In this document: positions 1 to 64,000 of the stretch, piece after piece
How the letters are laid out: every line of letters starts with the position of its first letter
Position numbering within the stretch: the stretch's first letter is position 1
Virus record (IMG/VR): IMGVR_UViG_3300021963_000037
Coordinates: 62,001-126,000 of that record
Direction: 5' to 3' (one strand)
Origin: a virus
Length of the DNA: 64,000 nucleotides
Program-made: the position numbers and the translations under genes
Notes under the pieces: model-generated
Told to the model about the DNA's origin: nothing
What the model saw: the letters and a program-made list of their open reading frames with translations, nothing else
Database searches by the model: none

Positions 1-2
1 AC

Positions 3-3000
3 AAAATATTTATAGTTCCATATACTGAATTAAAGGCAGTTGGATTTAATGCTGCTGAATATACAATTGCTGCTGAAAATTCTTTAGCAGCCGGAACATT
101 TACTGATAATAAGTTTTCAATTAATGGTACTCTAGTTGATGTTACTAGAGCTCTTGTTGGATGCTTATCACAATCTGAATATGGTTATAAAATATCATAC
201 GAAGGTACTAAGATAATTTTAGAAGATTATGCAGTTGGTTCTACACGAAAATCAACAATGTTTGGAATTAGAAAGGCAAATATATCTGATTTCCTATTAG
301 TTTCTGAAGGTTTATTAGAAGTGCCAACAAATACAAATTCAACTATCGTAACAAACTGGGATATTTACTATCCTTACGGTGGAGCAGTTGAAAACCGAGC
401 AGTTCTTGTTAAAACTGAAAATAAAGGTGTAGTTTCTATTGGAGACTTGGTTAAATCTGCGGTTTCAGATTCTTATGTAAAAATAACTCAAATCGTCGAA
501 GATCCAAAACAAGGTTTATGGAGAATTATCTTTGAAAAAGAGATTCAACTTCCAAATTCTAGAACAATTAATGTTTATCAAAAGTATCAAACTTCTTTTG
601 GTAGATTCCAGATATTCGATCTTAAAGATTTTGATTTTGATTTTCATGATACTTCTAATTCTGATTTAGGAGAGCTAGGCACTGAAGCGTACATATTAAC
701 ATCTCAACAATATGCTCAATATTCTCCATCATCAAATCCTGATATTTCAATACCTCAGGAAAACTATTATGCTAATTTGCTACCAGTCACTGTTGAAGAT
801 GTTATTGATAGAAGATCAAAAGTAAATTCATTAGAAGATCCAGGACAGGTTACTTCGTTTATAACTAATGTTACTTCCGAATATAATAGACTTAATGAAA
901 ATGAAATTAAAGAAACTGCTATTTTAAGTAGAGTAGTTCCAAGAATCAATAAGTTTGTACTTAAAGACGGATTTAATGCGAGAATGAAGCCCTATCACTT
1001 ATCTGTGAATGAATCATTTGGTATTAATAATCTATCGCCAAGCCTTAATGGTGATACTAGAAGTCCCGAACTTCTTAATATGGAACACTTCCATATTAAT
1101 AAAACACCATCGTTTGTTTTAGCAGATACTGGAAATTTATATAAAAATTCAAGCTATTTAGATTTTGGATTAGGTAGAATATTAAGTGCAGCGGATTTAA
1201 AGTCAACTACTTTTAACTATTTTGACAAATATTTTACTTGGAATGGAGGATATTCTGAAGCTGTGGTATTACAAAGTATCACGCAACGTCCAATTGGAGG
1301 TATTAATTTCCAAACTACATTTAATTTTAGTGGACCACTTTCCGTATCATCAAGAACGTATACAACAGGTACTTCTATTTTTAGAGTTGGTGGTACTCCA
1401 GCAATGTATGACGCTGATGTTACTATTCTAGCGGGCAGTAACAAAATGGTAACAGTCGGAACACATGGCACGAGTTCTATCAATTCATTTAAAGTAGGAG
1501 ATGTTGTTTATAGAAATTTAGATTCAAATGATGATCCAACCGGGTTATTCATTAAGAATAAAAGACAAAAAAGATATTCTAAATTTTCTGGTGGAAATTC
1601 AATAAATCAATATCCATCAACTATATTCAGAGGATTAAGATATACTTTAAAAAATAGGAAGGAAAGTACACTATCTCTTCCAAAGGAATTTATTGCATCA
1701 CCAGAAACAAACGGTTATAAGTTTGGATTTACAGTAAATTATACAGTTGCGGGTGATACAACAACTCCTACTTCTAAAGCAATAAGTGTTATTAAGAACG
1801 ATAAGTTTAAAAATGTTTGTATCTATGTTAATTTAACTTTACAAAACAATTTAGTAAAAGCTCTTCCTAGAAAAATATTCTATGAATTAGAAAATGCACT
1901 AAATTTAAGTGGAGATCCAGTAAATACAAATATCACCGGTACTCTTAATTTAAATGGAGCAAACTGGAATAACTTTGAATCTCAAAACTCTGGATTAACA
2001 TTGATTAAAGGTATCGGTACATCATTTAAGAGTCAAATTAACCTAGTTGATGGTAAGTTTACGTATTTATTATTTACAGCAGGTGGAGTAGTAAGAGCTC
2101 TTAAAGTTTATCAAGTTATTGGAGACGATGCAATTGTTGTAAAAGGATGGCCTAGAACAGTTACACCAACAAATGAATCAACATTTGAAACAGGTCCTGA
2201 GTGGACTACTGCTGGTTTAATTTCAACTACAATTCAAGAATCTTTTGTTTACACATATTATAAAGGAGGAAAAGGAGCATTTATTGAAACATTAGAATCT
2301 TTAAATTCAAAAAGAATTGCAGATTTATTTAATAACAATCCTTCTGAAATAGAGTACATAACTGTTAAAGAAGATGGTACGATTTTAAATAATCAATTTA
2401 TATTAAATATCGAAGATGGTACTCAAATTATTAAGCTTTCTAGTTTATCAACTGAAGTAGATAATGAGAAGCCAAAATCGTATAAGGTAACTGCTGACGA
2501 GATAGGTAAAACTATTAAGCAGAGAGACGATGAATATTTTACAGTTCTTAAAAGAATGAATGGTGATTATCTTCCTAAGTTTAGAGATGTTATGTTCTTT
2601 GAAGAGTTATATCCATCAAACGTTTATTATACATTAGATGGTGCAGGAGCACCGATTAAAAACAAGCAAACTATATTATACAATAAGTACAATAATATGG
2701 GTATTGTTTTTGGTTCAGCATACTCATTTACTGGAGAAGACCATTATGGATATTTAAAAAATTATTACTTCCATAAAGTTAATCCAGAATCAGCAGATGC
2801 AGTATTAAAATTGTCAACATCATCTGACAAATTGCCTTTATATCCTAAAATTGGAGAAATCGCAATTGGTAAAAAAGATTTTAATATTCTTAAATCTAAG
2901 TATGAAGATGATTACTATGTTAAGTGTCTATTGAATGACAAAACTGAAACTGCATATGGAACAATTAATCCTGTAGAAAATATTTCTTTCATGGCTTCAA

Positions 3001-3527
3001 CTGTTATGAAAGTAGATGACGTATACACACTTTCTAGATTTAATGCAACGCAAGTTGGTTCAGAACAAGAATTAACAAATGCCAAAATTAAAGCATCTAG
3101 AACTAATTCTATTTTCTGGTATGAAAATGATTCTAAAATATACATTGACTTTTATTTAAGATTTGCATTACTTGATGAGTTAATTGAAAAGGGTGTAAAC
3201 GATAAATTCAATAAATATATTACTCCATCAAAATCATACGGTGATATAACCACGATTGAAGATGATTTGGTTAAATATGTAGATTCTAATATTGTTCCAA
3301 GGTTTATAATTGACACTGTTGAACTATATGCCAAAGAGAGTAAAGATATATCAACTAATTTCGTATCAGTTGTAGATGTTACCGATATTGACCAGACGAC
3401 TTACACAAAGCAGTCTAATTTTACATATTCAACTTTTGCCGAAGATCGATTAGGATTCAGGCTAATATATAACAAAAGGCCTGGTTATAAATACGAATTT
3501 ATTCCTGCCATTAAAATAATCGCATAA
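3..3527 (+). CDS. Large tail/baseplate structural protein, 5' truncated by the window edge
   Basis: The frame is open from base 3 to the stop, so at least 1,175 codons are present and the true start lies upstream; the ATG at 258 is internal. The protein is beta-rich, has few Cys, and no signal peptide or membrane segment. A stretch around 1945-2150 has the pattern G-T-L then G-x-G-T-x-F then a short beta module ending in a hydrophobic strand, seen again in the 62038 gene; this kind of module is common in phage tail proteins. It ends 3 nt before the first fibre gene, so it probably belongs to the tail or fibre attachment apparatus. I cannot match it to a specific T4 baseplate protein. Confidence 0.6.
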   Translation, partial: KIFIVPYTELKAVGFNAAEYTIAAENSLAAGTFTDNKFSINGTLVDVTRALVGCLSQSEYGYKISYEGTKIILEDYAVGSTRKSTMFGIRKANISDFLLVSEGLLEVPTNTNSTIVTNWDIYYPYGGAVENRAVLVKTENKGVVSIGDLVKSAVSDSYVKITQIVEDPKQGLWRIIFEKEIQLPNSRTINVYQKYQTSFGRFQIFDLKDFDFDFHDTSNSDLGELGTEAYILTSQQYAQYSPSSNPDISIPQENYYANLLPVTVEDVIDRRSKVNSLEDPGQVTSFITNVTSEYNRLNENEIKETAILSRVVPRINKFVLKDGFNARMKPYHLSVNESFGINNLSPSLNGDTRSPELLNMEHFHINKTPSFVLADTGNLYKNSSYLDFGLGRILSAADLKSTTFNYFDKYFTWNGGYSEAVVLQSITQRPIGGINFQTTFNFSGPLSVSSRTYTTGTSIFRVGGTPAMYDADVTILAGSNKMVTVGTHGTSSINSFKVGDVVYRNLDSNDDPTGLFIKNKRQKRYSKFSGGNSINQYPSTIFRGLRYTLKNRKESTLSLPKEFIASPETNGYKFGFTVNYTVAGDTTTPTSKAISVIKNDKFKNVCIYVNLTLQNNLVKALPRKIFYELENALNLSGDPVNTNITGTLNLNGANWNNFESQNSGLTLIKGIGTSFKSQINLVDGKFTYLLFTAGGVVRALKVYQVIGDDAIVVKGWPRTVTPTNESTFETGPEWTTAGLISTTIQESFVYTYYKGGKGAFIETLESLNSKRIADLFNNNPSEIEYITVKEDGTILNNQFILNIEDGTQIIKLSSLSTEVDNEKPKSYKVTADEIGKTIKQRDDEYFTVLKRMNGDYLPKFRDVMFFEELYPSNVYYTLDGAGAPIKNKQTILYNKYNNMGIVFGSAYSFTGEDHYGYLKNYYFHKVNPESADAVLKLSTSSDKLPLYPKIGEIAIGKKDFNILKSKYEDDYYVKCLLNDKTETAYGTINPVENISFMASTVMKVDDVYTLSRFNATQVGSEQELTNAKIKASRTNSIFWYENDSKIYIDFYLRFALLDELIEKGVNDKFNKYITPSKSYGDITTIEDDLVKYVDSNIVPRFIIDTVELYAKESKDISTNFVSVVDVTDIDQTTYTKQSNFTYSTFAEDRLGFRLIYNKRPGYKYEFIPAIKIIA

Positions 3528-3530
3528 GGA

Positions 3531-6272
3531 ATGTCTATCGATATTAAAGAACTTTACAAATCCGATCTAGATCCAGCGTCTTCGTCACTGTGGTGGTCAA
3601 GCAAGAAAATTGAAAAACTTAACTGGAATTTCGATCAAATAGAATTGTTTGATGGTGGACCTTATGGACCTCAAGGATTTGAAGGTTCTATAGGATTTGA
3701 AGGTGCAACTGGAGTTCAAGGAGCTTCAGGTGTAAGAGGATTTCAAGGTACTCAAGGTGTTATTGGTGTAGTTGGTTTTAATGATTGGACAATAAACACA
3801 AAACCAAGTGGAACTAATACAACGATAAAATATAAAGAAGTAAAAAACAATCCAGCAAACTATCGTATAGGCTTCGCAGATACTGATACAGAATATGCTG
3901 AAAATGATAGTAGTGTTGCTGTTAAAAGATTTAACACAAAGAGTGCATTACAACCTAATTTAATTTTTATTGCTTCTAATATCGATGCTGGAAATACAAA
4001 CATTCCTGTTAGAGAACATTTTTATTATAATTTGTATGCAAATATAGATAATACTGGTGCTCTTACTAGTACTGTATTAGATTCTGGATTTAAAAATGTA
4101 ACTGATAGTAATTGGAAATTTAGACTTTCACCAACAGTAGGTGCTAGGTTTACATTTTTTACTCCAAAAAGTAACCCAACAACATTATTTGAATTAAATG
4201 CAACCGCATTTACGCCAAAGGTTGTTTCTACGTTTGATGGAGTTTCAACTATTAATGGTACTGTAAAAATCGCATCTAATATGTATGGTGCAGCAGGAAC
4301 CGGTAAAATTGCTGCAACTGCGTATGATACTAGTGGTCAATTAGGTACTGTGATGTGGAAAGAAGTGAATGAAGTATTACCTATCTTTCCAATAGGATCT
4401 ATTATTGCAGTTGATAAAGAATTTACAAGTCAATATTTTAATTTAGAAAAAACTGGAACCGTTAATAATTTAGCAGAAGTTGCTGGTTATGGATCTTTTA
4501 CTCCTACTTTTAAATTTGAGTACGGCGCTGGATTAGCATCAGGTAAATTTAAAGGATGGTACTTATGTAATGGTAAAACATGGTATAAAGGATCAGTTTC
4601 ATATACTTTACCAAATTTATGTAGCTTTGATTTAACAGTTGACTATCCAACATATTCTAGTTCTCTTTTAACACCACCTATATCAGGATATGGATCACTT
4701 ACATTTACAACAACTAATAGACAACATCTAGGAACTGCTCAAGTCGGATTTAAAGCTGATGAAGTATCTACTGGATATTATACTTATAATAATGGAACAA
4801 ATAGTCAAACTAAGGTTAAAGAATCTTATGTTGATGTTGGAGAACCATTAGTTACAATTTACGGTGGAGCAACAACATCAACTCAATTAAATACATCAAC
4901 TGGAAAAGGAGATGGATTATTATATCTATGTTTCTTAGGAGAAGATGGATTTATATGGGACACTGCTGGAACAGTTCCAACAGTTAGCGCAATATCTTTA
5001 GGTTACGATCTAGATGATTATGGAGATGCTTGTTCATCTTCAATAACTTCATTTGATTGTAATTTTGTAACGTCAACTTGGTCAGAAGCCAATAGTTGGA
5101 CTGCCAATGATAATAAATTATATGTTACAAATAGTTCTACTCTTGCTAATAGTGGATGGTATGCAAAAAGTGGAGTAGCAAGATATTGGAATAAAAACAC
5201 TGCTAAATTTGCAATTAGATTAGCATGTCCATCTTATACAGATATTCAATTAGTATATAACACAGCGGTAATTAATGCTGGAATAAACGGTGCTTTTAGT
5301 GGATTGACAAAATCAACATATTATATTAACGGATCTAGTTTATCAAATTCAACTAGCTTATTTACTAATTCAGGTGGTAGCACAAATGCAACACAAGGAT
5401 GGTATAGAGATTCTAGTTCTAGAAGATATTGGAATGGATCATCTTTTGAAGGAGCAATATTCACAGCAGATTATGTTAATGCTATTGACATATACACGCC
5501 ATTAGGATTTGAAACAACTTCTTCTGGCGCATGCGGTTTTTCATTAGAAATTTATGGATATTATCAAAACAGTATTGCAACTTCACAAACTTTTTCAGCA
5601 ATTTCAAATCTTTTTGTTGGAGATTCAAGTGCCGGTTCAGGCGTAATAAATTATGCAGATGCTGCATATTATTATAGCAATGGTTCTATTTACAGAAAAT
5701 GTAATAATAGTTCAACTGGAGCCTTAAACTCTGCTGTATCTTGTTCTTATTCGCCAAGTCCAAGTCCTACACCTGGTGGTGGAAGTGGAGGTTGCGTTCT
5801 TTTTGGAACTAGAATATCCATGAATGATGGTACTATCAAACAAGTTCAAGATCTTTCTATTGGAGATACTCTATATAGTAAAACAATTGTTGGATTACCA
5901 ATGTTAGAAAATACAAAAGATCTGTTTGAATGGAAATCTGATAAATTAGATATTTATGATGAAGATGTTACTGTTGTAGGAATTCAAACATTTAATGTCA
6001 ACGTAGTTCTTTCATTTAATGATGGTAAATTATTTACAACAAAAGACCACTTACACCTTTATAAATCTAATGGTTTATGGAAAATTGGATATGCCGTAGA
6101 TATTAAAACTGGAGATATGTTATTTACAGAAAAAGGAGTAGAATTAGAAGTTAATAGTATCGTTGAAACCAAAGGCCACTACATTGTTTATAAAGTTGAT
6201 GTTGAAGAAAATGATATGTTTTTTGCAAATGGAATATTAACTCATAATAAAGTAGAAGCTAGTCAAGAGTAA
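3531..6272 (+). CDS. Tail fibre: anchor, collagen repeats, tail-collar domain and C-terminal Hint domain
   Basis: 913 aa. Residues 1-40 form an anchor shared with the fibre at 6934 (both have an N-F-D-Q-I segment). Residues about 43-80 are Gly-X-Y collagen-like repeats. A tail-collar-type segment contains GWYLCNGKTW (about 340-350). The distal part has modules of the form GWY...RYWN, then a Ser-Pro-Gly linker (SPSPSPTPGGGSGG). From Cys755 to Asn906 there is a Hint (hedgehog/intein) domain: C-x4-G-T start block, D-L-S-I-G-D, a T-x-x-H block (TKDH) and terminal FFANGILTHN. The residue after His-Asn is Lys, not Cys/Ser/Thr, so self-cleavage is more likely than splicing. Fibre role is well supported; the Hint reaction is inferred. 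Confidence 0.8.
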   Translation: MSIDIKELYKSDLDPASSSLWWSSKKIEKLNWNFDQIELFDGGPYGPQGFEGSIGFEGATGVQGASGVRGFQGTQGVIGVVGFNDWTINTKPSGTNTTIKYKEVKNNPANYRIGFADTDTEYAENDSSVAVKRFNTKSALQPNLIFIASNIDAGNTNIPVREHFYYNLYANIDNTGALTSTVLDSGFKNVTDSNWKFRLSPTVGARFTFFTPKSNPTTLFELNATAFTPKVVSTFDGVSTINGTVKIASNMYGAAGTGKIAATAYDTSGQLGTVMWKEVNEVLPIFPIGSIIAVDKEFTSQYFNLEKTGTVNNLAEVAGYGSFTPTFKFEYGAGLASGKFKGWYLCNGKTWYKGSVSYTLPNLCSFDLTVDYPTYSSSLLTPPISGYGSLTFTTTNRQHLGTAQVGFKADEVSTGYYTYNNGTNSQTKVKESYVDVGEPLVTIYGGATTSTQLNTSTGKGDGLLYLCFLGEDGFIWDTAGTVPTVSAISLGYDLDDYGDACSSSITSFDCNFVTSTWSEANSWTANDNKLYVTNSSTLANSGWYAKSGVARYWNKNTAKFAIRLACPSYTDIQLVYNTAVINAGINGAFSGLTKSTYYINGSSLSNSTSLFTNSGGSTNATQGWYRDSSSRRYWNGSSFEGAIFTADYVNAIDIYTPLGFETTSSGACGFSLEIYGYYQNSIATSQTFSAISNLFVGDSSAGSGVINYADAAYYYSNGSIYRKCNNSSTGALNSAVSCSYSPSPSPTPGGGSGGCVLFGTRISMNDGTIKQVQDLSIGDTLYSKTIVGLPMLENTKDLFEWKSDKLDIYDEDVTVVGIQTFNVNVVLSFNDGKLFTTKDHLHLYKSNGLWKIGYAVDIKTGDMLFTEKGVELEVNSIVETKGHYIVYKVDVEENDMFFANGILTHNKVEASQE
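5793..6248 (+). other. Hint (intein-like) domain at the fibre C-terminus
   Basis: Codons 755-906 of the 3531 gene. The order of Hint blocks is visible: nucleophile Cys at the first position after Gly-Gly, the SIGD turn, the block B TxxH, and the C-terminal FANGxxTHN. At about 152 residues it fits a mini-intein or bacterial intein-like domain without an endonuclease. Only seven residues (KVEASQE) follow the terminal Asn. Confidence 0.75.
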
Positions 6273-6273
6273 T

Positions 6274-6888
6274 ATGGATTTTTATTATCAAATAGGAGAG
6301 TTTTCAACTACAACAATTTGGGGTCGACCTAGTTGGATGAAAATTAGAAGATTTCTATTAGAACTAAAGAAAACAGAAATTTATAATAAATACAAGATAA
6401 TCATATACGGTGGAATCATGTATGATATTAATAATACATGGGATCTAGATATTCAATTAGTATCTGAAAATTTAGATTCATACGAAGAATTAGAAAAGGA
6501 TTTGTATTTTATTTATGATATTGCGTTAAATAAGCATAGGCTTCTTGTAGATGCTGGATTTTTTTATAAAGAATGGAATCCAAATATAACTAAAACCGAT
6601 TTCTATTCAAATAATTACGATGACATTCCATTTGATTTTATTAAAATAGGATATATTAAAAAAATAATGGACGGTCAAATAGAAGAACATGACCGATTAG
6701 AAAAAGGAGAAGATTTTGTTGCTCGTTTAACTAAATATCTTGTTAAGCGTAGTAGATCTTATCCAAGTTGTTTGAACAAAAAAGGTCATGCACGATGGTT
6801 TAAACATGAAAATTCTAAAAAATTCTATACAATAGATGAATTTCTAGATGACACCGATGTTGATTTCTTTAATAAGACGAATAAGTGA
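6274..6888 (+). CDS. Pol-beta superfamily nucleotidyltransferase-like protein
   Basis: 204 aa, starting 1 nt after the Hint-fibre stop and so probably translated with it. Residues about 46-62 read YGG, nine residues, then DLDI, an exact fit to the G-[GS]-x(9-13)-D-h-[DE] signature of minimal nucleotidyltransferases; a possible third carboxylate is Asp in LLVDAGFF (about residue 92). The rest is charged and helical, with a basic patch (LVKRSRSYPS) and no membrane segment. The family moves NMP groups onto RNA, protein, antibiotics or metabolites; the substrate here cannot be read. Lying between two fibre genes, it might modify a fibre or a surface ligand, or be an accessory or anti-defence gene. 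Fold fairly likely, function unknown. Confidence 0.6.
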   Translation: MDFYYQIGEFSTTTIWGRPSWMKIRRFLLELKKTEIYNKYKIIIYGGIMYDINNTWDLDIQLVSENLDSYEELEKDLYFIYDIALNKHRLLVDAGFFYKEWNPNITKTDFYSNNYDDIPFDFIKIGYIKKIMDGQIEEHDRLEKGEDFVARLTKYLVKRSRSYPSCLNKKGHARWFKHENSKKFYTIDEFLDDTDVDFFNKTNK

Positions 6889-6902
6889 AAATAAAATCTA
6901 GA

Positions 6903-6912
6903 TAAATATAAA
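6903..6912 (+). promoter_or_regulatory. Possible divergent late promoter box upstream of the second fibre
   Basis: TAAATATAAA lies 22 nt before the 6934 ATG in the only gap between the nucleotidyltransferase and fibre 2. It resembles the TATATAA boxes ahead of other structural genes and T4 TATAAATA, but is a poorer match. Confidence 0.3.
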
Positions 6913-6933
6913 GACAAAAATACCTTAGAGTAG

Positions 6934-9264
6934 ATGCCAATAAATTTAAAACCGATATTAGATTCGCAGACCGATAACGAAAAGTTAGATGCGGTCAATT
7001 ATAATTTCGACCAGATCGTAAGTAACGGTGGTGGTCCAATGGGGTATCAAGGTGCTAAAGGAGCGCAAGGTTTAGATGGACTGACAGGTGCTCAAGGTTC
7101 TCAAGGTGTACAAGGATTTCAAGGTCGTCAAGGTCCTCAAGGACTTAATGCTAATGAGTATTGGATTAAAAATGACGGACCGCAAAATAACACATTGCAG
7201 CCTTTACATGATTCAGCAGGAGGACAAGTTAATCCTCCAACTGTTATGTTTGGTGTTGATGAAACAGATCCATTGTATGGACAAGTAGTTGATACTGCTT
7301 CTGTTTTAATTAATAGAAAATCTAGTGCGTATGTAAATAACTTAGAACTTACCGATGATGGCGTAACAAATTCAGATGGAAATAAAGTTTTTTATACTCT
7401 TAAATTAGAGGGTGGAAAAACCATATATGAAATGGGATTTGCAAATAACACGGTTGGATTACCAACTGAATGGAAACTATATGCAAATCATTTTTATTTT
7501 TCTGATGGTACAAATAATTTCTTAGCATTAGAATCTACTGGAATGACGGTTTATGTACCTGCTCTTTTTACAAATCCAGTAACATTCAATAATACCGTTA
7601 AAATAACTTCTGGTAATCCAGCTGCTGGTAAAATTTTAGTATCGAACGACAACGTTGGTACTGCAGTATGGAAATCAGCGTCTGAAATTTCTGGATTAGT
7701 TCCAGTTGGTACAATCGTACCGATATTAACTAGTGCTTTTGATAGTTCTAGTAATTTCTATAAGGACGCGATTAATGGTTCTCCATTACCCGCAACAGAC
7801 ACTTTAAAAATAAGACATGGTGCCGGTAAAGACAAATATGCAGGTTGGTATCTTTGTAATGGTAAAACTTGGACTAATGGAACTGGTACTTCAACTGAGG
7901 TTCCAGATCTAGTATCTTTTGATTATGAAATTGAAGAAAGAACTTCAGGTACAGGTTCTAATAAGCAAAATGCGGTAACTGTTATTAATACTAAACTTTC
8001 TCTTATTTCAGGTGGTAACGTTGCAGTAACAGCATCTTATGGCGCTAATCCAACGTATCCTAATAATTATACAATAACACAAGATATAGATGCTTCTGTA
8101 AATACTCTTAATGTTCCAACTTCAGGAGGAACTGCATATGATTTAACTAAATTAGTTTACATTATATACTTAGGAGATTCTGGATTATATTGGTCAGATG
8201 CAGGTGCTGCAGGTACAACAATAACACATTATTATGCGTTAGTATCTCGTAAATCAACTAGCAATAGTGATTCTGGAAATTATACGTTTACTGTTGGATC
8301 AACTTATACATTAACTGGTATTCAAGGATCTACACAAACGTTTACAATTACAATGACTCCTTCTGCTGGATATTCATTTACTAGTACATCAAATGTTGCA
8401 TTATATACTACTGGAATATTTGGAACTAATCCAGATGCTTCAGTTACACAAACAAGTGCATCAATTAACAGTTCAGGACAATTAGTCTTAACGTTAACTG
8501 ATTCTGATTTCCAAAATACTGGAAGTTCATTATCATATTTACAATTCGTTGGAAATGCAGTAGGATCAACTACTGGGACGGGAATCAATGTTAGTAAATC
8601 AACGGTTGGTTTCTCTGGAACAAGTTCAGCAGGTTGGACATCGAGTACTGTTTATATTTCAGCAACAGAAAATAATCTTTCAGATGCTACTGCACTAAAA
8701 AGTGTAAGTGATTTAAGTACAAATGCTCAAGCAGGATGGTATGCTCAAAACATATCAGGATCTGGATGGTGCTATAGATATTGGACAGGAAGTGGATTCT
8801 CAACATTAAAAATAACTGGATCTTCTACTGCTCCTGGAAGTTGGTATGATATATCATCAACTTCTGTTGCAATATATGGAACAGTTGGTAATATAATGTA
8901 TGCGAATGGAACATATAATGCATGTACATCTACTGTTAATCCAAATGATGTTGCAACTACAAAAATATGGTCAACTGTATCTAATTTAGATAATTTAGCG
9001 TCTGGTCAAAGTGCTTTTGCAGTAGGAGTTGCATCAGGTTCTAATGCTCCTGTAGATTTTTCATATGGAGGTACAACTTATGGAAGTGGATATATTTCAT
9101 CATCACCTTGTTATAGACTATTAAGTTATAACAATAATACAGGTATCGTAGCTAGACAATCAATATCTTGTGTTGAATACAATTCATCATACGATAATCC
9201 TGGAGGCGGAGGATATTGTTCAACATTCTCATCTGGAGGCGGAGGAGGATCATCGTTCTCATAA
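6934..9264 (+). CDS. Tail fibre paralogue: anchor, collagen repeats, tail-collar domain, Gly-rich C-terminus
   Basis: 776 aa. It follows the plan of the fibre at 3531: an N-terminal anchor (NYNFDQI), Gly-X-Y repeats at about 32-71, a tail-collar region with GWYLCNGKTW at about 305-315, and distal GWY...RYW modules. It ends differently: there is no Hint domain, but a short tail rich in Gly with two Cys (PGGGGYCSTFSSGGGGG). The pair look like a duplication followed by divergence or exchange of the receptor-binding tips. Probably a distal fibre or receptor-binding protein fixed to the baseplate by the shared N-terminus. Confidence 0.75.
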   Translation: MPINLKPILDSQTDNEKLDAVNYNFDQIVSNGGGPMGYQGAKGAQGLDGLTGAQGSQGVQGFQGRQGPQGLNANEYWIKNDGPQNNTLQPLHDSAGGQVNPPTVMFGVDETDPLYGQVVDTASVLINRKSSAYVNNLELTDDGVTNSDGNKVFYTLKLEGGKTIYEMGFANNTVGLPTEWKLYANHFYFSDGTNNFLALESTGMTVYVPALFTNPVTFNNTVKITSGNPAAGKILVSNDNVGTAVWKSASEISGLVPVGTIVPILTSAFDSSSNFYKDAINGSPLPATDTLKIRHGAGKDKYAGWYLCNGKTWTNGTGTSTEVPDLVSFDYEIEERTSGTGSNKQNAVTVINTKLSLISGGNVAVTASYGANPTYPNNYTITQDIDASVNTLNVPTSGGTAYDLTKLVYIIYLGDSGLYWSDAGAAGTTITHYYALVSRKSTSNSDSGNYTFTVGSTYTLTGIQGSTQTFTITMTPSAGYSFTSTSNVALYTTGIFGTNPDASVTQTSASINSSGQLVLTLTDSDFQNTGSSLSYLQFVGNAVGSTTGTGINVSKSTVGFSGTSSAGWTSSTVYISATENNLSDATALKSVSDLSTNAQAGWYAQNISGSGWCYRYWTGSGFSTLKITGSSTAPGSWYDISSTSVAIYGTVGNIMYANGTYNACTSTVNPNDVATTKIWSTVSNLDNLASGQSAFAVGVASGSNAPVDFSYGGTTYGSGYISSSPCYRLLSYNNNTGIVARQSISCVEYNSSYDNPGGGGYCSTFSSGGGGGSSFS

Positions 9265-9281
9265 TTAGTAATTAAATTAAA

Positions 9282-10100
9282 ATGATAAAAATGTTAGAAT
9301 ACTTAAAAAATATAAAGATGACAAGGAGTACCATTAGCTTCATAGCCGGGGCAATTGTCATACTTTTGTTCTTGAAGCAATGTAATTCTATTTCTACTTT
9401 AAAAAACGAAAAGGCAATTGCACAAACTGAAGCAAATAGACAATTGAATAATCTATTAGCGTCACAAGATAGCGTTAGAGTTCTTATAAAAGAAAACGGT
9501 GGAATTGTAGCTTCTAAAAGAACTTTAGAATATACATATGCTGAATTAGAAAAAAGCAATGCTAATACGATTGCTGAATTTAAATCAGCTATGGGTGATA
9601 TTAAAAACTTAAAGAATGCTAATTCTCTTCTTAAAACTAAAATTGATATTTTAAGTAAATTTAGTGGAGATCCTACAATAGTTGAACAAATTTCTGATAC
9701 AACTGCAACTTTAACTTTTAATAAAAACGACGATTTTGGAAAAGGTAACACTAGAAAATTTAATGGAAAGGTAGAAGTATCTTATATTAATAATAAGTTC
9801 GGTGCTTCTGCTGGAGATTTTACTTTAAACCAAACTATCAAACTATATGCGATGACTGAAAAAACCAAAGATGGTGTTGAGCAAATTAAAATTGCAACTG
9901 ACTATCCTGGAATTACATTCGGAGAGATTGAAAATATAAACTTGATAAATAATAAACTGAATAAGCCTGAGAAAAAAGCGGGTTGGTCAATTGGAATGGG
10001 TCTTGGATATGGTATTACGTTAAACAACGGACAAACAATTCAAATGGGACCTAACCTAAGTATCGGATTATTCTGGAGCCCTAAGTGGTTAAGATTCTAA
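9282..10100 (+). CDS. Membrane-anchored coiled-coil protein with beta-rich C-terminus; spanin-like candidate
   Basis: 272 aa. Residues about 19-32 (ISFIAGAIVILLFL) form one N-terminal transmembrane segment. Residues 35-130 are predicted by eye to be a long coiled coil (Leu/Ile heptads rich in Lys, Glu and Asn). The C-terminus alternates Gly and hydrophobic residues (WSIGMGLGYGITLNNGQT) and ends in SPKWLRF, like a small outer-membrane-type beta structure. An inner-membrane anchor, periplasmic coiled coil and outer-membrane-like end fit a spanin-like lysis protein, but it could equally be a structural or envelope protein. There is no lipobox. ATG 9282 and internal Met codons at positions 4 and 13 are possible starts. 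Confidence 0.45.
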   Translation: MIKMLEYLKNIKMTRSTISFIAGAIVILLFLKQCNSISTLKNEKAIAQTEANRQLNNLLASQDSVRVLIKENGGIVASKRTLEYTYAELEKSNANTIAEFKSAMGDIKNLKNANSLLKTKIDILSKFSGDPTIVEQISDTTATLTFNKNDDFGKGNTRKFNGKVEVSYINNKFGASAGDFTLNQTIKLYAMTEKTKDGVEQIKIATDYPGITFGEIENINLINNKLNKPEKKAGWSIGMGLGYGITLNNGQTIQMGPNLSIGLFWSPKWLRF

Positions 10101-10118
10101 AATTATTATAAAAAGAAA

Positions 10119-12185
10119 ATGGCAAAATCATCTAAGTTTATTGGATTAGACCAAGATATTATTCTGGAATTCATATATCATGACCAGACAAATTCGCAAG
10201 ATTATGCAATCGAAACGGATAACAATGGTAGTGAGATTAAGATTCTAGATACCGTTGATGGAGACACAACGGAGACAAGATATTTAATTCACGAACTTGG
10301 AGCTGATGTTGTAGAATTTAGTGTTGATACTGATGGAATCTATGTTACTGTAAATAATTTTGCAGGTAGAGAACTTCAATTACAAAATGGTAAAACATAT
10401 AAATTCGATTTAAGTAACCTAAACGATCCAACTAATTTTACAATCAGTGGAGGAGGAACAGCAAGTTACTCTGCTTTATCTGGAATATTAACTTATAATC
10501 CTAACACAAATGGATCTTATAGTTATGGATATACCGATACAACATTAACACCTGATATAATTTATACCGGTGGAAAGATTGTTGTTGGAGATAAAGCAAA
10601 CCCTTTATTTTCAGTTCCTTTCCAACAAACTGGTAATACAATCAAAACTGCAAGTGGAGAGATTGGAAGATACTATGCCGTTCAACATGATGTTGATGGT
10701 AATAGATATGCTCTTTTAAATAACTCACTTGATTATTTAGATACAACAGGATGGGACGGTACTAATAGTGCTGGTTTAACTCCAGTTACGATTCCATCGA
10801 ATACAATTTATTATGATACAATTAGATTGCACTTAAGAACTGGATTCAGTTTTGGAGCTAGAGGTTACGATGGATTCTTATTCCAAGTTAAAACACCTAG
10901 ACTTTCTGGAATTGAAAACTACTTAACTTCAATTGTTTATAAAAATTCAAGTAACTTTGAGATTCAGAATCCAAATCCATTTGTTCTTTCTGGAGTTTCA
11001 TATTCAAAATTCATTGAGATTAAAGTTCCATCTTTAGTTAACATGTTTGATAATAACTTGAACTTAGATTTTCAAGATGCATTTTACGCAGACCACATAA
11101 CTGGAGGTTATGATATTTTAGATGCAACTGCTGGTTATGGAATCAATTTTAAATTAATTGACCAAATTGTAGAAATTTCTGGAATTGAGTATGCTGATGT
11201 TTCACATGGTATCGAGTTAACTCTTCCACAAGAAGACGAATTCCAAGATATTGTTGGTGTTATTGAAGAAGCAGCAGACGGAGACTATTTTAATCTATAT
11301 GGACTTAAAGATGGTAGTAGAAATGAATTTGAAGATTATATTTTAACTAGACAAAATAATAGCGGAGACGATATTACGGTTTTCCATGATATTGAAATTA
11401 GAGAAGCTCTTGGTTTAAGTTATGAAAAAACTTTTAGTACAACGTTTGTTCAAACTGAAGAATATGACCAACCTATTATTTTTAGACCAGTTATTAAGAA
11501 TGCGAATGTTGCATCTGCATTTTTAATTAACTATATTTTAAGGATCTATAATGAGACTGATAATACTCAAATCGTAAAACAGTCAACTCTTATTTATAAC
11601 CAACCTGCAAAATATGGTAAAAGAATTGCAAAAATAGACTTAGGTTCTAATGCTGTAAATAAAATTTACAATACTCTAGCTGATACAACATCAAATAGAA
11701 GTTTAACTAGTTTTGTTAATTCTATTAGACCAACTGTTGGAGAAACCAAATATGTTCCTGTTGCAATTGATACAACCAATATTCTTGCTGGAAATAGTAA
11801 TGTTGCATTAGGAAATGCAGTTTCAATTGGTGAATATTTTACCGAAGGAAACGCAACAATAACTCTTTCTAAAGTTTCAGATAACTTTGTTAAATTTAGA
11901 ATTGCACAAGTTGATGGAAATTCTACAAAGGCAATAAGCTTAGTTGGAGCTGAAAGTATCGAACTTTTATTAAAAAGCGGAGATATTAAATCAAGCGTAA
12001 CATTTGATCCATCTTTTCCTGGAGTAGACGCTGGAATTGGAGAAATCCTATTTAAAATTCCAAAGGCAATGTCTGCTAGGTTTGATGAGTCTGATGCAAA
12101 CACTAATAAAGACATGTTCTATATTAATTTAGTTAATGGCAACACAAGTTCTTTATTATATTACGGAAATGTAAACATCATATAA
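10119..12185 (+). CDS. Phage structural protein of unknown role (688 aa), probably tail/baseplate
   Basis: 688 aa, acidic, mostly beta, with no signal or membrane segment and no enzymatic motif that I can see. Residues about 80-140 contain short repeats rich in Gly, Ser and Thr. It ends at the first base of the tail-tube-like gene (TAATG overlap), and upstream neighbours are fibre genes, so a baseplate or tail role is likely. I do not recognise a T4 counterpart. Confidence 0.45.
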   Translation: MAKSSKFIGLDQDIILEFIYHDQTNSQDYAIETDNNGSEIKILDTVDGDTTETRYLIHELGADVVEFSVDTDGIYVTVNNFAGRELQLQNGKTYKFDLSNLNDPTNFTISGGGTASYSALSGILTYNPNTNGSYSYGYTDTTLTPDIIYTGGKIVVGDKANPLFSVPFQQTGNTIKTASGEIGRYYAVQHDVDGNRYALLNNSLDYLDTTGWDGTNSAGLTPVTIPSNTIYYDTIRLHLRTGFSFGARGYDGFLFQVKTPRLSGIENYLTSIVYKNSSNFEIQNPNPFVLSGVSYSKFIEIKVPSLVNMFDNNLNLDFQDAFYADHITGGYDILDATAGYGINFKLIDQIVEISGIEYADVSHGIELTLPQEDEFQDIVGVIEEAADGDYFNLYGLKDGSRNEFEDYILTRQNNSGDDITVFHDIEIREALGLSYEKTFSTTFVQTEEYDQPIIFRPVIKNANVASAFLINYILRIYNETDNTQIVKQSTLIYNQPAKYGKRIAKIDLGSNAVNKIYNTLADTTSNRSLTSFVNSIRPTVGETKYVPVAIDTTNILAGNSNVALGNAVSIGEYFTEGNATITLSKVSDNFVKFRIAQVDGNSTKAISLVGAESIELLLKSGDIKSSVTFDPSFPGVDAGIGEILFKIPKAMSARFDESDANTNKDMFYINLVNGNTSSLLYYGNVNII

Positions 12186-12736
12186 TGATATTAAATAGTA
12201 GAAATAACCTATATAACTTCAAGCTTCCAAGGAATTTCATTCCTAAGGAGGTTGCTGATCAGTATAAAAAGTATTTGAATAGAATGCCAGGTTCGATTAT
12301 TACTGAACCAATTGATTATATCAACTATTCAATTCAGGGTATTAATTTACCAGGTGTTACATTTGAACCAGTAACTCAAGCAAACAATGATGGTACTGTT
12401 AATTACCATAGAGGAGCTTATCCTGTACAAAACTTGATTGAAAGAGAGTTTACAATAACAATGCAACTATTAGATGGATTCATCAATTATTTTATTATGA
12501 TGGACACATTGTTATATTATTATGCAAAACAAACCAGACCTGAATATACTGACGATTTGAAATTACAAATCATGGACGCTGAAGGTATTCACGTGATTTC
12601 AGCAGTATTTCATCAGCCAATCATGCATTCAATTTCAGAGCTTGATTTAAATATGAGTCAAAATGTTGCAGAATTTAATACATTTACATGTAACTTCAAG
12701 TATAACAAATTTGCTCTTAAGCTAGAAATTGACTAA
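12185..12736 (+). CDS. Tail tube-fold protein (gp19/gp54-like)
   Basis: 183 aa, close to the 163 aa of the T4 tube protein gp19. The pattern of a beta segment ending in Y-P-V-Q-N-L-I-E-R-E-F-T-I-T-M, an amphipathic helix (about 95-115), then ISAVFHQPIMHSISELD and a final beta strand with F-N-T-F-T-C-N-F matches the end of gp19 and of the tube initiator gp54, where a hydrophobic Asp/Glu-x-x-x-F-x-V strand closes the tube fold. Which of the tube-like proteins it is (gp19, gp48 or gp54) cannot be settled here. Translationally coupled to the 10119 gene. Confidence 0.5.
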   Translation: MILNSRNNLYNFKLPRNFIPKEVADQYKKYLNRMPGSIITEPIDYINYSIQGINLPGVTFEPVTQANNDGTVNYHRGAYPVQNLIEREFTITMQLLDGFINYFIMMDTLLYYYAKQTRPEYTDDLKLQIMDAEGIHVISAVFHQPIMHSISELDLNMSQNVAEFNTFTCNFKYNKFALKLEID

Positions 12737-12747
12737 TAAAAATCTAA

Positions 12748-12754
12748 TATATAC
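12748..12754 (+). promoter_or_regulatory. Late-type promoter box (TATATAC)
   Basis: TATATAC sits 3 nt before the ATG at 12758. If used as a -10 box, the transcript would begin at or just inside the start codon. Confidence 0.35.
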
Positions 12755-12757
12755 TAT

Positions 12758-13126
12758 ATGAAAACATTTGCTGAATATTTAGCTGAACAAGACGTAACTG
12801 CAAAAGACCTACAGGTTCTATCAGAATCTCTTGTTTCAGAATGGACTCCAGAATTAGAGGCTAAAGTAGATGCTGCATTAGAAGAATTTACTGCTACATA
12901 TATGAACGAAGACGGTACTTATAATATCGAAAAATTCAATGATGAACTTACTAATGAAGGTCTTCTTGGTTCTATTATTGGTGGTTTAACTGGATTTGCT
13001 CTTGGTTCTACAATTGGTAAAACAGTAGCTAAAGTATTGGGAGTTCAAAGTGGAGTCCTTTACGATTTATTAACTTCAAGACTTGTTGGCGCCGCTCTTG
13101 GTGCAACTCTTGGTAATAGAATCTAA
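12758..13126 (+). CDS. Capsid-targeted glycine-zipper membrane protein candidate
   Basis: 122 aa. The N-terminus MKTFAEYLAEQ closely resembles the T4 internal-protein capsid-targeting sequence (of the type MKTYQEFIAEA). A possible gp21 protease site, L-S-E/S, follows at about residues 27-30. The C-terminal third is hydrophobic and built on repeated Gly: SIIGGLTGFALGSTIGK and LVGAALGATLG, glycine zippers of the kind that insert into or line membranes. An attractive reading is a head-packaged protein that enters the host membrane during DNA ejection, but this is inference. Confidence 0.55.
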   Translation: MKTFAEYLAEQDVTAKDLQVLSESLVSEWTPELEAKVDAALEEFTATYMNEDGTYNIEKFNDELTNEGLLGSIIGGLTGFALGSTIGKTVAKVLGVQSGVLYDLLTSRLVGAALGATLGNRI

Positions 13127-13127
13127 T

Positions 13128-13763
13128 ATGAATTATATAGGGATAGATTTCTCATTAAACTCTCCGGGTATTGTTGTTCTAAATAATGAACTTAACTTTA
13201 TTTCTTTCTTAAAGCCAGGATCTGGCACAAAAGCTGACCAAGCTTTACAATCTCATATCTCAACTCTTAATGGTGTAACTCTTGTTTCTCAACCAGAATA
13301 CGAGAAGTCCAAAGAGTTTTCTTCTCAAGAACTTTTAAAACTTAATCGTTTTGTCGATATGGCAGAACAAATTATCGGTCTTATTAAAACCAAGATTGAT
13401 GACACTCCATGTGTTTTTGCCTTTGAAGGCGTTTCTTATGGGTCGAATGGAGGAACAAATAATCTTATTGATATGGCGGCTGCCGCTGCAATCTTCAAAT
13501 ACAAGATAATTACTTCTTTTAGTAATATTGAGAATATTCTTACGGTTGCTCCATCAACAATTAAGAAACATGCTGGAAAAGGAAACATGAATAAAAGGCT
13601 TTTGTGGGACGTTTTTACCGAGAATCGTTTGAGTGATCCGAACCTGGAATCCTCAGAGCTCCATAAGCACGTTAAAACCCTTGAAATTGGGAAGTCCGTC
13701 CCGAAGCCCTTAGATGATTTAGTGGACGCTTACTTCCTTGCAAGCTATATCTCAGCGCTCTAA
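13128..13763 (+). CDS. RuvC-like Holliday junction resolvase
   Basis: 211 aa from ATG 13128, 1 nt after the previous stop; earlier in-frame starts would overlap the preceding gene. The N-terminus MNYIGIDFSLNSPG is the first strand of the RNase H/RuvC fold with its catalytic Asp; CVFAFEG (about 88) supplies Glu; the C-terminal DDLVDAYFLA supplies the closing acidic residues, as in RuvC-type resolvases. It likely cuts branched DNA before packaging, the job done in T4 by endonuclease VII (gp49), which is unrelated. It precedes the gp32-primase-UvsY-UvsW operon. Confidence 0.6.
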   Translation: MNYIGIDFSLNSPGIVVLNNELNFISFLKPGSGTKADQALQSHISTLNGVTLVSQPEYEKSKEFSSQELLKLNRFVDMAEQIIGLIKTKIDDTPCVFAFEGVSYGSNGGTNNLIDMAAAAAIFKYKIITSFSNIENILTVAPSTIKKHAGKGNMNKRLLWDVFTENRLSDPNLESSELHKHVKTLEIGKSVPKPLDDLVDAYFLASYISAL

Positions 13764-13866
13764 GAACCTTATCTTCACCTGAAACCCAAATCTTATATTA
13801 CACTTGTCACGGTTTGTTTCAAGATTTTAGAACTATTTTTAAAAAAAGTGAAAATAATTTTAGAGA

Positions 13867-13873
13867 TATATAG
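13867..13873 (+). promoter_or_regulatory. Late-type promoter box (TATATAG) in the gp32 leader region
   Basis: GATATATAGAA lies 142 nt before the gp32 ATG in the largest intergenic gap of this region (13764-14014). It matches the boxes at 24783, 47312 and 48218, so gp32 may have both a late-type and a replication-class promoter. Confidence 0.4.
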
Positions 13874-13907
13874 AATGAGTGAGTAAGACACCTTTTATTT
13901 GAAAAAA

Positions 13908-13936
13908 TGAAACAAATCTAATTTACTCGATATAAA
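13908..13936 (+). promoter_or_regulatory. Replication-class promoter (TGAAAC-N17-TATAAA) for the gp32 operon
   Basis: TGAAAC at 13908-13913, exactly 17 nt, then TATAAA at 13931-13936, giving a leader of about 70 nt before gp32. The same spacing is found at five other sites. An A-rich leader precedes the start. Confidence 0.65.
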
Positions 13937-14014
13937 CCTTAACGTTTTAAAATTTAAAGGGCCCTTAAAGTTTAACGTATTAAACAATTTAAAGAAAATT
14001 AAAGTATTAAAGAC

Positions 14015-14941
14015 ATGGCAGATTTTGACATTTTCAACCTTAGTGTTGACGCAGTAGACACACATGAAGTACAGAGCACTGGTTCTGGCAACGACATCTA
14101 CAAACCAACAGCCGATGAAGGCAAAGACGGAACTTACAAAGCACTTATTCGTTTTGTTCCAAACCCAAAGAATCCCCGCAATTCACTTGTTAAAAAGTAC
14201 GTACATTGGCTAACTGATGCTAGTGGTGACGGAAAATTAGTTGACTCACCATCTTCTATCGGTGAAAAGTGTCCAATTGCAGAGGCATTCTTCAAATTAC
14301 GTAAATCAGACTCAGCAGTTGATCGCAAGATTGCAGACAAGTTGAAAAGACGTGAACAGTATTACGCTTTGATTAAAATTATCAAAGATCCTCAACACCC
14401 TGAATTCGAAGGTCAGTACAAAATCTTCAAGTTTGGTTACAAAATCAAAGAGAAAATCGATGAAGAATTGAAACCAGCATTTGGAGAACCAACTCAAATT
14501 TTCGATCTATTCAATGGTAAAAACTTCGAACTTATTATTACTCGTCAAGGAGAATATAATAACTACGATAAGTCTAAATTCGCATCTAGCAAATCAGCAA
14601 TTACTGTTGATGGAGAAGCTGCAGAAAAGACTCAAGAAGTTATGACCAAAATCAAAACTGAATTAGATGCAGCTCCTTCTTTAGAACCATACGAATACAA
14701 AGCATGGGATGATGAAACTCGCGATTTCGTGAACTCATTACTTCGTCAGTATTTGAATCCAGGTTCTTCAATCGATGAGATTGTATCAAAACCTAAAGCT
14801 AAAGCAGCTCCTAAAGCTGAGCCAAAAGTAGAAGAGTCAAATGATTTTGATTTCGATACAACACCAGCTCCTAAGACAGAAGCAGCAGCGGTAGATAGTT
14901 CTGATGACTTAGATTCGTTTTTGAATGACCTCGACCTCTAA
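14015..14941 (+). CDS. 32: gp32-like single-stranded DNA-binding protein
   Basis: 308 aa, near the 301 aa of T4 gp32. It has a basic/aromatic OB-type core, a KWK/KWDDETRDF segment and a strongly acidic C-terminal tail ending DDLDSFLNDLDL, the arm by which gp32 contacts replication partners. In T4, Zn is bound by Cys and His in the core; here the equivalent loop (about residues 80-92) keeps only one Cys in GEKCPIAEAFF, so the zinc site seems lost. It coats ssDNA at forks and in recombination. It heads an operon with primase, whose start lies inside its last codons. Confidence 0.85.
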   Translation: MADFDIFNLSVDAVDTHEVQSTGSGNDIYKPTADEGKDGTYKALIRFVPNPKNPRNSLVKKYVHWLTDASGDGKLVDSPSSIGEKCPIAEAFFKLRKSDSAVDRKIADKLKRREQYYALIKIIKDPQHPEFEGQYKIFKFGYKIKEKIDEELKPAFGEPTQIFDLFNGKNFELIITRQGEYNNYDKSKFASSKSAITVDGEAAEKTQEVMTKIKTELDAAPSLEPYEYKAWDDETRDFVNSLLRQYLNPGSSIDEIVSKPKAKAAPKAEPKVEESNDFDFDTTPAPKTEAAAVDSSDDLDSFLNDLDL

Positions 14942-16004
14942 TATATCAGAAGACTTAAAACACACAATCAAACTCTTAGTTAAGAAAGTATTAGTTCAAG
15001 AACATACGGTCCAAAATAAGACGATGATTAAGGAAATGCCAGGGCGAATAACTCTGGCATGTCCTTATTGTGGTGACTCGTATTCCGATGACAAAAAGAA
15101 ACGTGGTAATATCTATTGGGACACTTTACAGTATCATTGTTTTAACTGTTCCCAACATGGAGATGTTTATAGTTTCTTAAAAGATCACGGTGTCCGTTTT
15201 GGTAGTTCTGAAGATTCAGTTCAAGTAATTGAGTGGATTAAAGAAAACAAAGCAGAGTCCCATCATGTTGATGTTTTACAGTATGGTATATTTGAAAAGA
15301 TTGGACAATTAGCGCCAACTATCGAAGAATTACGAGTTGCACTTAAGATGACCTACATTTCGGTAGGAGATGCACCTTGGTTATATCTAAGAAAGAGATT
15401 TCTTTCAAACAAATTAGAAAACTTCCTCTATTCCCCCAAAGACAAAAGAATCTATGTTCTAAATTTAGGACCAGACGGAAAAGTAATTGGAATGCAGTCA
15501 AGAACTCTTGTTAAAACTAGCAATTCTAAATACTTAACCTACGATCTTGAAAAGATATTAGAGTGGATGGGAAAGCCTATTGAAATAGATGAAGCAGAGA
15601 AAATGGCAATTAGTAAAATATCAACCTTATTTGGTATTATGAAAACTGACTTTACTCGACCAGTTACAATATTTGAAGGACCATTAGATCGAATGTTTAT
15701 GAATAATTCATTAGCACTTTCCTCTGTAGGGCGAGACACGACTGAGCTCGACCAGGTTCCAACAATTCGTTATATGTTCGATAATGATAAAGCTGGTAAA
15801 ACAAAAATGATTGAAAAGCTAAAAGCTGGAAAATCAGTCTTTATGTGGTCCAAATTTCTCAAAGATACTAAAATGGATAAATATAAAGAACCTATTAAAG
15901 ATTTAAACGACTTAGTAATGGCCGCTTACATAAACAAAAGTGATTGTTTAACTAAAATAAACGACTACTTTTCAAACTCAATGTTAGATGCGTACTACTT
16001 ATAA
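14925..16004 (+). CDS. 61: DNA primase (gp61-like)
   Basis: 359 aa (T4 gp61 is 342). An N-terminal zinc-binding domain is plain: ACPYCGDS at about 45-52 and YHCFNCSQHGD at about 71-81, the CxxC pairs that recognise the priming site. The TOPRIM part shows VTIFEGPLDRMF (about 248) and the Mg-binding DNDKAG (about 286). It makes RNA primers for the lagging strand with the gp41 helicase (42779). The ATG overlaps the end of gp32 by 17 nt. Confidence 0.85.
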   Translation: MTSTSNISEDLKHTIKLLVKKVLVQEHTVQNKTMIKEMPGRITLACPYCGDSYSDDKKKRGNIYWDTLQYHCFNCSQHGDVYSFLKDHGVRFGSSEDSVQVIEWIKENKAESHHVDVLQYGIFEKIGQLAPTIEELRVALKMTYISVGDAPWLYLRKRFLSNKLENFLYSPKDKRIYVLNLGPDGKVIGMQSRTLVKTSNSKYLTYDLEKILEWMGKPIEIDEAEKMAISKISTLFGIMKTDFTRPVTIFEGPLDRMFMNNSLALSSVGRDTTELDQVPTIRYMFDNDKAGKTKMIEKLKAGKSVFMWSKFLKDTKMDKYKEPIKDLNDLVMAAYINKSDCLTKINDYFSNSMLDAYYL

Positions 16005-16227
16005 AAATAGACAGGTTCTAGCTATGATAGAACAAGAATTTGAAGATTTCGAAAAGGACAGAGAAAACAGCAGCAAAGGACTAAAAACCATTGTTGACTT
16101 TGGCGTTTCGAAAATTGAATATGATGGTACAACAATTAAAACACAGTTGAAACCTAAGTTCAAAGCAAAGATTAAAAGCAGTGTTTATATTAAACCTAAC
16201 TCAGACAGCAAAAACTCGCTGTTTTAA
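15988..16227 (+). CDS. Small basic protein of unknown function
   Basis: 79 aa, overlapping the primase end by 17 nt. A charged N-terminal helix is followed by a Lys-rich beta C-terminus (KPKFKAKIKSSVYIKP). No family recognised. Its place between primase and UvsY suggests a replication or recombination accessory role, perhaps nucleic-acid binding. Confidence 0.5.
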   Translation: MRTTYKNRQVLAMIEQEFEDFEKDRENSSKGLKTIVDFGVSKIEYDGTTIKTQLKPKFKAKIKSSVYIKPNSDSKNSLF

Positions 16228-16237
16228 AATTAAATAA

Positions 16238-16672
16238 ATGGAAGTTGAAACTAAAGTAAATAAATTGCAGCAGTTAGATGAGTATCTAGCTACTCAAAGG
16301 ACTGAATGGACTAGTAAAATTCGAGGTGTTGCAGATGATTTAAAACATGGTAACAATCTCCCAGAAGTCTCATCTTACGCATTAAGTTATCGACAAATTT
16401 TAGTCGATATGATTGCATCTATTAGTTCTAAAATCAGAACTCAAAAAGCAAAAATAGATCGAGAATATAAATCAGCGTGGGTAGGATATTATCAATATGA
16501 TTATAAACTATCTGATGGACAACGCGCTAAATTTATTGAGGCTGACTTGTCAGAAGATTATCAAGTACAACAATTATTAGAGATGCAAAGAGATTTCTTT
16601 AATGGTTCTGTAAAAACTCTTGATAACATTGGATTTGCAATTAAGAATCGAATTGACATGAAACAGTTATAA
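16238..16672 (+). CDS. uvsY: UvsY-like recombination mediator
   Basis: 144 aa (T4 UvsY is 137). All helical; its end, LDNIGFAIKNRIDMKQL, lines up with the remembered T4 UvsY C-terminus (ALDAIKSRGFAIKHIQDM), and the middle has the same YY-x-D and D-x-x-V-Q layout. UvsY loads the UvsX recombinase (41348) onto gp32-coated ssDNA. As in T4, it is next to uvsW. Identification rests mostly on the C-terminus, size and position. Confidence 0.65.
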   Translation: MEVETKVNKLQQLDEYLATQRTEWTSKIRGVADDLKHGNNLPEVSSYALSYRQILVDMIASISSKIRTQKAKIDREYKSAWVGYYQYDYKLSDGQRAKFIEADLSEDYQVQQLLEMQRDFFNGSVKTLDNIGFAIKNRIDMKQL

Positions 16673-16687
16673 AAATATTAGAATGTT

Positions 16688-18196
16688 TTGGTAATAACAT
16701 TAACAGACGATAATAGGTTTCTAAGAATCGACGAAGCAAGTGAAATTGAAATTGAACAAATTAATTTAAGTCTCACTAAAAGAATTGACGGATGGAGATT
16801 CAACCCCTTAGTTAAGAGGGGAGTATGGGATGGTTACGTCTCGTATATTAAAGATAACAAATGGATTCCTGTAGGTTTATGGAGATATGTCATGGAAACC
16901 TGCAAGGAATACAATTTTGATTTAAAACTAAATGGTATTACCAGATTGTTTGATCGAAATATTTCAGCCGAAGGATTTGAAACTTGGGCAAATGCATTTT
17001 TTGATGGCTATCATCTTCAACCGAGAGATTATCAAATTGATGCATCTTATAATATCTTAAAATTTAGAAAGTGTCTTGCTGAATTGGCAACATCTGCTGG
17101 AAAAACGATGATTTCGTTTATGACAGTTGCTTATATGCTAGAGAAACAGAAGGCACAGAAAATCCTTTTTATAGTACCTAACGTTTCACTGGTTGTACAA
17201 GCTAGCGAAGACTTTGTTGACTATAATTGGAGAAACCAAGTGAAGATACGTATCCAACAAATCTACGCAGGTCAGAAAATTAAACCCAATTCAAATGTCG
17301 TAATTGGTACATATCAATCCCTAATTAAAAAAGAAAAAGAATATTTTGATGACTTTGATGCTGTTATTGTTGATGAAACACATAAAGCAAAATCACAGTC
17401 AATTAAAGATATTTTAGCAAAGTGTAGAAATGCACAATATAAATTTGGTTTATCTGGTACAATTCCAAAAGATGGTACACTAGATAAACTAACACTAATG
17501 TCCCAAACCGGCCCGGTAATTACTGAAGTAAAAGCAGCTTTCTTACAACAAGAAGGGCATATTGCAAAATGCCGAGTTAAGGTTATTGAAATGGATTACG
17601 CTCCCGCTGCAACAAAGCAAGCATTTATGGAGTTAGCACAAAATAGATATGAAAGCAAAGATGTTTTCCAACTCGAACAAAATTATATCATCAACAACAA
17701 AGCACGCCTTGACTTTGTTGTCAACGTTATTTCCAGAATACCAAGGAATTCTCTTGTACTTTTCCACAGAATCGAACATGGTAAAAAATTATACGATGCT
17801 CTTCGCCAAAGAAGCCAAAAGAAGGTTTATTATGTTGACGGAGGGACAGATTCTGATATTCGAGAAGAATACAAAAAGAAAATGGAAGCTGGTGAAGAGA
17901 TCGTCATCGTTGCCTCTTATGGCACGTTTTCTACCGGAATCTCAATTAAAAAGATTCATAGCGTATTCTTCACAGAATCATTTAAATCAGAAGTCATCAT
18001 TAGACAATCAATTGGTCGAGGACTTAGACAACATGAGTCCAAAAAAGAGGTAATTATTGTAGATTTCGTTGATAATTTATCAACACCTGATTGGGAATGT
18101 TACCTATTTAGACATGGTCAAGTTAGACAACAAATCTATAAGCAAGAAAAATTCAATTTCGACATCAAACAGGTCACATTTGATGGGTCTGAATAA
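16688..18196 (+). CDS. uvsW: UvsW-like DNA/RNA helicase
   Basis: 502 aa, the length of T4 UvsW. The substrate-binding N-terminus (W-R-F-N-P-L-V-K-R-G-V-W-D-G-Y) precedes SF2 motifs: ATSAGKTM (about 134-141, Walker A), DETH (about 228, DEAD motif), SGT, and SIGRGLRQHESKK (motif VI). UvsW unwinds R-loops and remodels forks, moving the phage from origin- to recombination-dependent replication. No ATG gives the full N-terminus; TTG at 16688 is the best start, as an ATG at 16683 runs straight into a stop. Confidence 0.85.
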   Translation: MVITLTDDNRFLRIDEASEIEIEQINLSLTKRIDGWRFNPLVKRGVWDGYVSYIKDNKWIPVGLWRYVMETCKEYNFDLKLNGITRLFDRNISAEGFETWANAFFDGYHLQPRDYQIDASYNILKFRKCLAELATSAGKTMISFMTVAYMLEKQKAQKILFIVPNVSLVVQASEDFVDYNWRNQVKIRIQQIYAGQKIKPNSNVVIGTYQSLIKKEKEYFDDFDAVIVDETHKAKSQSIKDILAKCRNAQYKFGLSGTIPKDGTLDKLTLMSQTGPVITEVKAAFLQQEGHIAKCRVKVIEMDYAPAATKQAFMELAQNRYESKDVFQLEQNYIINNKARLDFVVNVISRIPRNSLVLFHRIEHGKKLYDALRQRSQKKVYYVDGGTDSDIREEYKKKMEAGEEIVIVASYGTFSTGISIKKIHSVFFTESFKSEVIIRQSIGRGLRQHESKKEVIIVDFVDNLSTPDWECYLFRHGQVRQQIYKQEKFNFDIKQVTFDGSE

Positions 18197-18223
18197 TGGA
18201 CAAAGTTCATTAAATCATACGAA

Positions 18224-18230
18224 TATATAA
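18224..18230 (+). promoter_or_regulatory. Late-type promoter box (TATATAA)
   Basis: TATATAA lies 28 nt before the ATG of the 18259 gene and just after the uvsW stop, fitting late expression of the capsid-targeted cluster. Confidence 0.5.
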
Positions 18231-18258
18231 GATAAGACTGTAAAAAAATATTAAAACA

Positions 18259-20475
18259 ATGGAACTAAACAAAATTACATCGTTTAAGACTTTCTCAGAA
18301 TTAAAATCTCAAAAGGATGCAGTTAAAACTGAGCAAGAAAATAAGACGAAAAGAGTTAAATCTTTAGAGAAAATCTCTTCTATTTTAGATGAATTGGAAA
18401 TCAACGATATGTCTGAATTAGACGAAGAGAAGAAAAAAGCGTTATATGCTAAACTATTTAGTGAAGATCGTGCTGAAGAAATTGAAGCAGAAATCGTTGC
18501 TAAAGGTAAAGAAAAAGATGAGTCTGACGAAGTTGGAGACCTTATAAATAAAGGTATTGCTGACGAAGTTGAAGAAGATAAAGCTGAAGATATCGAAGAC
18601 GATATTAATAAATTAGGAGAACCTAAAGAAGAAGATCCTAAAGATGGTGAAGAATTAGAATCTGAACTTGATGAGGCTAAAGTTACATTAGATGCAATGG
18701 AACCAGACGAAGAAGGTCTTGTTAAATTCTGTAAAAAGAAAGGCATCAAATGGAAAATTGTAAATATGAATGGTCCAGCTGCTAATTACCCAGAAGTTGA
18801 GTACATTGGTAAAAAGAAGGATCTTGAAACAATGATTCAAGATTTTTGGGGTAAAGATAGTGGTTTAGAAGAGTTTATCGAAGAATCTATTGTTTCTGAA
18901 GCTCGTTCTATTAATAAGATCCAAAATGACTGGACCAAAGTAACAGCTGGTATGGCTGAACTTGCTAAACAATGGAAAGCCGCTGAAGGTGATGCAAAAG
19001 CTGCATTACTTGCTAAAATGAAAGAAGAAACTGCTAAGAAAAAAGCTTTAGAAGCTGAATTAGACGATGCAGTTACTGGTAAAGATAAAGATTTGGAATT
19101 AGTAGTTACTGAAGGTAATGCTTTTACTGGAGCCTTATTTGCTGCTAGAAATAAAGGAGAGAAAACATTTGAATTTAACGGTAAAACTTATAATGTTCGT
19201 GGTTCTAAAGTTAATGAAGAAGACGATGAAGTTAAAGAAGCTGTTGAAGTTGAAGAAGGTAATGCTTTTGGAGATGCTGTTAGAAAAGCTAAAGAAGCTG
19301 GAGAGAAAGAATTTGAATTTGATGGTAAAACATACAAAGTAGAAGAAGCTTTAACTGAAGGTTCTCATGGTATGGCTAAAAGATTACTTCAAGAAATTAT
19401 TGATGGTAATACTTCAAGAGCAGAAGGTACTAAAATGTCTAAAGAGTTAGCTGCACATTTTCTAACTTGGGTTGAAAGTTCTCCATTCGGAAAGAAAAAC
19501 GGAAACTTACCATTAGATATGTTGATTAAAGCATCATTTAACTGGGGTATTGAAAGAGGTTTAGATCCTAAATTAAAAGGTGAATTATCAAAATTAAAAG
19601 AAACTGTTAAAGAATCTAATGAAATCGAAGAAGGTAATGCTTTTGGAGATGCTGTTAGAAAAGCTAAAGAAGCTGGAGAGAAGGAATTCGAATTTGACGG
19701 TAAGAAATATAAAGTTGAAGAGTCTAAACACAATCCATCTGTTAAAGTGGTTGTAGAATCTGTAAATGAAGCAAAGCAATTTGATAAAGATTATGCAGAT
19801 ATGGAAACTTCTATTAAAAGAGGTATTGGTTGGATCGATCCTGAATATACAGCAGATACTTGGGAAAATTCATCAGACACTATAGATTTTGAATTAGTAA
19901 GTTCTGAAATCTATAAAAGATTAATCAAAGCCGGTTTATTATGGACATCTGAAGATGGCGAAACAAAAGATAAACAAATAAAATCTTTAAAAGAATTAGG
20001 TATTAAAGAATCAGTTGTTAATGAAGCTGAAATTAAATCTGAAGACGAATTTAAAGATTATGCAATGACTGTTTTAAAAAAAGCATTTGGCGACGAATTT
20101 GATGAAGCTAAAGCTGGAGAAGTAGTTGATGGTATTCTTAAAAAATGTGATGGTGATTTCGGTGCAGCAGTTGGTATGTTGACAAGTTCTCTTGGAGAAT
20201 CTGTTACTAATGAAGCAATAGACACTAAATATTGGGCAGATTACAACACTGATACTTCTGGTCATGGAGATCCAGCAAACTCAATTAAATTAAAAGTTTT
20301 TGATATTGCTTTTGAAGAAGCCGTAGAATCATGGAATGATGAAGCAGATGGTGAAGAAAATCAAATCAATGACAAACAAGCTGATAAGATTGAAAGATTA
20401 GCAAAAGAATTCTTTAGAAAAGAAAAATGGATTTCAATTAATGTCATTCACGCAATGATTGCACAGGAATCCTAA
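18259..20475 (+). CDS. Large acidic repeat protein, probable head-core or packaged protein
   Basis: 738 aa, very rich in Glu, Lys, Asp and Ala, mostly helical. The N-terminal FKTFSELK is a loose capsid-targeting match. Three copies of a 30-residue module (EGNAF...A..AGEK.FEF.GK.Y.V) occur at about residues 285-315, 333-363 and 458-488. Many sites fit the T4 prohead protease rule of hydrophobic-x-Glu before Gly/Ala/Ser: VTEG, LTEG, VNEA, VSEA. It could be cut into several peptides in the maturing head, as T4 core proteins are. It ends at a strong terminator. Exact role unknown. Confidence 0.55.
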   Translation: MELNKITSFKTFSELKSQKDAVKTEQENKTKRVKSLEKISSILDELEINDMSELDEEKKKALYAKLFSEDRAEEIEAEIVAKGKEKDESDEVGDLINKGIADEVEEDKAEDIEDDINKLGEPKEEDPKDGEELESELDEAKVTLDAMEPDEEGLVKFCKKKGIKWKIVNMNGPAANYPEVEYIGKKKDLETMIQDFWGKDSGLEEFIEESIVSEARSINKIQNDWTKVTAGMAELAKQWKAAEGDAKAALLAKMKEETAKKKALEAELDDAVTGKDKDLELVVTEGNAFTGALFAARNKGEKTFEFNGKTYNVRGSKVNEEDDEVKEAVEVEEGNAFGDAVRKAKEAGEKEFEFDGKTYKVEEALTEGSHGMAKRLLQEIIDGNTSRAEGTKMSKELAAHFLTWVESSPFGKKNGNLPLDMLIKASFNWGIERGLDPKLKGELSKLKETVKESNEIEEGNAFGDAVRKAKEAGEKEFEFDGKKYKVEESKHNPSVKVVVESVNEAKQFDKDYADMETSIKRGIGWIDPEYTADTWENSSDTIDFELVSSEIYKRLIKAGLLWTSEDGETKDKQIKSLKELGIKESVVNEAEIKSEDEFKDYAMTVLKKAFGDEFDEAKAGEVVDGILKKCDGDFGAAVGMLTSSLGESVTNEAIDTKYWADYNTDTSGHGDPANSIKLKVFDIAFEEAVESWNDEADGEENQINDKQADKIERLAKEFFRKEKWISINVIHAMIAQES
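19111..19201 (+). repeat. EGNAF module, copy 1
   Basis: First and most diverged copy, beginning GAAGGTAATGCTTTT; encodes EGNAFTGALFAARNKGEKTF and a following beta hairpin. Confidence 0.7.
19255..19345 (+). repeat. EGNAF module, copy 2
   Basis: Nearly the same DNA as copy 3 for its first 50 bases, starting GAAGGTAATGCTTTTGGAGA; encodes EGNAFGDAVRKAKEAGEKEF. Confidence 0.8.
19630..19720 (+). repeat. EGNAF module, copy 3
   Basis: In-frame direct repeat of copy 2, with mostly third-position changes in its second half, showing an old duplication under protein-level selection or one partly homogenised. Confidence 0.8.
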
Positions 20476-20494
20476 TAAAATAGAATAAATATTA

Positions 20495-20525
20495 GACCTG
20501 AGTATAAAACACTCGGGTCTTTTTT
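20495..20525 (+). terminator. Intrinsic terminator after the 18259 gene
   Basis: Stem GACCTGAGT / ACTCGGGTC (one wobble pair), 7-nt loop, followed by six T. Confidence 0.85.
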
Positions 20526-20532
20526 GAATATT

Positions 20533-21813
20533 ATGAAACTATACAACTACAACGAATTCTTACTAGAAAAATGGAACTCAAAGTTTCCATCATTGGTAAT
20601 GGAAGGTGGAGCAGCAGGTCATATGATGCATCCATTTGATGATAACTCATTGACTTTCGGAGATATGAAACATTTAATCGATTCTGCTTTGCAAGGTCGT
20701 TTAGATTTTGAAGAGGCTCCAACTGAAAAAACTGATGGACAAAACTTATTTGTTACAGTTACTGCAGCAGGTAAAGTTTTATTTGCTAGAAATAAAGGTC
20801 AAATGGCTAACCCAATTGATTTAAGCTCAATCACTTCGATGTTCAAGGATCACCCTTCAGCTGGAGTAAGAGATACATTCACTTATGCAGCAAGTGACTT
20901 AGCAAGTGCTTTAGGATCACTAAAGGGTACAGATATAGAAGACTTCAATGACGGTAAATCATTTATGAATATGGAGTTAATTTATTCTGGAAATTCAAAT
21001 GTAATTAATTATGACCGTGACGTTATTCAATTCCATGGTATTGTTCATACTGATGGAGCTGGAAATCAAATAGGTTCTGATTCTAGTGTAGCTAGAAAAG
21101 TACAAGCTGCTCTTAATAAAGTAACAGCTGACGTACAAAAGACATTTAAAATTATTCCTCCACAAGATTTGCAGATTGGAAAAACTGTAAACTTTGACGA
21201 GAAAAAGAAATACTTTTTAGATAAAGTTATTGCATTACAAAACACTTATAAATTATCTGATTCAGATCCTGTATCTAAATACCATGAAATGTGGTGGACC
21301 GAATTAATTGCTAAAACTTTCTCTAATTTAGATACAATCACACAAGCTGGATTGGTACAAAGATGGGCGTTTGATGACAAGAAAACATTAAACATGAGAG
21401 ATGTTAGTAAACAAATTGGAGATAGTGAATATAAAAAACTACAAGAATTTGAAAAAACTGATGCTAAAAAGAAATATAAAGAAAACATCATGCCATTCGA
21501 AAATATCTTTCTTGAATTAGGTTCAGTAGTATTAAAGAATGTTTCAAATTTATTAGCAGCAAACCCAGATCAAGAGATGCAGAGACTTCACAATCAAATT
21601 AGAACTGAAGCTGACAAAATCAAACAAAACGGAGACCTTTCACAAATTTCAAAAGTTGAATCAGAATTGGCACGTTTAGAAAGAATTGGCGGAATCGATT
21701 CAATTATTCCAAGTGAAGGTTTAGTTTTTAAATTTAAAGGTAAATTGTACAAATTAACCGGTACATTCGCTGCAATAAATCAATTAATGGGTATTATAAA
21801 ATACGGAAGATAA
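20533..21813 (+). CDS. Capsid-targeted RNA-ligase-family nucleotidyltransferase
   Basis: 426 aa from ATG 20533; an upstream in-frame TTG lies in the terminator's T-run. The N-terminus MKLYNYNEFLLEKW resembles the capsid-targeting motif, followed by a possible cleavage site LVME/GG. The ligase superfamily motifs are in order: motif I EKTDGQN (nucleophile Lys about 66), a following Arg, motif III-like MNMELIYSG (about 148), motif IV EGLVFKF (about 396) and motif V YKLTG (about 405). Such enzymes adenylylate themselves and join RNA or DNA ends. Position and motif suggest it is packaged in the head and enters with the DNA, perhaps to repair cleaved host or phage RNA. Substrate unknown. Confidence 0.7.
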   Translation: MKLYNYNEFLLEKWNSKFPSLVMEGGAAGHMMHPFDDNSLTFGDMKHLIDSALQGRLDFEEAPTEKTDGQNLFVTVTAAGKVLFARNKGQMANPIDLSSITSMFKDHPSAGVRDTFTYAASDLASALGSLKGTDIEDFNDGKSFMNMELIYSGNSNVINYDRDVIQFHGIVHTDGAGNQIGSDSSVARKVQAALNKVTADVQKTFKIIPPQDLQIGKTVNFDEKKKYFLDKVIALQNTYKLSDSDPVSKYHEMWWTELIAKTFSNLDTITQAGLVQRWAFDDKKTLNMRDVSKQIGDSEYKKLQEFEKTDAKKKYKENIMPFENIFLELGSVVLKNVSNLLAANPDQEMQRLHNQIRTEADKIKQNGDLSQISKVESELARLERIGGIDSIIPSEGLVFKFKGKLYKLTGTFAAINQLMGIIKYGR

Positions 21814-21814
21814 A

Positions 21815-23668
21815 ATGGCACTACAAAAACTTAGAGATTTCTATCAATCTTCGAACACTGAAGTATTCAATGACTTAATGAAGAATAAAGTTGTTGTGTC
21901 AGAAAAGATAGCAGCACCGTCTCTTTATGTTAGAAGAGGTTTAAATGGTTTTGAATTTTTTAAAAATGGAACCAGCGAAGAGCTATCGATTGTTGATAGA
22001 ACTTTAGTATCTTTGTATGAAACTGCAATTAAATATTTCCAAGGACTTTCTCCAGAAATTAAACAATCGATGCCAATTGATTGGAAATTTGGATTTGAGT
22101 ATCTTCCGGAAGCAGATGCATCGCCTTTAAATTATGATTCAGTTCCATTAAACTATTTAATACTTACACATATCCAAGTTACTGGAGATAATGGTAAACC
22201 TAGAAAGATTATCAATGATACACATGTCCTAAATAAATGGGCAAAAACTTTTGAGGTTCAACAACCACCTGTTCTTTTTGAAGGAATGTTAGATGTAAAT
22301 CAACAAACCAGATTAAGAGATTTGGTATCTATGAGTAACGAACAATACCAAAAAGAATTCTCTGACAAATCTTTTACAAGAGAAGCATTTCATATCTTTA
22401 ATAGTAATTTATCAAAATCTACATTAAATGATAATTTAGATAAAGAAATTGATGGTTTAATTATCTCATTTGTAGAAGGTACAAAAATCAAATCATTTAA
22501 AATGGAAGCCTTTGATCGTGTAAATGAATCAAAGGATGATAGAGAGTCTAGCCATATGTATCAGATCACAATGGTTGACTTATTAGAATTCTTAAATGAT
22601 TTTAATTTAGACGAAATTGAATTAAACGAGGAGAACTCGGATTTACGATACATTGAATTAGTTTCAGCTGTCTACAATCAATATCTAAACAAAAACGCAT
22701 TTAAATATGTTGGAGCTAAATTTGATTCAGCTAGCTTTGCTACTGCAGAATGCTTCCAACTTAATACACAATATATTAAGAACGAAACAACATTAAAGTA
22801 TCTTGAGAACAATGTTCTTGCTGAGCTTTATAAAATTGTTGTTGGTAGTTTAAGAAAGAAACGAGTTAAAGAGAGTTCAATTATTACTGGACTTTTATTT
22901 ACTCAATTAAATGAAATCGTAGAAAAGATCGAACAAAAAATCTTTGTTGAAAATGCTGATGAACATGCAGTATATGATTTCAAAAATTATATCATTCATG
23001 ACAGAGTAGCAAACAGTCAAAAAATTACTGAAGCTCTTAAGATTGATTATCCTGCACAAGGAAAAGAGAAAGTAAATATCTTTGTTGGTAGATTCCAACC
23101 TTTTACTTTAGGACATGTTAAAGTTTTAGAAACTCTTTATAAACAAAACGGTTTTCCAGTTATAGTATTCTTAGTTAAAGCAAAAACTGTTAAGAAAGAG
23201 GATGCTGTTAAACGTCCTTATGATGTTGAAACACAAATTGAAATGTTTAACAATGTACAGAGAGAATACAAATTCTTAAAGCAAGTTATTGTTGTTCCTT
23301 CTGCTGCAATTGATGTTATGTTCAATCAACTTAGACCAAATTACGAACCAGTTCTTTGGGGTACCGGAACTGACCGAATGAAAGCATATGGATATATGGT
23401 TAATAATGACAAGTATCGTGATGAACTTGGAGTTTTACCAGAATTTGGTTTATATGAAATCCAAAGAGGAGATGATGATATTTCCGCAACAAAAGTTAGA
23501 CAATCTTTACTTGATAACAACGTTAAAGAATTTAACAAAATGACCCCAAACTCGCTTCACTCTATGTTTAATGACCTTAAACAAAAATTAGAGACTTCTA
23601 TTGCTAATGAATCAGTAGAACATGATGAAGAGTTTTTAACATTCGAACAATTTATAAATAAGATATAA
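21815..23668 (+). CDS. Fusion: ligase-like N-domain and NMN-adenylyltransferase-like C-domain
   Basis: 617 aa. The first 240 residues look like a second ligase-fold domain: EKIAAPSLYV in place of KxDG (Lys kept, Asp-Gly replaced), FGFEYL as motif III, DGLIISF as motif IV and KSFKME as motif V. After a helical middle comes a nucleotidyltransferase of the NMNAT type, with VGRFQPFTLGH (about 423-433) and ISATKVRQSLL (about 555). It ends LTFEQFINKI, a capsid-targeting-like motif at the C-terminus. A ligase-like plus NMNAT pair suggests NAD or RNA-end chemistry, perhaps NAD restoration on infection; this is inference. Starts 1 nt after the ligase stop. Confidence 0.7.
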   Translation: MALQKLRDFYQSSNTEVFNDLMKNKVVVSEKIAAPSLYVRRGLNGFEFFKNGTSEELSIVDRTLVSLYETAIKYFQGLSPEIKQSMPIDWKFGFEYLPEADASPLNYDSVPLNYLILTHIQVTGDNGKPRKIINDTHVLNKWAKTFEVQQPPVLFEGMLDVNQQTRLRDLVSMSNEQYQKEFSDKSFTREAFHIFNSNLSKSTLNDNLDKEIDGLIISFVEGTKIKSFKMEAFDRVNESKDDRESSHMYQITMVDLLEFLNDFNLDEIELNEENSDLRYIELVSAVYNQYLNKNAFKYVGAKFDSASFATAECFQLNTQYIKNETTLKYLENNVLAELYKIVVGSLRKKRVKESSIITGLLFTQLNEIVEKIEQKIFVENADEHAVYDFKNYIIHDRVANSQKITEALKIDYPAQGKEKVNIFVGRFQPFTLGHVKVLETLYKQNGFPVIVFLVKAKTVKKEDAVKRPYDVETQIEMFNNVQREYKFLKQVIVVPSAAIDVMFNQLRPNYEPVLWGTGTDRMKAYGYMVNNDKYRDELGVLPEFGLYEIQRGDDDISATKVRQSLLDNNVKEFNKMTPNSLHSMFNDLKQKLETSIANESVEHDEEFLTFEQFINKI

Positions 23669-24777
23669 TGGCACAAACAAACGGAGACATTAGAGCAAGA
23701 TTTGCTGCAGCGTTATCAGCATTAGAAGAACTTAATGAAGGTTCTGAAATTCCAGTTTCTATCGGTAGAGATGTAATTGGAACAGTAAAACCAAACGATA
23801 CCGATACTATCGATCATCTTAAAAGTCTAGTAAATTCATCAGCTTCTAAAGAAACAATTATTAATTTTCTTTTAGGAATTGGTTATCCTGCTGACCAAGC
23901 AGAAATATTGTTTACAATTATTTCTAGAAACAATGATTTATCATCGTTTGTTAGTTATATTCAAAATAGAACAGTAACAATATCAAGTTTACTTGGTAAA
24001 GTCTCAGATTCAAATAGTATTAATTCAAGTATTGGAGTACCCGGAAAAGCATCTGCTGGTTTTTATGGTATGTCATGGAGAACTTCTCCGCCAATGGGAC
24101 CTGGTGAAGTATGGTTAAGTACTATATTGGCAGGCGGTAGAAGACCTAATGGATCTGAAAAGGGAGATGTTATTGTTGATGGTACCGAATTAGAAGTTAA
24201 AGGTCCAAATGGACGTTTAATTGGTCAAAGTGGATATGGCGATGCTAAACAAATGAGAGTTCATTTTTATAATGCAATGACCAATGTTGCTGCTAATTTA
24301 GGACATACTGATTTTACTGCTATTGATAGTGGTAAAGACAACTTTTGGAATGTTGGTAAAAAATCTGGAGAAGGAATTGAAATTAATCTAAAAGCAATTT
24401 CTAAATTAAATAAAGGTTTCTCTTCTAAAGAAATGTTAATGATTTCTGCTGAAATTATTGGAGCATTTAAAAATTACCTACTTAATTTAGATGTTTCTAA
24501 ATATTCTGGAGTATTAGCAAACTGTATTGGTAAAGATGGTTCTATTAATACTAGTAAATGGCATGCTGAAATACTACCAATGTATTTTGAATATTATCAA
24601 TCTCATGAGCTATTTAATTATATTGCGTTTACCAGAGAAGATGGTAGATTTTTATTAATTGATGCTTCTACATTTAGAGATGCTTATAATAAGGGTCTAA
24701 TTAATTTTACAGCAGCTCCAAGTTTTACTAATGGAGCGGGTTCTCAAGGTGGAACTTATGGCATAACTATAAAATAA
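23668..24777 (+). CDS. PD-(D/E)xK nuclease-like protein in the packaged cluster
   Basis: 369 aa; its ATG overlaps the preceding stop (TAATG). The centre has GPGEVWLSTILAG and then GDVIVDGTELEVKG (about 166-179), an Asp, spacer, Glu-x-Lys arrangement typical of restriction-like nucleases. The N-terminus RFAAALSALEELNEG is helical and has a possible LNE/G prohead-protease site, though it is not a clear targeting motif. It may attack host DNA or a competing element. No DNA-binding domain recognised. Nuclease fold likely; target unknown. Confidence 0.55.
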   Translation: MAQTNGDIRARFAAALSALEELNEGSEIPVSIGRDVIGTVKPNDTDTIDHLKSLVNSSASKETIINFLLGIGYPADQAEILFTIISRNNDLSSFVSYIQNRTVTISSLLGKVSDSNSINSSIGVPGKASAGFYGMSWRTSPPMGPGEVWLSTILAGGRRPNGSEKGDVIVDGTELEVKGPNGRLIGQSGYGDAKQMRVHFYNAMTNVAANLGHTDFTAIDSGKDNFWNVGKKSGEGIEINLKAISKLNKGFSSKEMLMISAEIIGAFKNYLLNLDVSKYSGVLANCIGKDGSINTSKWHAEILPMYFEYYQSHELFNYIAFTREDGRFLLIDASTFRDAYNKGLINFTAAPSFTNGAGSQGGTYGITIK

Positions 24778-24782
24778 TCTGA

Positions 24783-24789
24783 TATATAG
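24783..24789 (+). promoter_or_regulatory. Late-type promoter box (TATATAG)
   Basis: GATATATAGAAT, 23 nt before the ATG at 24813. Confidence 0.5.
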
Positions 24790-24812
24790 AATATAAAAAT
24801 AAGAATTTAAGA

Positions 24813-26165
24813 ATGAATTTCGACGATTTTTTACAATCACTTAACGAATCTGAATCAGTAAATGAAGCAGGAATTGTCCTAAAAAGACAATATACTGAAG
24901 CTCATCCTGCTAAAACTGCATCTAAAACAGCGGTTATTCGTAATAAAGTTATTGAAGCCATCAAAGATGGTAAATTAACTAAAGAGGAATTTAACCTAAT
25001 TTTGACTAAAGTTTCTGAAGACCAAAAAAGATGGTTAAAAAGAAATTCTAGTCTTTTTAATGTTTCTGAAGACGGTGTTACATTGTCAAAAGCAGGACTT
25101 AAAATATATAATGAGCTTACAAAAGAAAATAAAATACAAAATAAACCTAGATTTGAAATGAAAAGATTAGTTGAATCATTCTCAGAATTTGTTGAGAATT
25201 TAAACAATGACCATATTAATGAGGCATTTGCATCTTCAAAGCTTGCAAGTCTTTTGACTGGCGGCGCAAAAATGCCAAAGGATCTTCCAGGAGCATTCTA
25301 TAATATGTCACAATTAGCACTTGATAAAATTCAAGATGTTGATATTATTGAAATGGATCCAGAAACTGCTAAAAAAGAAAAAAGAGCTAACGCTGTATAT
25401 TTCTATTTTACAACAAATGAAAAAGAGAATCCATATACTCAACAAGATTGGGGTACAAGAACAATTCCAGCAAATACTCTATTAGCTATCACTAATGGTC
25501 AAAATGAATGGATGAATGCTGAATGGTCAAGCAGATATGGTAGATCATCAAGCAGAACTTTAAAAGTAACTAAAAGAGATGATTCTGCTGGTATTTCAAA
25601 ATCTTCTGCAAACTCTAGTTACGGTTCTAAAATCTCAAGCTTAAAACAAGTTGTTGAACTTGCTGATAGAGCATATTGTTTAGATTTAGATATTCTTAGA
25701 GCAAGGTATTCTACAAGAGCTTTAAAAGATGAAAGATATGCTGCTAAAAAAGGAGCTGTTGCATTCCAAACTGATAAAGATTTTAAAGCAGAAAACTTAA
25801 AGAGATACAATGAAATTTTAGCTACTAAAGCAGCTGCATTACCATTAGATTCTCTAGTTGCAAACGCTATTGATACAATCGCTGGTCAAATCAAAGATGG
25901 TTTATCTAAAGGTTTAAAAGGAAGATACGATGAACTTATTGTTGGATTAGATCCAAAAGGAAGAGAAGTTAAAATGAACGATGCTGCAAATCTAATGAGA
26001 AATATCTTAGATGAATATTCTAGATATTGTGGAGATGCTGCAAATCAAGAAAAAGAAGTAGCTGCAGGTTACGGTGGTTCTTACTACGAAGGTAGCATGA
26101 AACAACGCGCTAAAAATCTTCAAGATTACATGAAGAAAATTGACAACCTAAACTACGCTTGGTAA
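24813..26165 (+). CDS. Capsid-targeted protein of unknown function (450 aa)
   Basis: The N-terminus MNFDDFLQSLNESESVNEAG carries a targeting-like FDDFL segment and possible prohead-protease sites LNE/S and VNE/A. A second such segment is internal: SFSEFVENLNNDHINEAF (about 120-138), with INE/A. The rest is helical and charged; residues 150-260 are mixed and carry a Ser-Arg-Tyr-rich stretch (SSRYGRSSSRTLK). No catalytic motif recognised. Own late-type promoter box. The two segments suggest processing into a mature protein starting near residue 137. Confidence 0.55.
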   Translation: MNFDDFLQSLNESESVNEAGIVLKRQYTEAHPAKTASKTAVIRNKVIEAIKDGKLTKEEFNLILTKVSEDQKRWLKRNSSLFNVSEDGVTLSKAGLKIYNELTKENKIQNKPRFEMKRLVESFSEFVENLNNDHINEAFASSKLASLLTGGAKMPKDLPGAFYNMSQLALDKIQDVDIIEMDPETAKKEKRANAVYFYFTTNEKENPYTQQDWGTRTIPANTLLAITNGQNEWMNAEWSSRYGRSSSRTLKVTKRDDSAGISKSSANSSYGSKISSLKQVVELADRAYCLDLDILRARYSTRALKDERYAAKKGAVAFQTDKDFKAENLKRYNEILATKAAALPLDSLVANAIDTIAGQIKDGLSKGLKGRYDELIVGLDPKGREVKMNDAANLMRNILDEYSRYCGDAANQEKEVAAGYGGSYYEGSMKQRAKNLQDYMKKIDNLNYAW

Positions 26166-26169
26166 TAAT

Positions 26170-26715
26170 ATGAAACATGTACAACTATACGAACAATTCG
26201 TAACTGAAAAAGCATACCAATTGACTGGAATTTACGGTGCAAAAGGTATTATTGGAAAAGTTCTATTTGCTTTTAAGAAAGAAATCGAACGAATTAAATA
26301 CGAAGGAGATGCTGACTCAACTTTAGCAGAACTTAACGATGTTTGGACCAAATGGGCTGATAAAGACGGCGCAAAAATCATCGAACAGGAAGTAATGAAA
26401 GTTGTTAAAGACAAGGAAGCTATTGTTTATATAGTTGCAACTTTATCTGAAGCTCAATGGATCGCAGATGTAGTTAATAGATTAAACACACCGACTGGTA
26501 CAGAACTTTTTGTTTCTTTAAATAACGATTTCGTAATTAATGTTGGTTTTGCGGATGATGTTGATGGAGATAAATTCTCTAGAAAACTTGATGGTATGAC
26601 AAACACTGCGGTTCCAGTAAGTATAACTGAAATTGTTGGATCTTTCGATTCTGCAGTAGGTTATAATAATGTTGAAATCAGAAAGAGCATCTTTTTATCA
26701 ATAGATGCAAAATAA
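26170..26715 (+). CDS. Small capsid-targeted protein of unknown function
   Basis: 181 aa. The N-terminus MKHVQLYEQFVTEKAY is a strong match to the capsid-targeting pattern (aromatic-E-x-F-[IVL]-x-E). The rest is an alpha/beta domain with no motif that I recognise. It follows the 24813 gene by 4 nt and is likely co-transcribed and co-packaged. Like T4 internal proteins, it could act on the host soon after ejection. Confidence 0.55.
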   Translation: MKHVQLYEQFVTEKAYQLTGIYGAKGIIGKVLFAFKKEIERIKYEGDADSTLAELNDVWTKWADKDGAKIIEQEVMKVVKDKEAIVYIVATLSEAQWIADVVNRLNTPTGTELFVSLNNDFVINVGFADDVDGDKFSRKLDGMTNTAVPVSITEIVGSFDSAVGYNNVEIRKSIFLSIDAK

Positions 26716-26723
26716 TTTATAAG

Positions 26724-27191
26724 ATGCCTGCAACAAGCAAATCACAACAAAGACTAATGGGAGCAGCATATGCCGTAAAAGCCGGATATATGCTGCTTTC
26801 TGATGTTTCTGCAGAATACCAAGACAAAGTAAAGGACTTGACACTTTCAATGACTTTAAAACAACTTAAAGATTTTGCAGAAACTCCACATGAAGGACTT
26901 CCTGAGACTGTTGAAGAATCTAGTTTAGGATTTGCAACAAATACTGGTGGACCACAAAGTACTTTTATGCCAGGTGCTGGAATGGGAGCTATTAAACTTC
27001 CAAATATGGGAACTGGAGAAATAGGTTCTGGTGATGTTCCAAAAGGAGCTGGTTGGGCAGAAGACGAATACGAGAAAGAGAAAAAGAAAAAGAAAAGAAG
27101 AGAACAACTTCAAAAGAAAACTGAAAAACCAGTAAAAACATTTGAACAGTTTATTTTCGAAAAACTTAATCCATCTATAAAGGACAAATAA
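26724..27191 (+). CDS. DUF3008-like small protein with C-terminal capsid-targeting motif
   Basis: 155 aa. The start MPATSKSQQRLMGAAYAVKAG matches the short SKxQQ...A..AKxG motif of the DUF3008 family and of many phage proteins of unknown role. A Gly/Pro-rich middle and a run of Glu and Lys follow, then VKTFEQFIFEKLN near the C-terminus, a near-perfect capsid-targeting motif at the opposite end from usual. Probably packaged. Confidence 0.55.
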   Translation: MPATSKSQQRLMGAAYAVKAGYMLLSDVSAEYQDKVKDLTLSMTLKQLKDFAETPHEGLPETVEESSLGFATNTGGPQSTFMPGAGMGAIKLPNMGTGEIGSGDVPKGAGWAEDEYEKEKKKKKRREQLQKKTEKPVKTFEQFIFEKLNPSIKDK

Positions 27192-27458
27192 ATGCTAAAC
27201 ATTATTTTACTAGGCGGAGAAAAAGACAAAAATTGGTCAGAAGCAGCAGTTGAAAAAATCATTAATTCAATTAATTCTTGCCAATCTTTAAAACAACTAA
27301 TGACATGTCGAGCATTAGTTAATAATTACCTATTTGCTGCAATCATAGCAGGAAACGAGACAGATGATAGCAATCTACGATTAGTCTCATCTCTATTACA
27401 CTTCTTAGTTAAGAGTAAAGAGAATCAACTTATTAAGGAAATGGATCTTATTTCCTAA
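27192..27458 (+). CDS. Small unknown protein
   Basis: 88 aa, helical, starting immediately after the previous stop. It has two Cys and several Leu-rich helices; no family recognised. Last gene before a promoter-containing gap. Confidence 0.45.
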   Translation: MLNIILLGGEKDKNWSEAAVEKIINSINSCQSLKQLMTCRALVNNYLFAAIIAGNETDDSNLRLVSSLLHFLVKSKENQLIKEMDLIS

Positions 27459-27463
27459 AATAT

Positions 27464-27510
27464 TTCACTAAATATTTTTTTATGTCATGGAAATTGTTTA
27501 TATTTACATA
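27464..27510 (+). promoter_or_regulatory. Conserved 47-nt promoter/operator element, copy 1
   Basis: 43 of 47 positions match the copy at 59452, including ATTGTTTATATTTACATA at the downstream end. TATATTTA is one base from the Bacteroidota -7 pattern TAnnTTTG. Lies 21 nt before ATG 27532. Confidence 0.6.
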
Positions 27511-27531
27511 TAATATTTAAACAATCTCAAC

Positions 27532-27762
27532 ATGATAAAATCAGCTAAAGACAGAAAGAAAGGTCCAATCGAAATCGATCTTAATGGACCAGAAGGAAAT
27601 GCATTCTACTTAATGGGAATGGCAATGGACTTTGCTAAAAAGCTCGGTTGGACCAAGGAGCAAAAAGCAAAACTTAGAGTAGAACTGACATTCTCAGACT
27701 ACGAAAATCTAATTAACATCTTCGATAAACATTTTGGTGAATTTGTAATTTTATATCGATAA
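27532..27762 (+). CDS. Small conserved phage protein of unknown function
   Basis: 76 aa: basic start, then IEIDLNGPEGNAFYLMGMA and a helical C-terminus ending with DYENLINIFDKHFGEFVILYR. I recall short proteins with this layout in many phages, with no known job. Controlled by the 47-nt element just upstream. Confidence 0.55.
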   Translation: MIKSAKDRKKGPIEIDLNGPEGNAFYLMGMAMDFAKKLGWTKEQKAKLRVELTFSDYENLINIFDKHFGEFVILYR

Positions 27763-27765
27763 TTT

Positions 27766-27794
27766 CGAAACTTTTTTGAACTTACTTATATAAT
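27766..27794 (+). promoter_or_regulatory. Replication-class promoter (CGAAAC-N17-TATAAT)
   Basis: CGAAAC at 27766-27771 and TATAAT at 27789-27794, 17 nt between, with a predicted leader of about 12 nt before ATG 27813. Confidence 0.65.
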
Positions 27795-27812
27795 TACTAA
27801 ACATATCGAGAA

Positions 27813-28106
27813 ATGAGTATTTTAGAAGAAGCAGACAAAATCGTTAATCACAGATCAGAAGAAGCAGATCGTAACTATGGACCTTTCTCAGAAGGTATGG
27901 ATCGTGCAGCAATGATTTTTCAAGGAATGACTGGAATCCCAGTAACTGGAGAACACATGTTTAAAGCACTAGTTGCTTTGAAATTCTCTAGAGAATCTTA
28001 TAACCATAAGAAAGACAATTTGCTTGATGCAGTTGCCTATATTCAAGGATTAGAGAATTACCTTAATGAGATTGAAGAATCTCGCCCAATCAAATCAAAT
28101 GACTAG
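27813..28106 (+). CDS. DUF6378-like small phage protein
   Basis: 97 aa. EEADRNYGPFSEGMDRAA, then MFKALVALKFSRESYNHKKDNLLDAVAYIQGL, fits a family of small helical phage proteins (R-x-x-x-Y-G start, K-x-D-N-x-x-D-x-x-x-Y end) usually listed as DUF6378. Function unknown; the helical acidic layout loosely recalls nucleotide pyrophosphohydrolases. First gene of the metabolic/modification island. Confidence 0.5.
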   Translation: MSILEEADKIVNHRSEEADRNYGPFSEGMDRAAMIFQGMTGIPVTGEHMFKALVALKFSRESYNHKKDNLLDAVAYIQGLENYLNEIEESRPIKSND

Positions 28107-29148
28107 TATCTACGATATTAAAGAAAAGTTAGCTGGTAAAAAGATTGCAATTGATGATGTTGTAACAACTTACAGCTCGAAAAAAGAATCACATAAATCT
28201 GCGTGGGCATATTTACTTATGTCCCAATTAAAAAGTCTAGGATTGGATGTTACTGTTTTAACAAAAGACGGTAACATTCATGATTTTGACGTTTGGATGG
28301 TAGCCTTACCAATGGAATTCCAAGGTAGTTACAATCTTTTTGGCGGTGCAGGAGATGAACCAGCTGCCAGAATCCAGAGATTTATTGATTTTAAAGGAGA
28401 TGTGTATTGTCTTAATCGAGAAATGCCAGATGTTGGAGCATTTGCTCAATCTCGTATGAATTCTTGTACAGACAATTGGAAATCATTAGACGTTGCAATC
28501 CTGTCATCAAGGTCAAAATCAGTTGAGACAATTGATTTAACCCTTAACTCAGATACCTTTGTACTAGGCGATAGCCATTCAGTATCTGCTTACGTTCCAG
28601 GAGCAAACATTTCCAGAAATGATGGTAAAACATTATTTGGAGTTATTAAAGAAGGAATGCAGAATTATATTCCTGCTGGAACAAAACACATAATCACATA
28701 TTTTGGTAACATTGATGTTAGACACCATTTGTGCCGCCAACCAGATCCAATTGCAGCAACTGAATCTCTAGTTAAAAACTATGTTGAACACTTAAAAAGT
28801 TTAGGCATGGAAAAGATCAGTGTTATGCAATTACTACCAATCGACCACGAAGAGAGAAGAATTCCAAAGACTGGATTCTATAAAGGAACACCTTTTTATG
28901 GAAATTTAGAAAAAAGATTGGAAATTTGTCGAATTTTTAACAATAAGCTGAGTATATATCTAAGTGAGGCCGGATACGAATTTATCCAATGGCCAAGCGA
29001 ATGGTACAAGCTAAGCCCAAAAGACTATGCGGACATTTATATGGAGAAACCAGGATCGGTGCACCTTTCACGAAATTATTATCAATATGATTTCGAAACT
29101 GGCCAAAAGAATCCAGCATTAAAACCAAAAGTCACGAGTTTATTTTGA
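28099..29148 (+). CDS. Two-domain protein: GT-like N-part and SGNH-like C-part
   Basis: 349 aa from ATG 28099 (8-nt overlap with the preceding gene). The N-terminal 130 residues resemble the first half of a GT-B glycosyltransferase: FDVWMVALPMEFQG then LFGG, compared with the NFFGG region of the beta-glucosyltransferase-like gene at 30816. The C-terminal part opens with TFVLGDSHS (block I Ser of SGNH/GDSL hydrolases) and has FGNIDVRHH (block III-like) and GSVHLS (block V-like His). It may add or remove an acyl group, but neither substrate nor activity can be read. Confidence 0.45.
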   Translation: MTSIYDIKEKLAGKKIAIDDVVTTYSSKKESHKSAWAYLLMSQLKSLGLDVTVLTKDGNIHDFDVWMVALPMEFQGSYNLFGGAGDEPAARIQRFIDFKGDVYCLNREMPDVGAFAQSRMNSCTDNWKSLDVAILSSRSKSVETIDLTLNSDTFVLGDSHSVSAYVPGANISRNDGKTLFGVIKEGMQNYIPAGTKHIITYFGNIDVRHHLCRQPDPIAATESLVKNYVEHLKSLGMEKISVMQLLPIDHEERRIPKTGFYKGTPFYGNLEKRLEICRIFNNKLSIYLSEAGYEFIQWPSEWYKLSPKDYADIYMEKPGSVHLSRNYYQYDFETGQKNPALKPKVTSLF

Positions 29149-29174
29149 AACCTTTTATAAATTATAAGTATAAC
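29146..29174 (+). promoter_or_regulatory. Replication-class promoter (TGAAAC-N17-TATAAC) for the inositol/modification operon
   Basis: TTTTGAAAC ending at 29151, then 17 nt, then TATAAC at 29169-29174; a leader of about 16 nt before ATG 29197. Confidence 0.65.
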
Positions 29175-29196
29175 TTAAAACAAATTACTAAAAATC

Positions 29197-30375
29197 ATGA
29201 GTAAAATTAAAGTTGCAATTATTGGTACAGGAAACTGTGCTAAGTCTCTAGTAGAAGGAGTACAATTCTACACGGAAAATCAAGCAAATATCGATGGTAT
29301 GATGCGTAGCGATATCGGTGGATATGGTGCAAAAGACATTGAATTTGTTTGTGCATTTGATATTGATGAGCGTAAAGTGAATCAACCATTAGGTGTTGCA
29401 TTGAAGCAACGTCCAAATTCTGCATGGGATATCGTTCCAACTATCAATTCAACAGCTCCAGTTTATGAAGCTCCAGTTATTGATGGTTATGCATTATTAA
29501 TGGACGCATACCCAGAAGCAAATCGTTTCTTGGTTTCTGAAGAGTTGAGAAATTCAACTGAGACAAATCGTACTGAATGGACTGATAAAAAAGACAGACA
29601 GTGGAAAGACAAAGTTATTGCTCAATTAAAAGAGCACGAAGTTGAAGTATTGATTAACTACTTACCAGTAGGTTCTCAAGCAGCAACAGAATTTTGGGCA
29701 GAAATCTGCTTAGAAACTGGAATTTCTTTCGTAAACTGTATTCCAGTATTTATTGCATCTGATCCGGCATGGGAGAAACGTTTTATCGACGCAGGTATTC
29801 CATTGATTGGTGATGATATGCGTTCTCAATTTGGTGCATCTATCTTGTCTCAAATGTTACAAGAACTTGCATTCGAAAGAGGTCACGTAGTAAGAGCACA
29901 CATTCAACGTAACGTTGGTGGTAACACTGACTTCTTGAATATGGAAGACAAAACTCGTTTGAAATCTAAAAAGATTTCTAAAGAGAACGTAATCCGCGCT
30001 CAAAATGATATTCGTGGAATATCAACAGAAGGTTCATTCTTACATGCAGGTCCTTCAGAGTACATCTCATACTATGGAGATAACAAAGTTGCTAACTTCC
30101 GTTTAGAACTTGAAGGATTCGGTGGAGCACCAGTTATATTTGATGCTCAACTATCTGTACAAGATAGTCCAAACTCTGCAGGAGTCGTAATCGACGCTCT
30201 TCGTTATCTTAGAGTTGCAAGAGAAATGGGAATTGTTGGTGCTTTAAGAGGACCATCAGCATTTACTCAAAAGACACCACCTCAACAAATGATGTTTGTT
30301 GATGCTGTTCAAGAATGCGAAGCTTTAGCAAATCGTAAACTTACTAAAGTTACGGAGAAACAAGTTAAAGCTTAA
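29197..30375 (+). CDS. myo-Inositol-1-phosphate synthase
   Basis: 392 aa, the size of short prokaryotic/archaeal-type synthases. It opens with an NAD-binding Rossmann motif, VAIIGTGNCAKSLVEG (about 6-21). Family signatures follow: GDDMRSQFGASIL (about 206-218) and NVGGNTDFLNM (about 239-249) with the adjacent RLKSKKISK segment carrying catalytic Lys residues. It turns glucose-6-phosphate into 1L-myo-inositol-1-phosphate with an internal NAD redox cycle. This is rare cargo for a phage. It has its own promoter and terminator. Products could feed host inositol lipids, known in some Bacteroidota, or a DNA modification made by the genes just downstream. Confidence 0.85.
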   Translation: MSKIKVAIIGTGNCAKSLVEGVQFYTENQANIDGMMRSDIGGYGAKDIEFVCAFDIDERKVNQPLGVALKQRPNSAWDIVPTINSTAPVYEAPVIDGYALLMDAYPEANRFLVSEELRNSTETNRTEWTDKKDRQWKDKVIAQLKEHEVEVLINYLPVGSQAATEFWAEICLETGISFVNCIPVFIASDPAWEKRFIDAGIPLIGDDMRSQFGASILSQMLQELAFERGHVVRAHIQRNVGGNTDFLNMEDKTRLKSKKISKENVIRAQNDIRGISTEGSFLHAGPSEYISYYGDNKVANFRLELEGFGGAPVIFDAQLSVQDSPNSAGVVIDALRYLRVAREMGIVGALRGPSAFTQKTPPQQMMFVDAVQECEALANRKLTKVTEKQVKA

Positions 30376-30387
30376 TTAATCCAACAA

Positions 30388-30416
30388 GATGGAGAGTTTT
30401 GCTCTCCATCTTTTTT
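30388..30416 (+). terminator. Intrinsic terminator after the inositol-phosphate synthase gene
   Basis: Perfect 9-bp stem GATGGAGAG / CTCTCCATC, 5-nt loop, six T. It makes the synthase gene a one-gene unit unless read through. Confidence 0.9.
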
Positions 30417-30428
30417 CAATTTAGAAAG

Positions 30429-30806
30429 ATGAAAAATCAAGAAATATTTGCATATGATTTTGATGGTGTAGTTTCATTAGGAATTAGACCAAGATTTAGT
30501 GATGATGTTATTATCACAGGTAGATGTCAAGAAGAGGCGCCACACGTTTTTGAAAAATTAGCAGAAATGGGAATCTCTACAAATGTTTACTTTAATCAAA
30601 TGACCTTACAAGAAAGGGGAAATCATACAGTAGAAGCTAGAATTTTCTCTGGTCGCCATAAAGCTAGAACTATTCATAACCTTAAAGAAGAAGGAATTGA
30701 TGTTGTTCGTTTCTTTGATGATGACGAAGTTCAAATTGCAGTTATTAAACAATGGCATCCTAATTTAGATATTGTTCATGTTGTATCAACTCTTGTAGAA
30801 AAATAA
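30429..30806 (+). CDS. HAD-superfamily-like protein
   Basis: 125 aa from ATG 30429; an upstream in-frame ATG lies in the terminator stem. FAYDFDGVVS is HAD motif I (nucleophile Asp and acid Asp two residues later), VIITGR resembles motif II, a Lys lies in SGRHKART, and FFDDDEVQ gives motif IV. There is no large cap domain. A sugar- or inositol-phosphate phosphatase would fit the synthase upstream, but this is inference; nucleotide or polynucleotide phosphatase is an alternative. Confidence 0.6.
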   Translation: MKNQEIFAYDFDGVVSLGIRPRFSDDVIITGRCQEEAPHVFEKLAEMGISTNVYFNQMTLQERGNHTVEARIFSGRHKARTIHNLKEEGIDVVRFFDDDEVQIAVIKQWHPNLDIVHVVSTLVEK

Positions 30807-30815
30807 AATTAATCA

Positions 30816-31838
30816 ATGAAATTCGGAATATTAAATATCTACATCAATACATCATGTAATACAAATCGAGCAAATGGATTAGAAATCTATTATCTTCGAA
30901 AAGCATTACTCGAGGCAGGACACGAAGTGTCTATTATTGGACATAAAAATTTAAGAAATGCCGACCAAGAATATTATGTAGATGCAAATGAAGCCGAATG
31001 GGAAACTTATGATGGTATATTCATTCAATTAGCAAAAGATAATTTCTTTGGTGGTGGATTAAAACCTCATACAGTTGCAATTGTTGAAGGTATTGCAAAA
31101 GCAAAGAACAAAATCTACAATCTTGCAACTGATCCAATGTTTCCACCAATTAATCCAGCTAGATCTTTAGCTAGATTTAATTTATGTCAAGATTATGTTG
31201 ATGTATGGGATGACCTAATCGAGGACTCGATTCAAATCTTTCCAGGAAAAGACATTAAGAAATTTAACGGATGGAAGAAGGGAAATGTAATGAACTTCAA
31301 CTTATTCGGATATATTTTTAAGAATCTATTTACTGAAAGAGAATTGGCTAATCCAACCTTATTTCAAGGAGAAGATACTAAAAAATGGGATGTTATCTAT
31401 TTCGGTAGAAACAGAAAAAGGTATCGTGAAAGCATGCTACAAAAATATATTCCAAAAGATACTAGAAATTTATTAGTTGGATATAAAAGTAAAAATGTAC
31501 CATCAACTCAAATAAATCCAGTTTCACATGACGAGATGATGTATCTTGTTAATCAATCTAAAGTTAGTCTAATTATTGGAGACGAAGAACATTTAGATAA
31601 TGTTGTAACATATCGTTTTTATGAAACTTTAGCTTCTAATTCATTAGCAGCAATTCAAATTGAATACGATCCTAACAAAGAGCTTATTCAAGACCCTGTA
31701 CTTAGAAAGGTATTATATGTTAAAAATGCCGAAGATGTTAAAGTACTAACTGAATTATATTCAAAGGATTTAATTGATCGTCAAAAACGAGAATTGGCCA
31801 GAATATTTAGTGAAATTAACAAACCTATAGAATTATAA
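30816..31838 (+). CDS. T4 beta-glucosyltransferase-like DNA glycosyltransferase
   Basis: 340 aa (T4 BGT is 351). It aligns by eye with remembered T4 BGT along its length: MKFGILNIYIN start; DNFFGGG (about 75); KNKIYNLATDP (about 102) against KSKIYYLFTD; WDVIYFGRNRKRYRES (about 191) against LDVIYGGSFRSGQRES; SLIIGDEEHLDN (about 251) against ALIIGDKNYNDN; and RFYETLAS against RVWETMAS, which holds the Glu that binds the nucleotide sugar. BGT moves glucose from UDP-glucose to hydroxymethyl-cytosine in DNA. The sugar and the base here are not readable. A gp56 homologue nearby supports modified DNA. Confidence 0.75.
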   Translation: MKFGILNIYINTSCNTNRANGLEIYYLRKALLEAGHEVSIIGHKNLRNADQEYYVDANEAEWETYDGIFIQLAKDNFFGGGLKPHTVAIVEGIAKAKNKIYNLATDPMFPPINPARSLARFNLCQDYVDVWDDLIEDSIQIFPGKDIKKFNGWKKGNVMNFNLFGYIFKNLFTERELANPTLFQGEDTKKWDVIYFGRNRKRYRESMLQKYIPKDTRNLLVGYKSKNVPSTQINPVSHDEMMYLVNQSKVSLIIGDEEHLDNVVTYRFYETLASNSLAAIQIEYDPNKELIQDPVLRKVLYVKNAEDVKVLTELYSKDLIDRQKRELARIFSEINKPIEL

Positions 31839-31839
31839 T

Positions 31840-32508
31840 ATGCTTACAAAAAGTCAAAGAGAACTAAGAGCAAACTACATAAAGTATCTTAATGCAACCG
31901 AAAGGATCGACAAAGATATGATTAAAGATTGCGTTATCCATTACATTAAACCCGAAGTAGATTATACTGATAAAGTATGTCTTGATTTAGGTGGAAACGT
32001 TGGTGGATTTACTAAATTAGCAATCGATCACGGTGCAAAACAAGTTATCACGGTAGAATGTGATGTTCGTAATTACACTAAACTTTCTGAAAGTTTTGCA
32101 GAAGAACCAAAGGCTAAAATTTTACATGCTGCAGTTTCAGGTTCTGACGAAAAAACAATTAAAATCTACAAAGGAACCAGAGGAGGTTCACATTGTTCTA
32201 CATCAATCATGAAAAGAAGTACTTTCCATGACTATGATGAGGTACAAAATTTGCATATTCAAGAATTGTTAGATACGTACAAACCAGATATTATCAAAAT
32301 TGATGTAGAAGGTGCAGAGTATCAAATCTTAGAATATATCGAAGCTTACTATCCTGAAGTAATTTTTATTGAATTACACATGGGAAAAGTAAAAGAGCAT
32401 GCCCAACCAGCTATTGAAAGATTAACAAATTTATACCCAATTAATGAGGTTAAAAGTTTTGTTGTCTTTAAAGAAATTGGTGGTTACGATTGTTGGTTTA
32501 AAAAATAA
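31840..32508 (+). CDS. FkbM-family methyltransferase
   Basis: 222 aa, 1 nt after the glycosyltransferase. VCLDLGGNVGGFTKLA (about 47-62) is the SAM-binding loop; VITVECD carries the acidic ribose contact; DIIKIDVEGAEYQIL (about 149-163) is the FkbM signature. FkbM enzymes mostly O-methylate sugars or polyketides. Directly after a DNA-glucosyltransferase-like gene, methylation of the transferred sugar is a reasonable guess. Methylation of inositol or of a surface glycan is an alternative. Confidence 0.75.
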   Translation: MLTKSQRELRANYIKYLNATERIDKDMIKDCVIHYIKPEVDYTDKVCLDLGGNVGGFTKLAIDHGAKQVITVECDVRNYTKLSESFAEEPKAKILHAAVSGSDEKTIKIYKGTRGGSHCSTSIMKRSTFHDYDEVQNLHIQELLDTYKPDIIKIDVEGAEYQILEYIEAYYPEVIFIELHMGKVKEHAQPAIERLTNLYPINEVKSFVVFKEIGGYDCWFKK

Positions 32509-32517
32509 AATAGTAAA

Positions 32518-33567
32518 ATGAGTAATATAATTGAAAGCGTAAATATGGATGTCGTAAAAGACATTGGTCGTTTCTTTAATAAAGTAAACGAAAGAGCCCT
32601 TTATAATATGGGAGTGCTGGATAGTTATGATAGCGATGGAGACGATGCTCTTGGAGAAACTGTAGAGTATTTCCATCCTCAAATTACTCTAGATGACCGT
32701 ATGAGATATATTATGGAGAACATTGTATATGCTCCAATCTCAATGGACAATATTATTTGCAATACAATTATTTCTCACTTTTATGGAGCTCGTGGAATTC
32801 ACCAAGTTCTAACAAGAGATCCAAATCCAAAAACAGCATTAATTGATTTTGAAAGACTTTTAGTCGATCGAGATTATGAGAATAAAATTCGTAAGAATTT
32901 AGAAGATGCGGTTTCTTTAGGTTTACCAATTTATGGAAGTACGGAATTACGTACAAGTCTTTTTGGAGCAGCCAATAATTATGTTGCTCAGTTAAGAAAT
33001 CAACCAAGAGATGCTCATAAAATTAATATTCTTTTATGGGTAGCTTCTTTTATACCTCGAGGCATCACAGGAAGGATGGCCCAGGTTAAATCTCTAAACG
33101 AGATGTATGATATTATCTCTTCGCTTGAAGGAGTAGGACAGTACTACGGTTACCACTGTTCAACGTCTAACTCGGTAAATCCAAGAATTCCAATCAACCA
33201 TGACGAAAGATTTTGCGTACCAGGTCCTGGAGCAAGATTCACATTAGACCTAATGTTTGGAGAAGGTTGTAATATTCCTTATGGTGATAGAGTTATTTGG
33301 TTCCGTGAAAATTACAAAGACCTTATTGGAGATATTCCTCTACATGAATCAACACATAATGTTTATGTTGATGGTAAGAAGATTTTCCAAGAAGAACAAA
33401 ACGATCTTAAAACTTATGGTTGTGAAGTTGGTCTTTGTCAGTATGGCGTTTATTATCGCTTAAGAAACAATCCACATTTAATTAGTCGTCGAAAAGTAGC
33501 AAGAACTGATAATTCAGTTATGGAATACTTTTTTAACAATAATTTTGAACAAAACTCGCTTTTCTAA
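32518..33567 (+). CDS. Helix-hairpin-helix protein similar to hypermodified-thymine pyrophosphorylases
   Basis: 349 aa. The first part has FFNKVNERALYNMG, like the helical domain that accompanies 5-hydroxymethyl-dU kinases and glutamyl/putrescinyl-thymine pyrophosphorylases. Further on, LEGVGQYYGYH (about 202-212) reads as the hairpin of a DNA-glycosylase-type HhH domain and FCVPGPGARFTLDL (about 230) matches the conserved GPG-[AS] segment of those families. They replace a pyrophosphate on hydroxymethyl-uracil in DNA with an amine. Position after glycosyl- and methyltransferase genes supports base modification. Similarity is from memory and partial. Confidence 0.45.
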   Translation: MSNIIESVNMDVVKDIGRFFNKVNERALYNMGVLDSYDSDGDDALGETVEYFHPQITLDDRMRYIMENIVYAPISMDNIICNTIISHFYGARGIHQVLTRDPNPKTALIDFERLLVDRDYENKIRKNLEDAVSLGLPIYGSTELRTSLFGAANNYVAQLRNQPRDAHKINILLWVASFIPRGITGRMAQVKSLNEMYDIISSLEGVGQYYGYHCSTSNSVNPRIPINHDERFCVPGPGARFTLDLMFGEGCNIPYGDRVIWFRENYKDLIGDIPLHESTHNVYVDGKKIFQEEQNDLKTYGCEVGLCQYGVYYRLRNNPHLISRRKVARTDNSVMEYFFNNNFEQNSLF

Positions 33568-33573
33568 TATAAT
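33545..33573 (+). promoter_or_regulatory. Replication-class promoter (TTGAAC-N17-TATAAT) for the cPPRec-gp56-polymerase operon
   Basis: TTTTGAAC ending at 33550, 17 nt, then TATAAT at 33568-33573; it overlaps the stop of the 32518 gene and gives a leader of about 11 nt before ATG 33591. Confidence 0.6.
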
Positions 33574-33590
33574 AACCTAATAACGTTATT

Positions 33591-34013
33591 ATGAAAGCAA
33601 CGAGTATCAAAAACCTTTTCTTAGACGATTTCAGACATCCTTATGATTGCATGAGCTACATGCCTTACCGAATCGGTACAAATGCAGCAATGTATACTCA
33701 ACAAGAATGGTCAGTTGTTAAAAGCTATGATGAATTTACCAAGTGGATTACTTTAAATGGTCTTCCTAAAATGGTATCATTCGATCATGATTTAGCAGAT
33801 GAGCATTACAGTCCAGCAATGTGCGGAGACGGAGCTGACTATCCAACTGATTTTGATGAGAAAACAGGTTTAGACTGTGCAAAATGGTTAGTTAATTATT
33901 GTATCGACAATAAATTAGAATTTCCATGTTTTGAAGTACATTCAATGAATCCAGTTGGCTCAGAACGAATTAAAAATTATATTCAAGATTACATCAAATT
34001 TAGTAAACAATAA
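33591..34013 (+). CDS. Cyclic-phosphate processing receiver-like protein
   Basis: 140 aa. LFLDDFRHPYD, WSVVKSYDEF, PKMVSFDHDLAD, TGLDCAKWL and FEVHSMNPVG follow the pattern of the cPPRec (cREC) family: a receiver-like fold with Asp pairs plus DHDL and HS-x-NP motifs, predicted to act on cyclic phosphates in RNA repair settings. It could cooperate with the ligase-type enzymes at 20.5-23.7 kb. Family well supported by motif, function only predicted in the literature. Confidence 0.6.
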   Translation: MKATSIKNLFLDDFRHPYDCMSYMPYRIGTNAAMYTQQEWSVVKSYDEFTKWITLNGLPKMVSFDHDLADEHYSPAMCGDGADYPTDFDEKTGLDCAKWLVNYCIDNKLEFPCFEVHSMNPVGSERIKNYIQDYIKFSKQ

Positions 34014-34036
34014 TAAATAAAACTATAGAATAGTAT

Positions 34037-34504
34037 ATGGCAAACATTGATAACGAATGTAAAGATTTAGAAGTAAATGACTTCTATGATAAATCCACCA
34101 CACATCTGGCGGATATAATGAATCACCAAAAAGAAATGCAAGAAAAAACTTATGGATTTGATTTTGACAATATGTCAATCAAAGACATTATGAATTTCTG
34201 GCATGTTAATACACACGCAGTAGTTGATGAAATTCATGAAATGACTGATGCTCTTGGTGGTATTAAAGATGGAGATGGTAATGCAGTTTGGAAATATTGG
34301 AAAACAGCTCATACTAAATATGAGAACATGAAAATTTCCGATCTTTCAGAAAATGATCGTAAAGAACTTTATATGGAATGGGTAGATATTCTACACTTCT
34401 TTATAAATTATGCTGCTTCTATCGGACTAGACGCCAAAACAGCATACAATTACTACTTTGCAAAAGCAGAAGAGAATAAGCAACGCCAAAAACGAGGATA
34501 TTAA
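34037..34504 (+). CDS. 56: gp56-like dCTP/dUTP pyrophosphatase
   Basis: 155 aa (T4 gp56 is 171). The C-terminal half aligns with T4 gp56: VWKYWKTAH, LYMEWVDILHFFINYAASIGLDA, YYFAKAEENKQRQKRGY, against WKKWK, ELVDIFHFVLNMFVGLGMNA, YYLKNKENFERQDNGY. The E-x-x-E-M and E-W-V-D acidic pairs bind Mg as in all-alpha NTP pyrophosphatases. In T4 it destroys dCTP (and dUTP) so that hydroxymethyl-dCTP is used in DNA. Its presence argues for non-standard bases in this phage. It overlaps the polymerase start by one base. Confidence 0.75.
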   Translation: MANIDNECKDLEVNDFYDKSTTHLADIMNHQKEMQEKTYGFDFDNMSIKDIMNFWHVNTHAVVDEIHEMTDALGGIKDGDGNAVWKYWKTAHTKYENMKISDLSENDRKELYMEWVDILHFFINYAASIGLDAKTAYNYYFAKAEENKQRQKRGY

Positions 34505-35913
34505 TGTTATTAGACATCGAACAAAGAGACAAAGAGGTTATGGTTTCCTTTTATAATAAAGAAGGAGAAGTAGCTTTTAAAAGATACCCAATCAATCAAT
34601 ACCAAAACTGGTTTGTTTGTGATGCTAAAGATCGTGAAGCAAGTACTCAATTTAAAAATTGGGATAATCGTCCCGTTAAATTAGGTACATCTAGACAATA
34701 TAATAAGTTTTCATTGGTGTATTTTATGGATAATCTTCCTGCGAAAGACAAAGAAGAGATTTATGCATACAATATGCCAAAGACTTATTTTGTCGATATT
34801 GAGACTGAAATTGTTGATGGTTTCCCTAAAGCAGAAGAAGCTAAATCTAGAATCTTAACTTTCTCAATTATTACTCCAAATAAAAAGACAATTGTTCTAG
34901 GATTAGAAGACCTTTCACCAGAACAAATCAGTCAAATTGAAAAAGATACTAATGAGTATTTCAAACAATTAGATTCTGATTGGACTTTCCAATATATTAA
35001 GTTTAAATCTGAGTATGATATGGTTTATACGTTCTTGTATAAATTCATGCCTAAATTCCCAATGATGTCAGGTTGGAACTTTATCAACTATGACTGGCAA
35101 TATATTGTTAATCGTTGTAAAAGATTACAAATTGATATTGCAGATTCAGCATTGACTAAAGCAGTAGATTCTACCGATTCAAGACCACTTCACATGGGTA
35201 TTCTTGATTACATGCAGTTATATGACAAATATGATAAATCTGTAAAAGTTAAAGAATCAAATGCTCTTGAATATGTTGCAGGTCAAGTTCTAGGTTTTGG
35301 TAAAATTAAATACAATGGTGGTTTACAAGACCTTTATCGTGATGATTTTAAAAAGTATGTTTATTATAACGTAGTCGATAGTGTGTTAGTATATTACATT
35401 GACCAGAAATTAAAATCAATGGATGTACTTCTAACACTTGCAAATATTACACAAATGCCTCTTTATAAAGCAGCTTCTCCAGTTGCTGTAACTGAAGCAT
35501 TAATTGCCCGTAAAATGGCAGAGTCTGGTTTTAGAATCGGAACTGAACAAAGATCCGACGGTAAAAAAGATACTCAATATGCTGGAGCATTTGTAAAAGA
35601 ACCTAAAGTTGGTTTCTATCGTGGAGTAAGTGCATTTGACTTTGCATCTCTATATCCTTCGATTATGAGACAATTTAATATTTCTCCAGATGCATTCGTT
35701 GAAAAAGTTCCAGCTTCTAAAATCGAAGAACGTAGACAAGATAAAAATGTTATTGTTTGCGAAAATGGTGTTGTTTATCGAAATGAAGATTCGATGTTAA
35801 AAATGATTCTTACAGATTTGTATTCAAAAAGAAAGCAGTACAAATCTACTTCGTATGAATATTATACAAAAGCAGAGCACTATAAAAAGCTGTTAGAAAA
35901 GAAAAAAGATTAA
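34504..35913 (+). CDS. 43A: DNA polymerase gp43, N-terminal part (exonuclease, palm motif A)
   Basis: 469 aa. Family B exonuclease motifs: YFVDIETE (Exo I, about 96), NFINYDW (Exo II, about 192) and YYNVVDS (Exo III, about 286). The palm begins with FDFASLYPSIMRQFN (motif A, about 378). The frame stops after a Lys-rich helix (YKKLLEKKKD) that corresponds to the fingers, before motif B. The rest of the enzyme is at 39804, 3.9 kb downstream. The two chains (469+398) add up to about the 898 aa of T4 gp43, so they probably assemble without covalent joining. No intein sequence is present at the break. Confidence 0.9.
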   Translation: MLLDIEQRDKEVMVSFYNKEGEVAFKRYPINQYQNWFVCDAKDREASTQFKNWDNRPVKLGTSRQYNKFSLVYFMDNLPAKDKEEIYAYNMPKTYFVDIETEIVDGFPKAEEAKSRILTFSIITPNKKTIVLGLEDLSPEQISQIEKDTNEYFKQLDSDWTFQYIKFKSEYDMVYTFLYKFMPKFPMMSGWNFINYDWQYIVNRCKRLQIDIADSALTKAVDSTDSRPLHMGILDYMQLYDKYDKSVKVKESNALEYVAGQVLGFGKIKYNGGLQDLYRDDFKKYVYYNVVDSVLVYYIDQKLKSMDVLLTLANITQMPLYKAASPVAVTEALIARKMAESGFRIGTEQRSDGKKDTQYAGAFVKEPKVGFYRGVSAFDFASLYPSIMRQFNISPDAFVEKVPASKIEERRQDKNVIVCENGVVYRNEDSMLKMILTDLYSKRKQYKSTSYEYYTKAEHYKKLLEKKKD

Positions 35914-35945
35914 CTCCCGGACTATGCCGACAAGGTTATCTTTAA

Positions 35946-35952
35946 TATATAA
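35946..35952 (+). promoter_or_regulatory. Late-type box (TATATAA) before nrdB
   Basis: TATATAA 79 nt before nrdB, at the break in the polymerase gene. Farther from its gene than most. Confidence 0.3.
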
Positions 35953-35968
35953 AGAAACCCCCAGTACT

Positions 35969-35995
35969 TGGCCTAGAACTTAAAACTCTAGGCCA
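35969..35995 (+). other. Stable RNA hairpin between 43A and nrdB
   Basis: Perfect 9-bp stem TGGCCTAGA / TCTAGGCCA with a 9-nt loop, not followed by a T-run. May be an mRNA processing or stability element. Confidence 0.5.
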
Positions 35996-36031
35996 TTCTA
36001 GTCTAAATCAAAAGTAAAAAAAATTAAAAAA

Positions 36032-37048
36032 ATGGAAAATTCAAAATCATCATTATTTGTTGAAAGAGTTGAGTATAAGCCGTTTGAATATCCAATGTAC
36101 TATACGGAAGGATGGCTTCCGGTTATGCAAGCACATTGGCTTCATACTGAAATTTCAATGCAAGGCGATCTTAAAGATTGGAATGAAAATTTAACACCTT
36201 CTGAAAAGAATCTTGTAGGAAATATATTGTTAGGGTTTGCTCAAACCGAATGTGCAGTTTCAGATTACTGGACTAATATGGTAACTAAATGGTTCCCAAA
36301 ACATGAAATTAGACAAATGGCGATGGCTTTTGGTGCAAATGAAACAGTTCATGCCGTAGCATATTCTTATTTAAATGAAACATTAGGCTTAGAAAACTTT
36401 GCAGCATTTCTTAAAGAGCCTGCAACATCTCAGAAATTTGAATTCTTAGTTGAAACTAATAATGATTACACTCATTTAGATTTGCAACATAATTCAGATG
36501 CTAGAAAGGACGTAGCCCGATCACTTGCAATCTTCTCTGCTTTCGCTGAAGGAGTTTCACTATATTCATCATTTGCAGTTTTATATTCATTCCAGATGCG
36601 TAACCTACTTAAAGGTATTGGTCAGCAAATGAAATGGTCAGTTAGAGATGAATCACTACACTCTAAGATGGGTTGTCAACTTTTCCGCCACATGTGCGAA
36701 GAATATCCTGAATTAAAAGAATCTGTACAATCACAAGTTGAAGAAGCTGCAAAATTAATGGTTGAAATGGAATTTCAATTCATTGATAAAATGTTTGAAA
36801 TGGGAGACCTTGAAAACATGCAAGCTACCGACCTTAAAGAATTTATTAAGAAAAGAGCAAATGAAAAACTTAATGAATTAGGATATGAAAGCATTTTTCA
36901 TTATAGTGAAGCGATGGCTAGTCAATTAGACTGGTTCTATCACTTAACCGGAGGACATACACATACTGACTTCTTTGCAATTCGACCAACCGACTACTCA
37001 AAAGCAGGAGAAGATGAGAATTGGGACGAGGATGACATGTTCTCATAA
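36032..37048 (+). CDS. nrdB: Class I ribonucleotide reductase, beta subunit
   Basis: 338 aa. Metal ligands are in order: Glu in FAQTECAVSDYW, E-x-x-H in GANETVHAVAYSY, Glu in FAEGVSLYS and E-x-x-H in VRDESLHSKMG. Tyr four residues after the first ligand His suits the radical Tyr of class Ia enzymes. It ends with an acidic tail (DENWDEDDMFS) that would dock on NrdA. It supplies the radical for making dNTPs. It sits inside the interrupted polymerase locus, ahead of nrdA. Confidence 0.9.
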   Translation: MENSKSSLFVERVEYKPFEYPMYYTEGWLPVMQAHWLHTEISMQGDLKDWNENLTPSEKNLVGNILLGFAQTECAVSDYWTNMVTKWFPKHEIRQMAMAFGANETVHAVAYSYLNETLGLENFAAFLKEPATSQKFEFLVETNNDYTHLDLQHNSDARKDVARSLAIFSAFAEGVSLYSSFAVLYSFQMRNLLKGIGQQMKWSVRDESLHSKMGCQLFRHMCEEYPELKESVQSQVEEAAKLMVEMEFQFIDKMFEMGDLENMQATDLKEFIKKRANEKLNELGYESIFHYSEAMASQLDWFYHLTGGHTHTDFFAIRPTDYSKAGEDENWDEDDMFS

Positions 37049-37080
37049 GAATAAATAAACAATACAAATTAATATTTTAG

Positions 37081-38898
37081 ATGGATCAAATCAATCACGG
37101 AGAACAACAAGGCTGGGAACTAGGAGTAGATTTCCCAGTTTGGGGTAATACAGAAATTTACGTTAAAACGATATCAAAAGGATATTTGTTAAAAGGTGAA
37201 ACACCTAAAGATGCTTATTGGAGAGTTTCAACAAGCGTTGCAAAAAGATTAGGAAAGCCTGAATTGGCAAGCAAATTCTTCGATTATATTTGGAAAGGTT
37301 GGTTAAACTTGGCTACTCCAGTTTTATCAAATACCGGTACTGAAAGAGGATTACCAATTTCATGTTTTGGCATTGATGTCGCTGATTCTATTGCCGATAT
37401 CGGTGGTAAGAATTTAGAAATGATGTTACTTGCAAAACACGGTGGTGGAGTTGGAATTGGCGTAAATCAAATTCGTCCAGCTGGAGCAAATATTTCTCAA
37501 AACGGTACATCTGATGGTGTAGTTCCTTTCATTAAAATTTACGATAGTTCAGTTCTAGCAACCAATCAAGGGTCAGTTAGAAGAGGAGCAGCATCAGTAA
37601 ATATTGATATTGAACATGGTGATTTTTGGGAATGGTTAGAAATTAGAGAACCTAAAGGAGATGTTAATCGTCAATCTTTAAATATGCACCAATGTGTTGT
37701 TGTTTCAGATAGTTTTATGGGAAAATTAGAAGCTGGAGACAAAGAAGCAAGAAAACGTTGGGCTGCAGTTCTTAGAAAAAGAAAATCAACAGGAGAGCCT
37801 TATGTAATGTACAAAGGAAATGTTAATAGAGCAAATCCTGAAGCGTACAAACAAAATGGTTTAAAAGTTTATATGACCAATATTTGTTCAGAAATTACTT
37901 TACACACTGATGAGAATCACTCATTCGTTTGTTGTTTAAGTTCATTGAACTTGGCTAAATATGATGAGTGGAAAAATACTGACTTAGTATATACATCAAC
38001 TCAATTTTTAGATGGAGTTCTTTCTGAATTTATTAGTCGTGCAAAATACATGAGAGGATTTGAAAACTCAGTTCGTTCTGCTGAAAAAGGTAGAGCATTA
38101 GGACTTGGAGTTTTAGGATGGCACACATATTTACAAGATCGTAATATTCCATTTGATTCCCTAATGGCTCAATTTGAAACTAGAAAGATTTTTAGTCAAA
38201 TCAAAATTGAATCTGAAAGAGCAAGTAGAGATATGGCGACAGAATATGGTGAACCACTTTGGTGTGTTGGAACTGGAATGAGAAATACACATTTACGTGC
38301 AATTGCTCCTACAGTTTCTAACTCTAAATTGTCTGGTAATGTTTCTGCAGGTATTGAACCTTGGGCAGCAAACGTATTTACTGAACAAACCGCTAAAGGT
38401 ACTTTTATTAGAAAGAATCCAACATTAGAAAAAGCTCTATCACTTGTTAAAAAGAATAATAAAGATACATGGGATCAAATTCTAGCTGATGGCGGATCAG
38501 TTCAAGGATTAGACTGGATGGATGAATACTTTGTAAAAATTGGAGAGAAATTAGAAGAGAAAGCAGGACGTCCTATCCATATCAAATTTATGGCTGAAAT
38601 GTCAGATATGGAAAAATCAGAATTCATTCCAATGAAAGATGCTTATAGAACATTTAAAGAAATTAATCAAATGGAATTAGTTAAACAGGCAGGTCTTCGT
38701 CAACAATATGTCGACCAAGCAGTTTCATTAAACTTAGCATTTCCAAATGAGGCCGAACCTAAATTTATCAATCAAGTGCATTTAGAAGCTTATAATCAAG
38801 GAATCAAAACGCTTTATTATATGAGAACTGAATCAGTACTTAGAGGAGATATAGCACAAAGAGCAATGGATCCTGATTGCTTGAGTTGCGATGGATAA
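37081..38898 (+). CDS. nrdA: Class I ribonucleotide reductase, alpha subunit
   Basis: 605 aa, shorter than T4 NrdA (754 aa) because it starts near VDFPVWG without an N-terminal ATP-cone, so overall activity is probably not shut down by dATP. It has ATPVLSNTGT and the SCF Cys; MTNICSEITL with the N-x-C-x-E active site (about 272); CCLSSLNL with the partner Cys (about 289); and a C-terminal CLSCDG pair for re-reduction. Followed by a terminator. Confidence 0.9.
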   Translation: MDQINHGEQQGWELGVDFPVWGNTEIYVKTISKGYLLKGETPKDAYWRVSTSVAKRLGKPELASKFFDYIWKGWLNLATPVLSNTGTERGLPISCFGIDVADSIADIGGKNLEMMLLAKHGGGVGIGVNQIRPAGANISQNGTSDGVVPFIKIYDSSVLATNQGSVRRGAASVNIDIEHGDFWEWLEIREPKGDVNRQSLNMHQCVVVSDSFMGKLEAGDKEARKRWAAVLRKRKSTGEPYVMYKGNVNRANPEAYKQNGLKVYMTNICSEITLHTDENHSFVCCLSSLNLAKYDEWKNTDLVYTSTQFLDGVLSEFISRAKYMRGFENSVRSAEKGRALGLGVLGWHTYLQDRNIPFDSLMAQFETRKIFSQIKIESERASRDMATEYGEPLWCVGTGMRNTHLRAIAPTVSNSKLSGNVSAGIEPWAANVFTEQTAKGTFIRKNPTLEKALSLVKKNNKDTWDQILADGGSVQGLDWMDEYFVKIGEKLEEKAGRPIHIKFMAEMSDMEKSEFIPMKDAYRTFKEINQMELVKQAGLRQQYVDQAVSLNLAFPNEAEPKFINQVHLEAYNQGIKTLYYMRTESVLRGDIAQRAMDPDCLSCDG

Positions 38899-38905
38899 AA
38901 TTCCG

Positions 38906-38927
38906 GTGTCTATATTTATATAGACAC
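38906..38927 (+). terminator. Hairpin after nrdA, possible weak terminator
   Basis: Perfect 9-bp stem GTGTCTATA / TATAGACAC with a TTTA loop, followed by ATTTTAGG. AT-rich, so weaker than the one at 38956. Confidence 0.45.
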
Positions 38928-38955
38928 ATTTTAGGACCGTTATAGTTAACGGGTT

Positions 38956-38993
38956 GGGCAGAGAAACGTTCGCTACTATCTCTGCCCTTTTTT
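38956..38993 (+). terminator. Intrinsic terminator after nrdA
   Basis: Perfect 9-bp stem GGGCAGAGA / TCTCTGCCC, 14-nt loop, six T. It ends 1 nt before the gene 45 promoter, which keeps clamp expression separate from RNR. Confidence 0.85.
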
Positions 38994-38994
38994 A

Positions 38995-39023
38995 TGAAAC
39001 AAATACTGATTACTCCATATAAG
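38995..39023 (+). promoter_or_regulatory. Replication-class promoter (TGAAAC-N17-TATAAG) for gene 45
   Basis: TGAAAC ends at 39000, then 17 nt, then TATAAG at 39018-39023; ATG is at 39058. Confidence 0.65.
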
Positions 39024-39057
39024 TATCATATCAAACGTTTCTAAAAAAAGTTTATTC

Positions 39058-39804
39058 ATGAAATTACACATTGACAAAGTAGACCAAAACAATTTTATTG
39101 GTTTCGTAAACAGATTGAAACTTATTGACTCTTTTATCTATTTTAAGATTAAAGGCGATCAAGTAGTTTCTTCAGCTTACTTGCCACAGCGAGATGCTGT
39201 GAAGCACAACGCTCTTCCACTAGGAGAGATTTTCGTAACATCAGGCGAAACACCTGAAAAAGAATTAAAAGTTGCATTTTTCGATGCTGCTAAATTAATC
39301 GAAGCATTTAAACAATTCGACTACCAAGGTATTCATGGTGAAATCGAATATATTGAAAATGATGAAGATTGCGTAGCAACAAGCTTTAAAATCTTTAATG
39401 ATGATTTAGAAATCACATTATCATGTTCAGAACCTTCTTTAGGTTACAAAGATTTAACAGAATCTCAATTACAAGGTATCTTCAATACTGAAGGATCTGA
39501 TTTCGTATTCGAATTAAGTAATGTAGAAGCTGGAAAAATCAAATCTTTATTCAACTTAGATAAAGATGAAACATTTAGTATCTCATCTTCTGATGACGGT
39601 GTTAAAATCAGCGGTAAATCATACAACAAATTAGTAAGTACTGAATTTGAAGGTGATAAAGCAAGCGTAACAGTTTATAAAAAGTATTTGAGTTTACTTG
39701 ACAAAGAGGACTACAAAGCTTATGTATTCGGTAACCGCGTAGTATTACGTTCTACTGAATCTGCAACTTTATTAACTATTGCAACTTGCCAATCTGCTGA
39801 TTAA
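39058..39804 (+). CDS. 45: Sliding clamp (gp45-like)
   Basis: 248 aa (T4 gp45 is 228). Beta-rich, acidic, with an internal two-domain layout; start KLHIDKVDQNNFIGFVNRLKL and C-terminal YKAYVFGNRVVLRSTES resemble clamp proteins. The trimeric clamp tethers the polymerase and, in T4, activates late transcription through gp55 and gp33, both found here. Its stop overlaps the start of 43B (TAATG), so clamp and polymerase C-terminal chain are made together. Assignment relies on fold pattern and position. Confidence 0.75.
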   Translation: MKLHIDKVDQNNFIGFVNRLKLIDSFIYFKIKGDQVVSSAYLPQRDAVKHNALPLGEIFVTSGETPEKELKVAFFDAAKLIEAFKQFDYQGIHGEIEYIENDEDCVATSFKIFNDDLEITLSCSEPSLGYKDLTESQLQGIFNTEGSDFVFELSNVEAGKIKSLFNLDKDETFSISSSDDGVKISGKSYNKLVSTEFEGDKASVTVYKKYLSLLDKEDYKAYVFGNRVVLRSTESATLLTIATCQSAD

Positions 39805-41000
39805 TGACAATCGAAGAACTACTAAATAAACCTGAAGAGCAACTTACCAGAAACGAGCTTGAAATCTTGGCGACTCATTTTAAGAATGAGTCTGCCAAGT
39901 TTACAGCTTATGAACAAGCCGTTAAAGTAACATTAAACTCTATTTATGGAGCCTTTGGGAACCAGTGGTTCCATTTTTTCAATATCGATATTGCAGAATC
40001 TATCACATTACAAGGACAAAATGCAATCTTATATTCTGCTAAAATTCTAAACAAATATTTCCAAGAATTCTTTATTAAAGATAAAGATATTCATCAGAAA
40101 CTAAACATTAGAGTCAAGAATAGTATTCATAAAGAAGCAGTAATTTATATTGATACAGATTCGAACTATGTTCAGTTTGAAGAAATGTATGAATCTATTG
40201 AATGGCTTGGTGAAAAGATGGATATTGCAACTTTTATTCTAGCAATATACAATCTTAGAATTAAAGAATATATTTCAAAATCATTAGATAAGTATGCTCA
40301 AAGTAGAAACACAGAAAGTTTCTTACAATTTGAACTAGAATCTATTGCTTATGCCGGAATTTGGATGGCTAAAAAGAAATACATTCAAGATATTGCATGG
40401 GAAGATAAGTTAAAAGAACATGAAAGATACCCTTCGCTTAAAAAAGTAAAAGTTATCGGATTTGATTCAATTCAATCATCAACACCAACTTTTGTTCGTA
40501 AAAAATTAACTGAGGCAATTCAAATCTTATTTTCTGAAAAACCAAATGCTGAAACTCTTAGTAAGATGGTTACCTTTCTTAAGAAAACTAAAAAAGAATT
40601 TAAGATGGCAAACATTGATGATATTACATTCAATAAGAGAACAAATAATATTGAAAAATATATTGTTGATGACCATATCGAATTCCAGTATGGTTCTAAG
40701 TGTCCACCTAATGTAAAAGCCGCAGGATTCTACAATTATCTATTGAATAACAATCCAAAGTACAAGAATAAGTACAAATTAATTGGTAATGGTGAAAAGC
40801 TAAGATTGTATCATTGTAACCATAAAACTTGCGAAATGTTCGCATATTTTCCTGGTGACCATCCATACGAAATTGCACCACCAATTGATTATGAAGTACA
40901 ATTTGAAAAGAGTATGATTGATCCATTGAATCGTCTTTTAGAATCAATCGGATTACAAACTCTAAACAGAAACTTAATTTACTCGACTTCATTATTTTAA
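39804..41000 (+). CDS. 43B: DNA polymerase gp43, C-terminal part (motifs B and C, thumb)
   Basis: 398 aa. Motif B VTLNSIYGAFGNQW (about 40-54) and motif C VIYIDTDSNYV (about 113-123) complete the active site begun by 43A. KKKYI and the following segments fit palm and thumb; the end (LNRNLIYSTSLF) resembles a clamp-binding peptide. The first 30 residues (MTIEELLNKPEEQLTRNELE) are an acidic helical extension before fingers sequence resumes. It may help to pair with the Lys-rich end of 43A; that is inference. Confidence 0.9.
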   Translation: MTIEELLNKPEEQLTRNELEILATHFKNESAKFTAYEQAVKVTLNSIYGAFGNQWFHFFNIDIAESITLQGQNAILYSAKILNKYFQEFFIKDKDIHQKLNIRVKNSIHKEAVIYIDTDSNYVQFEEMYESIEWLGEKMDIATFILAIYNLRIKEYISKSLDKYAQSRNTESFLQFELESIAYAGIWMAKKKYIQDIAWEDKLKEHERYPSLKKVKVIGFDSIQSSTPTFVRKKLTEAIQILFSEKPNAETLSKMVTFLKKTKKEFKMANIDDITFNKRTNNIEKYIVDDHIEFQYGSKCPPNVKAAGFYNYLLNNNPKYKNKYKLIGNGEKLRLYHCNHKTCEMFAYFPGDHPYEIAPPIDYEVQFEKSMIDPLNRLLESIGLQTLNRNLIYSTSLF

Positions 41001-41006
41001 AATATC

Positions 41007-41159
41007 ATGGAAAACAAAAAAACAATTGAACTCCTTGAGGAATTGACCAAAAATAATCCAAATGATCAGGAACTTGGTAAAGCAATACGCGCTTTTATTT
41101 TAGAATTGCAGAAATCTAAAAAAGAATCAGAAAAATTACAAAATAAGAAAAATGATTGA
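41007..41159 (+). CDS. Very small charged protein
   Basis: 50 aa, Lys/Glu-rich helix (begins MENKKTIELLEEL), ATG after an A-rich stretch, 6 nt after 43B and overlapping the next start. Probably real because of its tight spacing, but of unknown role. Confidence 0.4.
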   Translation: MENKKTIELLEELTKNNPNDQELGKAIRAFILELQKSKKESEKLQNKKND

Positions 41160-41355
41160 TACATCAAAACTAAGTCCTGAACAATTAGAAGTAATTGAGA
41201 AATATAGAGAAATCTACGGTAGAGTAGGTTCTTTAAAAATAAGAATTGAAATGCTAAAACAAGAACTCACTGATTCAATTAATGAAATCAATGAACTTCG
41301 AGTAAAAGAAGCGGACCTTTTTAAAAATATAGAAAACAACATTAACAATGGCTAA
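41152..41355 (+). CDS. Small coiled-coil protein
   Basis: 67 aa, almost wholly a coiled coil (heptads of Leu/Ile from about residue 15 to 60). It overlaps both neighbours by 8 nt, so it is probably co-translated with uvsX. No family recognised. Confidence 0.5.
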   Translation: MIDTSKLSPEQLEVIEKYREIYGRVGSLKIRIEMLKQELTDSINEINELRVKEADLFKNIENNINNG

Positions 41356-42469
41356 AAAACTAACATCATTCACGTTTGACGATATCAACGCTGAATTATC
41401 AGAATTAAACCCACTAGGATCCATTATGGAAACTTCAGATTTCTCTGAAGTAACTGAATGGCTAGATACTGGAAACTTTCATTTAAATGCATGCGTATCT
41501 GGTAGTCTTTTTGGTGGATGGCCGAATAACCGATCTTGTTCAGTAGCAGGACCTTCAGGAACTGGTAAAACATTCTTGATGTTGAATACTGTACGAGAAG
41601 CAATCAACATGGGTTACAGCGTGATTTATTATGACTCTGAGGCAGCAGTTGATAAAGATCTAATGAAGAAATTTAACATTGATACGACGAAAGTCAGTTA
41701 TCAACCAGTTAATACAGTGCAGGAGTTTAGAACTTCAGTAACTTCAATCACTAAGAAAATGCAAGAAGCTAAACGAGGTGGAGCTGAAATTCCAAAAGTT
41801 ATGATCGTTTTAGACTCTGCTGGTAACTTAGCAACTCAAAAAGAAATCGAAGATGCAGCATCAGGATCTGATAAAGCAGATATGACTCGTTCTAAAGTAT
41901 TAAAATCAATCTTTAGAATTATCATGACTCCAATGGCTGATTTAAAGATTCCTTTCCTATTTACAAACCACACTTACCAATCTCAGTCATTTATACCTCA
42001 ACAAATTGCAGGTGGTGGAACTGGACCTGAGTATGCAGCATCTATTGTGTTAATGTTAAATAAAGCACAATTAAAAGATGGAGCAGAAAAAGTTGGTATT
42101 ATTGTAACTGCAAAACCTGCTAAGAATCGTTTTGCCAAACCAACCGCAATTAAATTCCATTTAGATTTTACTAAAGGAATGAATCGTTATGTTGGATTAG
42201 AGCAATATGCTACTTGGGATATTTGTGGAGTAACAAGAGGAATTATCGATCCTAAGACTAAAGAGAAAATCAAGAAAGATACCGCTAAAACTTGGATTTG
42301 CGAACATTTAGATGAAGCAGTTCCAAACAAAGAGTTCTTTACTGAAAAAGTATTTAATCAACAGGTTCTAGAAAGAATTGAGAAACATATACAACCATTA
42401 TTTAATTACAACACATCTGGAGATGACGCAGGATTCGACATTGATGATGTTATAGATTCAGAAGATTAA
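41348..42469 (+). CDS. uvsX: UvsX RecA-like recombinase
   Basis: 373 aa (T4 UvsX is 391). Walker A GPSGTGKT (about 64-71), YYDSEAA (about 95), Walker B VMIVLDSAGNLAT (about 152), FTNHTY and GGGTGPEYAAS (about 224) follow T4 UvsX closely. It forms filaments on ssDNA and drives strand invasion that primes replication, with UvsY and gp32. The acidic C-terminus is kept. Confidence 0.9.
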   Translation: MAKKLTSFTFDDINAELSELNPLGSIMETSDFSEVTEWLDTGNFHLNACVSGSLFGGWPNNRSCSVAGPSGTGKTFLMLNTVREAINMGYSVIYYDSEAAVDKDLMKKFNIDTTKVSYQPVNTVQEFRTSVTSITKKMQEAKRGGAEIPKVMIVLDSAGNLATQKEIEDAASGSDKADMTRSKVLKSIFRIIMTPMADLKIPFLFTNHTYQSQSFIPQQIAGGGTGPEYAASIVLMLNKAQLKDGAEKVGIIVTAKPAKNRFAKPTAIKFHLDFTKGMNRYVGLEQYATWDICGVTRGIIDPKTKEKIKKDTAKTWICEHLDEAVPNKEFFTEKVFNQQVLERIEKHIQPLFNYNTSGDDAGFDIDDVIDSED

Positions 42470-42470
42470 T

Positions 42471-42782
42471 ATGCAACCAAATGTCTACAAAATAGAGGAA
42501 GACAAGTTGCCAATCAAATATATCTTAGGAATTGAACAAGAATTTCCAGATTTCCCAGATGCTTTTGACATTGTCTATGCTTTTATAAACCGTGCGATCA
42601 GAAATCCTGATCGACACGGTGCATCTTTTACCAAGGCAGCATTGATAAATTATCATGCAAAAGGTAAAGAAGAACAATCTGAAAGAGGATTGAAACATGC
42701 AATCGAATTAGGACTTATTGATTGCACTTGTGAAACAGAAGGCAAAGAGTCTTATACAATACTTATAAACCCATTCATATGA
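42471..42782 (+). CDS. Small protein between uvsX and gp41
   Basis: 103 aa, 1 nt after uvsX and overlapping gp41 by 4 nt. It reads like a small winged-helix protein (helices at 25-40 and 50-85, then a beta hairpin CTCETEGKESYTILI). In T4, gene 40 takes this place, but I see no clear similarity. A helicase-linked accessory role is possible. Confidence 0.45.
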   Translation: MQPNVYKIEEDKLPIKYILGIEQEFPDFPDAFDIVYAFINRAIRNPDRHGASFTKAALINYHAKGKEEQSERGLKHAIELGLIDCTCETEGKESYTILINPFI

Positions 42783-44086
42783 ATTTCGGACAAGATTTTG
42801 AAAAAATATTCTTTAAGCTAGCGCTATCCAAGCCAAAGTATTTAGAAGCAATTAAAAAAGGATTCTATACTTCGGAAGATATTGACAGCTTACACTATCT
42901 TGCCAGCAAATTTTATGACAAATTTCATGAAGCTCCAAGTGCTGAGCAAATGAAATTATTAACTCAGAAGATTACAAAGAAAATCGATCCAGATATGGTC
43001 GATATGATTTATGATTCTGATTTAAAACAATATGACGAAGAATGGTTAACATCTACTGCAGAAGCATGGATTAAATGGAGAAACTTCGATACAACTTTAG
43101 TTGATACAATCGAATACATTAAATCTACCAATGTTACTCCAGAAAATGCAGATCAAATCATTTCTAAAGTTAAAACATTAATCAATGATAGAAACTCATT
43201 AGTATTTAATTCTGATATTGGATTAGATTTCTTTAATCCAGAGCATCACCAATATAACGAGTCTTCTAAGTTTCCAACACCTTATGTTTTCTTAGACCGA
43301 ATTCTTGGTGGTGGTTATGATAAATCTGGTACTTTAACAGTTTATGTTGGAGAACAAAACATTGGTAAATCTATTTTCTTAGCAAATGACGCAGCTCACT
43401 TTGTTAAAATGGGTACAAATACAGCAGTAATTACTGCAGAGATGGCAGCTTACAAATTCATGCGAAGAATTGGTTCTAATTTATTAACAATTCCAATGAA
43501 TGAATATGATGAAAAAGCAAAAGCAACTGATTATATTCGTAGAAGATTAGAAACTGTAGGAGATGGATTAACTCCTCCTGGTCAGTTATTTGTAAAGCAA
43601 TTTCCAACATCTCAAGCAACTGTTCCAGATATCGAAGCTTATTTAAAGCAAATCGAAGAAGAACGTAAAATTAAATTAGGTGCAGTTGTAATTGACTACA
43701 TCAACATTTTATCAAACTACAGAAATCCAAACTCTGAAAATACATACTTAAAGATTAAGCAAATTGCTGAAGATTTAAGAGCAATGGGAGTTAGAAATAA
43801 TTGGTTAATTGTAACAGCAACTCAGATTACAAGAAGTGGTTATAATTCTACCGACATCGGAATGGGAGATGTATCAGAATCTGCTGGTCTTTCTCATACT
43901 GCCGATGTTATGTTAGGTATTATTCAAGATGATTTAATGAGAGCAAGTTACGAATACTGGCTTAAAGTATTAAAAATTCGTGATGGAGAAGGAAAAGGTA
44001 TGAAATGTAAATTGAATATCAATTATACTTATATGCGTTTAACCGAAACAGATGAAACAACAAACTCAAACATACACTCAATATGA
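42779..44086 (+). CDS. 41: Replicative DNA helicase (gp41, DnaB-like)
   Basis: 435 aa (T4 gp41 is 475). N-terminal helical domain, then a RecA-like core: TVYVGEQNIGKSIFLAND (Walker A, about 187-204), AVITAEMAAYKFMRRIGSNLL (as T4 ISMEMAEEVCAKRIDANML), Walker B GAVVIDYINIL (about 300), and a Q-I-T-R-S motif with an arginine finger. It unwinds DNA ahead of the polymerase and recruits the primase. Confidence 0.9.
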   Translation: MNFGQDFEKIFFKLALSKPKYLEAIKKGFYTSEDIDSLHYLASKFYDKFHEAPSAEQMKLLTQKITKKIDPDMVDMIYDSDLKQYDEEWLTSTAEAWIKWRNFDTTLVDTIEYIKSTNVTPENADQIISKVKTLINDRNSLVFNSDIGLDFFNPEHHQYNESSKFPTPYVFLDRILGGGYDKSGTLTVYVGEQNIGKSIFLANDAAHFVKMGTNTAVITAEMAAYKFMRRIGSNLLTIPMNEYDEKAKATDYIRRRLETVGDGLTPPGQLFVKQFPTSQATVPDIEAYLKQIEEERKIKLGAVVIDYINILSNYRNPNSENTYLKIKQIAEDLRAMGVRNNWLIVTATQITRSGYNSTDIGMGDVSESAGLSHTADVMLGIIQDDLMRASYEYWLKVLKIRDGEGKGMKCKLNINYTYMRLTETDETTNSNIHSI

Positions 44087-44526
44087 TGCAAAAAGTAGAT
44101 AAAATATTCAATAATACTTTTGAAAGTTCTGAGTTTGAACTTAATGGTTCGATCTCCTTCGAGGTTTCAAAGCAGTATTCTGATGATAGATCTGAAGATG
44201 AGAAAATAGAATTAGAAATGATTCGTAGAGACATTCACTCAGCTATTTTAAATTCAAGATTCAAGCACTTCAACGATTTAGATGATATGCATGATACTAA
44301 AAAATTAAAAAAGATTGACATTAATGAAGTTTACGAATTTATCGTTGGTGAACTAGTTAAAAAATATTCATTGATTGAATTATTTAGCGAAACATGCGAA
44401 TACTTTAATGTCCATCCTACTAAGTTCTATTCATCACTTGGAAATAAATTTAAAGAAGATTTAATCCAAGAACTTGATATAAGAACTAATATTTTAAAAA
44501 GAAAAAAGATAAACCGTTTGTTCTAA
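44083..44526 (+). CDS. 33: gp33-like late transcription coactivator (candidate)
   Basis: 147 aa (T4 gp33 is 112). The C-terminal half, VYEFIVGELVKKYSLIELF and the HPTKFYSSLGNKFKEDLIQE segment, lines up with T4 gp33 (IIEKMVEEFGMSYLEATTAF, then PETQFAKFIPSGIIEKI). The very C-terminus (KKINRLF) could be the hydrophobic clamp-binding tip. gp33 links RNA polymerase to the gp45 clamp and works with gp55; both partners are in this window. Weak but consistent similarity. Confidence 0.5.
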   Translation: MMQKVDKIFNNTFESSEFELNGSISFEVSKQYSDDRSEDEKIELEMIRRDIHSAILNSRFKHFNDLDDMHDTKKLKKIDINEVYEFIVGELVKKYSLIELFSETCEYFNVHPTKFYSSLGNKFKEDLIQELDIRTNILKRKKINRLF

Positions 44527-45641
44527 TGATCGATGAAAAAACACTAAAACAACCTGTAAAAAGAATTTGGATTCTTGGTGATATGCACTTAGGAGTCAGA
44601 GCAAATTCTGTGGAATGGCTAGAAATACAACAAGAATATTATGATAATGTTTTTGTTCCAACATTGAAAGCAAATTATCAAGAAGGAGATGTTCTAGTAC
44701 AAGTTGGAGATGTGTTTGATAATAGACAAAGTATCAATTTAAAAGTTCTGCATTATGCAGTAGATTTATTTGAACGCCTTGGTAAAATTATGCCAACTCA
44801 CGTTATCTGCGGAAATCATGATATTTGGGCTAAAAAGTCAAATGATGTTACTTCAATTGATACTCTTAAATGGATCCCAAATGTTGGTATCTATAAGAAA
44901 TGTAAAACCTTTAATTGGGGTGGAAAGAATATCCTATTGATGCCATGGAGACGCGATGCAAACCATGAAGCAGAAACCCTAGCTAAGTATTCTAAAATAG
45001 ACATAGTGTTCTGTCACTCTGAAGTTACCGGAATTAAACTAAATGCTAAGGTTAATAATCAACATGGTAATTCAATTGAAACCTACAGTGGTTATACGGC
45101 TGTCTATTCTGGACATATTCATTACCGACAAAAGAAGGGTAAATTAAGAATGGTCGGTACTCCATACCAGTTGACTAGATCAGATTCAAACAATCCTAAA
45201 GGATTTGATTTGGTTGATTTAGCAACAATGGACGAAACATTCTTTGAAAATCAAACCTCACCAAAGTTTGTTAAATATAATTTAGCAAATCTTTATAATA
45301 CTCCATTAGGAGACTTTAAGAAAGAAATTGAAAATAATTTTGTGGATCTATATGTTCCAGCTAAAATTGCATCTTCAAATGCTCTTTCTAAATTAATTAA
45401 TAAAATTCAAAAAATTAGTCGAAAGATCGAACCAAATATTTACGATGAAGAGAACTTCTTAGATAAAGATTTCTACGACCTAGACGAAATTGAGGACTTG
45501 TACAAAAATTATAACATTCTGCACCTATGTAATTTGTATGTTGATGGATTAAACCATGACGATGAAATGAAACAACAGATCAAAAGTAGACTAAAACAAT
45601 TACATGACCAATGTGCATATAACTACGATATCGAACAATGA
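44526..45641 (+). CDS. 47: Recombination nuclease subunit gp47 (SbcD/Mre11-like)
   Basis: 371 aa. All phosphoesterase motifs are present: GDMHLG (D-x-H, about 18), VGDVFD (about 63), CGNHDIW (about 98), a His in FCHSE (about 165) and YSGHIH (about 195). It works with gp46, whose ATG overlaps its stop by 4 nt, to resect ends for recombination-dependent replication. Confidence 0.9.
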   Translation: MIDEKTLKQPVKRIWILGDMHLGVRANSVEWLEIQQEYYDNVFVPTLKANYQEGDVLVQVGDVFDNRQSINLKVLHYAVDLFERLGKIMPTHVICGNHDIWAKKSNDVTSIDTLKWIPNVGIYKKCKTFNWGGKNILLMPWRRDANHEAETLAKYSKIDIVFCHSEVTGIKLNAKVNNQHGNSIETYSGYTAVYSGHIHYRQKKGKLRMVGTPYQLTRSDSNNPKGFDLVDLATMDETFFENQTSPKFVKYNLANLYNTPLGDFKKEIENNFVDLYVPAKIASSNALSKLINKIQKISRKIEPNIYDEENFLDKDFYDLDEIEDLYKNYNILHLCNLYVDGLNHDDEMKQQIKSRLKQLHDQCAYNYDIEQ

Positions 45642-47311
45642 AAATAAAATCAATCGAATTCAAGAACTTCGCAAGTTACGGTAATAAAGTACAAAAACTA
45701 ATCCTACCCGAAGATTCTTCTGAATTATACTTAACAACTGGTAAAAATGGCGACGGTAAAACTACTGTCGCTAACGCTATTATATACGCATTGTATGGTA
45801 AATTAGAAGGAATTAAATTAGCTGACTTGCCAAACAGAATTAATAAGAATCTTTGGGTTCGAATTGTTATTCAATGTAAAAATATCGAAGTAATTGTTGA
45901 ACGTGGTCTAGCACCTGCAATATTTACAGTTTCTCTTAATGGAGTTGAGTATGATAAAGCCGGTAAAAGATCGGTACAAGATTACTTAGAAGAGGAAGTT
46001 TACGGCATACCATACCATGTGTTTAAGAACATTATCATTTTGTCTGTGAATGATTTTAAATCATTTTTGACAATGACACCTGGTGATAAGAAACAGATCA
46101 TCGATAAAATGTTTGGATTCTCTATCTTAAATGATATGCAACGCGCTATTAAAGAAGAAAGAAAAAACATTAAGAGCGATCTAGATGCCTTTGAAAGAGA
46201 ACTAAAACAAATTAGCGAGAATGTTATCTCAGTTCAAGTTAAATTAAATCAACTATTAGAAGAATCTGATCAAAAAAGTAAAGATAAAATTGAAGAGTTG
46301 AAAGCATCATTAATTAATATGAATGATGACAAAAAGAAACTTGAAGAGGCTATTGGTAAAATTAAGAAATCAATAGGTACTAAAGCAACAGATTTAGATA
46401 CATCAAAATCGTCATACTCAAAATTAAAATATGAGTATGAAGAGCTTCAAAGAAAATTAAAGTTGTATGAGAAAAATGCATGTCCAACATGTGAAGCTCC
46501 TTTATCAACTGAATTTCATATTGAAAGAAAGAATGAAATTGAACATAAATGTACTGGCATTCCTGATCAAATGAAAGTCCATGAAAATGAGATTAGAGAT
46601 ATTGGTGAAGAGATTACGGGTTTGAGAGCTAAAGAACGACAAGTTTTAGATCGAGTTTCTGGTATGAATGTTTCAATTGAGTCTCTAAAAGCAGAGTTAC
46701 TTAAAATTAAAAGTAGCCTTAGCGATAATAAAGAATTCGACCATTTAAAACAAATCATTCAAGATTTTGAAGATAAAGAAGCCGAAAAAGATTCTCAAAA
46801 AGCAACATTAAATTCGGATTACAATTTCTTAGAAGCAATTGAATCAGTATTAGGCGAAGATGGTGTTAAAAACCTTGCAGTTAAAACAATTCTGCCAGGT
46901 TTAAATGCAAATATTGCAGCTATGGCAGCAACAATGCACTTACCATTCCATATTCGTTTTGATGAGAAATTTGATTGTATTATTAATCATTTAGGAGAGA
47001 ATATCAATCCAATGACTCTTTCGACTGGAGAGAGAAAGAAAGCAGATTTTATCGTAATTATTGCAATTATCAAGATTCTTAAATTAAGATTCCCTCAATT
47101 AAACTTATTATTTTTAGATGAGTTATTAAGTTCTGTCGATCAAGATGGTATTTATAATATCCTAAAAATCTTGAGTCAGGTTATTAAAGAGAGTAAAATT
47201 AATACGTTTGTAATTAATCACACTGTCCTACCTCACGAAATGTTTGATAAAAAAATACACATATATAAAGAAAACGGGTTCTCAAGATTTGATATTGAGT
47301 CCATCGAATAA
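45638..47311 (+). CDS. 46: Recombination nuclease subunit gp46 (SbcC/Rad50-like)
   Basis: 557 aa (T4 gp46 is 560). Walker A TGKNGDGKTT (about 35), long coiled coils (180-260 and 320-385) joined by a zinc hook ACPTCEAPL (about 281), ABC signature LSTGERKKAD (about 461) and Walker B LNLLFLDELLSSVD (about 489). The SMC-type ATPase partner of gp47. Confidence 0.9.
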   Translation: MKIKSIEFKNFASYGNKVQKLILPEDSSELYLTTGKNGDGKTTVANAIIYALYGKLEGIKLADLPNRINKNLWVRIVIQCKNIEVIVERGLAPAIFTVSLNGVEYDKAGKRSVQDYLEEEVYGIPYHVFKNIIILSVNDFKSFLTMTPGDKKQIIDKMFGFSILNDMQRAIKEERKNIKSDLDAFERELKQISENVISVQVKLNQLLEESDQKSKDKIEELKASLINMNDDKKKLEEAIGKIKKSIGTKATDLDTSKSSYSKLKYEYEELQRKLKLYEKNACPTCEAPLSTEFHIERKNEIEHKCTGIPDQMKVHENEIRDIGEEITGLRAKERQVLDRVSGMNVSIESLKAELLKIKSSLSDNKEFDHLKQIIQDFEDKEAEKDSQKATLNSDYNFLEAIESVLGEDGVKNLAVKTILPGLNANIAAMAATMHLPFHIRFDEKFDCIINHLGENINPMTLSTGERKKADFIVIIAIIKILKLRFPQLNLLFLDELLSSVDQDGIYNILKILSQVIKESKINTFVINHTVLPHEMFDKKIHIYKENGFSRFDIESIE

Positions 47312-47318
47312 TATATAG
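47312..47318 (+). promoter_or_regulatory. Late-type promoter box (TATATAG) touching the gp15 start
   Basis: TATATAG ends 3 nt before the ATG at 47322. Initiation 6-7 nt downstream would give an almost leaderless mRNA. Confidence 0.4.
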
Positions 47319-47321
47319 AAT

Positions 47322-48212
47322 ATGGCATCATATAACGTAAAATACAATTCTGACGATTCAGTTATCCGACATCTTATTATCGGATTCTTGGCTGATTTAA
47401 ATAACAAAGTTTATTTTTACCGTCAATTAGAAGAGAATAAAAGAGCAGTAATTGATGTTCCTTTTTATTACTCAGTAACCGGAGACGATGATTTCCTAAG
47501 GGATAATTTCTTATTTAGTACAGCAGTCGGTCCTGATTGTGTACCAAATAAAGCTTATGCTGATGGGAACTATGAGACAATTCCAAGAGGAGTTGCCAAT
47601 TTAGAATCTATTCAAATTGATTCAGCTAAATTGGTTAATCGTCGAAACAGAGGAGCATATACTCGTTTAGATGAGAACGGTTCAATGCAAGGATATACTG
47701 CTGAATTTGAAATGATTCCAATTACAATGTCATTTGCTGTTGAAATTTTAGTATCATCTCAACTAGATGCATTAAAGATTACAGAAATGCTAATCAAAAA
47801 GATGTACAAATCCAACTATTATTATACAGAAGTTGGACACCTTAATGAGGGTACATATAAAATAGCAGCATACTATGCAATGCCAGATGATTATAGCCCA
47901 GAAAGACCAATCGAATATACTTTTGAAAGTAAGGGTAAATATAAAATTGCATTAACTTTAGAAGTGAATTCGTTCTTACCAGCCTTTGATTTAGGAGATG
48001 GATATGATTTAACAGATGTTTTAGGACTTGATTCAGATGGTTCTATAAATGGACCGAATAGCGTTACAGGTAGAAGACCAAGATCTGAAGGAAATACTGA
48101 AATGCACGTTGGTAACCGAATGTTTGAAATCAGATCAACGGTTGTAACGGAAGACCCTGCTGAATTTAAAAGAGGATTTATGAATAGTGATGATGTTAAT
48201 ATTATCAATTAG
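47322..48212 (+). CDS. 15: Tail sheath stabiliser/completion protein (gp15-like)
   Basis: 296 aa (T4 gp15 is 272). FYRQLEENKRAVIDVPFYYS (about 29-48) parallels T4 IKRQLESGDKFIRVPITYAS; YTAEFEMIPITMSFAVEIL and YKIALTLEVNSFLPAF (about 208) match the T4 strands IKMIYELSIFTRYE and WSLTFEVNGWMYPP. gp15 caps the tail tube and sheath and makes the surface that joins the head. First gene of the head/neck block. Confidence 0.7.
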   Translation: MASYNVKYNSDDSVIRHLIIGFLADLNNKVYFYRQLEENKRAVIDVPFYYSVTGDDDFLRDNFLFSTAVGPDCVPNKAYADGNYETIPRGVANLESIQIDSAKLVNRRNRGAYTRLDENGSMQGYTAEFEMIPITMSFAVEILVSSQLDALKITEMLIKKMYKSNYYYTEVGHLNEGTYKIAAYYAMPDDYSPERPIEYTFESKGKYKIALTLEVNSFLPAFDLGDGYDLTDVLGLDSDGSINGPNSVTGRRPRSEGNTEMHVGNRMFEIRSTVVTEDPAEFKRGFMNSDDVNIIN

Positions 48213-48217
48213 AACGA

Positions 48218-48238
48218 TATATAGAACTAGATATATAA
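48218..48238 (+). promoter_or_regulatory. Two tandem late-type boxes (TATATAG, TATATAA)
   Basis: GATATATAGAA at 48217-48227 and GATATATAATA at 48230-48240, 14 nt apart, before the 48263 gene. Doubling suggests high expression. Confidence 0.5.
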
Positions 48239-48262
48239 TAAAAGAAAAAAACCAGAGTAAAA

Positions 48263-49027
48263 ATGACTAAAAACATTCTGTCTCCAATTAATCAAACCGA
48301 AAACGGAGTTCAATTCTATTTGAATGGACGCGTATTTGAGATGGTTGGTTCTGAAATAAAAGAATTAGAACATAACCAAATTACGCCTGAATTTGGCAAC
48401 AAAATCAGAGCTATTCAATCTTTCTCATTTACTAATGAGAATGTTAAATGGTACTACGGTGCTGCAAGATTTAACTACAATATTGCCGAAGGTAAATTTA
48501 CTTGGGGTAACTCAGAAATTTTATCTGAATCATTTGTTAATCATGTTGTTTCTGCCGGAGTTGTTAAATATGAGCACAAAATTACTGCTGAATTATTTGA
48601 AAGTGTACCATCAATGTTAGATTCTATCATTCAATTAGATTTCGTATCTTGTTTTGAAGGAAATAACAACTCAGTAGATTTAATGAAAGTTGAAAATAAT
48701 ATTTTCGTTTCTAGATTTAATTCTGAAAATAAAATTGCTAAATTCTTTAAAGCTGAAAATGCAACTTCTGCATTAGAGTATGTTAAAGAACAAACTGGTC
48801 AAGATGCATCAGCTTTCTTAGTAGAATTCTTAGAGGTTGAAGCAGTAGAAATTGCAGAAAAAGCAAAAACTATTATGGCTTACGAATCTACAATTGTATT
48901 CTTAAAAGAGCAAAGAGAATTATTGGCAAATGCTGATAAAAAGAATCCAGAAATCAAAGCTGCTGATAAATTAATCAGCGAAGAGATTAAAGGTTGGGAA
49001 GCTAAAATTGTTGAGCTAAACGCATAA
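48263..49027 (+). CDS. Unknown protein with strong late-type promoter
   Basis: 254 aa. Mixed N-terminal domain with aromatic strands (VKWYYGAARFNYNIAEGKFTW) and a helical, Glu/Lys/Ala-rich C-terminal half (about 165-254). No family recognised. Two late boxes before it and a terminator after it mark it as a single, probably abundant virion or morphogenesis protein. Confidence 0.5.
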   Translation: MTKNILSPINQTENGVQFYLNGRVFEMVGSEIKELEHNQITPEFGNKIRAIQSFSFTNENVKWYYGAARFNYNIAEGKFTWGNSEILSESFVNHVVSAGVVKYEHKITAELFESVPSMLDSIIQLDFVSCFEGNNNSVDLMKVENNIFVSRFNSENKIAKFFKAENATSALEYVKEQTGQDASAFLVEFLEVEAVEIAEKAKTIMAYESTIVFLKEQRELLANADKKNPEIKAADKLISEEIKGWEAKIVELNA

Positions 49028-49052
49028 TTTTAATTACACTACATAAAAATTG

Positions 49053-49080
49053 AAAGGGGTCGCAAAGCGTCCCCTTTTTT
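49053..49080 (+). terminator. Intrinsic terminator after the 48263 gene
   Basis: Stem AAAGGGGTCGC / GCGTCCCCTTT (one mismatch), AAA loop, T-run. Confidence 0.9.
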
Positions 49081-49107
49081 GAGTTAATAAACAAATCTAT
49101 TATCGGC

Positions 49108-49114
49108 TATATAA
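49108..49114 (+). promoter_or_regulatory. Late-type promoter box (TATATAA) before gene 55
   Basis: TATATAA 23 nt before the GTG start of the sigma factor; the late sigma factor may drive its own gene. Confidence 0.45.
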
Positions 49115-49137
49115 TACCTAAAAATACAGAAAATATC

Positions 49138-49536
49138 GTGGCTGAAAGAAAACCCAGAGCAAATAAAAACTATTTAAATAATAGAGATTTTTATACAGCA
49201 ATATGCGAATCTAAAGATCAGGATAAACTGACAAGAGACGCTGAAAAAATGCTAATCTTGTTAGCAGAAAAAGCAATTAATAGATTACGATTTGTTAATG
49301 ATGATGATCGAGCAGATTGTTTACAATTTGCAATTTTAGATCTATTAAAGTATTGGAGAAATTTCAATCCAAAATACACAAATGCTTTCGCATATTTTAC
49401 CGAAATAGCCAAAAGAGGTTATGCAAAAGGATGGAATAAACTACATCCTTTAAAGTACAAAGGTACCATCTCATTAGACAGAACCGGTAATGGTGATAGC
49501 GACGGAGAAGGTGGCGGCGGAATATATAGTATCTAA
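49138..49536 (+). CDS. 55: Late-transcription sigma factor (gp55-like)
   Basis: 132 aa (T4 gp55 is 185) with a GTG start. YLNNRDFYTAICESK matches T4 YVNNKELLQAIIDWK; ADCLQFAILDLLKYWRNFNP and AFAYFTEIAKRGYAKGWNK match the sigma region 2-like core (MIADGIEASIKGLHNFDE, PHAYITQACFNAFVQRIKK). gp55 replaces the host sigma at TATAAATA-type late promoters. The Gly-rich end GGGGIYSI could be the clamp-contacting tail. The recurrent TATATA(A/G) boxes are its likely targets. Confidence 0.75.
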   Translation: MAERKPRANKNYLNNRDFYTAICESKDQDKLTRDAEKMLILLAEKAINRLRFVNDDDRADCLQFAILDLLKYWRNFNPKYTNAFAYFTEIAKRGYAKGWNKLHPLKYKGTISLDRTGNGDSDGEGGGGIYSI

Positions 49537-50021
49537 TGTCAATAAAGAAAGTCAAACCAAGCAAGAATTCAGGATTTGTTCAAGGATATTATCAGCCCGA
49601 GAATCAAAGTAAATATGTTGGACAATCACCGGTAATTTTCCGTTCCTCATGGGAGCGGAAATTCATGATTTGGTGCGATCGAAATGAAAAAGTTATTTAT
49701 TGGTCAAGCGAACCAGTAGAGATTAAATACTTCTGGAGATTGGATGGTAGAGAACACAAATACAATCCAGACTTTTTTATTAGAGTTCTACAAGATGACG
49801 GTAAAACCAAAGACATTCTTATAGAAATTAAACCAGAAGATCAGCTTAAAAAACCACTTCCCCCAAAGAAAAATTCGACTAAGTCACTTAATAGTTATAA
49901 GTACATGGTCGAGCAGTACACTAAAAATTTGGATAAATATATAGCAGCCAAATCATACTGTTCCAATCGAAATTGGAATTTTCAAATCTTAACAGAAAAG
50001 ACAATTAATGGGTTACATTAA
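49536..50021 (+). CDS. 4: Head completion protein (gp4-like)
   Basis: 161 aa (T4 gp4 is about 150). FRSSWERKFMIWCDRNEKVIYWSSEPVEI and ILIEIKPEDQLKKP closely follow gp4 (YRSSWERKFMVYCD, WSSEP, IIEIKPEKQ). The E, D and E-x-K residues form a TnsA/restriction-like nuclease core. It finishes the packaged head before tail joining. The start overlaps the sigma stop by one base. Confidence 0.85.
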   Translation: MSIKKVKPSKNSGFVQGYYQPENQSKYVGQSPVIFRSSWERKFMIWCDRNEKVIYWSSEPVEIKYFWRLDGREHKYNPDFFIRVLQDDGKTKDILIEIKPEDQLKKPLPPKKNSTKSLNSYKYMVEQYTKNLDKYIAAKSYCSNRNWNFQILTEKTINGLH

Positions 50022-50688
50022 AGACCAAATAAAGCAAATGTTCAAAGACAATGGCGGATATGCCAAAGCTAAGAGTGTGGCGACTAATTGGTTTAAAACC
50101 TCATTAGATGCTAGAGAGGCAATGGAAGCCAAACCTACTCGAAAAAGATTTGAACCAGGAAAGATATATGTTTTTAAATATGAACATCCAATTTCTGAAG
50201 ATAGATTAAAATGGTTTGATAAAGCACCTGTTGTTCTAGCACTAGATACTAAAGACCATACCGATATTGGTATTAATTTAAATCTACTTCCTGCAAAATT
50301 TAGACAGGAAATGTTGGATGCTCTCTATATGAGAATGCAAGGCAAAATTAAAATGAATGAAAAGGGTGCTAAAGCAAATGATGCTAGAAAACAGAGACCT
50401 TTACTCGATCTTAAATATGAAAATGCAAAAAGGTTTTTAGATCGTTATGGATTTGGATTTGCAATTAGAAGATATTTGCCTAATTTAAAGAAAAATCAAG
50501 CAGTCGTTAGCTACGAAAGCTGGCCTAAAATAGCAATATGTGAATTTGCAAAGATACACGGAGCTACAGTTACTCAAATTCGGAATGAGTTTAAACAATA
50601 TAATATTGATAAAAACAATAAGCCGAAAGTGATTATGCCACCTAAGGATAACACTGGTAAGAATGACAATAAAAATCTTAATATATAA
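50008..50688 (+). CDS. gp2-like DNA end protector candidate
   Basis: 226 aa, overlapping gp4 by 14 nt. FEPGKIYVFKYEHP, then WFDKAPVVLALD, then IGINLNLLPAKFRQEMLDALY is a pattern I associate with T4-like gp2 proteins (a compact beta domain followed by LNLHYLP-x-x-x-R). In T4, gene 2 is also next to gene 4. The basic C-terminus would suit DNA-end binding that blocks RecBCD-type nucleases. Identification is tentative. Confidence 0.45.
   Translation: MGYIKDQIKQMFKDNGGYAKAKSVATNWFKTSLDAREAMEAKPTRKRFEPGKIYVFKYEHPISEDRLKWFDKAPVVLALDTKDHTDIGINLNLLPAKFRQEMLDALYMRMQGKIKMNEKGAKANDARKQRPLLDLKYENAKRFLDRYGFGFAIRRYLPNLKKNQAVVSYESWPKIAICEFAKIHGATVTQIRNEFKQYNIDKNNKPKVIMPPKDNTGKNDNKNLNI
50682..50688 (+). promoter_or_regulatory. 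Late-type promoter box (TATATAA) before the portal gene
   Basis: TATATAA 22 nt before ATG 50711, overlapping the preceding stop. Confidence 0.5.
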
Positions 50689-50710
50689 AACAATAAAAAA
50701 CTAAAGCTAC

Positions 50711-52312
50711 ATGGCGGGATTTGTAAATAAAAATGGACCTTTTAGTGCCAAGAGACCTTTTAATCTAAGTGATGGATTAAAAAGGCTTTCGTCATTTGGA
50801 ATGTACTATGACGATCTAGTACTTAGACAATCTCAAGCGATTGGACCTATGGAAGATCAGTTTGGTTACGGCCAAATGAACATGATGGGTTCAGACAATG
50901 ATGATATTTATGGAGCATTTGCTGCTCTATCAATGGCTGATACAAACATGCGTAAGAACATTCCGTTCTTCGACATGAATTACAAAACAAAGAGAGAAGA
51001 GTTAAGAAGCTTCTCAATGCATGATGAGATTGAGGACATTCTTGATATTCTTTGTGATGAAGCTATTGTATACGACGAGAAAAACTTCATCGCTAATCCT
51101 GATATTATCGGTATGGAGGTTTCTGAGGAGGTTAATAGTTATCTTAATAAAGCATACAGAAACATCTATCAATATTTTGGTTTTGCAGCTGATCAATCAG
51201 CGTGGTTCTATTTCCGCAAATGGCTTGTTGATGGTTATCTATCATTTGAGATTATCTACAATCCAGAAATGACGGAAATCATCGGTTTTAAAGAAATCGA
51301 TCCAGTTACACTAGTACCTGGTTATAATAAAGAAGACGGTAAAAAAGTTTGGATCCAGTTTAAAGATGATCCAATTAAGGAGAGAAAATTATATGATTCT
51401 CAAATCATTTATATTTCTTACTCTTCTATCACAACAGCGTCTAGAATTTCTTATGTTGAACGTTTAATTAGATCGTTTAACTTAATGAGAGTTATGGAAC
51501 ACACCCGAGTTATTTGGGCTGTTACCAATGCTTCTTACAGAATGAAATTCATTATCCCTGTTGGAGGTAAATCTAAAACACGTGCTAAACAATCGTTGGC
51601 ACAATTAATGAATAACTATAAAGAAGTTGTAGATTTCGATTGGGATTCAGGTATGCTGAAAACTAATGGTAAACCAATGCTACAATTTAATAAAGAATAT
51701 TGGTTACCATCTAAAGATGGAGAACAACCAGAAATTGAAACTCTTGGTGGAGATGGTCCAGAATTATCAGATACTGAAGCATTAAAATATTTCACTGATA
51801 AATTAAAAGCAGTTTCTAAAATCCCTTACAATAGATTTATGTATGAAGATGGTGGTGGAGATTTCAATCTTGCTGCTGATGGTATGATTCGTGATGAGAT
51901 TAAATTTGCTAAATTTATTAATCGTTTAAGAAGTTCATGGCAAGAGATTCTTGTTAAGCCACTCTATATTCAAATGTGTCTTAAGTACCCTGAGTTCTCA
52001 GATGATCCTGCTTTCAAAACACAAATTTCATTAAGATATAATGAAGAGAACATGTTTGCTGAATTGAAAGAAATGGAGATAATGGAGAAACGTCTTGACT
52101 TCATCTCTAACATGAATAGTAACCTTATGATTACGAATCCAGTTACAATGGAAGAAGACCACTACTTCGATCTTGAGTTCTTAGTTGACAGATATTTAAA
52201 AATGTCTCCAGACGATAAAGAAGCTAATAAAGCTTATAAAGCAAGAGCTGAAGCTAAAAAAGCTGAAGAACCACCAGCAGATCCAATGGGAATGATGGGT
52301 GGAGGAATATAA
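50711..52312 (+). CDS. 20: Portal vertex protein (gp20-like)
   Basis: 533 aa (T4 gp20 is 524). HDEIEDILDILCDEAIVYDE (about 101-120), SYRMKFIIPVGGKSKTRAKQSL, VVDFDWDSGMLKTNGKPMLQF, KEYWLPSKDGEQPEIETLGG and KAVSKIPYNRFMYEDG follow gp20 segment by segment. Twelve copies form the ring through which DNA is packaged and on which the head and neck are built. A Pro/Met/Gly-rich end (PADPMGMMGGGI) is extra. Confidence 0.9.
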   Translation: MAGFVNKNGPFSAKRPFNLSDGLKRLSSFGMYYDDLVLRQSQAIGPMEDQFGYGQMNMMGSDNDDIYGAFAALSMADTNMRKNIPFFDMNYKTKREELRSFSMHDEIEDILDILCDEAIVYDEKNFIANPDIIGMEVSEEVNSYLNKAYRNIYQYFGFAADQSAWFYFRKWLVDGYLSFEIIYNPEMTEIIGFKEIDPVTLVPGYNKEDGKKVWIQFKDDPIKERKLYDSQIIYISYSSITTASRISYVERLIRSFNLMRVMEHTRVIWAVTNASYRMKFIIPVGGKSKTRAKQSLAQLMNNYKEVVDFDWDSGMLKTNGKPMLQFNKEYWLPSKDGEQPEIETLGGDGPELSDTEALKYFTDKLKAVSKIPYNRFMYEDGGGDFNLAADGMIRDEIKFAKFINRLRSSWQEILVKPLYIQMCLKYPEFSDDPAFKTQISLRYNEENMFAELKEMEIMEKRLDFISNMNSNLMITNPVTMEEDHYFDLEFLVDRYLKMSPDDKEANKAYKARAEAKKAEEPPADPMGMMGGGI

Positions 52313-52336
52313 TTCTAAAATAAAAAATCAATATAA

Positions 52337-52678
52337 ATGAAAACTATTAAAACATTTGAACAATTCATTTCTGAAGCTGAAGCTTTAAAAGCTGAAGATT
52401 CTAAGGTATATGTTGACGATCTGTCTTTAGATAGCGGAGAAGTTATTAAAGCTGCTGAAATTCTAGGAGCTATTGCAGCATCTGCTACTGAAAAAGAATT
52501 TGAAGATTATTTCTTTACTCAATATGGTCAAAATGCATTCAAAGACGGTGATATGTCTAAGTTGAAAGAATACTATAATGAGACTAAAGAAGAGGAAAAT
52601 AAAGAAGAAACCGAGAAAGAAGGTAAGAAAAAAGATGATGGAGCAAGCGATCCAACAGCAGACCTTGGTGAGTTATAA
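52337..52678 (+). CDS. Prohead core protein with capsid-targeting motif (gp67/gp68 position)
   Basis: 113 aa, acidic. It starts MKTIKTFEQFISEAEALK, the best capsid-targeting match here, including a classical I-S-E/A prohead-protease site. The C-terminus is a Glu/Lys-rich tail (EENKEETEKEGKKKDDG). In T4, genes 67 and 68 lie between portal and protease and encode such core proteins; the location matches. Confidence 0.6.
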   Translation: MKTIKTFEQFISEAEALKAEDSKVYVDDLSLDSGEVIKAAEILGAIAASATEKEFEDYFFTQYGQNAFKDGDMSKLKEYYNETKEEENKEETEKEGKKKDDGASDPTADLGEL

Positions 52679-52712
52679 TTTATTTTTTAAAAAATTCAAA
52701 AAATCAATCAGA

Positions 52713-52719
52713 TATATAA
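52713..52719 (+). promoter_or_regulatory. Late-type promoter box (TATATAA) before the protease-scaffold gene
   Basis: GATATATAAAC, 21 nt before ATG 52741. Confidence 0.5.
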
Positions 52720-52740
52720 ACAAACATACTGTCAATAAAT

Positions 52741-54735
52741 ATGACTACACAAAGTAAATTACTTATTCTAGAAAGATCAGGGAACACCCTATCTTTTAAC
52801 AAGGATGAATCTGGAGCCGGATCTTATGTTCTAGAAGGATGCTTTGGTGAAATTGGTGTAAAGAACAGAAACAATCGTATTTATACGGAAGCTGAATATG
52901 TTCCACAAATTGAATCATTACAAGCAAAAATCCAGTCATCTAAACTATTAGGTGAATTAGATCACCCACAAAATTTTGACATCTCTTTAAAGAATGTTTC
53001 ACACGTTATCGAAGAACTATCTTACAATAAAGATACTAAACAGGTAATGGGAAAAATCAGATTATTAGATACAGACGCTGGTAGACAAGCAAAAGCATTA
53101 GTTGATGCTGGAGTTCCTCTACATATTTCTTCAAGAGCAGCTGGTACTGTTGAATCTAACGGTCAAGTTAAAATCAAACAATTATTTACTTATGATTTAG
53201 TTGCAGATCCTGGATTTGCTAATGCTGAATTAAAAAGAGTTAATGAGTCTTTTGGTTTTGAAGACGCTGGCGACATTCTGATTTATGAGATAAATAATCC
53301 AGAAAACAATCAAACACAAACTATAGAAGAAAACAAAATGGAACAATCAAGATTCGTATCAACTGAGGATTTCAATAAGTATTCTAAGTATTTAGCTACT
53401 GAAATCAAAGGTTTAAAAGAGTCTCTAACTGAAAAGAACAACGACACTTTTGCTAAAGAAGTTGAGAATCTTAAAGAGTACTCTAGTTACCTTGCTGAGA
53501 AAATGAATTCAGTTGTTGAATATAACAACTACTTAGCAGAAAAATTAGATGATTCAATTCAACATGGCGATCATATCGCTGAGAAATTGGATCAATCAAT
53601 TCAATACAGCGAAAAAATTGGAGAGTCAGTTAATAAAGTAAAAGAATATTCTAATTACTTAGCTGAAGCATTCAATGATGGTGCTGCAACTCATGAAAAC
53701 ATGATGAAGTATGTAACTTACTTAAAAGAAAACTTAGAGAAAGTTACTGAATACGCTGAGTATATCGCTGAATCAGTTAACAAAAACTTAATTGTTGAAG
53801 CTGATGGTGAAGAAGCTGGTCTTCCTGCTGAAAAAATCAAGAAAATGTCTGACGACAAAACTCCAGAAGTAGAATTTGACGGTAAAAAAGTAGCAACTGG
53901 CGAAGATGCTATCGAAGATACTGCTAAAGAACTTGAAAAAGATCTTAAAGATTCTAAAGCTGAAGGAGAAAACGTTGGTAAAGAAGTTACTGAAGCCGCT
54001 GACGGTTTAACCGGTACTCCAGCTACAGAACTTAAAGATGATTCTAAAGATGTTACAACTGCAGTAGTTGACGCTGATGGTAAGAAATATGCTAAAGCTG
54101 AAGACAGAGCTGAAGATGATGCTAAAGAATTAGATAAAGACTTAGAAGCTGCAAAAGCAACTAAAGGAGATAATGTTGGTAAAGAAGTAACTGAATCAGA
54201 AGATCCAATGGATGCTTATAAGAAAGAAATTTCTGAAAAATTACAAGCACTAGTTGAAAAAGCAACTGTAAAAGTAGCTACTGAACCTAACTTCTTTAAA
54301 TTTATTTCTGAATCTAAAGTAGAAGAGTTCAAAACTCTAGCTGAAGAAGATAAAACTAAAGTTATTTCAGTTGTTGAAGGAAAAGGATTCTTAACTGAAT
54401 CTCAAATCTATGCTCTATGGAACAACGCGTTGGCTGCAAAATCAACTGATGAACCAATGGTACTTAAAGCAATGCCTACAGAATACAGAGAAACTTGGAA
54501 TGGTTTATCTGAATCTAAAAAGAATCAAATCTTGGCACAGTCTAAATATCATAAATTAGAAACTGAATATCAAGTAAGAAACTTTTGGCAACAAAGAGAC
54601 CTTAGAGAGGTTACTCCAGTAATGGAAAAAATCGAAATTGTTAACGAAAGTAACAAAGTTGAAGAAAAAGCAAACACATTAGGTTATGATTTAACTGATA
54701 TGAAAGAAGCTTTTGCTAAAAAATTCAAAAAGTAA
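52741..54735 (+). CDS. 21: Prohead protease (gp21-like) fused to a scaffold/core domain
   Basis: 664 aa, three times T4 gp21 (212 aa). Residues 1-180 are the protease: VKNRNNRIYT, LLGELDHPQ (catalytic His about 75), LHISSRAAG (catalytic Ser about 130) and YDLVADPGFANA, as in T4 gp21. The remainder is helical: about eight heptad-type units of the form YLAEKL/YIAESV (230-345), acidic linkers with two similar GEDA/AEDRAEDDAKEL blocks (375-475), and a C-terminal domain. This part resembles T4 gp22 scaffold. An ATG at 53338 (MEQSRFVSTEDF) could be an internal start making scaffold alone. It is followed directly by the capsid gene. Confidence 0.8.
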   Translation: MTTQSKLLILERSGNTLSFNKDESGAGSYVLEGCFGEIGVKNRNNRIYTEAEYVPQIESLQAKIQSSKLLGELDHPQNFDISLKNVSHVIEELSYNKDTKQVMGKIRLLDTDAGRQAKALVDAGVPLHISSRAAGTVESNGQVKIKQLFTYDLVADPGFANAELKRVNESFGFEDAGDILIYEINNPENNQTQTIEENKMEQSRFVSTEDFNKYSKYLATEIKGLKESLTEKNNDTFAKEVENLKEYSSYLAEKMNSVVEYNNYLAEKLDDSIQHGDHIAEKLDQSIQYSEKIGESVNKVKEYSNYLAEAFNDGAATHENMMKYVTYLKENLEKVTEYAEYIAESVNKNLIVEADGEEAGLPAEKIKKMSDDKTPEVEFDGKKVATGEDAIEDTAKELEKDLKDSKAEGENVGKEVTEAADGLTGTPATELKDDSKDVTTAVVDADGKKYAKAEDRAEDDAKELDKDLEAAKATKGDNVGKEVTESEDPMDAYKKEISEKLQALVEKATVKVATEPNFFKFISESKVEEFKTLAEEDKTKVISVVEGKGFLTESQIYALWNNALAAKSTDEPMVLKAMPTEYRETWNGLSESKKNQILAQSKYHKLETEYQVRNFWQQRDLREVTPVMEKIEIVNESNKVEEKANTLGYDLTDMKEAFAKKFKK

Positions 54736-54773
54736 ATTTTTGAAAATTTAGAAAATTCGAAAAAAGAATTGAA

Positions 54774-54780
54774 TATATAA
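54774..54780 (+). promoter_or_regulatory. Late-type promoter box (TATATAA) before the capsid gene
   Basis: GAATATATAATAA about 97 nt before the gp23 ATG, leaving an unusually long A-rich leader. Confidence 0.5.
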
Positions 54781-54877
54781 TAAAACAATAAAACGACGAT
54801 AATTAGATAAGAAGCAAAAATCTAAAGTATGTCGAGCATTACGCTAAAAACAAAAACAAAAAAACACATTCTCAAAA

Positions 54878-56410
54878 ATGGCAAATTTAATTAATGAAGC
54901 TGAAATCAGAGAAACTTGGGCACCGATCATCGAATCTGCTACAGGAATCAACGACGCTTCTAAACTAGCTTGGATGTCAGAGTACTGCCACAATCATAAA
55001 TTGTATGAAGATGCAAACATGATGGCTTTAGGTAGCGCTGGTAACATCTTTGGTATGGGTGCTGTAACTTTACCTTCTGCATTTGGTACAAACGTAACAA
55101 ACGCACAAAAAGGTTCTGGTGACAAATCTCCTACTTTATTACCTTTAGCAATGCAAGTTGCTGCACAAACAATTGGTCTTGATTTAGTACCAGTAATCCC
55201 TATGGCTGGTCCAATGGGTCTTTTATCTTACTTAGACTTCGTTTACGAAGGCGGTAAATTAGGAGGTACAACTGCACCAACTTACGTAAAAGCAAACGGA
55301 ACTTATGCTGGTGTAGCTGATTTAGCTGCTGCTACTGCTGGTTCTCCTGCTGTTGCTGTATCTGTTGCTTACGATTTCGTTGGTAAATCTCGTATCGATG
55401 GTTATTCAATCTTTAAAGCTGCTGGAAACCCAATTGCTGCAAACGTTGCTGCTGACTTATTGTTAGCTGTAAATGCAGTTCTTTCTCCAGATGCTACTGC
55501 TACTCAACTTGATGTACAGTTAGTAAAAGCTTTAGAAGATCATATCCCAGGATTCGCTGGAGTTCAAAACTCTTCTAACATTTCTGAACCTTTCACAAGA
55601 GGAGTTGGAGAACAAACTAATGAGAAGATCATGGGTCTTTCATTGTTCTCTAAAGCTGTTGAAGCTAAGACTTTCCAAGTTGCAGCTGCAGTAACTCGTG
55701 AGCAAGTTCAAGATTTAAAACAATTCGGTGTTGATGCTGTTGCACAAGTTGAAGCTGTTTTAGTTAACGAATTAACTCAAAACATTAATGATTTAATCAT
55801 TAACAACGTTGGTTCATTAGGTACATTAAACATTACTAGAGCCGCTGCTGCTGGTGAAATCGATGCAGATACGTTGAACGTACGTTTAAATAGTACTTTA
55901 ACTGGTGGTAGAACAGAAGGTTCTGAGCACAGAAAAATCTTAACTGGAATTTTAGCAGCTGCTAACTTGATCGCTAACCGTGGTCGTCGTGGTGCTGGTA
56001 ACTTCTGTGTTGTAGGTCCACAAGTTGCTACTGTATTGCAAGCTGTTGCTGGTTTCGTACCAAATCCATTTGCTAATACTATTTCTCAAGCTGCTGGTGC
56101 TATCTACCCTGTAGGTTCTGTAGCTGGAATTCAAGTTTACACTAACCCAAAATGGGCTTGGAACTACCAAACCGTTTTAGTTGGTCGTAAAGGAGATGGT
56201 AATGGTCCTGGATTAGTTTTCATGCCTTACTTAATGGCTGAATCAGTACAAACTATCGCTGAAGGAACTATGGCTCCTAAAATCGCGGTTAAATCTAGAT
56301 TCGCTCTAGTTGAAGCTGGTTTCCACCCAGAAACTCAATACGTAACGTTTGAAATCTACAATGGTGCTTCAGGTACTACTAGATTCTCTAACTTGTTAAA
56401 CTTGGTTTAA
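54878..56410 (+). CDS. 23: Major capsid protein (gp23-like)
   Basis: 510 aa (T4 gp23 is 521), HK97 fold. It begins MANLINEAEIRETWAPIIE like the T4 N-terminal peptide that is removed in maturation; LYE/D at about 45-49 is a possible cut. Then come the T-L-P-S-A and PMAGPMGLLSYLDFVY segment (about 108-123, as T4 QPMNSPTGQVFALRAVY), a G-V-G-E-Q-T-N/F-S-K-A-V-E-A-K segment and FNP-like VPNPFANT near the end. Codon use is richer in G/C-ending and Ala/Gly codons than neighbours, as expected for a very highly expressed gene. Confidence 0.9.
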   Translation: MANLINEAEIRETWAPIIESATGINDASKLAWMSEYCHNHKLYEDANMMALGSAGNIFGMGAVTLPSAFGTNVTNAQKGSGDKSPTLLPLAMQVAAQTIGLDLVPVIPMAGPMGLLSYLDFVYEGGKLGGTTAPTYVKANGTYAGVADLAAATAGSPAVAVSVAYDFVGKSRIDGYSIFKAAGNPIAANVAADLLLAVNAVLSPDATATQLDVQLVKALEDHIPGFAGVQNSSNISEPFTRGVGEQTNEKIMGLSLFSKAVEAKTFQVAAAVTREQVQDLKQFGVDAVAQVEAVLVNELTQNINDLIINNVGSLGTLNITRAAAAGEIDADTLNVRLNSTLTGGRTEGSEHRKILTGILAAANLIANRGRRGAGNFCVVGPQVATVLQAVAGFVPNPFANTISQAAGAIYPVGSVAGIQVYTNPKWAWNYQTVLVGRKGDGNGPGLVFMPYLMAESVQTIAEGTMAPKIAVKSRFALVEAGFHPETQYVTFEIYNGASGTTRFSNLLNLV

Positions 56411-56441
56411 TCTGTATTGAAAATCTAACTTAGATTTATAT

Positions 56442-56475
56442 AAAAGGCTCTCCAATGGAGAGCCTTTTCTTTTTT
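56442..56475 (+). terminator. Strong intrinsic terminator after the capsid gene
   Basis: Perfect 12-bp stem AAAAGGCTCTCC / GGAGAGCCTTTT, AAT loop, then CTTTTTT. Confidence 0.92.
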
Positions 56476-56490
56476 ACCAAGAAAAGTAAA

Positions 56491-56497
56491 TATATAA
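56491..56497 (+). promoter_or_regulatory. Late-type promoter box (TATATAA)
   Basis: AAATATATAAACC, 29 nt before ATG 56527 and just past the capsid terminator. Confidence 0.5.
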
Positions 56498-56526
56498 ACC
56501 ATATCCAAACATAAACATAAAAGAAT

Positions 56527-57903
56527 ATGGAACAATCAAAATTTAATAGCTGGTATACCAGAGTTCTAGAGGCCGTTAAAATGCCTGAACCGACTGCCAC
56601 TACCGAAACTGAAGTTGATACAAAACCTACAGGATCTGCTGGTCCAGAAACAGGTTCATCGGCTCCATCTTTTTCAAGAGAAGAAATCATTAATGATATT
56701 GATACTATCATGACTCATCTCTCTCAATTAGGTACTCAAGTTAAAGAAGAACTTGAAACCATTGACGCATTAGAACTTAATGAAGCTGGTTCAGAAACAG
56801 CAATGGACAAAGTTAAAGATTTCTTATTTGCTCCAAAATATCGTTCAATGCAGAAGAAAGTAAATAAAATGAAGATGAACGCATTAGATATGCAAATCAC
56901 AGTTGATAATCTTTCTGGTTCTGCTAATGCTGATAAAAAACAAGCTATTAAAGATAAAAAAGCTACAATCGACAAGCAAATTGATAGTTTACAATCTGCT
57001 GTTGATGATAAAGCTAAAGATAGAGGATCTTACGTACAAAAGGTTTTAAAATCTGAAAAGATTAAAGGACAAATGGAACTAGTTAAGCGTGCTTCTGGTA
57101 TGGAAGACGATCCAAAGAAAAAGAAAGATTTAGCAGATTCTATGGGCGAATTACAGAAAAGATTTGCTGAAGAACAAGAAGCTGTTAAACAATTAAAGGC
57201 TGATGCTGAAGACGCAAATGCTGATGCAAAAGACGGTAAAGGTGGTGATGATGAAAAACTTCAAAAACAAATTCGTACATTAAGAGACCAAAGAAAGGAT
57301 CTTAGAGAAGATGCTGATGTTATTGCCAAAAGTGAAGATCCTAAAGAAGCTATTAAGAAATGGGATCTTTGGATTAAAGCTGAGCAAATATCTTTAAAAA
57401 TTGCTGAATTAGAAGAAGATTCTCAAGATAAAGCAGACGCTGAAGAAGATATTAAAAACTATACACAGAAGAAAGAAGAAGCTCTTAAAGCTTTAGAACC
57501 AAAAGAAGAGCCTACTGAAGAGGAACCAAAAGAGGAACCTAAGGAAGAGCCAAAAGAAGAGCCTAAGGAAGAACCTAAGGAAGAGCCGAAAGAAGAACCA
57601 AAAGAGGAACCTAAGGAAGAGCCTAAAAAAGGAGAACCAGAAGATAAAAATTCTAAAGACGGAATGATCGCAAGATATAAAGAACTCTTAAAGAAAGCTG
57701 AAGAATCTGGTGATGAAGAGAAAATCAAGAAAATCAAAGATAAAATTGCCGCAATTTCTGCAAAAGAATCTTGGCAGTTAGAAGGTACCGAATTAGGTAG
57801 AATATTAGAAGCTGAATTAAGATTATTAGAATCTCAAACTAAATTAAACGAAAATAAATTTAGTATGTCAGTTGCTGATAGAATGAGAGTTCTATTAGGT
57901 TAA
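56527..57903 (+). CDS. Acidic Glu-Pro-Lys-repeat protein, probable internal head protein
   Basis: 458 aa. The N-terminal FNSWYTRVLEAVK is a variant of the capsid-targeting motif with an LEA cleavage-type site. Long charged helices (70-310) lead to about ten PKEE repeats (residues 325-368). The C-terminus has LEGTELGRILEAELRLLE, again with LEG and LEA sites. Length, charge and late promoter suit a core/internal protein cut during maturation. No enzyme motif. Confidence 0.55.
   Translation: MEQSKFNSWYTRVLEAVKMPEPTATTETEVDTKPTGSAGPETGSSAPSFSREEIINDIDTIMTHLSQLGTQVKEELETIDALELNEAGSETAMDKVKDFLFAPKYRSMQKKVNKMKMNALDMQITVDNLSGSANADKKQAIKDKKATIDKQIDSLQSAVDDKAKDRGSYVQKVLKSEKIKGQMELVKRASGMEDDPKKKKDLADSMGELQKRFAEEQEAVKQLKADAEDANADAKDGKGGDDEKLQKQIRTLRDQRKDLREDADVIAKSEDPKEAIKKWDLWIKAEQISLKIAELEEDSQDKADAEEDIKNYTQKKEEALKALEPKEEPTEEEPKEEPKEEPKEEPKEEPKEEPKEEPKEEPKEEPKKGEPEDKNSKDGMIARYKELLKKAEESGDEEKIKKIKDKIAAISAKESWQLEGTELGRILEAELRLLESQTKLNENKFSMSVADRMRVLLG
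57497..57628 (+). repeat. PKEE-encoding tandem repeat
   Basis: 12-nt units (CCTAAGGAAGAG-like, with CCA/CCT, AAA/AAG and GAA/GAG swaps) encode E-P-K-E about ten times. The synonymous mixture shows that it is not a fresh slippage product. Confidence 0.75.
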
Positions 57904-58409
57904 TTAACTTTAGAATTCTTTTTAGCCAATTTTAAAAGCTCTTGTTGTTCATTCAACAGGAGCTTTTTCACATATTTACGGAATTCTACTGAGGATTTAA
58001 GAATTCGGCTATCAACCATTGGAGCCTTTAAAATATCATGGTATTCTGGATGGATAAAGTTTTCTATACTAAAGTCATCTGTTCTGCAAGTGATTGGCTT
58101 ACCACTGACGGCACAAACCCAAGGGATTGAGTTGTAATTGTCTAAGAGTTCTGATTTCTCTACGATTGATCCCGTTGACCAGTCGTAATACATACGATCT
58201 TTATACTTGAATGGTTGTACCGAGTAGTTTGTAAGTTCTAATAAGATTTGTACAAATTGGTCGTCTTTGGCTCTATCCTTGATAATCGGATGATCCGCTA
58301 AGAATCTTCTCTGTAGCCTCGATAGGTACTTTAATATGATACCATACTTATTAGATGGAAAGGGTCCACCTGTTCGAACAATCTTTGGAAATCTAACTCT
58401 AAACGCCAT
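57900..58409 (-). CDS. Only minus-strand gene: unknown 169-aa protein
   Basis: 169 aa, convergent with the 56527 gene and overlapping its last 4 bases. Basic N-terminus (MAFRVRFPKIVR), then LQRRFLADHPIIKDR, an alpha/beta middle with CAVSGKPITCR (two Cys, possibly a small metal site) and a helical Leu/Lys-rich end. I do not recognise it. It lies between a head gene and the clamp-loader gene with its start only 76 nt from gp44's. Confidence 0.65.
   Translation of the reverse strand: MAFRVRFPKIVRTGGPFPSNKYGIILKYLSRLQRRFLADHPIIKDRAKDDQFVQILLELTNYSVQPFKYKDRMYYDWSTGSIVEKSELLDNYNSIPWVCAVSGKPITCRTDDFSIENFIHPEYHDILKAPMVDSRILKSSVEFRKYVKKLLLNEQQELLKLAKKNSKVN
57934..57968 (+). terminator. Plus-strand terminator inside the minus-strand gene
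   Basis: 14-bp stem AAAAGCTCTTGTTG / CAACAGGAGCTTTT (one wobble), 6-nt loop, T-run. It would stop the 56527 transcript, yet lies within codons of the convergent gene. Confidence 0.75.
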
Positions 58410-58425
58410 ATAGTTTATTTATTTT

Positions 58426-58454
58426 TGAAACTAAAAGAGCATTCTTGATATAAA
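58426..58454 (+). promoter_or_regulatory. Replication-class promoter (TGAAAC-N17-TATAAA) for gene 44
   Basis: TTTTTGAAAC ends at 58431, then 17 nt, then TATAAA at 58449-58454; ATG at 58485. Confidence 0.65.
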
Positions 58455-58484
58455 TTAAACTAAAAGTGTATAAAAAAATAATTT

Positions 58485-59435
58485 ATGGTTCACTCTCTTT
58501 TTACAGAAAAATATCGTCCGAAGAATCTATCGGAATTAATCTTACCAGATCGTGTAATGTCCAAATTTGAAAATGGAATTACACAGAACATGTTATTAGC
58601 TGGAAGTCCAGGAACTGGTAAAACATCAACAGCAAAGGCAATTGTTAATCAATTTGGTTTGCCGTACATTTATATTAATGCATCAACTGATACTTCAGTA
58701 GAAGTTATTCGTACCAGAATTACCGATTTTTGTTCAACTATGTCAATCTTAGATGACCAAGGTAAATTCAAAGTAGTTATCTTAGATGAGGTTGATGGAG
58801 TATCTGACCAGTTCTTTAAAGCATTACGTGCAACCATGGAACAATTTGCAAGTAACTCTCGTTTTATTGCAACTTGTAATTATGTTAATAAAATTCCAGA
58901 TCCAATTCTTTCTCGTTTTGAAGTTATCAATTTTGACTTTGATAAAGCTGAAGAGACTGAGTTAACTAAGAAATATATTAAGAGAGTTTACGAAATCTGT
59001 GGTAAAGAAGAGATGACCATTGAAAAACCAGCCCTGGTTGAATTTGTTAAACGTAACTTCCCAGATTTAAGAAGCACACTTAATAAGTTACAAGGTTATA
59101 AAACACAAGGAACAGGAAATATCACAATTGATGATGTTAAGAAATTTAACTCAGTTTATAAAGATGCATTTGAATTAATCTTTAATGAAACTGATCCTGC
59201 AAAGAACTATAAGATTTTGGTTAGTGACTATTCAAATAGAGTTGATGATATTCTACAATCTCTAGGAAATGACTTTATTGAATATGTACAAGCTGAAAAG
59301 CCGAATAGTATTAAGCATATTCCTCAAATTGCAATCTGTGTTGCCAAACATCAAGCTCAAAGAGTTAATGTTATCGACCCAATCATTACAATGTTGAGTT
59401 GCTTTTATGAATTACAAACGATTGTAAGATCGTAA
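58485..59435 (+). CDS. 44: Clamp loader ATPase (gp44-like)
   Basis: 316 aa (T4 gp44 is 319). AAA+ motifs: YRPKNLSELILP start, LLAGSPGTGKTSTAKAI (Walker A, about 37-53), VVILDEVDGV (Walker B, about 103), FIATCNYVNKIPDPILSRFE (sensor 1 and arginine finger SRF, about 133-152). It loads the gp45 clamp at primed sites. Confidence 0.92.
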   Translation: MVHSLFTEKYRPKNLSELILPDRVMSKFENGITQNMLLAGSPGTGKTSTAKAIVNQFGLPYIYINASTDTSVEVIRTRITDFCSTMSILDDQGKFKVVILDEVDGVSDQFFKALRATMEQFASNSRFIATCNYVNKIPDPILSRFEVINFDFDKAEETELTKKYIKRVYEICGKEEMTIEKPALVEFVKRNFPDLRSTLNKLQGYKTQGTGNITIDDVKKFNSVYKDAFELIFNETDPAKNYKILVSDYSNRVDDILQSLGNDFIEYVQAEKPNSIKHIPQIAICVAKHQAQRVNVIDPIITMLSCFYELQTIVRS

Positions 59436-59451
59436 AATAATTTAAAAATAA

Positions 59452-59498
59452 TTCACTAAACAGTTTTTTATGTCAAGAAAATTGTTTATATTTACATA
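59452..59498 (+). promoter_or_regulatory. Conserved 47-nt promoter/operator element, copy 2
   Basis: Matches the copy at 27464 in 43 of 47 positions; 24 nt before ATG 59523. Confidence 0.6.
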
Positions 59499-59522
59499 AG
59501 AAACAAATTAAAGATACAATAT

Positions 59523-60743
59523 ATGAAGCTCGGAAATCATACACTACTTATCGATGGTAACTATTTCATCCACAGTAGATTGTTCGTTCTACCAAGGCCT
59601 AAAAGCGGTGCTCTACTTGGTGATGATGCGAGCAAAGGACAGTTCATTCGAAAACTTGCAATCGACTTTGCATCTGAAGTTCGAAAAATGACTCCTTTTG
59701 TTAATCAAATCGTTTTTGCGGTTGATTCAAAATCTTGGCGTAAGGATCTATTTCCTGAAGCGCAATATAAAGGTACTCGTACTCAAGATAGTTCAGTTGA
59801 TTGGTCAGCTGTCTACGAAGTATATGATGAATTTAAATTAATCCTTGCTAAAAAAGGTGTTATTGTAAATCAAGTTAAAGGTGCAGAAGCAGATGATATT
59901 CTATTTGCATGGTCGACTTATTTAAATACACAAGGTAAGAATTGCATTATTTGGACTGGTGACCGTGATATGATTCAATTAGTTGATTACTCAAAAGCAA
60001 CTGATGGTTATTCACTATGGTATTATAACACTAAACGTAAATTAATTGCATTCGAAGGATTCAATGATATTTTTAGTGATACAACTGAATTAGAAATCTC
60101 AAATGAAGATTTGTTATTCAATATGGACAGCCCTAGTCATTTAAGTGATCGTATCAAAAATGAAATGGTTGATTGGATGAAAAAGAATTCAATTGAAGTC
60201 GAAGAAATCAACTGTGATCGTTTTGTTTTCCAAAAGATTCTAATGGGTGACAAATCTGATAACATCAAATCTGTTGTTACGTACCAAAAACCTATGAAAA
60301 ATGGTAAAGATCGTACATTCTCAATTACTGACAAACAGGCAGAAGCTATCTTAGAACAATACATTAAAGAAGAAGGCGAATTTGTTATTGACCACATGTT
60401 TAACAAAACACAAGTTGATAAGATTGTTAACCTGATTTACCGTATTATTGGTCATGACACTCAAGTAAATATCCTTAATAGATTTAATCAAAATCTTGAT
60501 TTGATGTTACTTCACTACAATACTATACCAGAACCAATCCAACAAGAAATTACAAAGGTAATTGATCGAGATAAAGAAACTGAACCAGCAATTATGGTTC
60601 TATCTCAAATGGAAAAGATTCTTGAAGGATCTAGTTGGTTGAAAAAAGCTAATCAAACTCCGGTTGATTTTGATGCATTTGCTGGCTTAGACGAAAATGA
60701 AACAAAAGACAAAGATTCATCTACAACTATTAAATTATTTTAA
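59523..60743 (+). CDS. rnh: RNase H / 5'-3' exonuclease (T4 Rnh-like, FEN fold)
   Basis: 406 aa, longer than T4 RNase H (305). Metal-site motifs: LLIDGNYFIHS, VFAVDSKSWRKDLFPEAQYKGTR, GAEADDILF, IWTGDRDMIQL, MGDKSDNIK. It removes RNA primers and some adjoining DNA from lagging-strand fragments. The end SSTTIKLF could bind the clamp. The extra length is mostly in the centre and in an acidic C-terminal tail. Confidence 0.85.
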   Translation: MKLGNHTLLIDGNYFIHSRLFVLPRPKSGALLGDDASKGQFIRKLAIDFASEVRKMTPFVNQIVFAVDSKSWRKDLFPEAQYKGTRTQDSSVDWSAVYEVYDEFKLILAKKGVIVNQVKGAEADDILFAWSTYLNTQGKNCIIWTGDRDMIQLVDYSKATDGYSLWYYNTKRKLIAFEGFNDIFSDTTELEISNEDLLFNMDSPSHLSDRIKNEMVDWMKKNSIEVEEINCDRFVFQKILMGDKSDNIKSVVTYQKPMKNGKDRTFSITDKQAEAILEQYIKEEGEFVIDHMFNKTQVDKIVNLIYRIIGHDTQVNILNRFNQNLDLMLLHYNTIPEPIQQEITKVIDRDKETEPAIMVLSQMEKILEGSSWLKKANQTPVDFDAFAGLDENETKDKDSSTTIKLF

Positions 60744-60895
60744 TGCCAGAGATCGTAGAAGAAATCTTAAAAGAAGCAAAAGAATGGGGTCTTGAATATG
60801 AGGTTAAGGTATTCGCCGAAAGCCACATGTCTCAAGACCCAAGTCTTTCAATAGAACAAGCCTACACTGAGGCATATAATGATTGGATAAAATAA
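60743..60895 (+). CDS. Very small acidic protein
   Basis: 50 aa, coupled to the RNase H gene by a TAATG overlap and followed 4 nt later by the next gene. Two helices (EIVEEILKEAKEWG and SIEQAYTEAYNDWIK). Unknown function. Confidence 0.45.
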   Translation: MPEIVEEILKEAKEWGLEYEVKVFAESHMSQDPSLSIEQAYTEAYNDWIK

Positions 60896-60899
60896 AATT

Positions 60900-61328
60900 A
60901 TGCTAGACGAAACTAAATTATTTGACTTTGTGAAAATCATGTTTACAAAGCCAAAAGACTATAAGAATATTAAGGACTTTAATAAGAAACGTCACCATTT
61001 CATGATTAACCGTTTCTTTTCAATTAAGTTTCCTGCAAATGCACAAGCATTTAATATCAATGGTATTAACGGATTAGCAGTGATTGATAGTTGGGCTCTA
61101 GTTGCCCAACGTTTTTCTGCAGTTCCACCATGGATCTATACGAAAACTAAAAAATCTGAATCGGTTGCTGTCGATAAAAAAGAATACATACCTAGTCAAG
61201 AGGCAATTGAATTCTATATGAAAAAGAACGAGATTGGTAAAAGAGAATACAATGAAGCTCTAAAGTTTTTTAGAAAAGAAACTCTTGATGAACTTAAAAG
61301 ATTAGACGAAAACATAAAAGTTTATTAA
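60900..61328 (+). CDS. Unknown replication-cluster protein, possibly clamp-loader small subunit
   Basis: 142 aa, helical. FNKKRHHFMINRFFSIKFP and VPPWIYTKTKK resemble a small helical protein that I recall beside clamp loaders in other large Bacteroidota phages, where it is labelled gp62-like. T4 gp62 is 187 aa and the similarity is weak. Place near gp44 supports it. The next gene overlaps the stop by one base. Confidence 0.4.
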   Translation: MLDETKLFDFVKIMFTKPKDYKNIKDFNKKRHHFMINRFFSIKFPANAQAFNINGINGLAVIDSWALVAQRFSAVPPWIYTKTKKSESVAVDKKEYIPSQEAIEFYMKKNEIGKREYNEALKFFRKETLDELKRLDENIKVY

Positions 61329-62008
61329 TGCAAGATGATTTCTCAATGTATGATGCCGCCGATGTCGTTGATATCGTGCTTTTTAAATATAATTATAACG
61401 ATAATAAACTTTGGACTGGAATTAGAAACAAAATAGAGTTTCTCAGTCCGGATAAAAATTCAATAATTGTTACTAAAGATCAGCTTCTAGATTTTATTGA
61501 AAGAGAATTCCCAAATGAGATTAATTTATTTAATTCAGTTGGGTTTGAAGTTATGCACAAAGAGGTTAATTCAATCTTCTTTATTACCAAACTTCTTACT
61601 CAAATGAAACATCTTAGATGGATTAAATTGACTCTTAATAAGAATAGAACATATAGTCGCTTGACTAAAGACGAAAATGGACTAGATTCAATAAAATTTG
61701 GATTTAAAATACTTCACTTAACATTAAAGACATTTGAAATCTTTGACGAAGATGAAGTGGTTATTTTTAATAAAGTTCTACATGAACAGAGAATTCTAGA
61801 AGAAGGCATACCATATAAAAGACTAAAACTAAATGACTTATTAGATCGTCTAGATCGATGGTTAATGGTTGCAGATAAAGGAAAAGTTAAAGAACTTTCA
61901 GACAATGAGATGGATGTTGTAGATACAATTTCTATCATGTTAGATATGATGAGTGATCCAAAACTAGGTGGCGATAATCCAGAAGTCCTACTAGTCACCG
62001 ATTACTGA
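61328..62008 (+). CDS. Unknown protein (226 aa)
   Basis: 226 aa, helical, acidic, starting on the stop of the previous gene. KHLRWIKLTLNKNRTYSRL is a basic stretch in the middle; no catalytic motif. The C-terminal region is Met/Asp-rich (MLDMMSDPKLGG). It sits between replication genes and the next tail gene, which has its own late promoter. Confidence 0.45.
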   Translation: MQDDFSMYDAADVVDIVLFKYNYNDNKLWTGIRNKIEFLSPDKNSIIVTKDQLLDFIEREFPNEINLFNSVGFEVMHKEVNSIFFITKLLTQMKHLRWIKLTLNKNRTYSRLTKDENGLDSIKFGFKILHLTLKTFEIFDEDEVVIFNKVLHEQRILEEGIPYKRLKLNDLLDRLDRWLMVADKGKVKELSDNEMDVVDTISIMLDMMSDPKLGGDNPEVLLVTDY

Positions 62009-62011
62009 GAA

Positions 62012-62018
62012 TATATAA
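62012..62018 (+). promoter_or_regulatory. Late-type promoter box (TATATAA)
   Basis: GAATATATAAACAA, 19 nt before ATG 62038, at the change from replication to structural genes. Confidence 0.5.
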
Positions 62019-62037
62019 ACAAAATTAACTCATTGTA

Positions 62038-63984
62038 ATGGTTACAGGTAGTATTGCAACAGCATACGGCGATTTTCTAATTGCATCAATCAAGACCCCA
62101 TATTTAAACTTAAAGAAAGTTTTATCATGGGACATACTTTCTGGAGTATCAGACGTTTCAACGTTAGGAACCCTTAGTTTTACTAGTGGTTCTACTATCG
62201 TTTATGGCGTAGGAACCGATTTTACCAGACTTTTTCAAAATTCGCATTTTATCATTGTTGGTAATAGAGTTTTAGAAATTGCAACCGTAACAAATAGTAC
62301 AACGCTAGTTTTAACTCTTCCAGTTAATTTCTCTGGTTCTGGATTTACTTTCTACAGACCGGTAGATGATAATAATAAATTTGATTATACATTCAGATTA
62401 TCAACAGACGCTGGTAAAACATTTAGTGAATTTTCAGAATTAAATACTAATCAACTTCCAGGCGATCTTAAAGCATATCTATGGAATTCAGGTGCTAATG
62501 TACTAATTGATTTTGGTGCAGAAGTATCAGCATTAAATACTGGTGCTAAATTAACATTTATTTCAGCAACTTTAACAGTTGAAACAACTGATGGTACTGT
62601 TGAATCATGTCCACAATTTTGTACAACATGTACAGATCCTTTCATTTATTCAGGTTGCGCAACAATTGAAGCAACTTGCTCAGATGCTAGTGCATTATTT
62701 CAACCATACCGTCAATTTAGATCGCAACAAACATATATTCAATTAGCAAATATTGTTAAGAATATCTTTGGTCACCAAGTTACTTATTTTAGAACTGAAC
62801 CAGACAAGAGAACAAAGGATGTTATCTTAATGGAATATTCATTACATAATGTTGTTGATCAGGATGTTGTTAAAATCTTGGTTCCAGATAATGAATTCCC
62901 GGCAGATTCAACAACTAATTTCGATATGTTTGGTATGGAATTTGAAGATTTTGAAATCCATATCACTCAACAAGAATTCCAAACTGTTTTTGGACAAGGT
63001 AAAAGACCAAGAGAGCATGATTACATGTTCATTCCAATTATCAATAAAATGTACATGATTAATTCAGTCGCTTTAGGAGACCGTTTTAATGAAACTATCA
63101 CATATTGGAAAGTGATGTTGACGAAATATCAAAATGATACTGCTGTACTTAAAAATAGTTTTGAAAATTTAACAGATTCATTAGTCACTGATATCGACGA
63201 AGTATTTGGAGTTGAAATTCAAGATGAGTACATCAAGAATACCAAACCAGATATTTTCCAAACAGTTTCTACTGCTTATTTAGATGGTATTAGAAATTTC
63301 ATATCAACTGATTTAAAAATAGTAGACAGTGAACTTAAAAATAGATGGACAACCGTTTCTAAAAACTATTACGATCTTGGACCTGTTAGTACTGGTTTTG
63401 CAGCAATTGAATATACAGCGCCTGTTAAATCATCAACTGGATTTGCTCTAACATGTTGGTTGTCTCCTGAATTTAATTTTAATTCAACAACAGATTATTG
63501 GGTATTTGGAAATACAACAATCAATAAAGGAATTAAAGTTACTATATCTGGACAAAATATAAAAGTATTTGTTAACGCGAACACTTATACATTTACACCA
63601 AACATTATTATGGGTACTGATAGATGGTATGGTCTGGTTATAAATGGTAACAAACAATTTAATCAATTATCAGTTGCCCTGTACTCATTAGATCCAAATA
63701 ATAATAATGGACGTCCACAATCTGCTTCAAATGATTTAGTAAAAATATTTGAGGAGACAAGAAATCAAGTTTATAATATTTCTTGGGATATTCCTGAATC
63801 TAAATATTCACTTAAAGGAGGTTTGTTAAAACTAACAAACTTAAGATTATTCAATACACCAATTGAAGCCGAACAACACAGCAACGTATTAAATCAATAT
63901 GTTGTTCATGATAATCAGCTTGGTGTAATTATAGACAATGCTATCCCGTCTCTTGGATTCCAGAAATTCAGAAACTCTCAATAA
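62038..63984 (+). CDS. Baseplate/tail structural protein with LamG-like C-terminal domain
   Basis: 648 aa. The N-terminal part holds a G-T-L...G-x-G-T-D-F module like that in the 3 gene. A short Cys cluster (CPQFCTTC, then CATIEATC, about 197-220) could bind metal or be disulfide-linked. Residues 225-400 (YRQFRSQQTYIQLANIVKN; REHDYMFIPIINKMYMINS) suggest a gp8-type wedge protein, tentatively. The C-terminal 220 residues, FALTCWLSPEFN then WYGLVINGNKQFNQLSVALY, resemble a concanavalin/LamG sandwich that binds glycans. The next gene lies outside the window. Confidence 0.55.
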   Translation: MVTGSIATAYGDFLIASIKTPYLNLKKVLSWDILSGVSDVSTLGTLSFTSGSTIVYGVGTDFTRLFQNSHFIIVGNRVLEIATVTNSTTLVLTLPVNFSGSGFTFYRPVDDNNKFDYTFRLSTDAGKTFSEFSELNTNQLPGDLKAYLWNSGANVLIDFGAEVSALNTGAKLTFISATLTVETTDGTVESCPQFCTTCTDPFIYSGCATIEATCSDASALFQPYRQFRSQQTYIQLANIVKNIFGHQVTYFRTEPDKRTKDVILMEYSLHNVVDQDVVKILVPDNEFPADSTTNFDMFGMEFEDFEIHITQQEFQTVFGQGKRPREHDYMFIPIINKMYMINSVALGDRFNETITYWKVMLTKYQNDTAVLKNSFENLTDSLVTDIDEVFGVEIQDEYIKNTKPDIFQTVSTAYLDGIRNFISTDLKIVDSELKNRWTTVSKNYYDLGPVSTGFAAIEYTAPVKSSTGFALTCWLSPEFNFNSTTDYWVFGNTTINKGIKVTISGQNIKVFVNANTYTFTPNIIMGTDRWYGLVINGNKQFNQLSVALYSLDPNNNNGRPQSASNDLVKIFEETRNQVYNISWDIPESKYSLKGGLLKLTNLRLFNTPIEAEQHSNVLNQYVVHDNQLGVIIDNAIPSLGFQKFRNSQ

Positions 63985-64000
63985 TAATTGGGATAGATAT

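What the first reader, a model, noticed from the sequence alone, without database searches (positions are those of the whole stretch)
18259..27191. Battery of proteins with a T4-type capsid-targeting motif, probably ejected with the DNA
Related motifs occur in many otherwise unrelated proteins: FAEYLAEQ (12758), YNEFLLEK (20533), TFEQFINKI (end of 21815), FDDFLQSL (24813), YEQFVTEK (26170), TFEQFIFEK (end of 26724), TFEQFISEA (52337) and FNSWYTRVLEA (56527). T4 internal proteins use a motif of the type MKTYQEFIAEA for packaging, cut by gp21 after hydrophobic-x-Glu. Enzymes of about 50-70 kDa with such tags would be a large injected toolkit. Tags at the C-terminus are novel.
Basis: partly seen in the sequence, partly recalled or inferred. 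Interest (0 to 1): 0.85.

Follow-up and report, generated by a model that had tools for sequence, protein, structure and literature searches.

The report
Swappable packaging tags on phage proteins
A widespread group of uncultured T4-like phages puts a 10-15-residue address label, akin to the one T4 uses to load proteins into its head, on up to about 30 unrelated proteins per genome, including relatives of known defence blockers, which suggests that they carry a ready-made kit of proteins into the host with their DNA.

Summary
In the window's 139-kb phage contig, six proteins start with [FYW]xx[FYW][ILVM]xE against about 0.5 expected. In related contigs 15-32 proteins per genome carry it (consensus MKHIKLFEQFINE|A/S/G), on 128 otherwise unrelated protein families.

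A profile trained only on these tags, run on phage T4, ranks IPIII, IPII and gp61.1 first, far above all else. The residue after the tag's Glu is A/S/G in 81 of 125 families (27.8 expected), as for the T4 gp21 protease. The phages encode a gp21 protease fused to a scaffold whose 14-residue repeats show the same motif. Tagged genes tend to follow the late-promoter-like element found before structural genes. Two families carry the tag at the C-terminus, conserved in 53 of 57 homologues of one. Cargo includes Tad3 (Thoeris inhibitor), an Acb1-like phosphoesterase, a zeta-type kinase, an NMN adenylyltransferase and an RNA-ligase-like enzyme.

Best reading: T4-type capsid-targeting propeptides, greatly expanded into a modular injected arsenal. 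Packaging and injection remain unshown: no virion proteomics was available. New variant of a known kind.

The parts
12758..13126 (+). 122-aa protein, N-tag MKTFAEYLAEQ, then a conserved [ILMV]xNE|G[LFIV]xGSI site before a glycine-zipper (membrane-type) C-terminal half
   Evidence: 47 distinct homologues
18259..20475 (+). 738-aa acidic protein with variant tag (SFKTFSELK) and 16 [ILVM]xE|[AGS] sites; repeated modules |GNAFGDAVRKAKEAGEKEFEFDGKTYKVEE| bounded by such sites; probable core polyprotein
   Evidence: null 4.8, none of 500 shuffles reaches 16; conserved N-terminus
20533..21813 (+). 426-aa RNA-ligase-like enzyme (KTDG motif at aa 66) with N-tag YNEFLLE (aa 6-12), disordered linker with conserved [ILVF]xE|GGAAGH site at aa 24/25
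20548..20568 (+). N-terminal tag YNEFLLE of the 20533 protein
21815..23668 (+). 617-aa protein with C-terminal NMN adenylyltransferase domain and the tag at the extreme C-terminus
23639..23665 (+). C-terminal tag TFEQFINKI; TFxxF invariant in 24 aligned homologues
23668..24777 (+). 369-aa protein of the cluster without a tag
24813..26165 (+). 450-aa protein with short N-tag (FDDFLQSLNE|S); relatives MNFEEFLNES, MNFNEFLNE
26170..26715 (+). 181-aa protein with N-tag MKHVQLYEQFVTE, disordered in the model
26724..27191 (+). 155-aa DUF3008 protein with the tag near its C-terminus
27138..27161 (+). C-terminal tag TFEQFIFE
50711..52312 (+). portal protein (gp20-like), start of the head module
52337..52678 (+). 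small acidic protein in the T4 gp67/68 position, N-tag MKTIKTFEQFISE|A; tag or a tag-like start in most relatives with this gene
52741..54735 (+). gp21-type prohead protease fused to scaffold
53326..53790 (+). scaffold repeats (aa ~196-350) with YxxYLAE-type motifs, mostly spaced 14 aa, same pattern as the tag
54878..56410 (+). major capsid protein (gp23-like)
56527..57903 (+). 458-aa coiled-coil/Pro-Glu-rich protein after gp23 with N-tag FNSWYTRVLE|A; the gene in the same position in relatives carries this or the common tag

Best explanation
The motif is a capsid-targeting propeptide of the T4 type. It is made late, as a short amphipathic helix on a flexible linker at one end of a protein. 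It binds the prohead core, probably by copying the 14-residue repeat of the phage's own gp21-gp22 protease-scaffold protein. The shell closes around core and cargo, and the protease cuts after hydrophobic-x-Glu, freeing the cargo inside the head. DNA fills the head and the cargo leaves with it at infection. In this clade the tag has become a general address label on dozens of swappable proteins per genome, grouped in variable islands, with likely roles in blocking host defence (Tad3, Acb1-like) and in repair or NAD metabolism (RNA-ligase-like, NMN adenylyltransferase). Shown: the sequence facts, enrichment, conservation, resemblance to T4's tag, cut-site signature, gene neighbourhood. Inferred: binding to the scaffold, cutting, packaging, injection, and the benefit to the phage.
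For: Enrichment at N-termini in four contigs: 6, 25, 16 and 25 proteins against 0.5, 1.2, 0.9 and 1.5 in shuffles. 422 distinct tagged proteins fall into 128 families, and aligning 91 of them shows only the tag as consensus. A scrambled control occurs 0 times in 2.9 million contigs, the tag more than 120 times. A profile trained without T4 finds ipIII, ipII and gp61.1 (18.3, 18.3, 17.7 bits; next 6.7) among 277 T4 proteins, and its top internal T4 hits include the gp23 propeptide, FGSFLTEAE. A/S/G follows the Glu in 81 of 125 families against 27.8 expected, P = 3e-24, a position not used to find the tags. 79 of 81 ligase-like homologues have a conserved xE|GG site in a linker that the model shows as disordered. 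The gp21-scaffold fusion has the most cut-site matches per residue in the genome, and its repeats show the motif 2-6 times against 0.05 in shuffled segments, in 12 of 12 relatives. Late-promoter-like element enriched before tagged genes. Cargo matches Tad3, Acb1 and others.
Against: No virion proteomics or cutting assay for any of these phages. Six of nine named phages checked (Tenacibaculum PTm1, Flavobacterium MaF61, Chryseobacterium MA9V-1, Microcystis Mel-JY01, Syn9, HTVC008M) show no such tag cluster, so the system is not general to T4-like phages. The clade's tag profile scores scaffold repeats only moderately, so scaffold mimicry is weaker than the rest. T4 ipI itself scores low (5.1 bits). 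C-terminal tags often lack the Glu. Most cargo has no known domain.
Confidence: 0.86

Rival explanations
1. The tag is an address label for another place, such as a phage replication compartment, the membrane or the tail, and its likeness to the T4 tag is convergence.
For: The tag is on many enzymes and small unknown proteins; location was not measured. One huge relative (LR756500) has a second shared C-terminal peptide...NADDFGFFDN, on 13 proteins, so more than one address system may exist.
Against: Cut-site residue after the Glu in 81 of 125 families; the profile finds T4 internal proteins specifically; the tag is on core-position proteins beside the portal and after the capsid gene; late-promoter-like element; motif repeated in the scaffold.
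Confidence: 0.07
2. The tags are ordinary parts of the core: most tagged proteins are minor scaffold or core proteins that are digested or stay in the head, and few are injected to act in the host.
For: The 18259 protein and the gp21-scaffold fusion are full of cut sites; the gp67/68-position protein is tagged; many small tagged proteins have no known domain.
Against: Enzyme folds and known anti-defence families carry the tag; cargo sits in islands that change between relatives, unlike conserved core genes.
Confidence: 0.06
3. Chance, common descent of one gene family, or a DNA-level signal (leader or recombination site) rather than a peptide tag.
For: Shared start sequence of many genes could look like a DNA repeat; several cargo families are paralogous.
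Against: Shuffles, scrambled pattern and reversed pattern give almost nothing. The same ten residues are written with 51 different DNA words in 108 sites. Mature parts are unrelated in 128 families even with permissive linkage, and motif-blind clustering finds the tag group too.
Confidence: 0.01

Closest known systems
T4 capsid-targeting sequence of internal proteins IPI, IPII, IPIII (and Alt)
   Same: Same pattern, aromatic-x-x-aromatic-hydrophobic-x-Glu, at the N-terminus; gp21-type protease; small, variable anti-defence cargo (PMC9026906, PMC12373910); the tag profile retrieves ipII and ipIII
   Different: Up to about 30 tagged proteins per genome in this clade; larger cargo including enzyme folds; tags also at C-termini; own consensus MKHIKLFEQFINE; scaffold repeats with the same motif; protease and scaffold fused
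Head propeptides and ejected proteins of giant phages phiKZ, 201phi2-1, SPN3US
   Same: Many head proteins cut after x-x-Glu by a gp21 relative and ejected
   Different: Those propeptides are mostly much longer, without a shared short tag, and cut at S/A-x-E in phiKZ (PMC5694885, PMC9026906)
P1 DarB capsid-targeting signal
   Same: N-terminal signal that loads an anti-restriction protein and a reporter into the head (PMC9024508)
   Different: No shared consensus among the Dar proteins (PMC9024508); sequence not compared here
Tad3 (Thoeris inhibitor) and Acb1 (anti-CBASS nuclease)
   Same: Tagged cargo matches these Pfam families above cut-off
   Different: Here they begin with a packaging tag; an untagged Tad3 exists in relative G012, and T4's own Acb1 (gene 57B) starts without the tag

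Membership tests
T4-type capsid-targeted internal proteins | Short N-terminal propeptide with the MKTYQEFIAE-type motif | tested here: met
T4-type capsid-targeted internal proteins | Encoded by a phage with gp21-type protease, gp22-type core, gp20 and gp23 | tested here: met
T4-type capsid-targeted internal proteins | Cut after L/I-x-Glu, usually before Ala, in the prohead | tested here: inconclusive
   Sequence signature present. Reported N-terminal sequencing puts mature PAU capsid protein at 520 of 585 aa (PMC5646251), within one residue of LME|N. No cutting data for these proteins
T4-type capsid-targeted internal proteins | Present in virions and ejected into the host | not testable with these tools
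   needs virion proteomics
T4-type capsid-targeted internal proteins | Tag sufficient to package a foreign protein | not testable with these tools
   needs a cultured phage
T4-type capsid-targeted internal proteins | Late expression with structural genes | tested here: inconclusive
   [AG]ATATATA element: 14 of 23 tagged against 97 of 352 untagged genes with an upstream gap, P = 0.001; 12 of 58 against 31 of 533 without a gap, P = 0.0004. That the element is a late promoter is inferred
Giant-phage (phiKZ-type) ejection proteins | Long propeptides cut at S/A-x-E | tested here: not met
   tags of 10-20 aa with I/V/L at P3 in 124 of 128 families
Tad3 | Pfam PF25185 above curated cut-off | tested here: met
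   G005 E 8e-19; G002, G005 and G012 above cut-off
Acb1 | Pfam PF23474 above curated cut-off over the whole domain, with two HxT motifs | tested here: inconclusive
   27-31 bits against cut-off 27, positions 33-113 of 144 only; PHCTLLYGL and PHMTVAYL motifs present in G002 and G005
ATP-dependent RNA ligase (20533 protein) | Nucleotidyltransferase fold with KxDG motif | tested here: inconclusive
   KTDG invariant; the best Foldseek hits are nearly all RNA, tRNA or DNA ligases, but E of 0.008 or worse
NMN adenylyltransferase (21815 C-terminal domain) | GRFxPxxxGH and ISxTxxR motifs, match to solved NMNAT | tested here: met
   (1f9a E 2e-5, 2qjo E 0.003)

The most novel reading that the evidence does not exclude
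Several phage lineages run a modular protein-injection system with its own address code, which copies the repeat of the lineage's scaffold and loads dozens of exchangeable counter-defence and metabolic proteins. The dialects are MKHIKLFEQFINEA here, MKTLxxLYEAKLNEA in cultured phage PAU (20 proteins) and MKYIKEYEEFLLEA in a 462-kb phage (27 or more). Code and scaffold would evolve together, making the cargo predictable from the sequence of the tag alone.
Probability: 0.5. Interest if true: 0.9.

Novelty: new variant of a known kind. Interest (0 to 1): 0.8.

Why it matters
T4 loads three small internal proteins plus Alt. Here a common environmental phage group appears to load up to about 30, so a few letters at a protein's end would list what a phage injects before any of its genes are expressed. 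That would make 128 families, mostly unknown, candidates for fast-acting anti-defence proteins and would let the question of what enters the cell with phage DNA be asked from sequence. It also offers a hypothesis for how the tag binds the core, by copying the scaffold repeat, which can be tested in T4 and PAU.

Tried and rejected
A DNA-level signal was rejected: the peptide is coded by 51 different DNA words. Chance was rejected by shuffles, reversed and scrambled patterns. The tag as a general T4-family trait was rejected: PTm1, MaF61, MA9V-1, Mel-JY01, Syn9 and HTVC008M show no tag cluster, and the exact clade pattern is absent from all nine named phages except one near match in LR756500. 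A tag on every protein in 18259-27191 was rejected (23668 has none). A search for virion proteomics of PAU found none in the library; papers on this clade's tags were not found. Foldseek gave nothing for the 26170 protein; sequence comparison with solved structures gave nothing for the 23009 ATP-grasp-like protein or for the 24813 family. A motif-blind C-terminal search did not detect the C-tag as a group in the window contig, because only two families carry it.
Full report
What the window is. The window is bases 62001-126000 of a 139,480-base viral contig, 33% GC. It carries a T4-type head module in T4 order: head closure gp4 (49536), gp2 (50008), portal gp20 (50711), a small acidic protein in the gp67/68 position (52337), a gp21-type protease fused to a scaffold (52741) and major capsid protein gp23 (54878). 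The nearest named capsid proteins are those of a 462-kb uncultured phage (51% identity), Prevotella Lak phages, PAU and Tenacibaculum phages. The host is unknown; a Bacteroidota host is my inference from these relatives.

The motif is real and above chance. With [FYW]xx[FYW][ILVM]xE, six of 152 proteins have it within the first 20 residues; shuffled proteins give about 0.5. TFEQFI occurs in four proteins (two N-terminal, two C-terminal) against 0.001 expected. Two more tagged genes lie outside the window, at contig 23009 (an ATP-grasp-like protein by inspection) and 33402.

It is far larger than reported. Eighty related loci fetched with the 20533 protein show the tag at the start of 36 families, the typical form being MKHIKLFEQFINEA. 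In three larger contigs 25, 16 and 25 proteins carry the strict motif against 1.2, 0.9 and 1.5 expected. A degenerate DNA pattern for it gives 57 hits in 19 contigs and none for the reversed pattern. After removing the tag, 422 distinct proteins fall into 128 families with permissive linkage. A forced alignment of 91 of them has the consensus MKHIKLFEQFxNE and nothing after it. The same ten residues are coded by 51 DNA words in 108 sites, so selection acts on the peptide.

It is the T4 kind of tag. A profile trained on 208 tags of this clade, with no T4 sequence, was run on 277 T4 proteins. The top three N-termini are ipIII, ipII (18.3 bits each) and gp61.1 (17.7); the next scores 6.7 and none is expected. 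T4 ipI scores only 5.1. Among internal windows of T4 the gp23 propeptide (FGSFLTEAE) is third. T4's tag needs its first ten residues, with residues 4 and 7 for targeting and 8 and 10 for cutting, and gp21 cuts after L/I-x-Glu (PMC9026906).

The cut-site signature is present. The residue after the tag's Glu was not used to find tags. It is A, S or G in 81 of 125 families against 27.8 expected (P = 3e-24; first seen). In the 20533 family 79 of 81 members have [ILVF]xE|GGAAGH between tag and enzyme. The AlphaFold model shows the tag as a low-confidence detached helix (aa 6-17), a disordered linker (17-29) holding that site, and a confident enzyme from about residue 40. In the 12758 family a conserved NE|G site sits before a glycine-zipper segment. 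Counted over the genome, the proteins with the densest [ILVM]xE|[AGS] sites are the gp21-scaffold fusion (15) and the 18259 protein (16, null 4.8). That fits core proteins that are chopped up. In the relative PAU, reported N-terminal sequencing gives a mature capsid protein of 520 of 585 residues (PMC5646251), within one residue of LME|N.

The scaffold repeats the motif. Behind the protease domain, the fused scaffold has repeats such as YSEHVAEKADQGIQ. The strict motif occurs 2-6 times per protein (4-9 if His is allowed at the second aromatic place), mostly 14 residues apart, in all 12 relatives, against about 0.05 in shuffled segments. I infer that the tag copies the repeat and so joins the core. 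This step is weaker than the rest: the tag profile gives these repeats only modest scores.

C-terminal tags hold up. In the 21815 family TFxxF is invariant within the last ten residues of 24 aligned homologues of 48-77% identity. 53 of 57 distinct homologues have the aromatic pair in the last 25 residues against none in a control window, and 39 of 57 have an xE|[SAG] site before it against 9 in a control stretch. In the DUF3008 family (26724) 17 of 36 do. C-terminal propeptides have a precedent in T4 Alt and gp21 (PMC9026906).

Timing. An [AG]ATATATA element is strongly stranded (37 to 2 in the window's contig) and lies before structural genes as well as 12758, 18259, 24813, 23009 and 33402. 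Tagged genes have it more often than untagged ones, both with an upstream gap (14 of 23 against 97 of 352, P = 0.001) and without (12 of 58 against 31 of 533, P = 0.0004). I read it as a late promoter.

Cargo. Tagged proteins match Tad3 (Thoeris inhibitor, E 8e-19), zeta toxin/AAA_33 kinase, R2K ATP-grasp and DUF5824; Acb1-like 2H phosphoesterase; and phage lysozyme, HD, AAA and further families. All four Acb1-like genes found in the clade begin with a tag or a tag-like sequence. Two of three Tad3 genes are tagged; the untagged one (G012) lacks the whole 40-residue leader, so the tag can be gained or lost. T4's own Acb1 (57B) starts without the tag. In the window the 21815 protein has an NMN adenylyltransferase domain. 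The 20533 protein looks like an RNA ligase by its KTDG motif and by fold matches that are nearly all ligases, but without a significant E-value. Tagged genes cluster in islands: one in G005 has 14 tagged genes among 15 neighbours, including Tad3 and the Acb1-like gene. A comparable island in G002, behind similar flanking genes, holds a different set.

Dialects. A motif-blind comparison of N-termini finds clusters of 24 in G015 and G005, 20 in cultured phage PAU (MKTLxxLYEAKLNEA) and 39 in LR756500 (MKYIKEYEEFLLEA), and none in six other named phages. LR756500's scaffold has similar YxxY-type repeats; PTm1's has other repeats and PTm1 has no tag cluster. This suggests that code and scaffold go together, on few cases.

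Conclusion. It works like the T4 capsid-targeting system and meets the membership features that sequence can test. Presence in virions, cutting and injection could not be tested. The scale, the islands, the C-terminal use and the scaffold echo make it a new variant.

Limits. The literature search covered open papers only.

Noticed in passing
LR756500.1, e.g. 13446-14282 and 198758 (L377 onwards): 13 proteins share a second peptide near or at the C-terminus (...NADDFGF(F/L)DN), 11 of them also with the N-terminal tag: another possible address label of unknown role.
   Followed up: partly
T4 NC_000866 18966-19130 (L226): T4 gp61.1 (54 aa, MKTFKEFIKED) scores nearly as high as ipII and ipIII with the clade's tag profile; it may be an overlooked T4 internal protein.
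   Followed up: no
window 18259-20475: Repeated modules |GNAFGDAVRKAKEAGEKEFEFDGKTYKVEE| are bounded by protease-site matches, as if a polyprotein released several copies of a small domain.
   Followed up: partly
window 12758-13126: Predicted release of a roughly 54-residue glycine-zipper segment after a conserved NE|G site, conserved among 47 distinct homologues; could be a membrane-active ejection peptide.
   Followed up: partly
139-kb contig, 37 + strand sites, e.g. window 50680, 52711, 56489, 18222: Stranded element [AG]ATATATA before structural genes, a candidate late promoter of this phage group.
   Followed up: partly
G012:C1:139212-139592 (L235): Untagged Tad3 in a phage of the same clade whose relatives G002 and G005 have tagged Tad3 with an extra leader.
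   Followed up: yes
L233:44-1393: A 449-aa protein with P-loop ATPase motifs begins MENIFNLKNFTEFVNEA next to a tagged Acb1-like gene.
   Followed up: no
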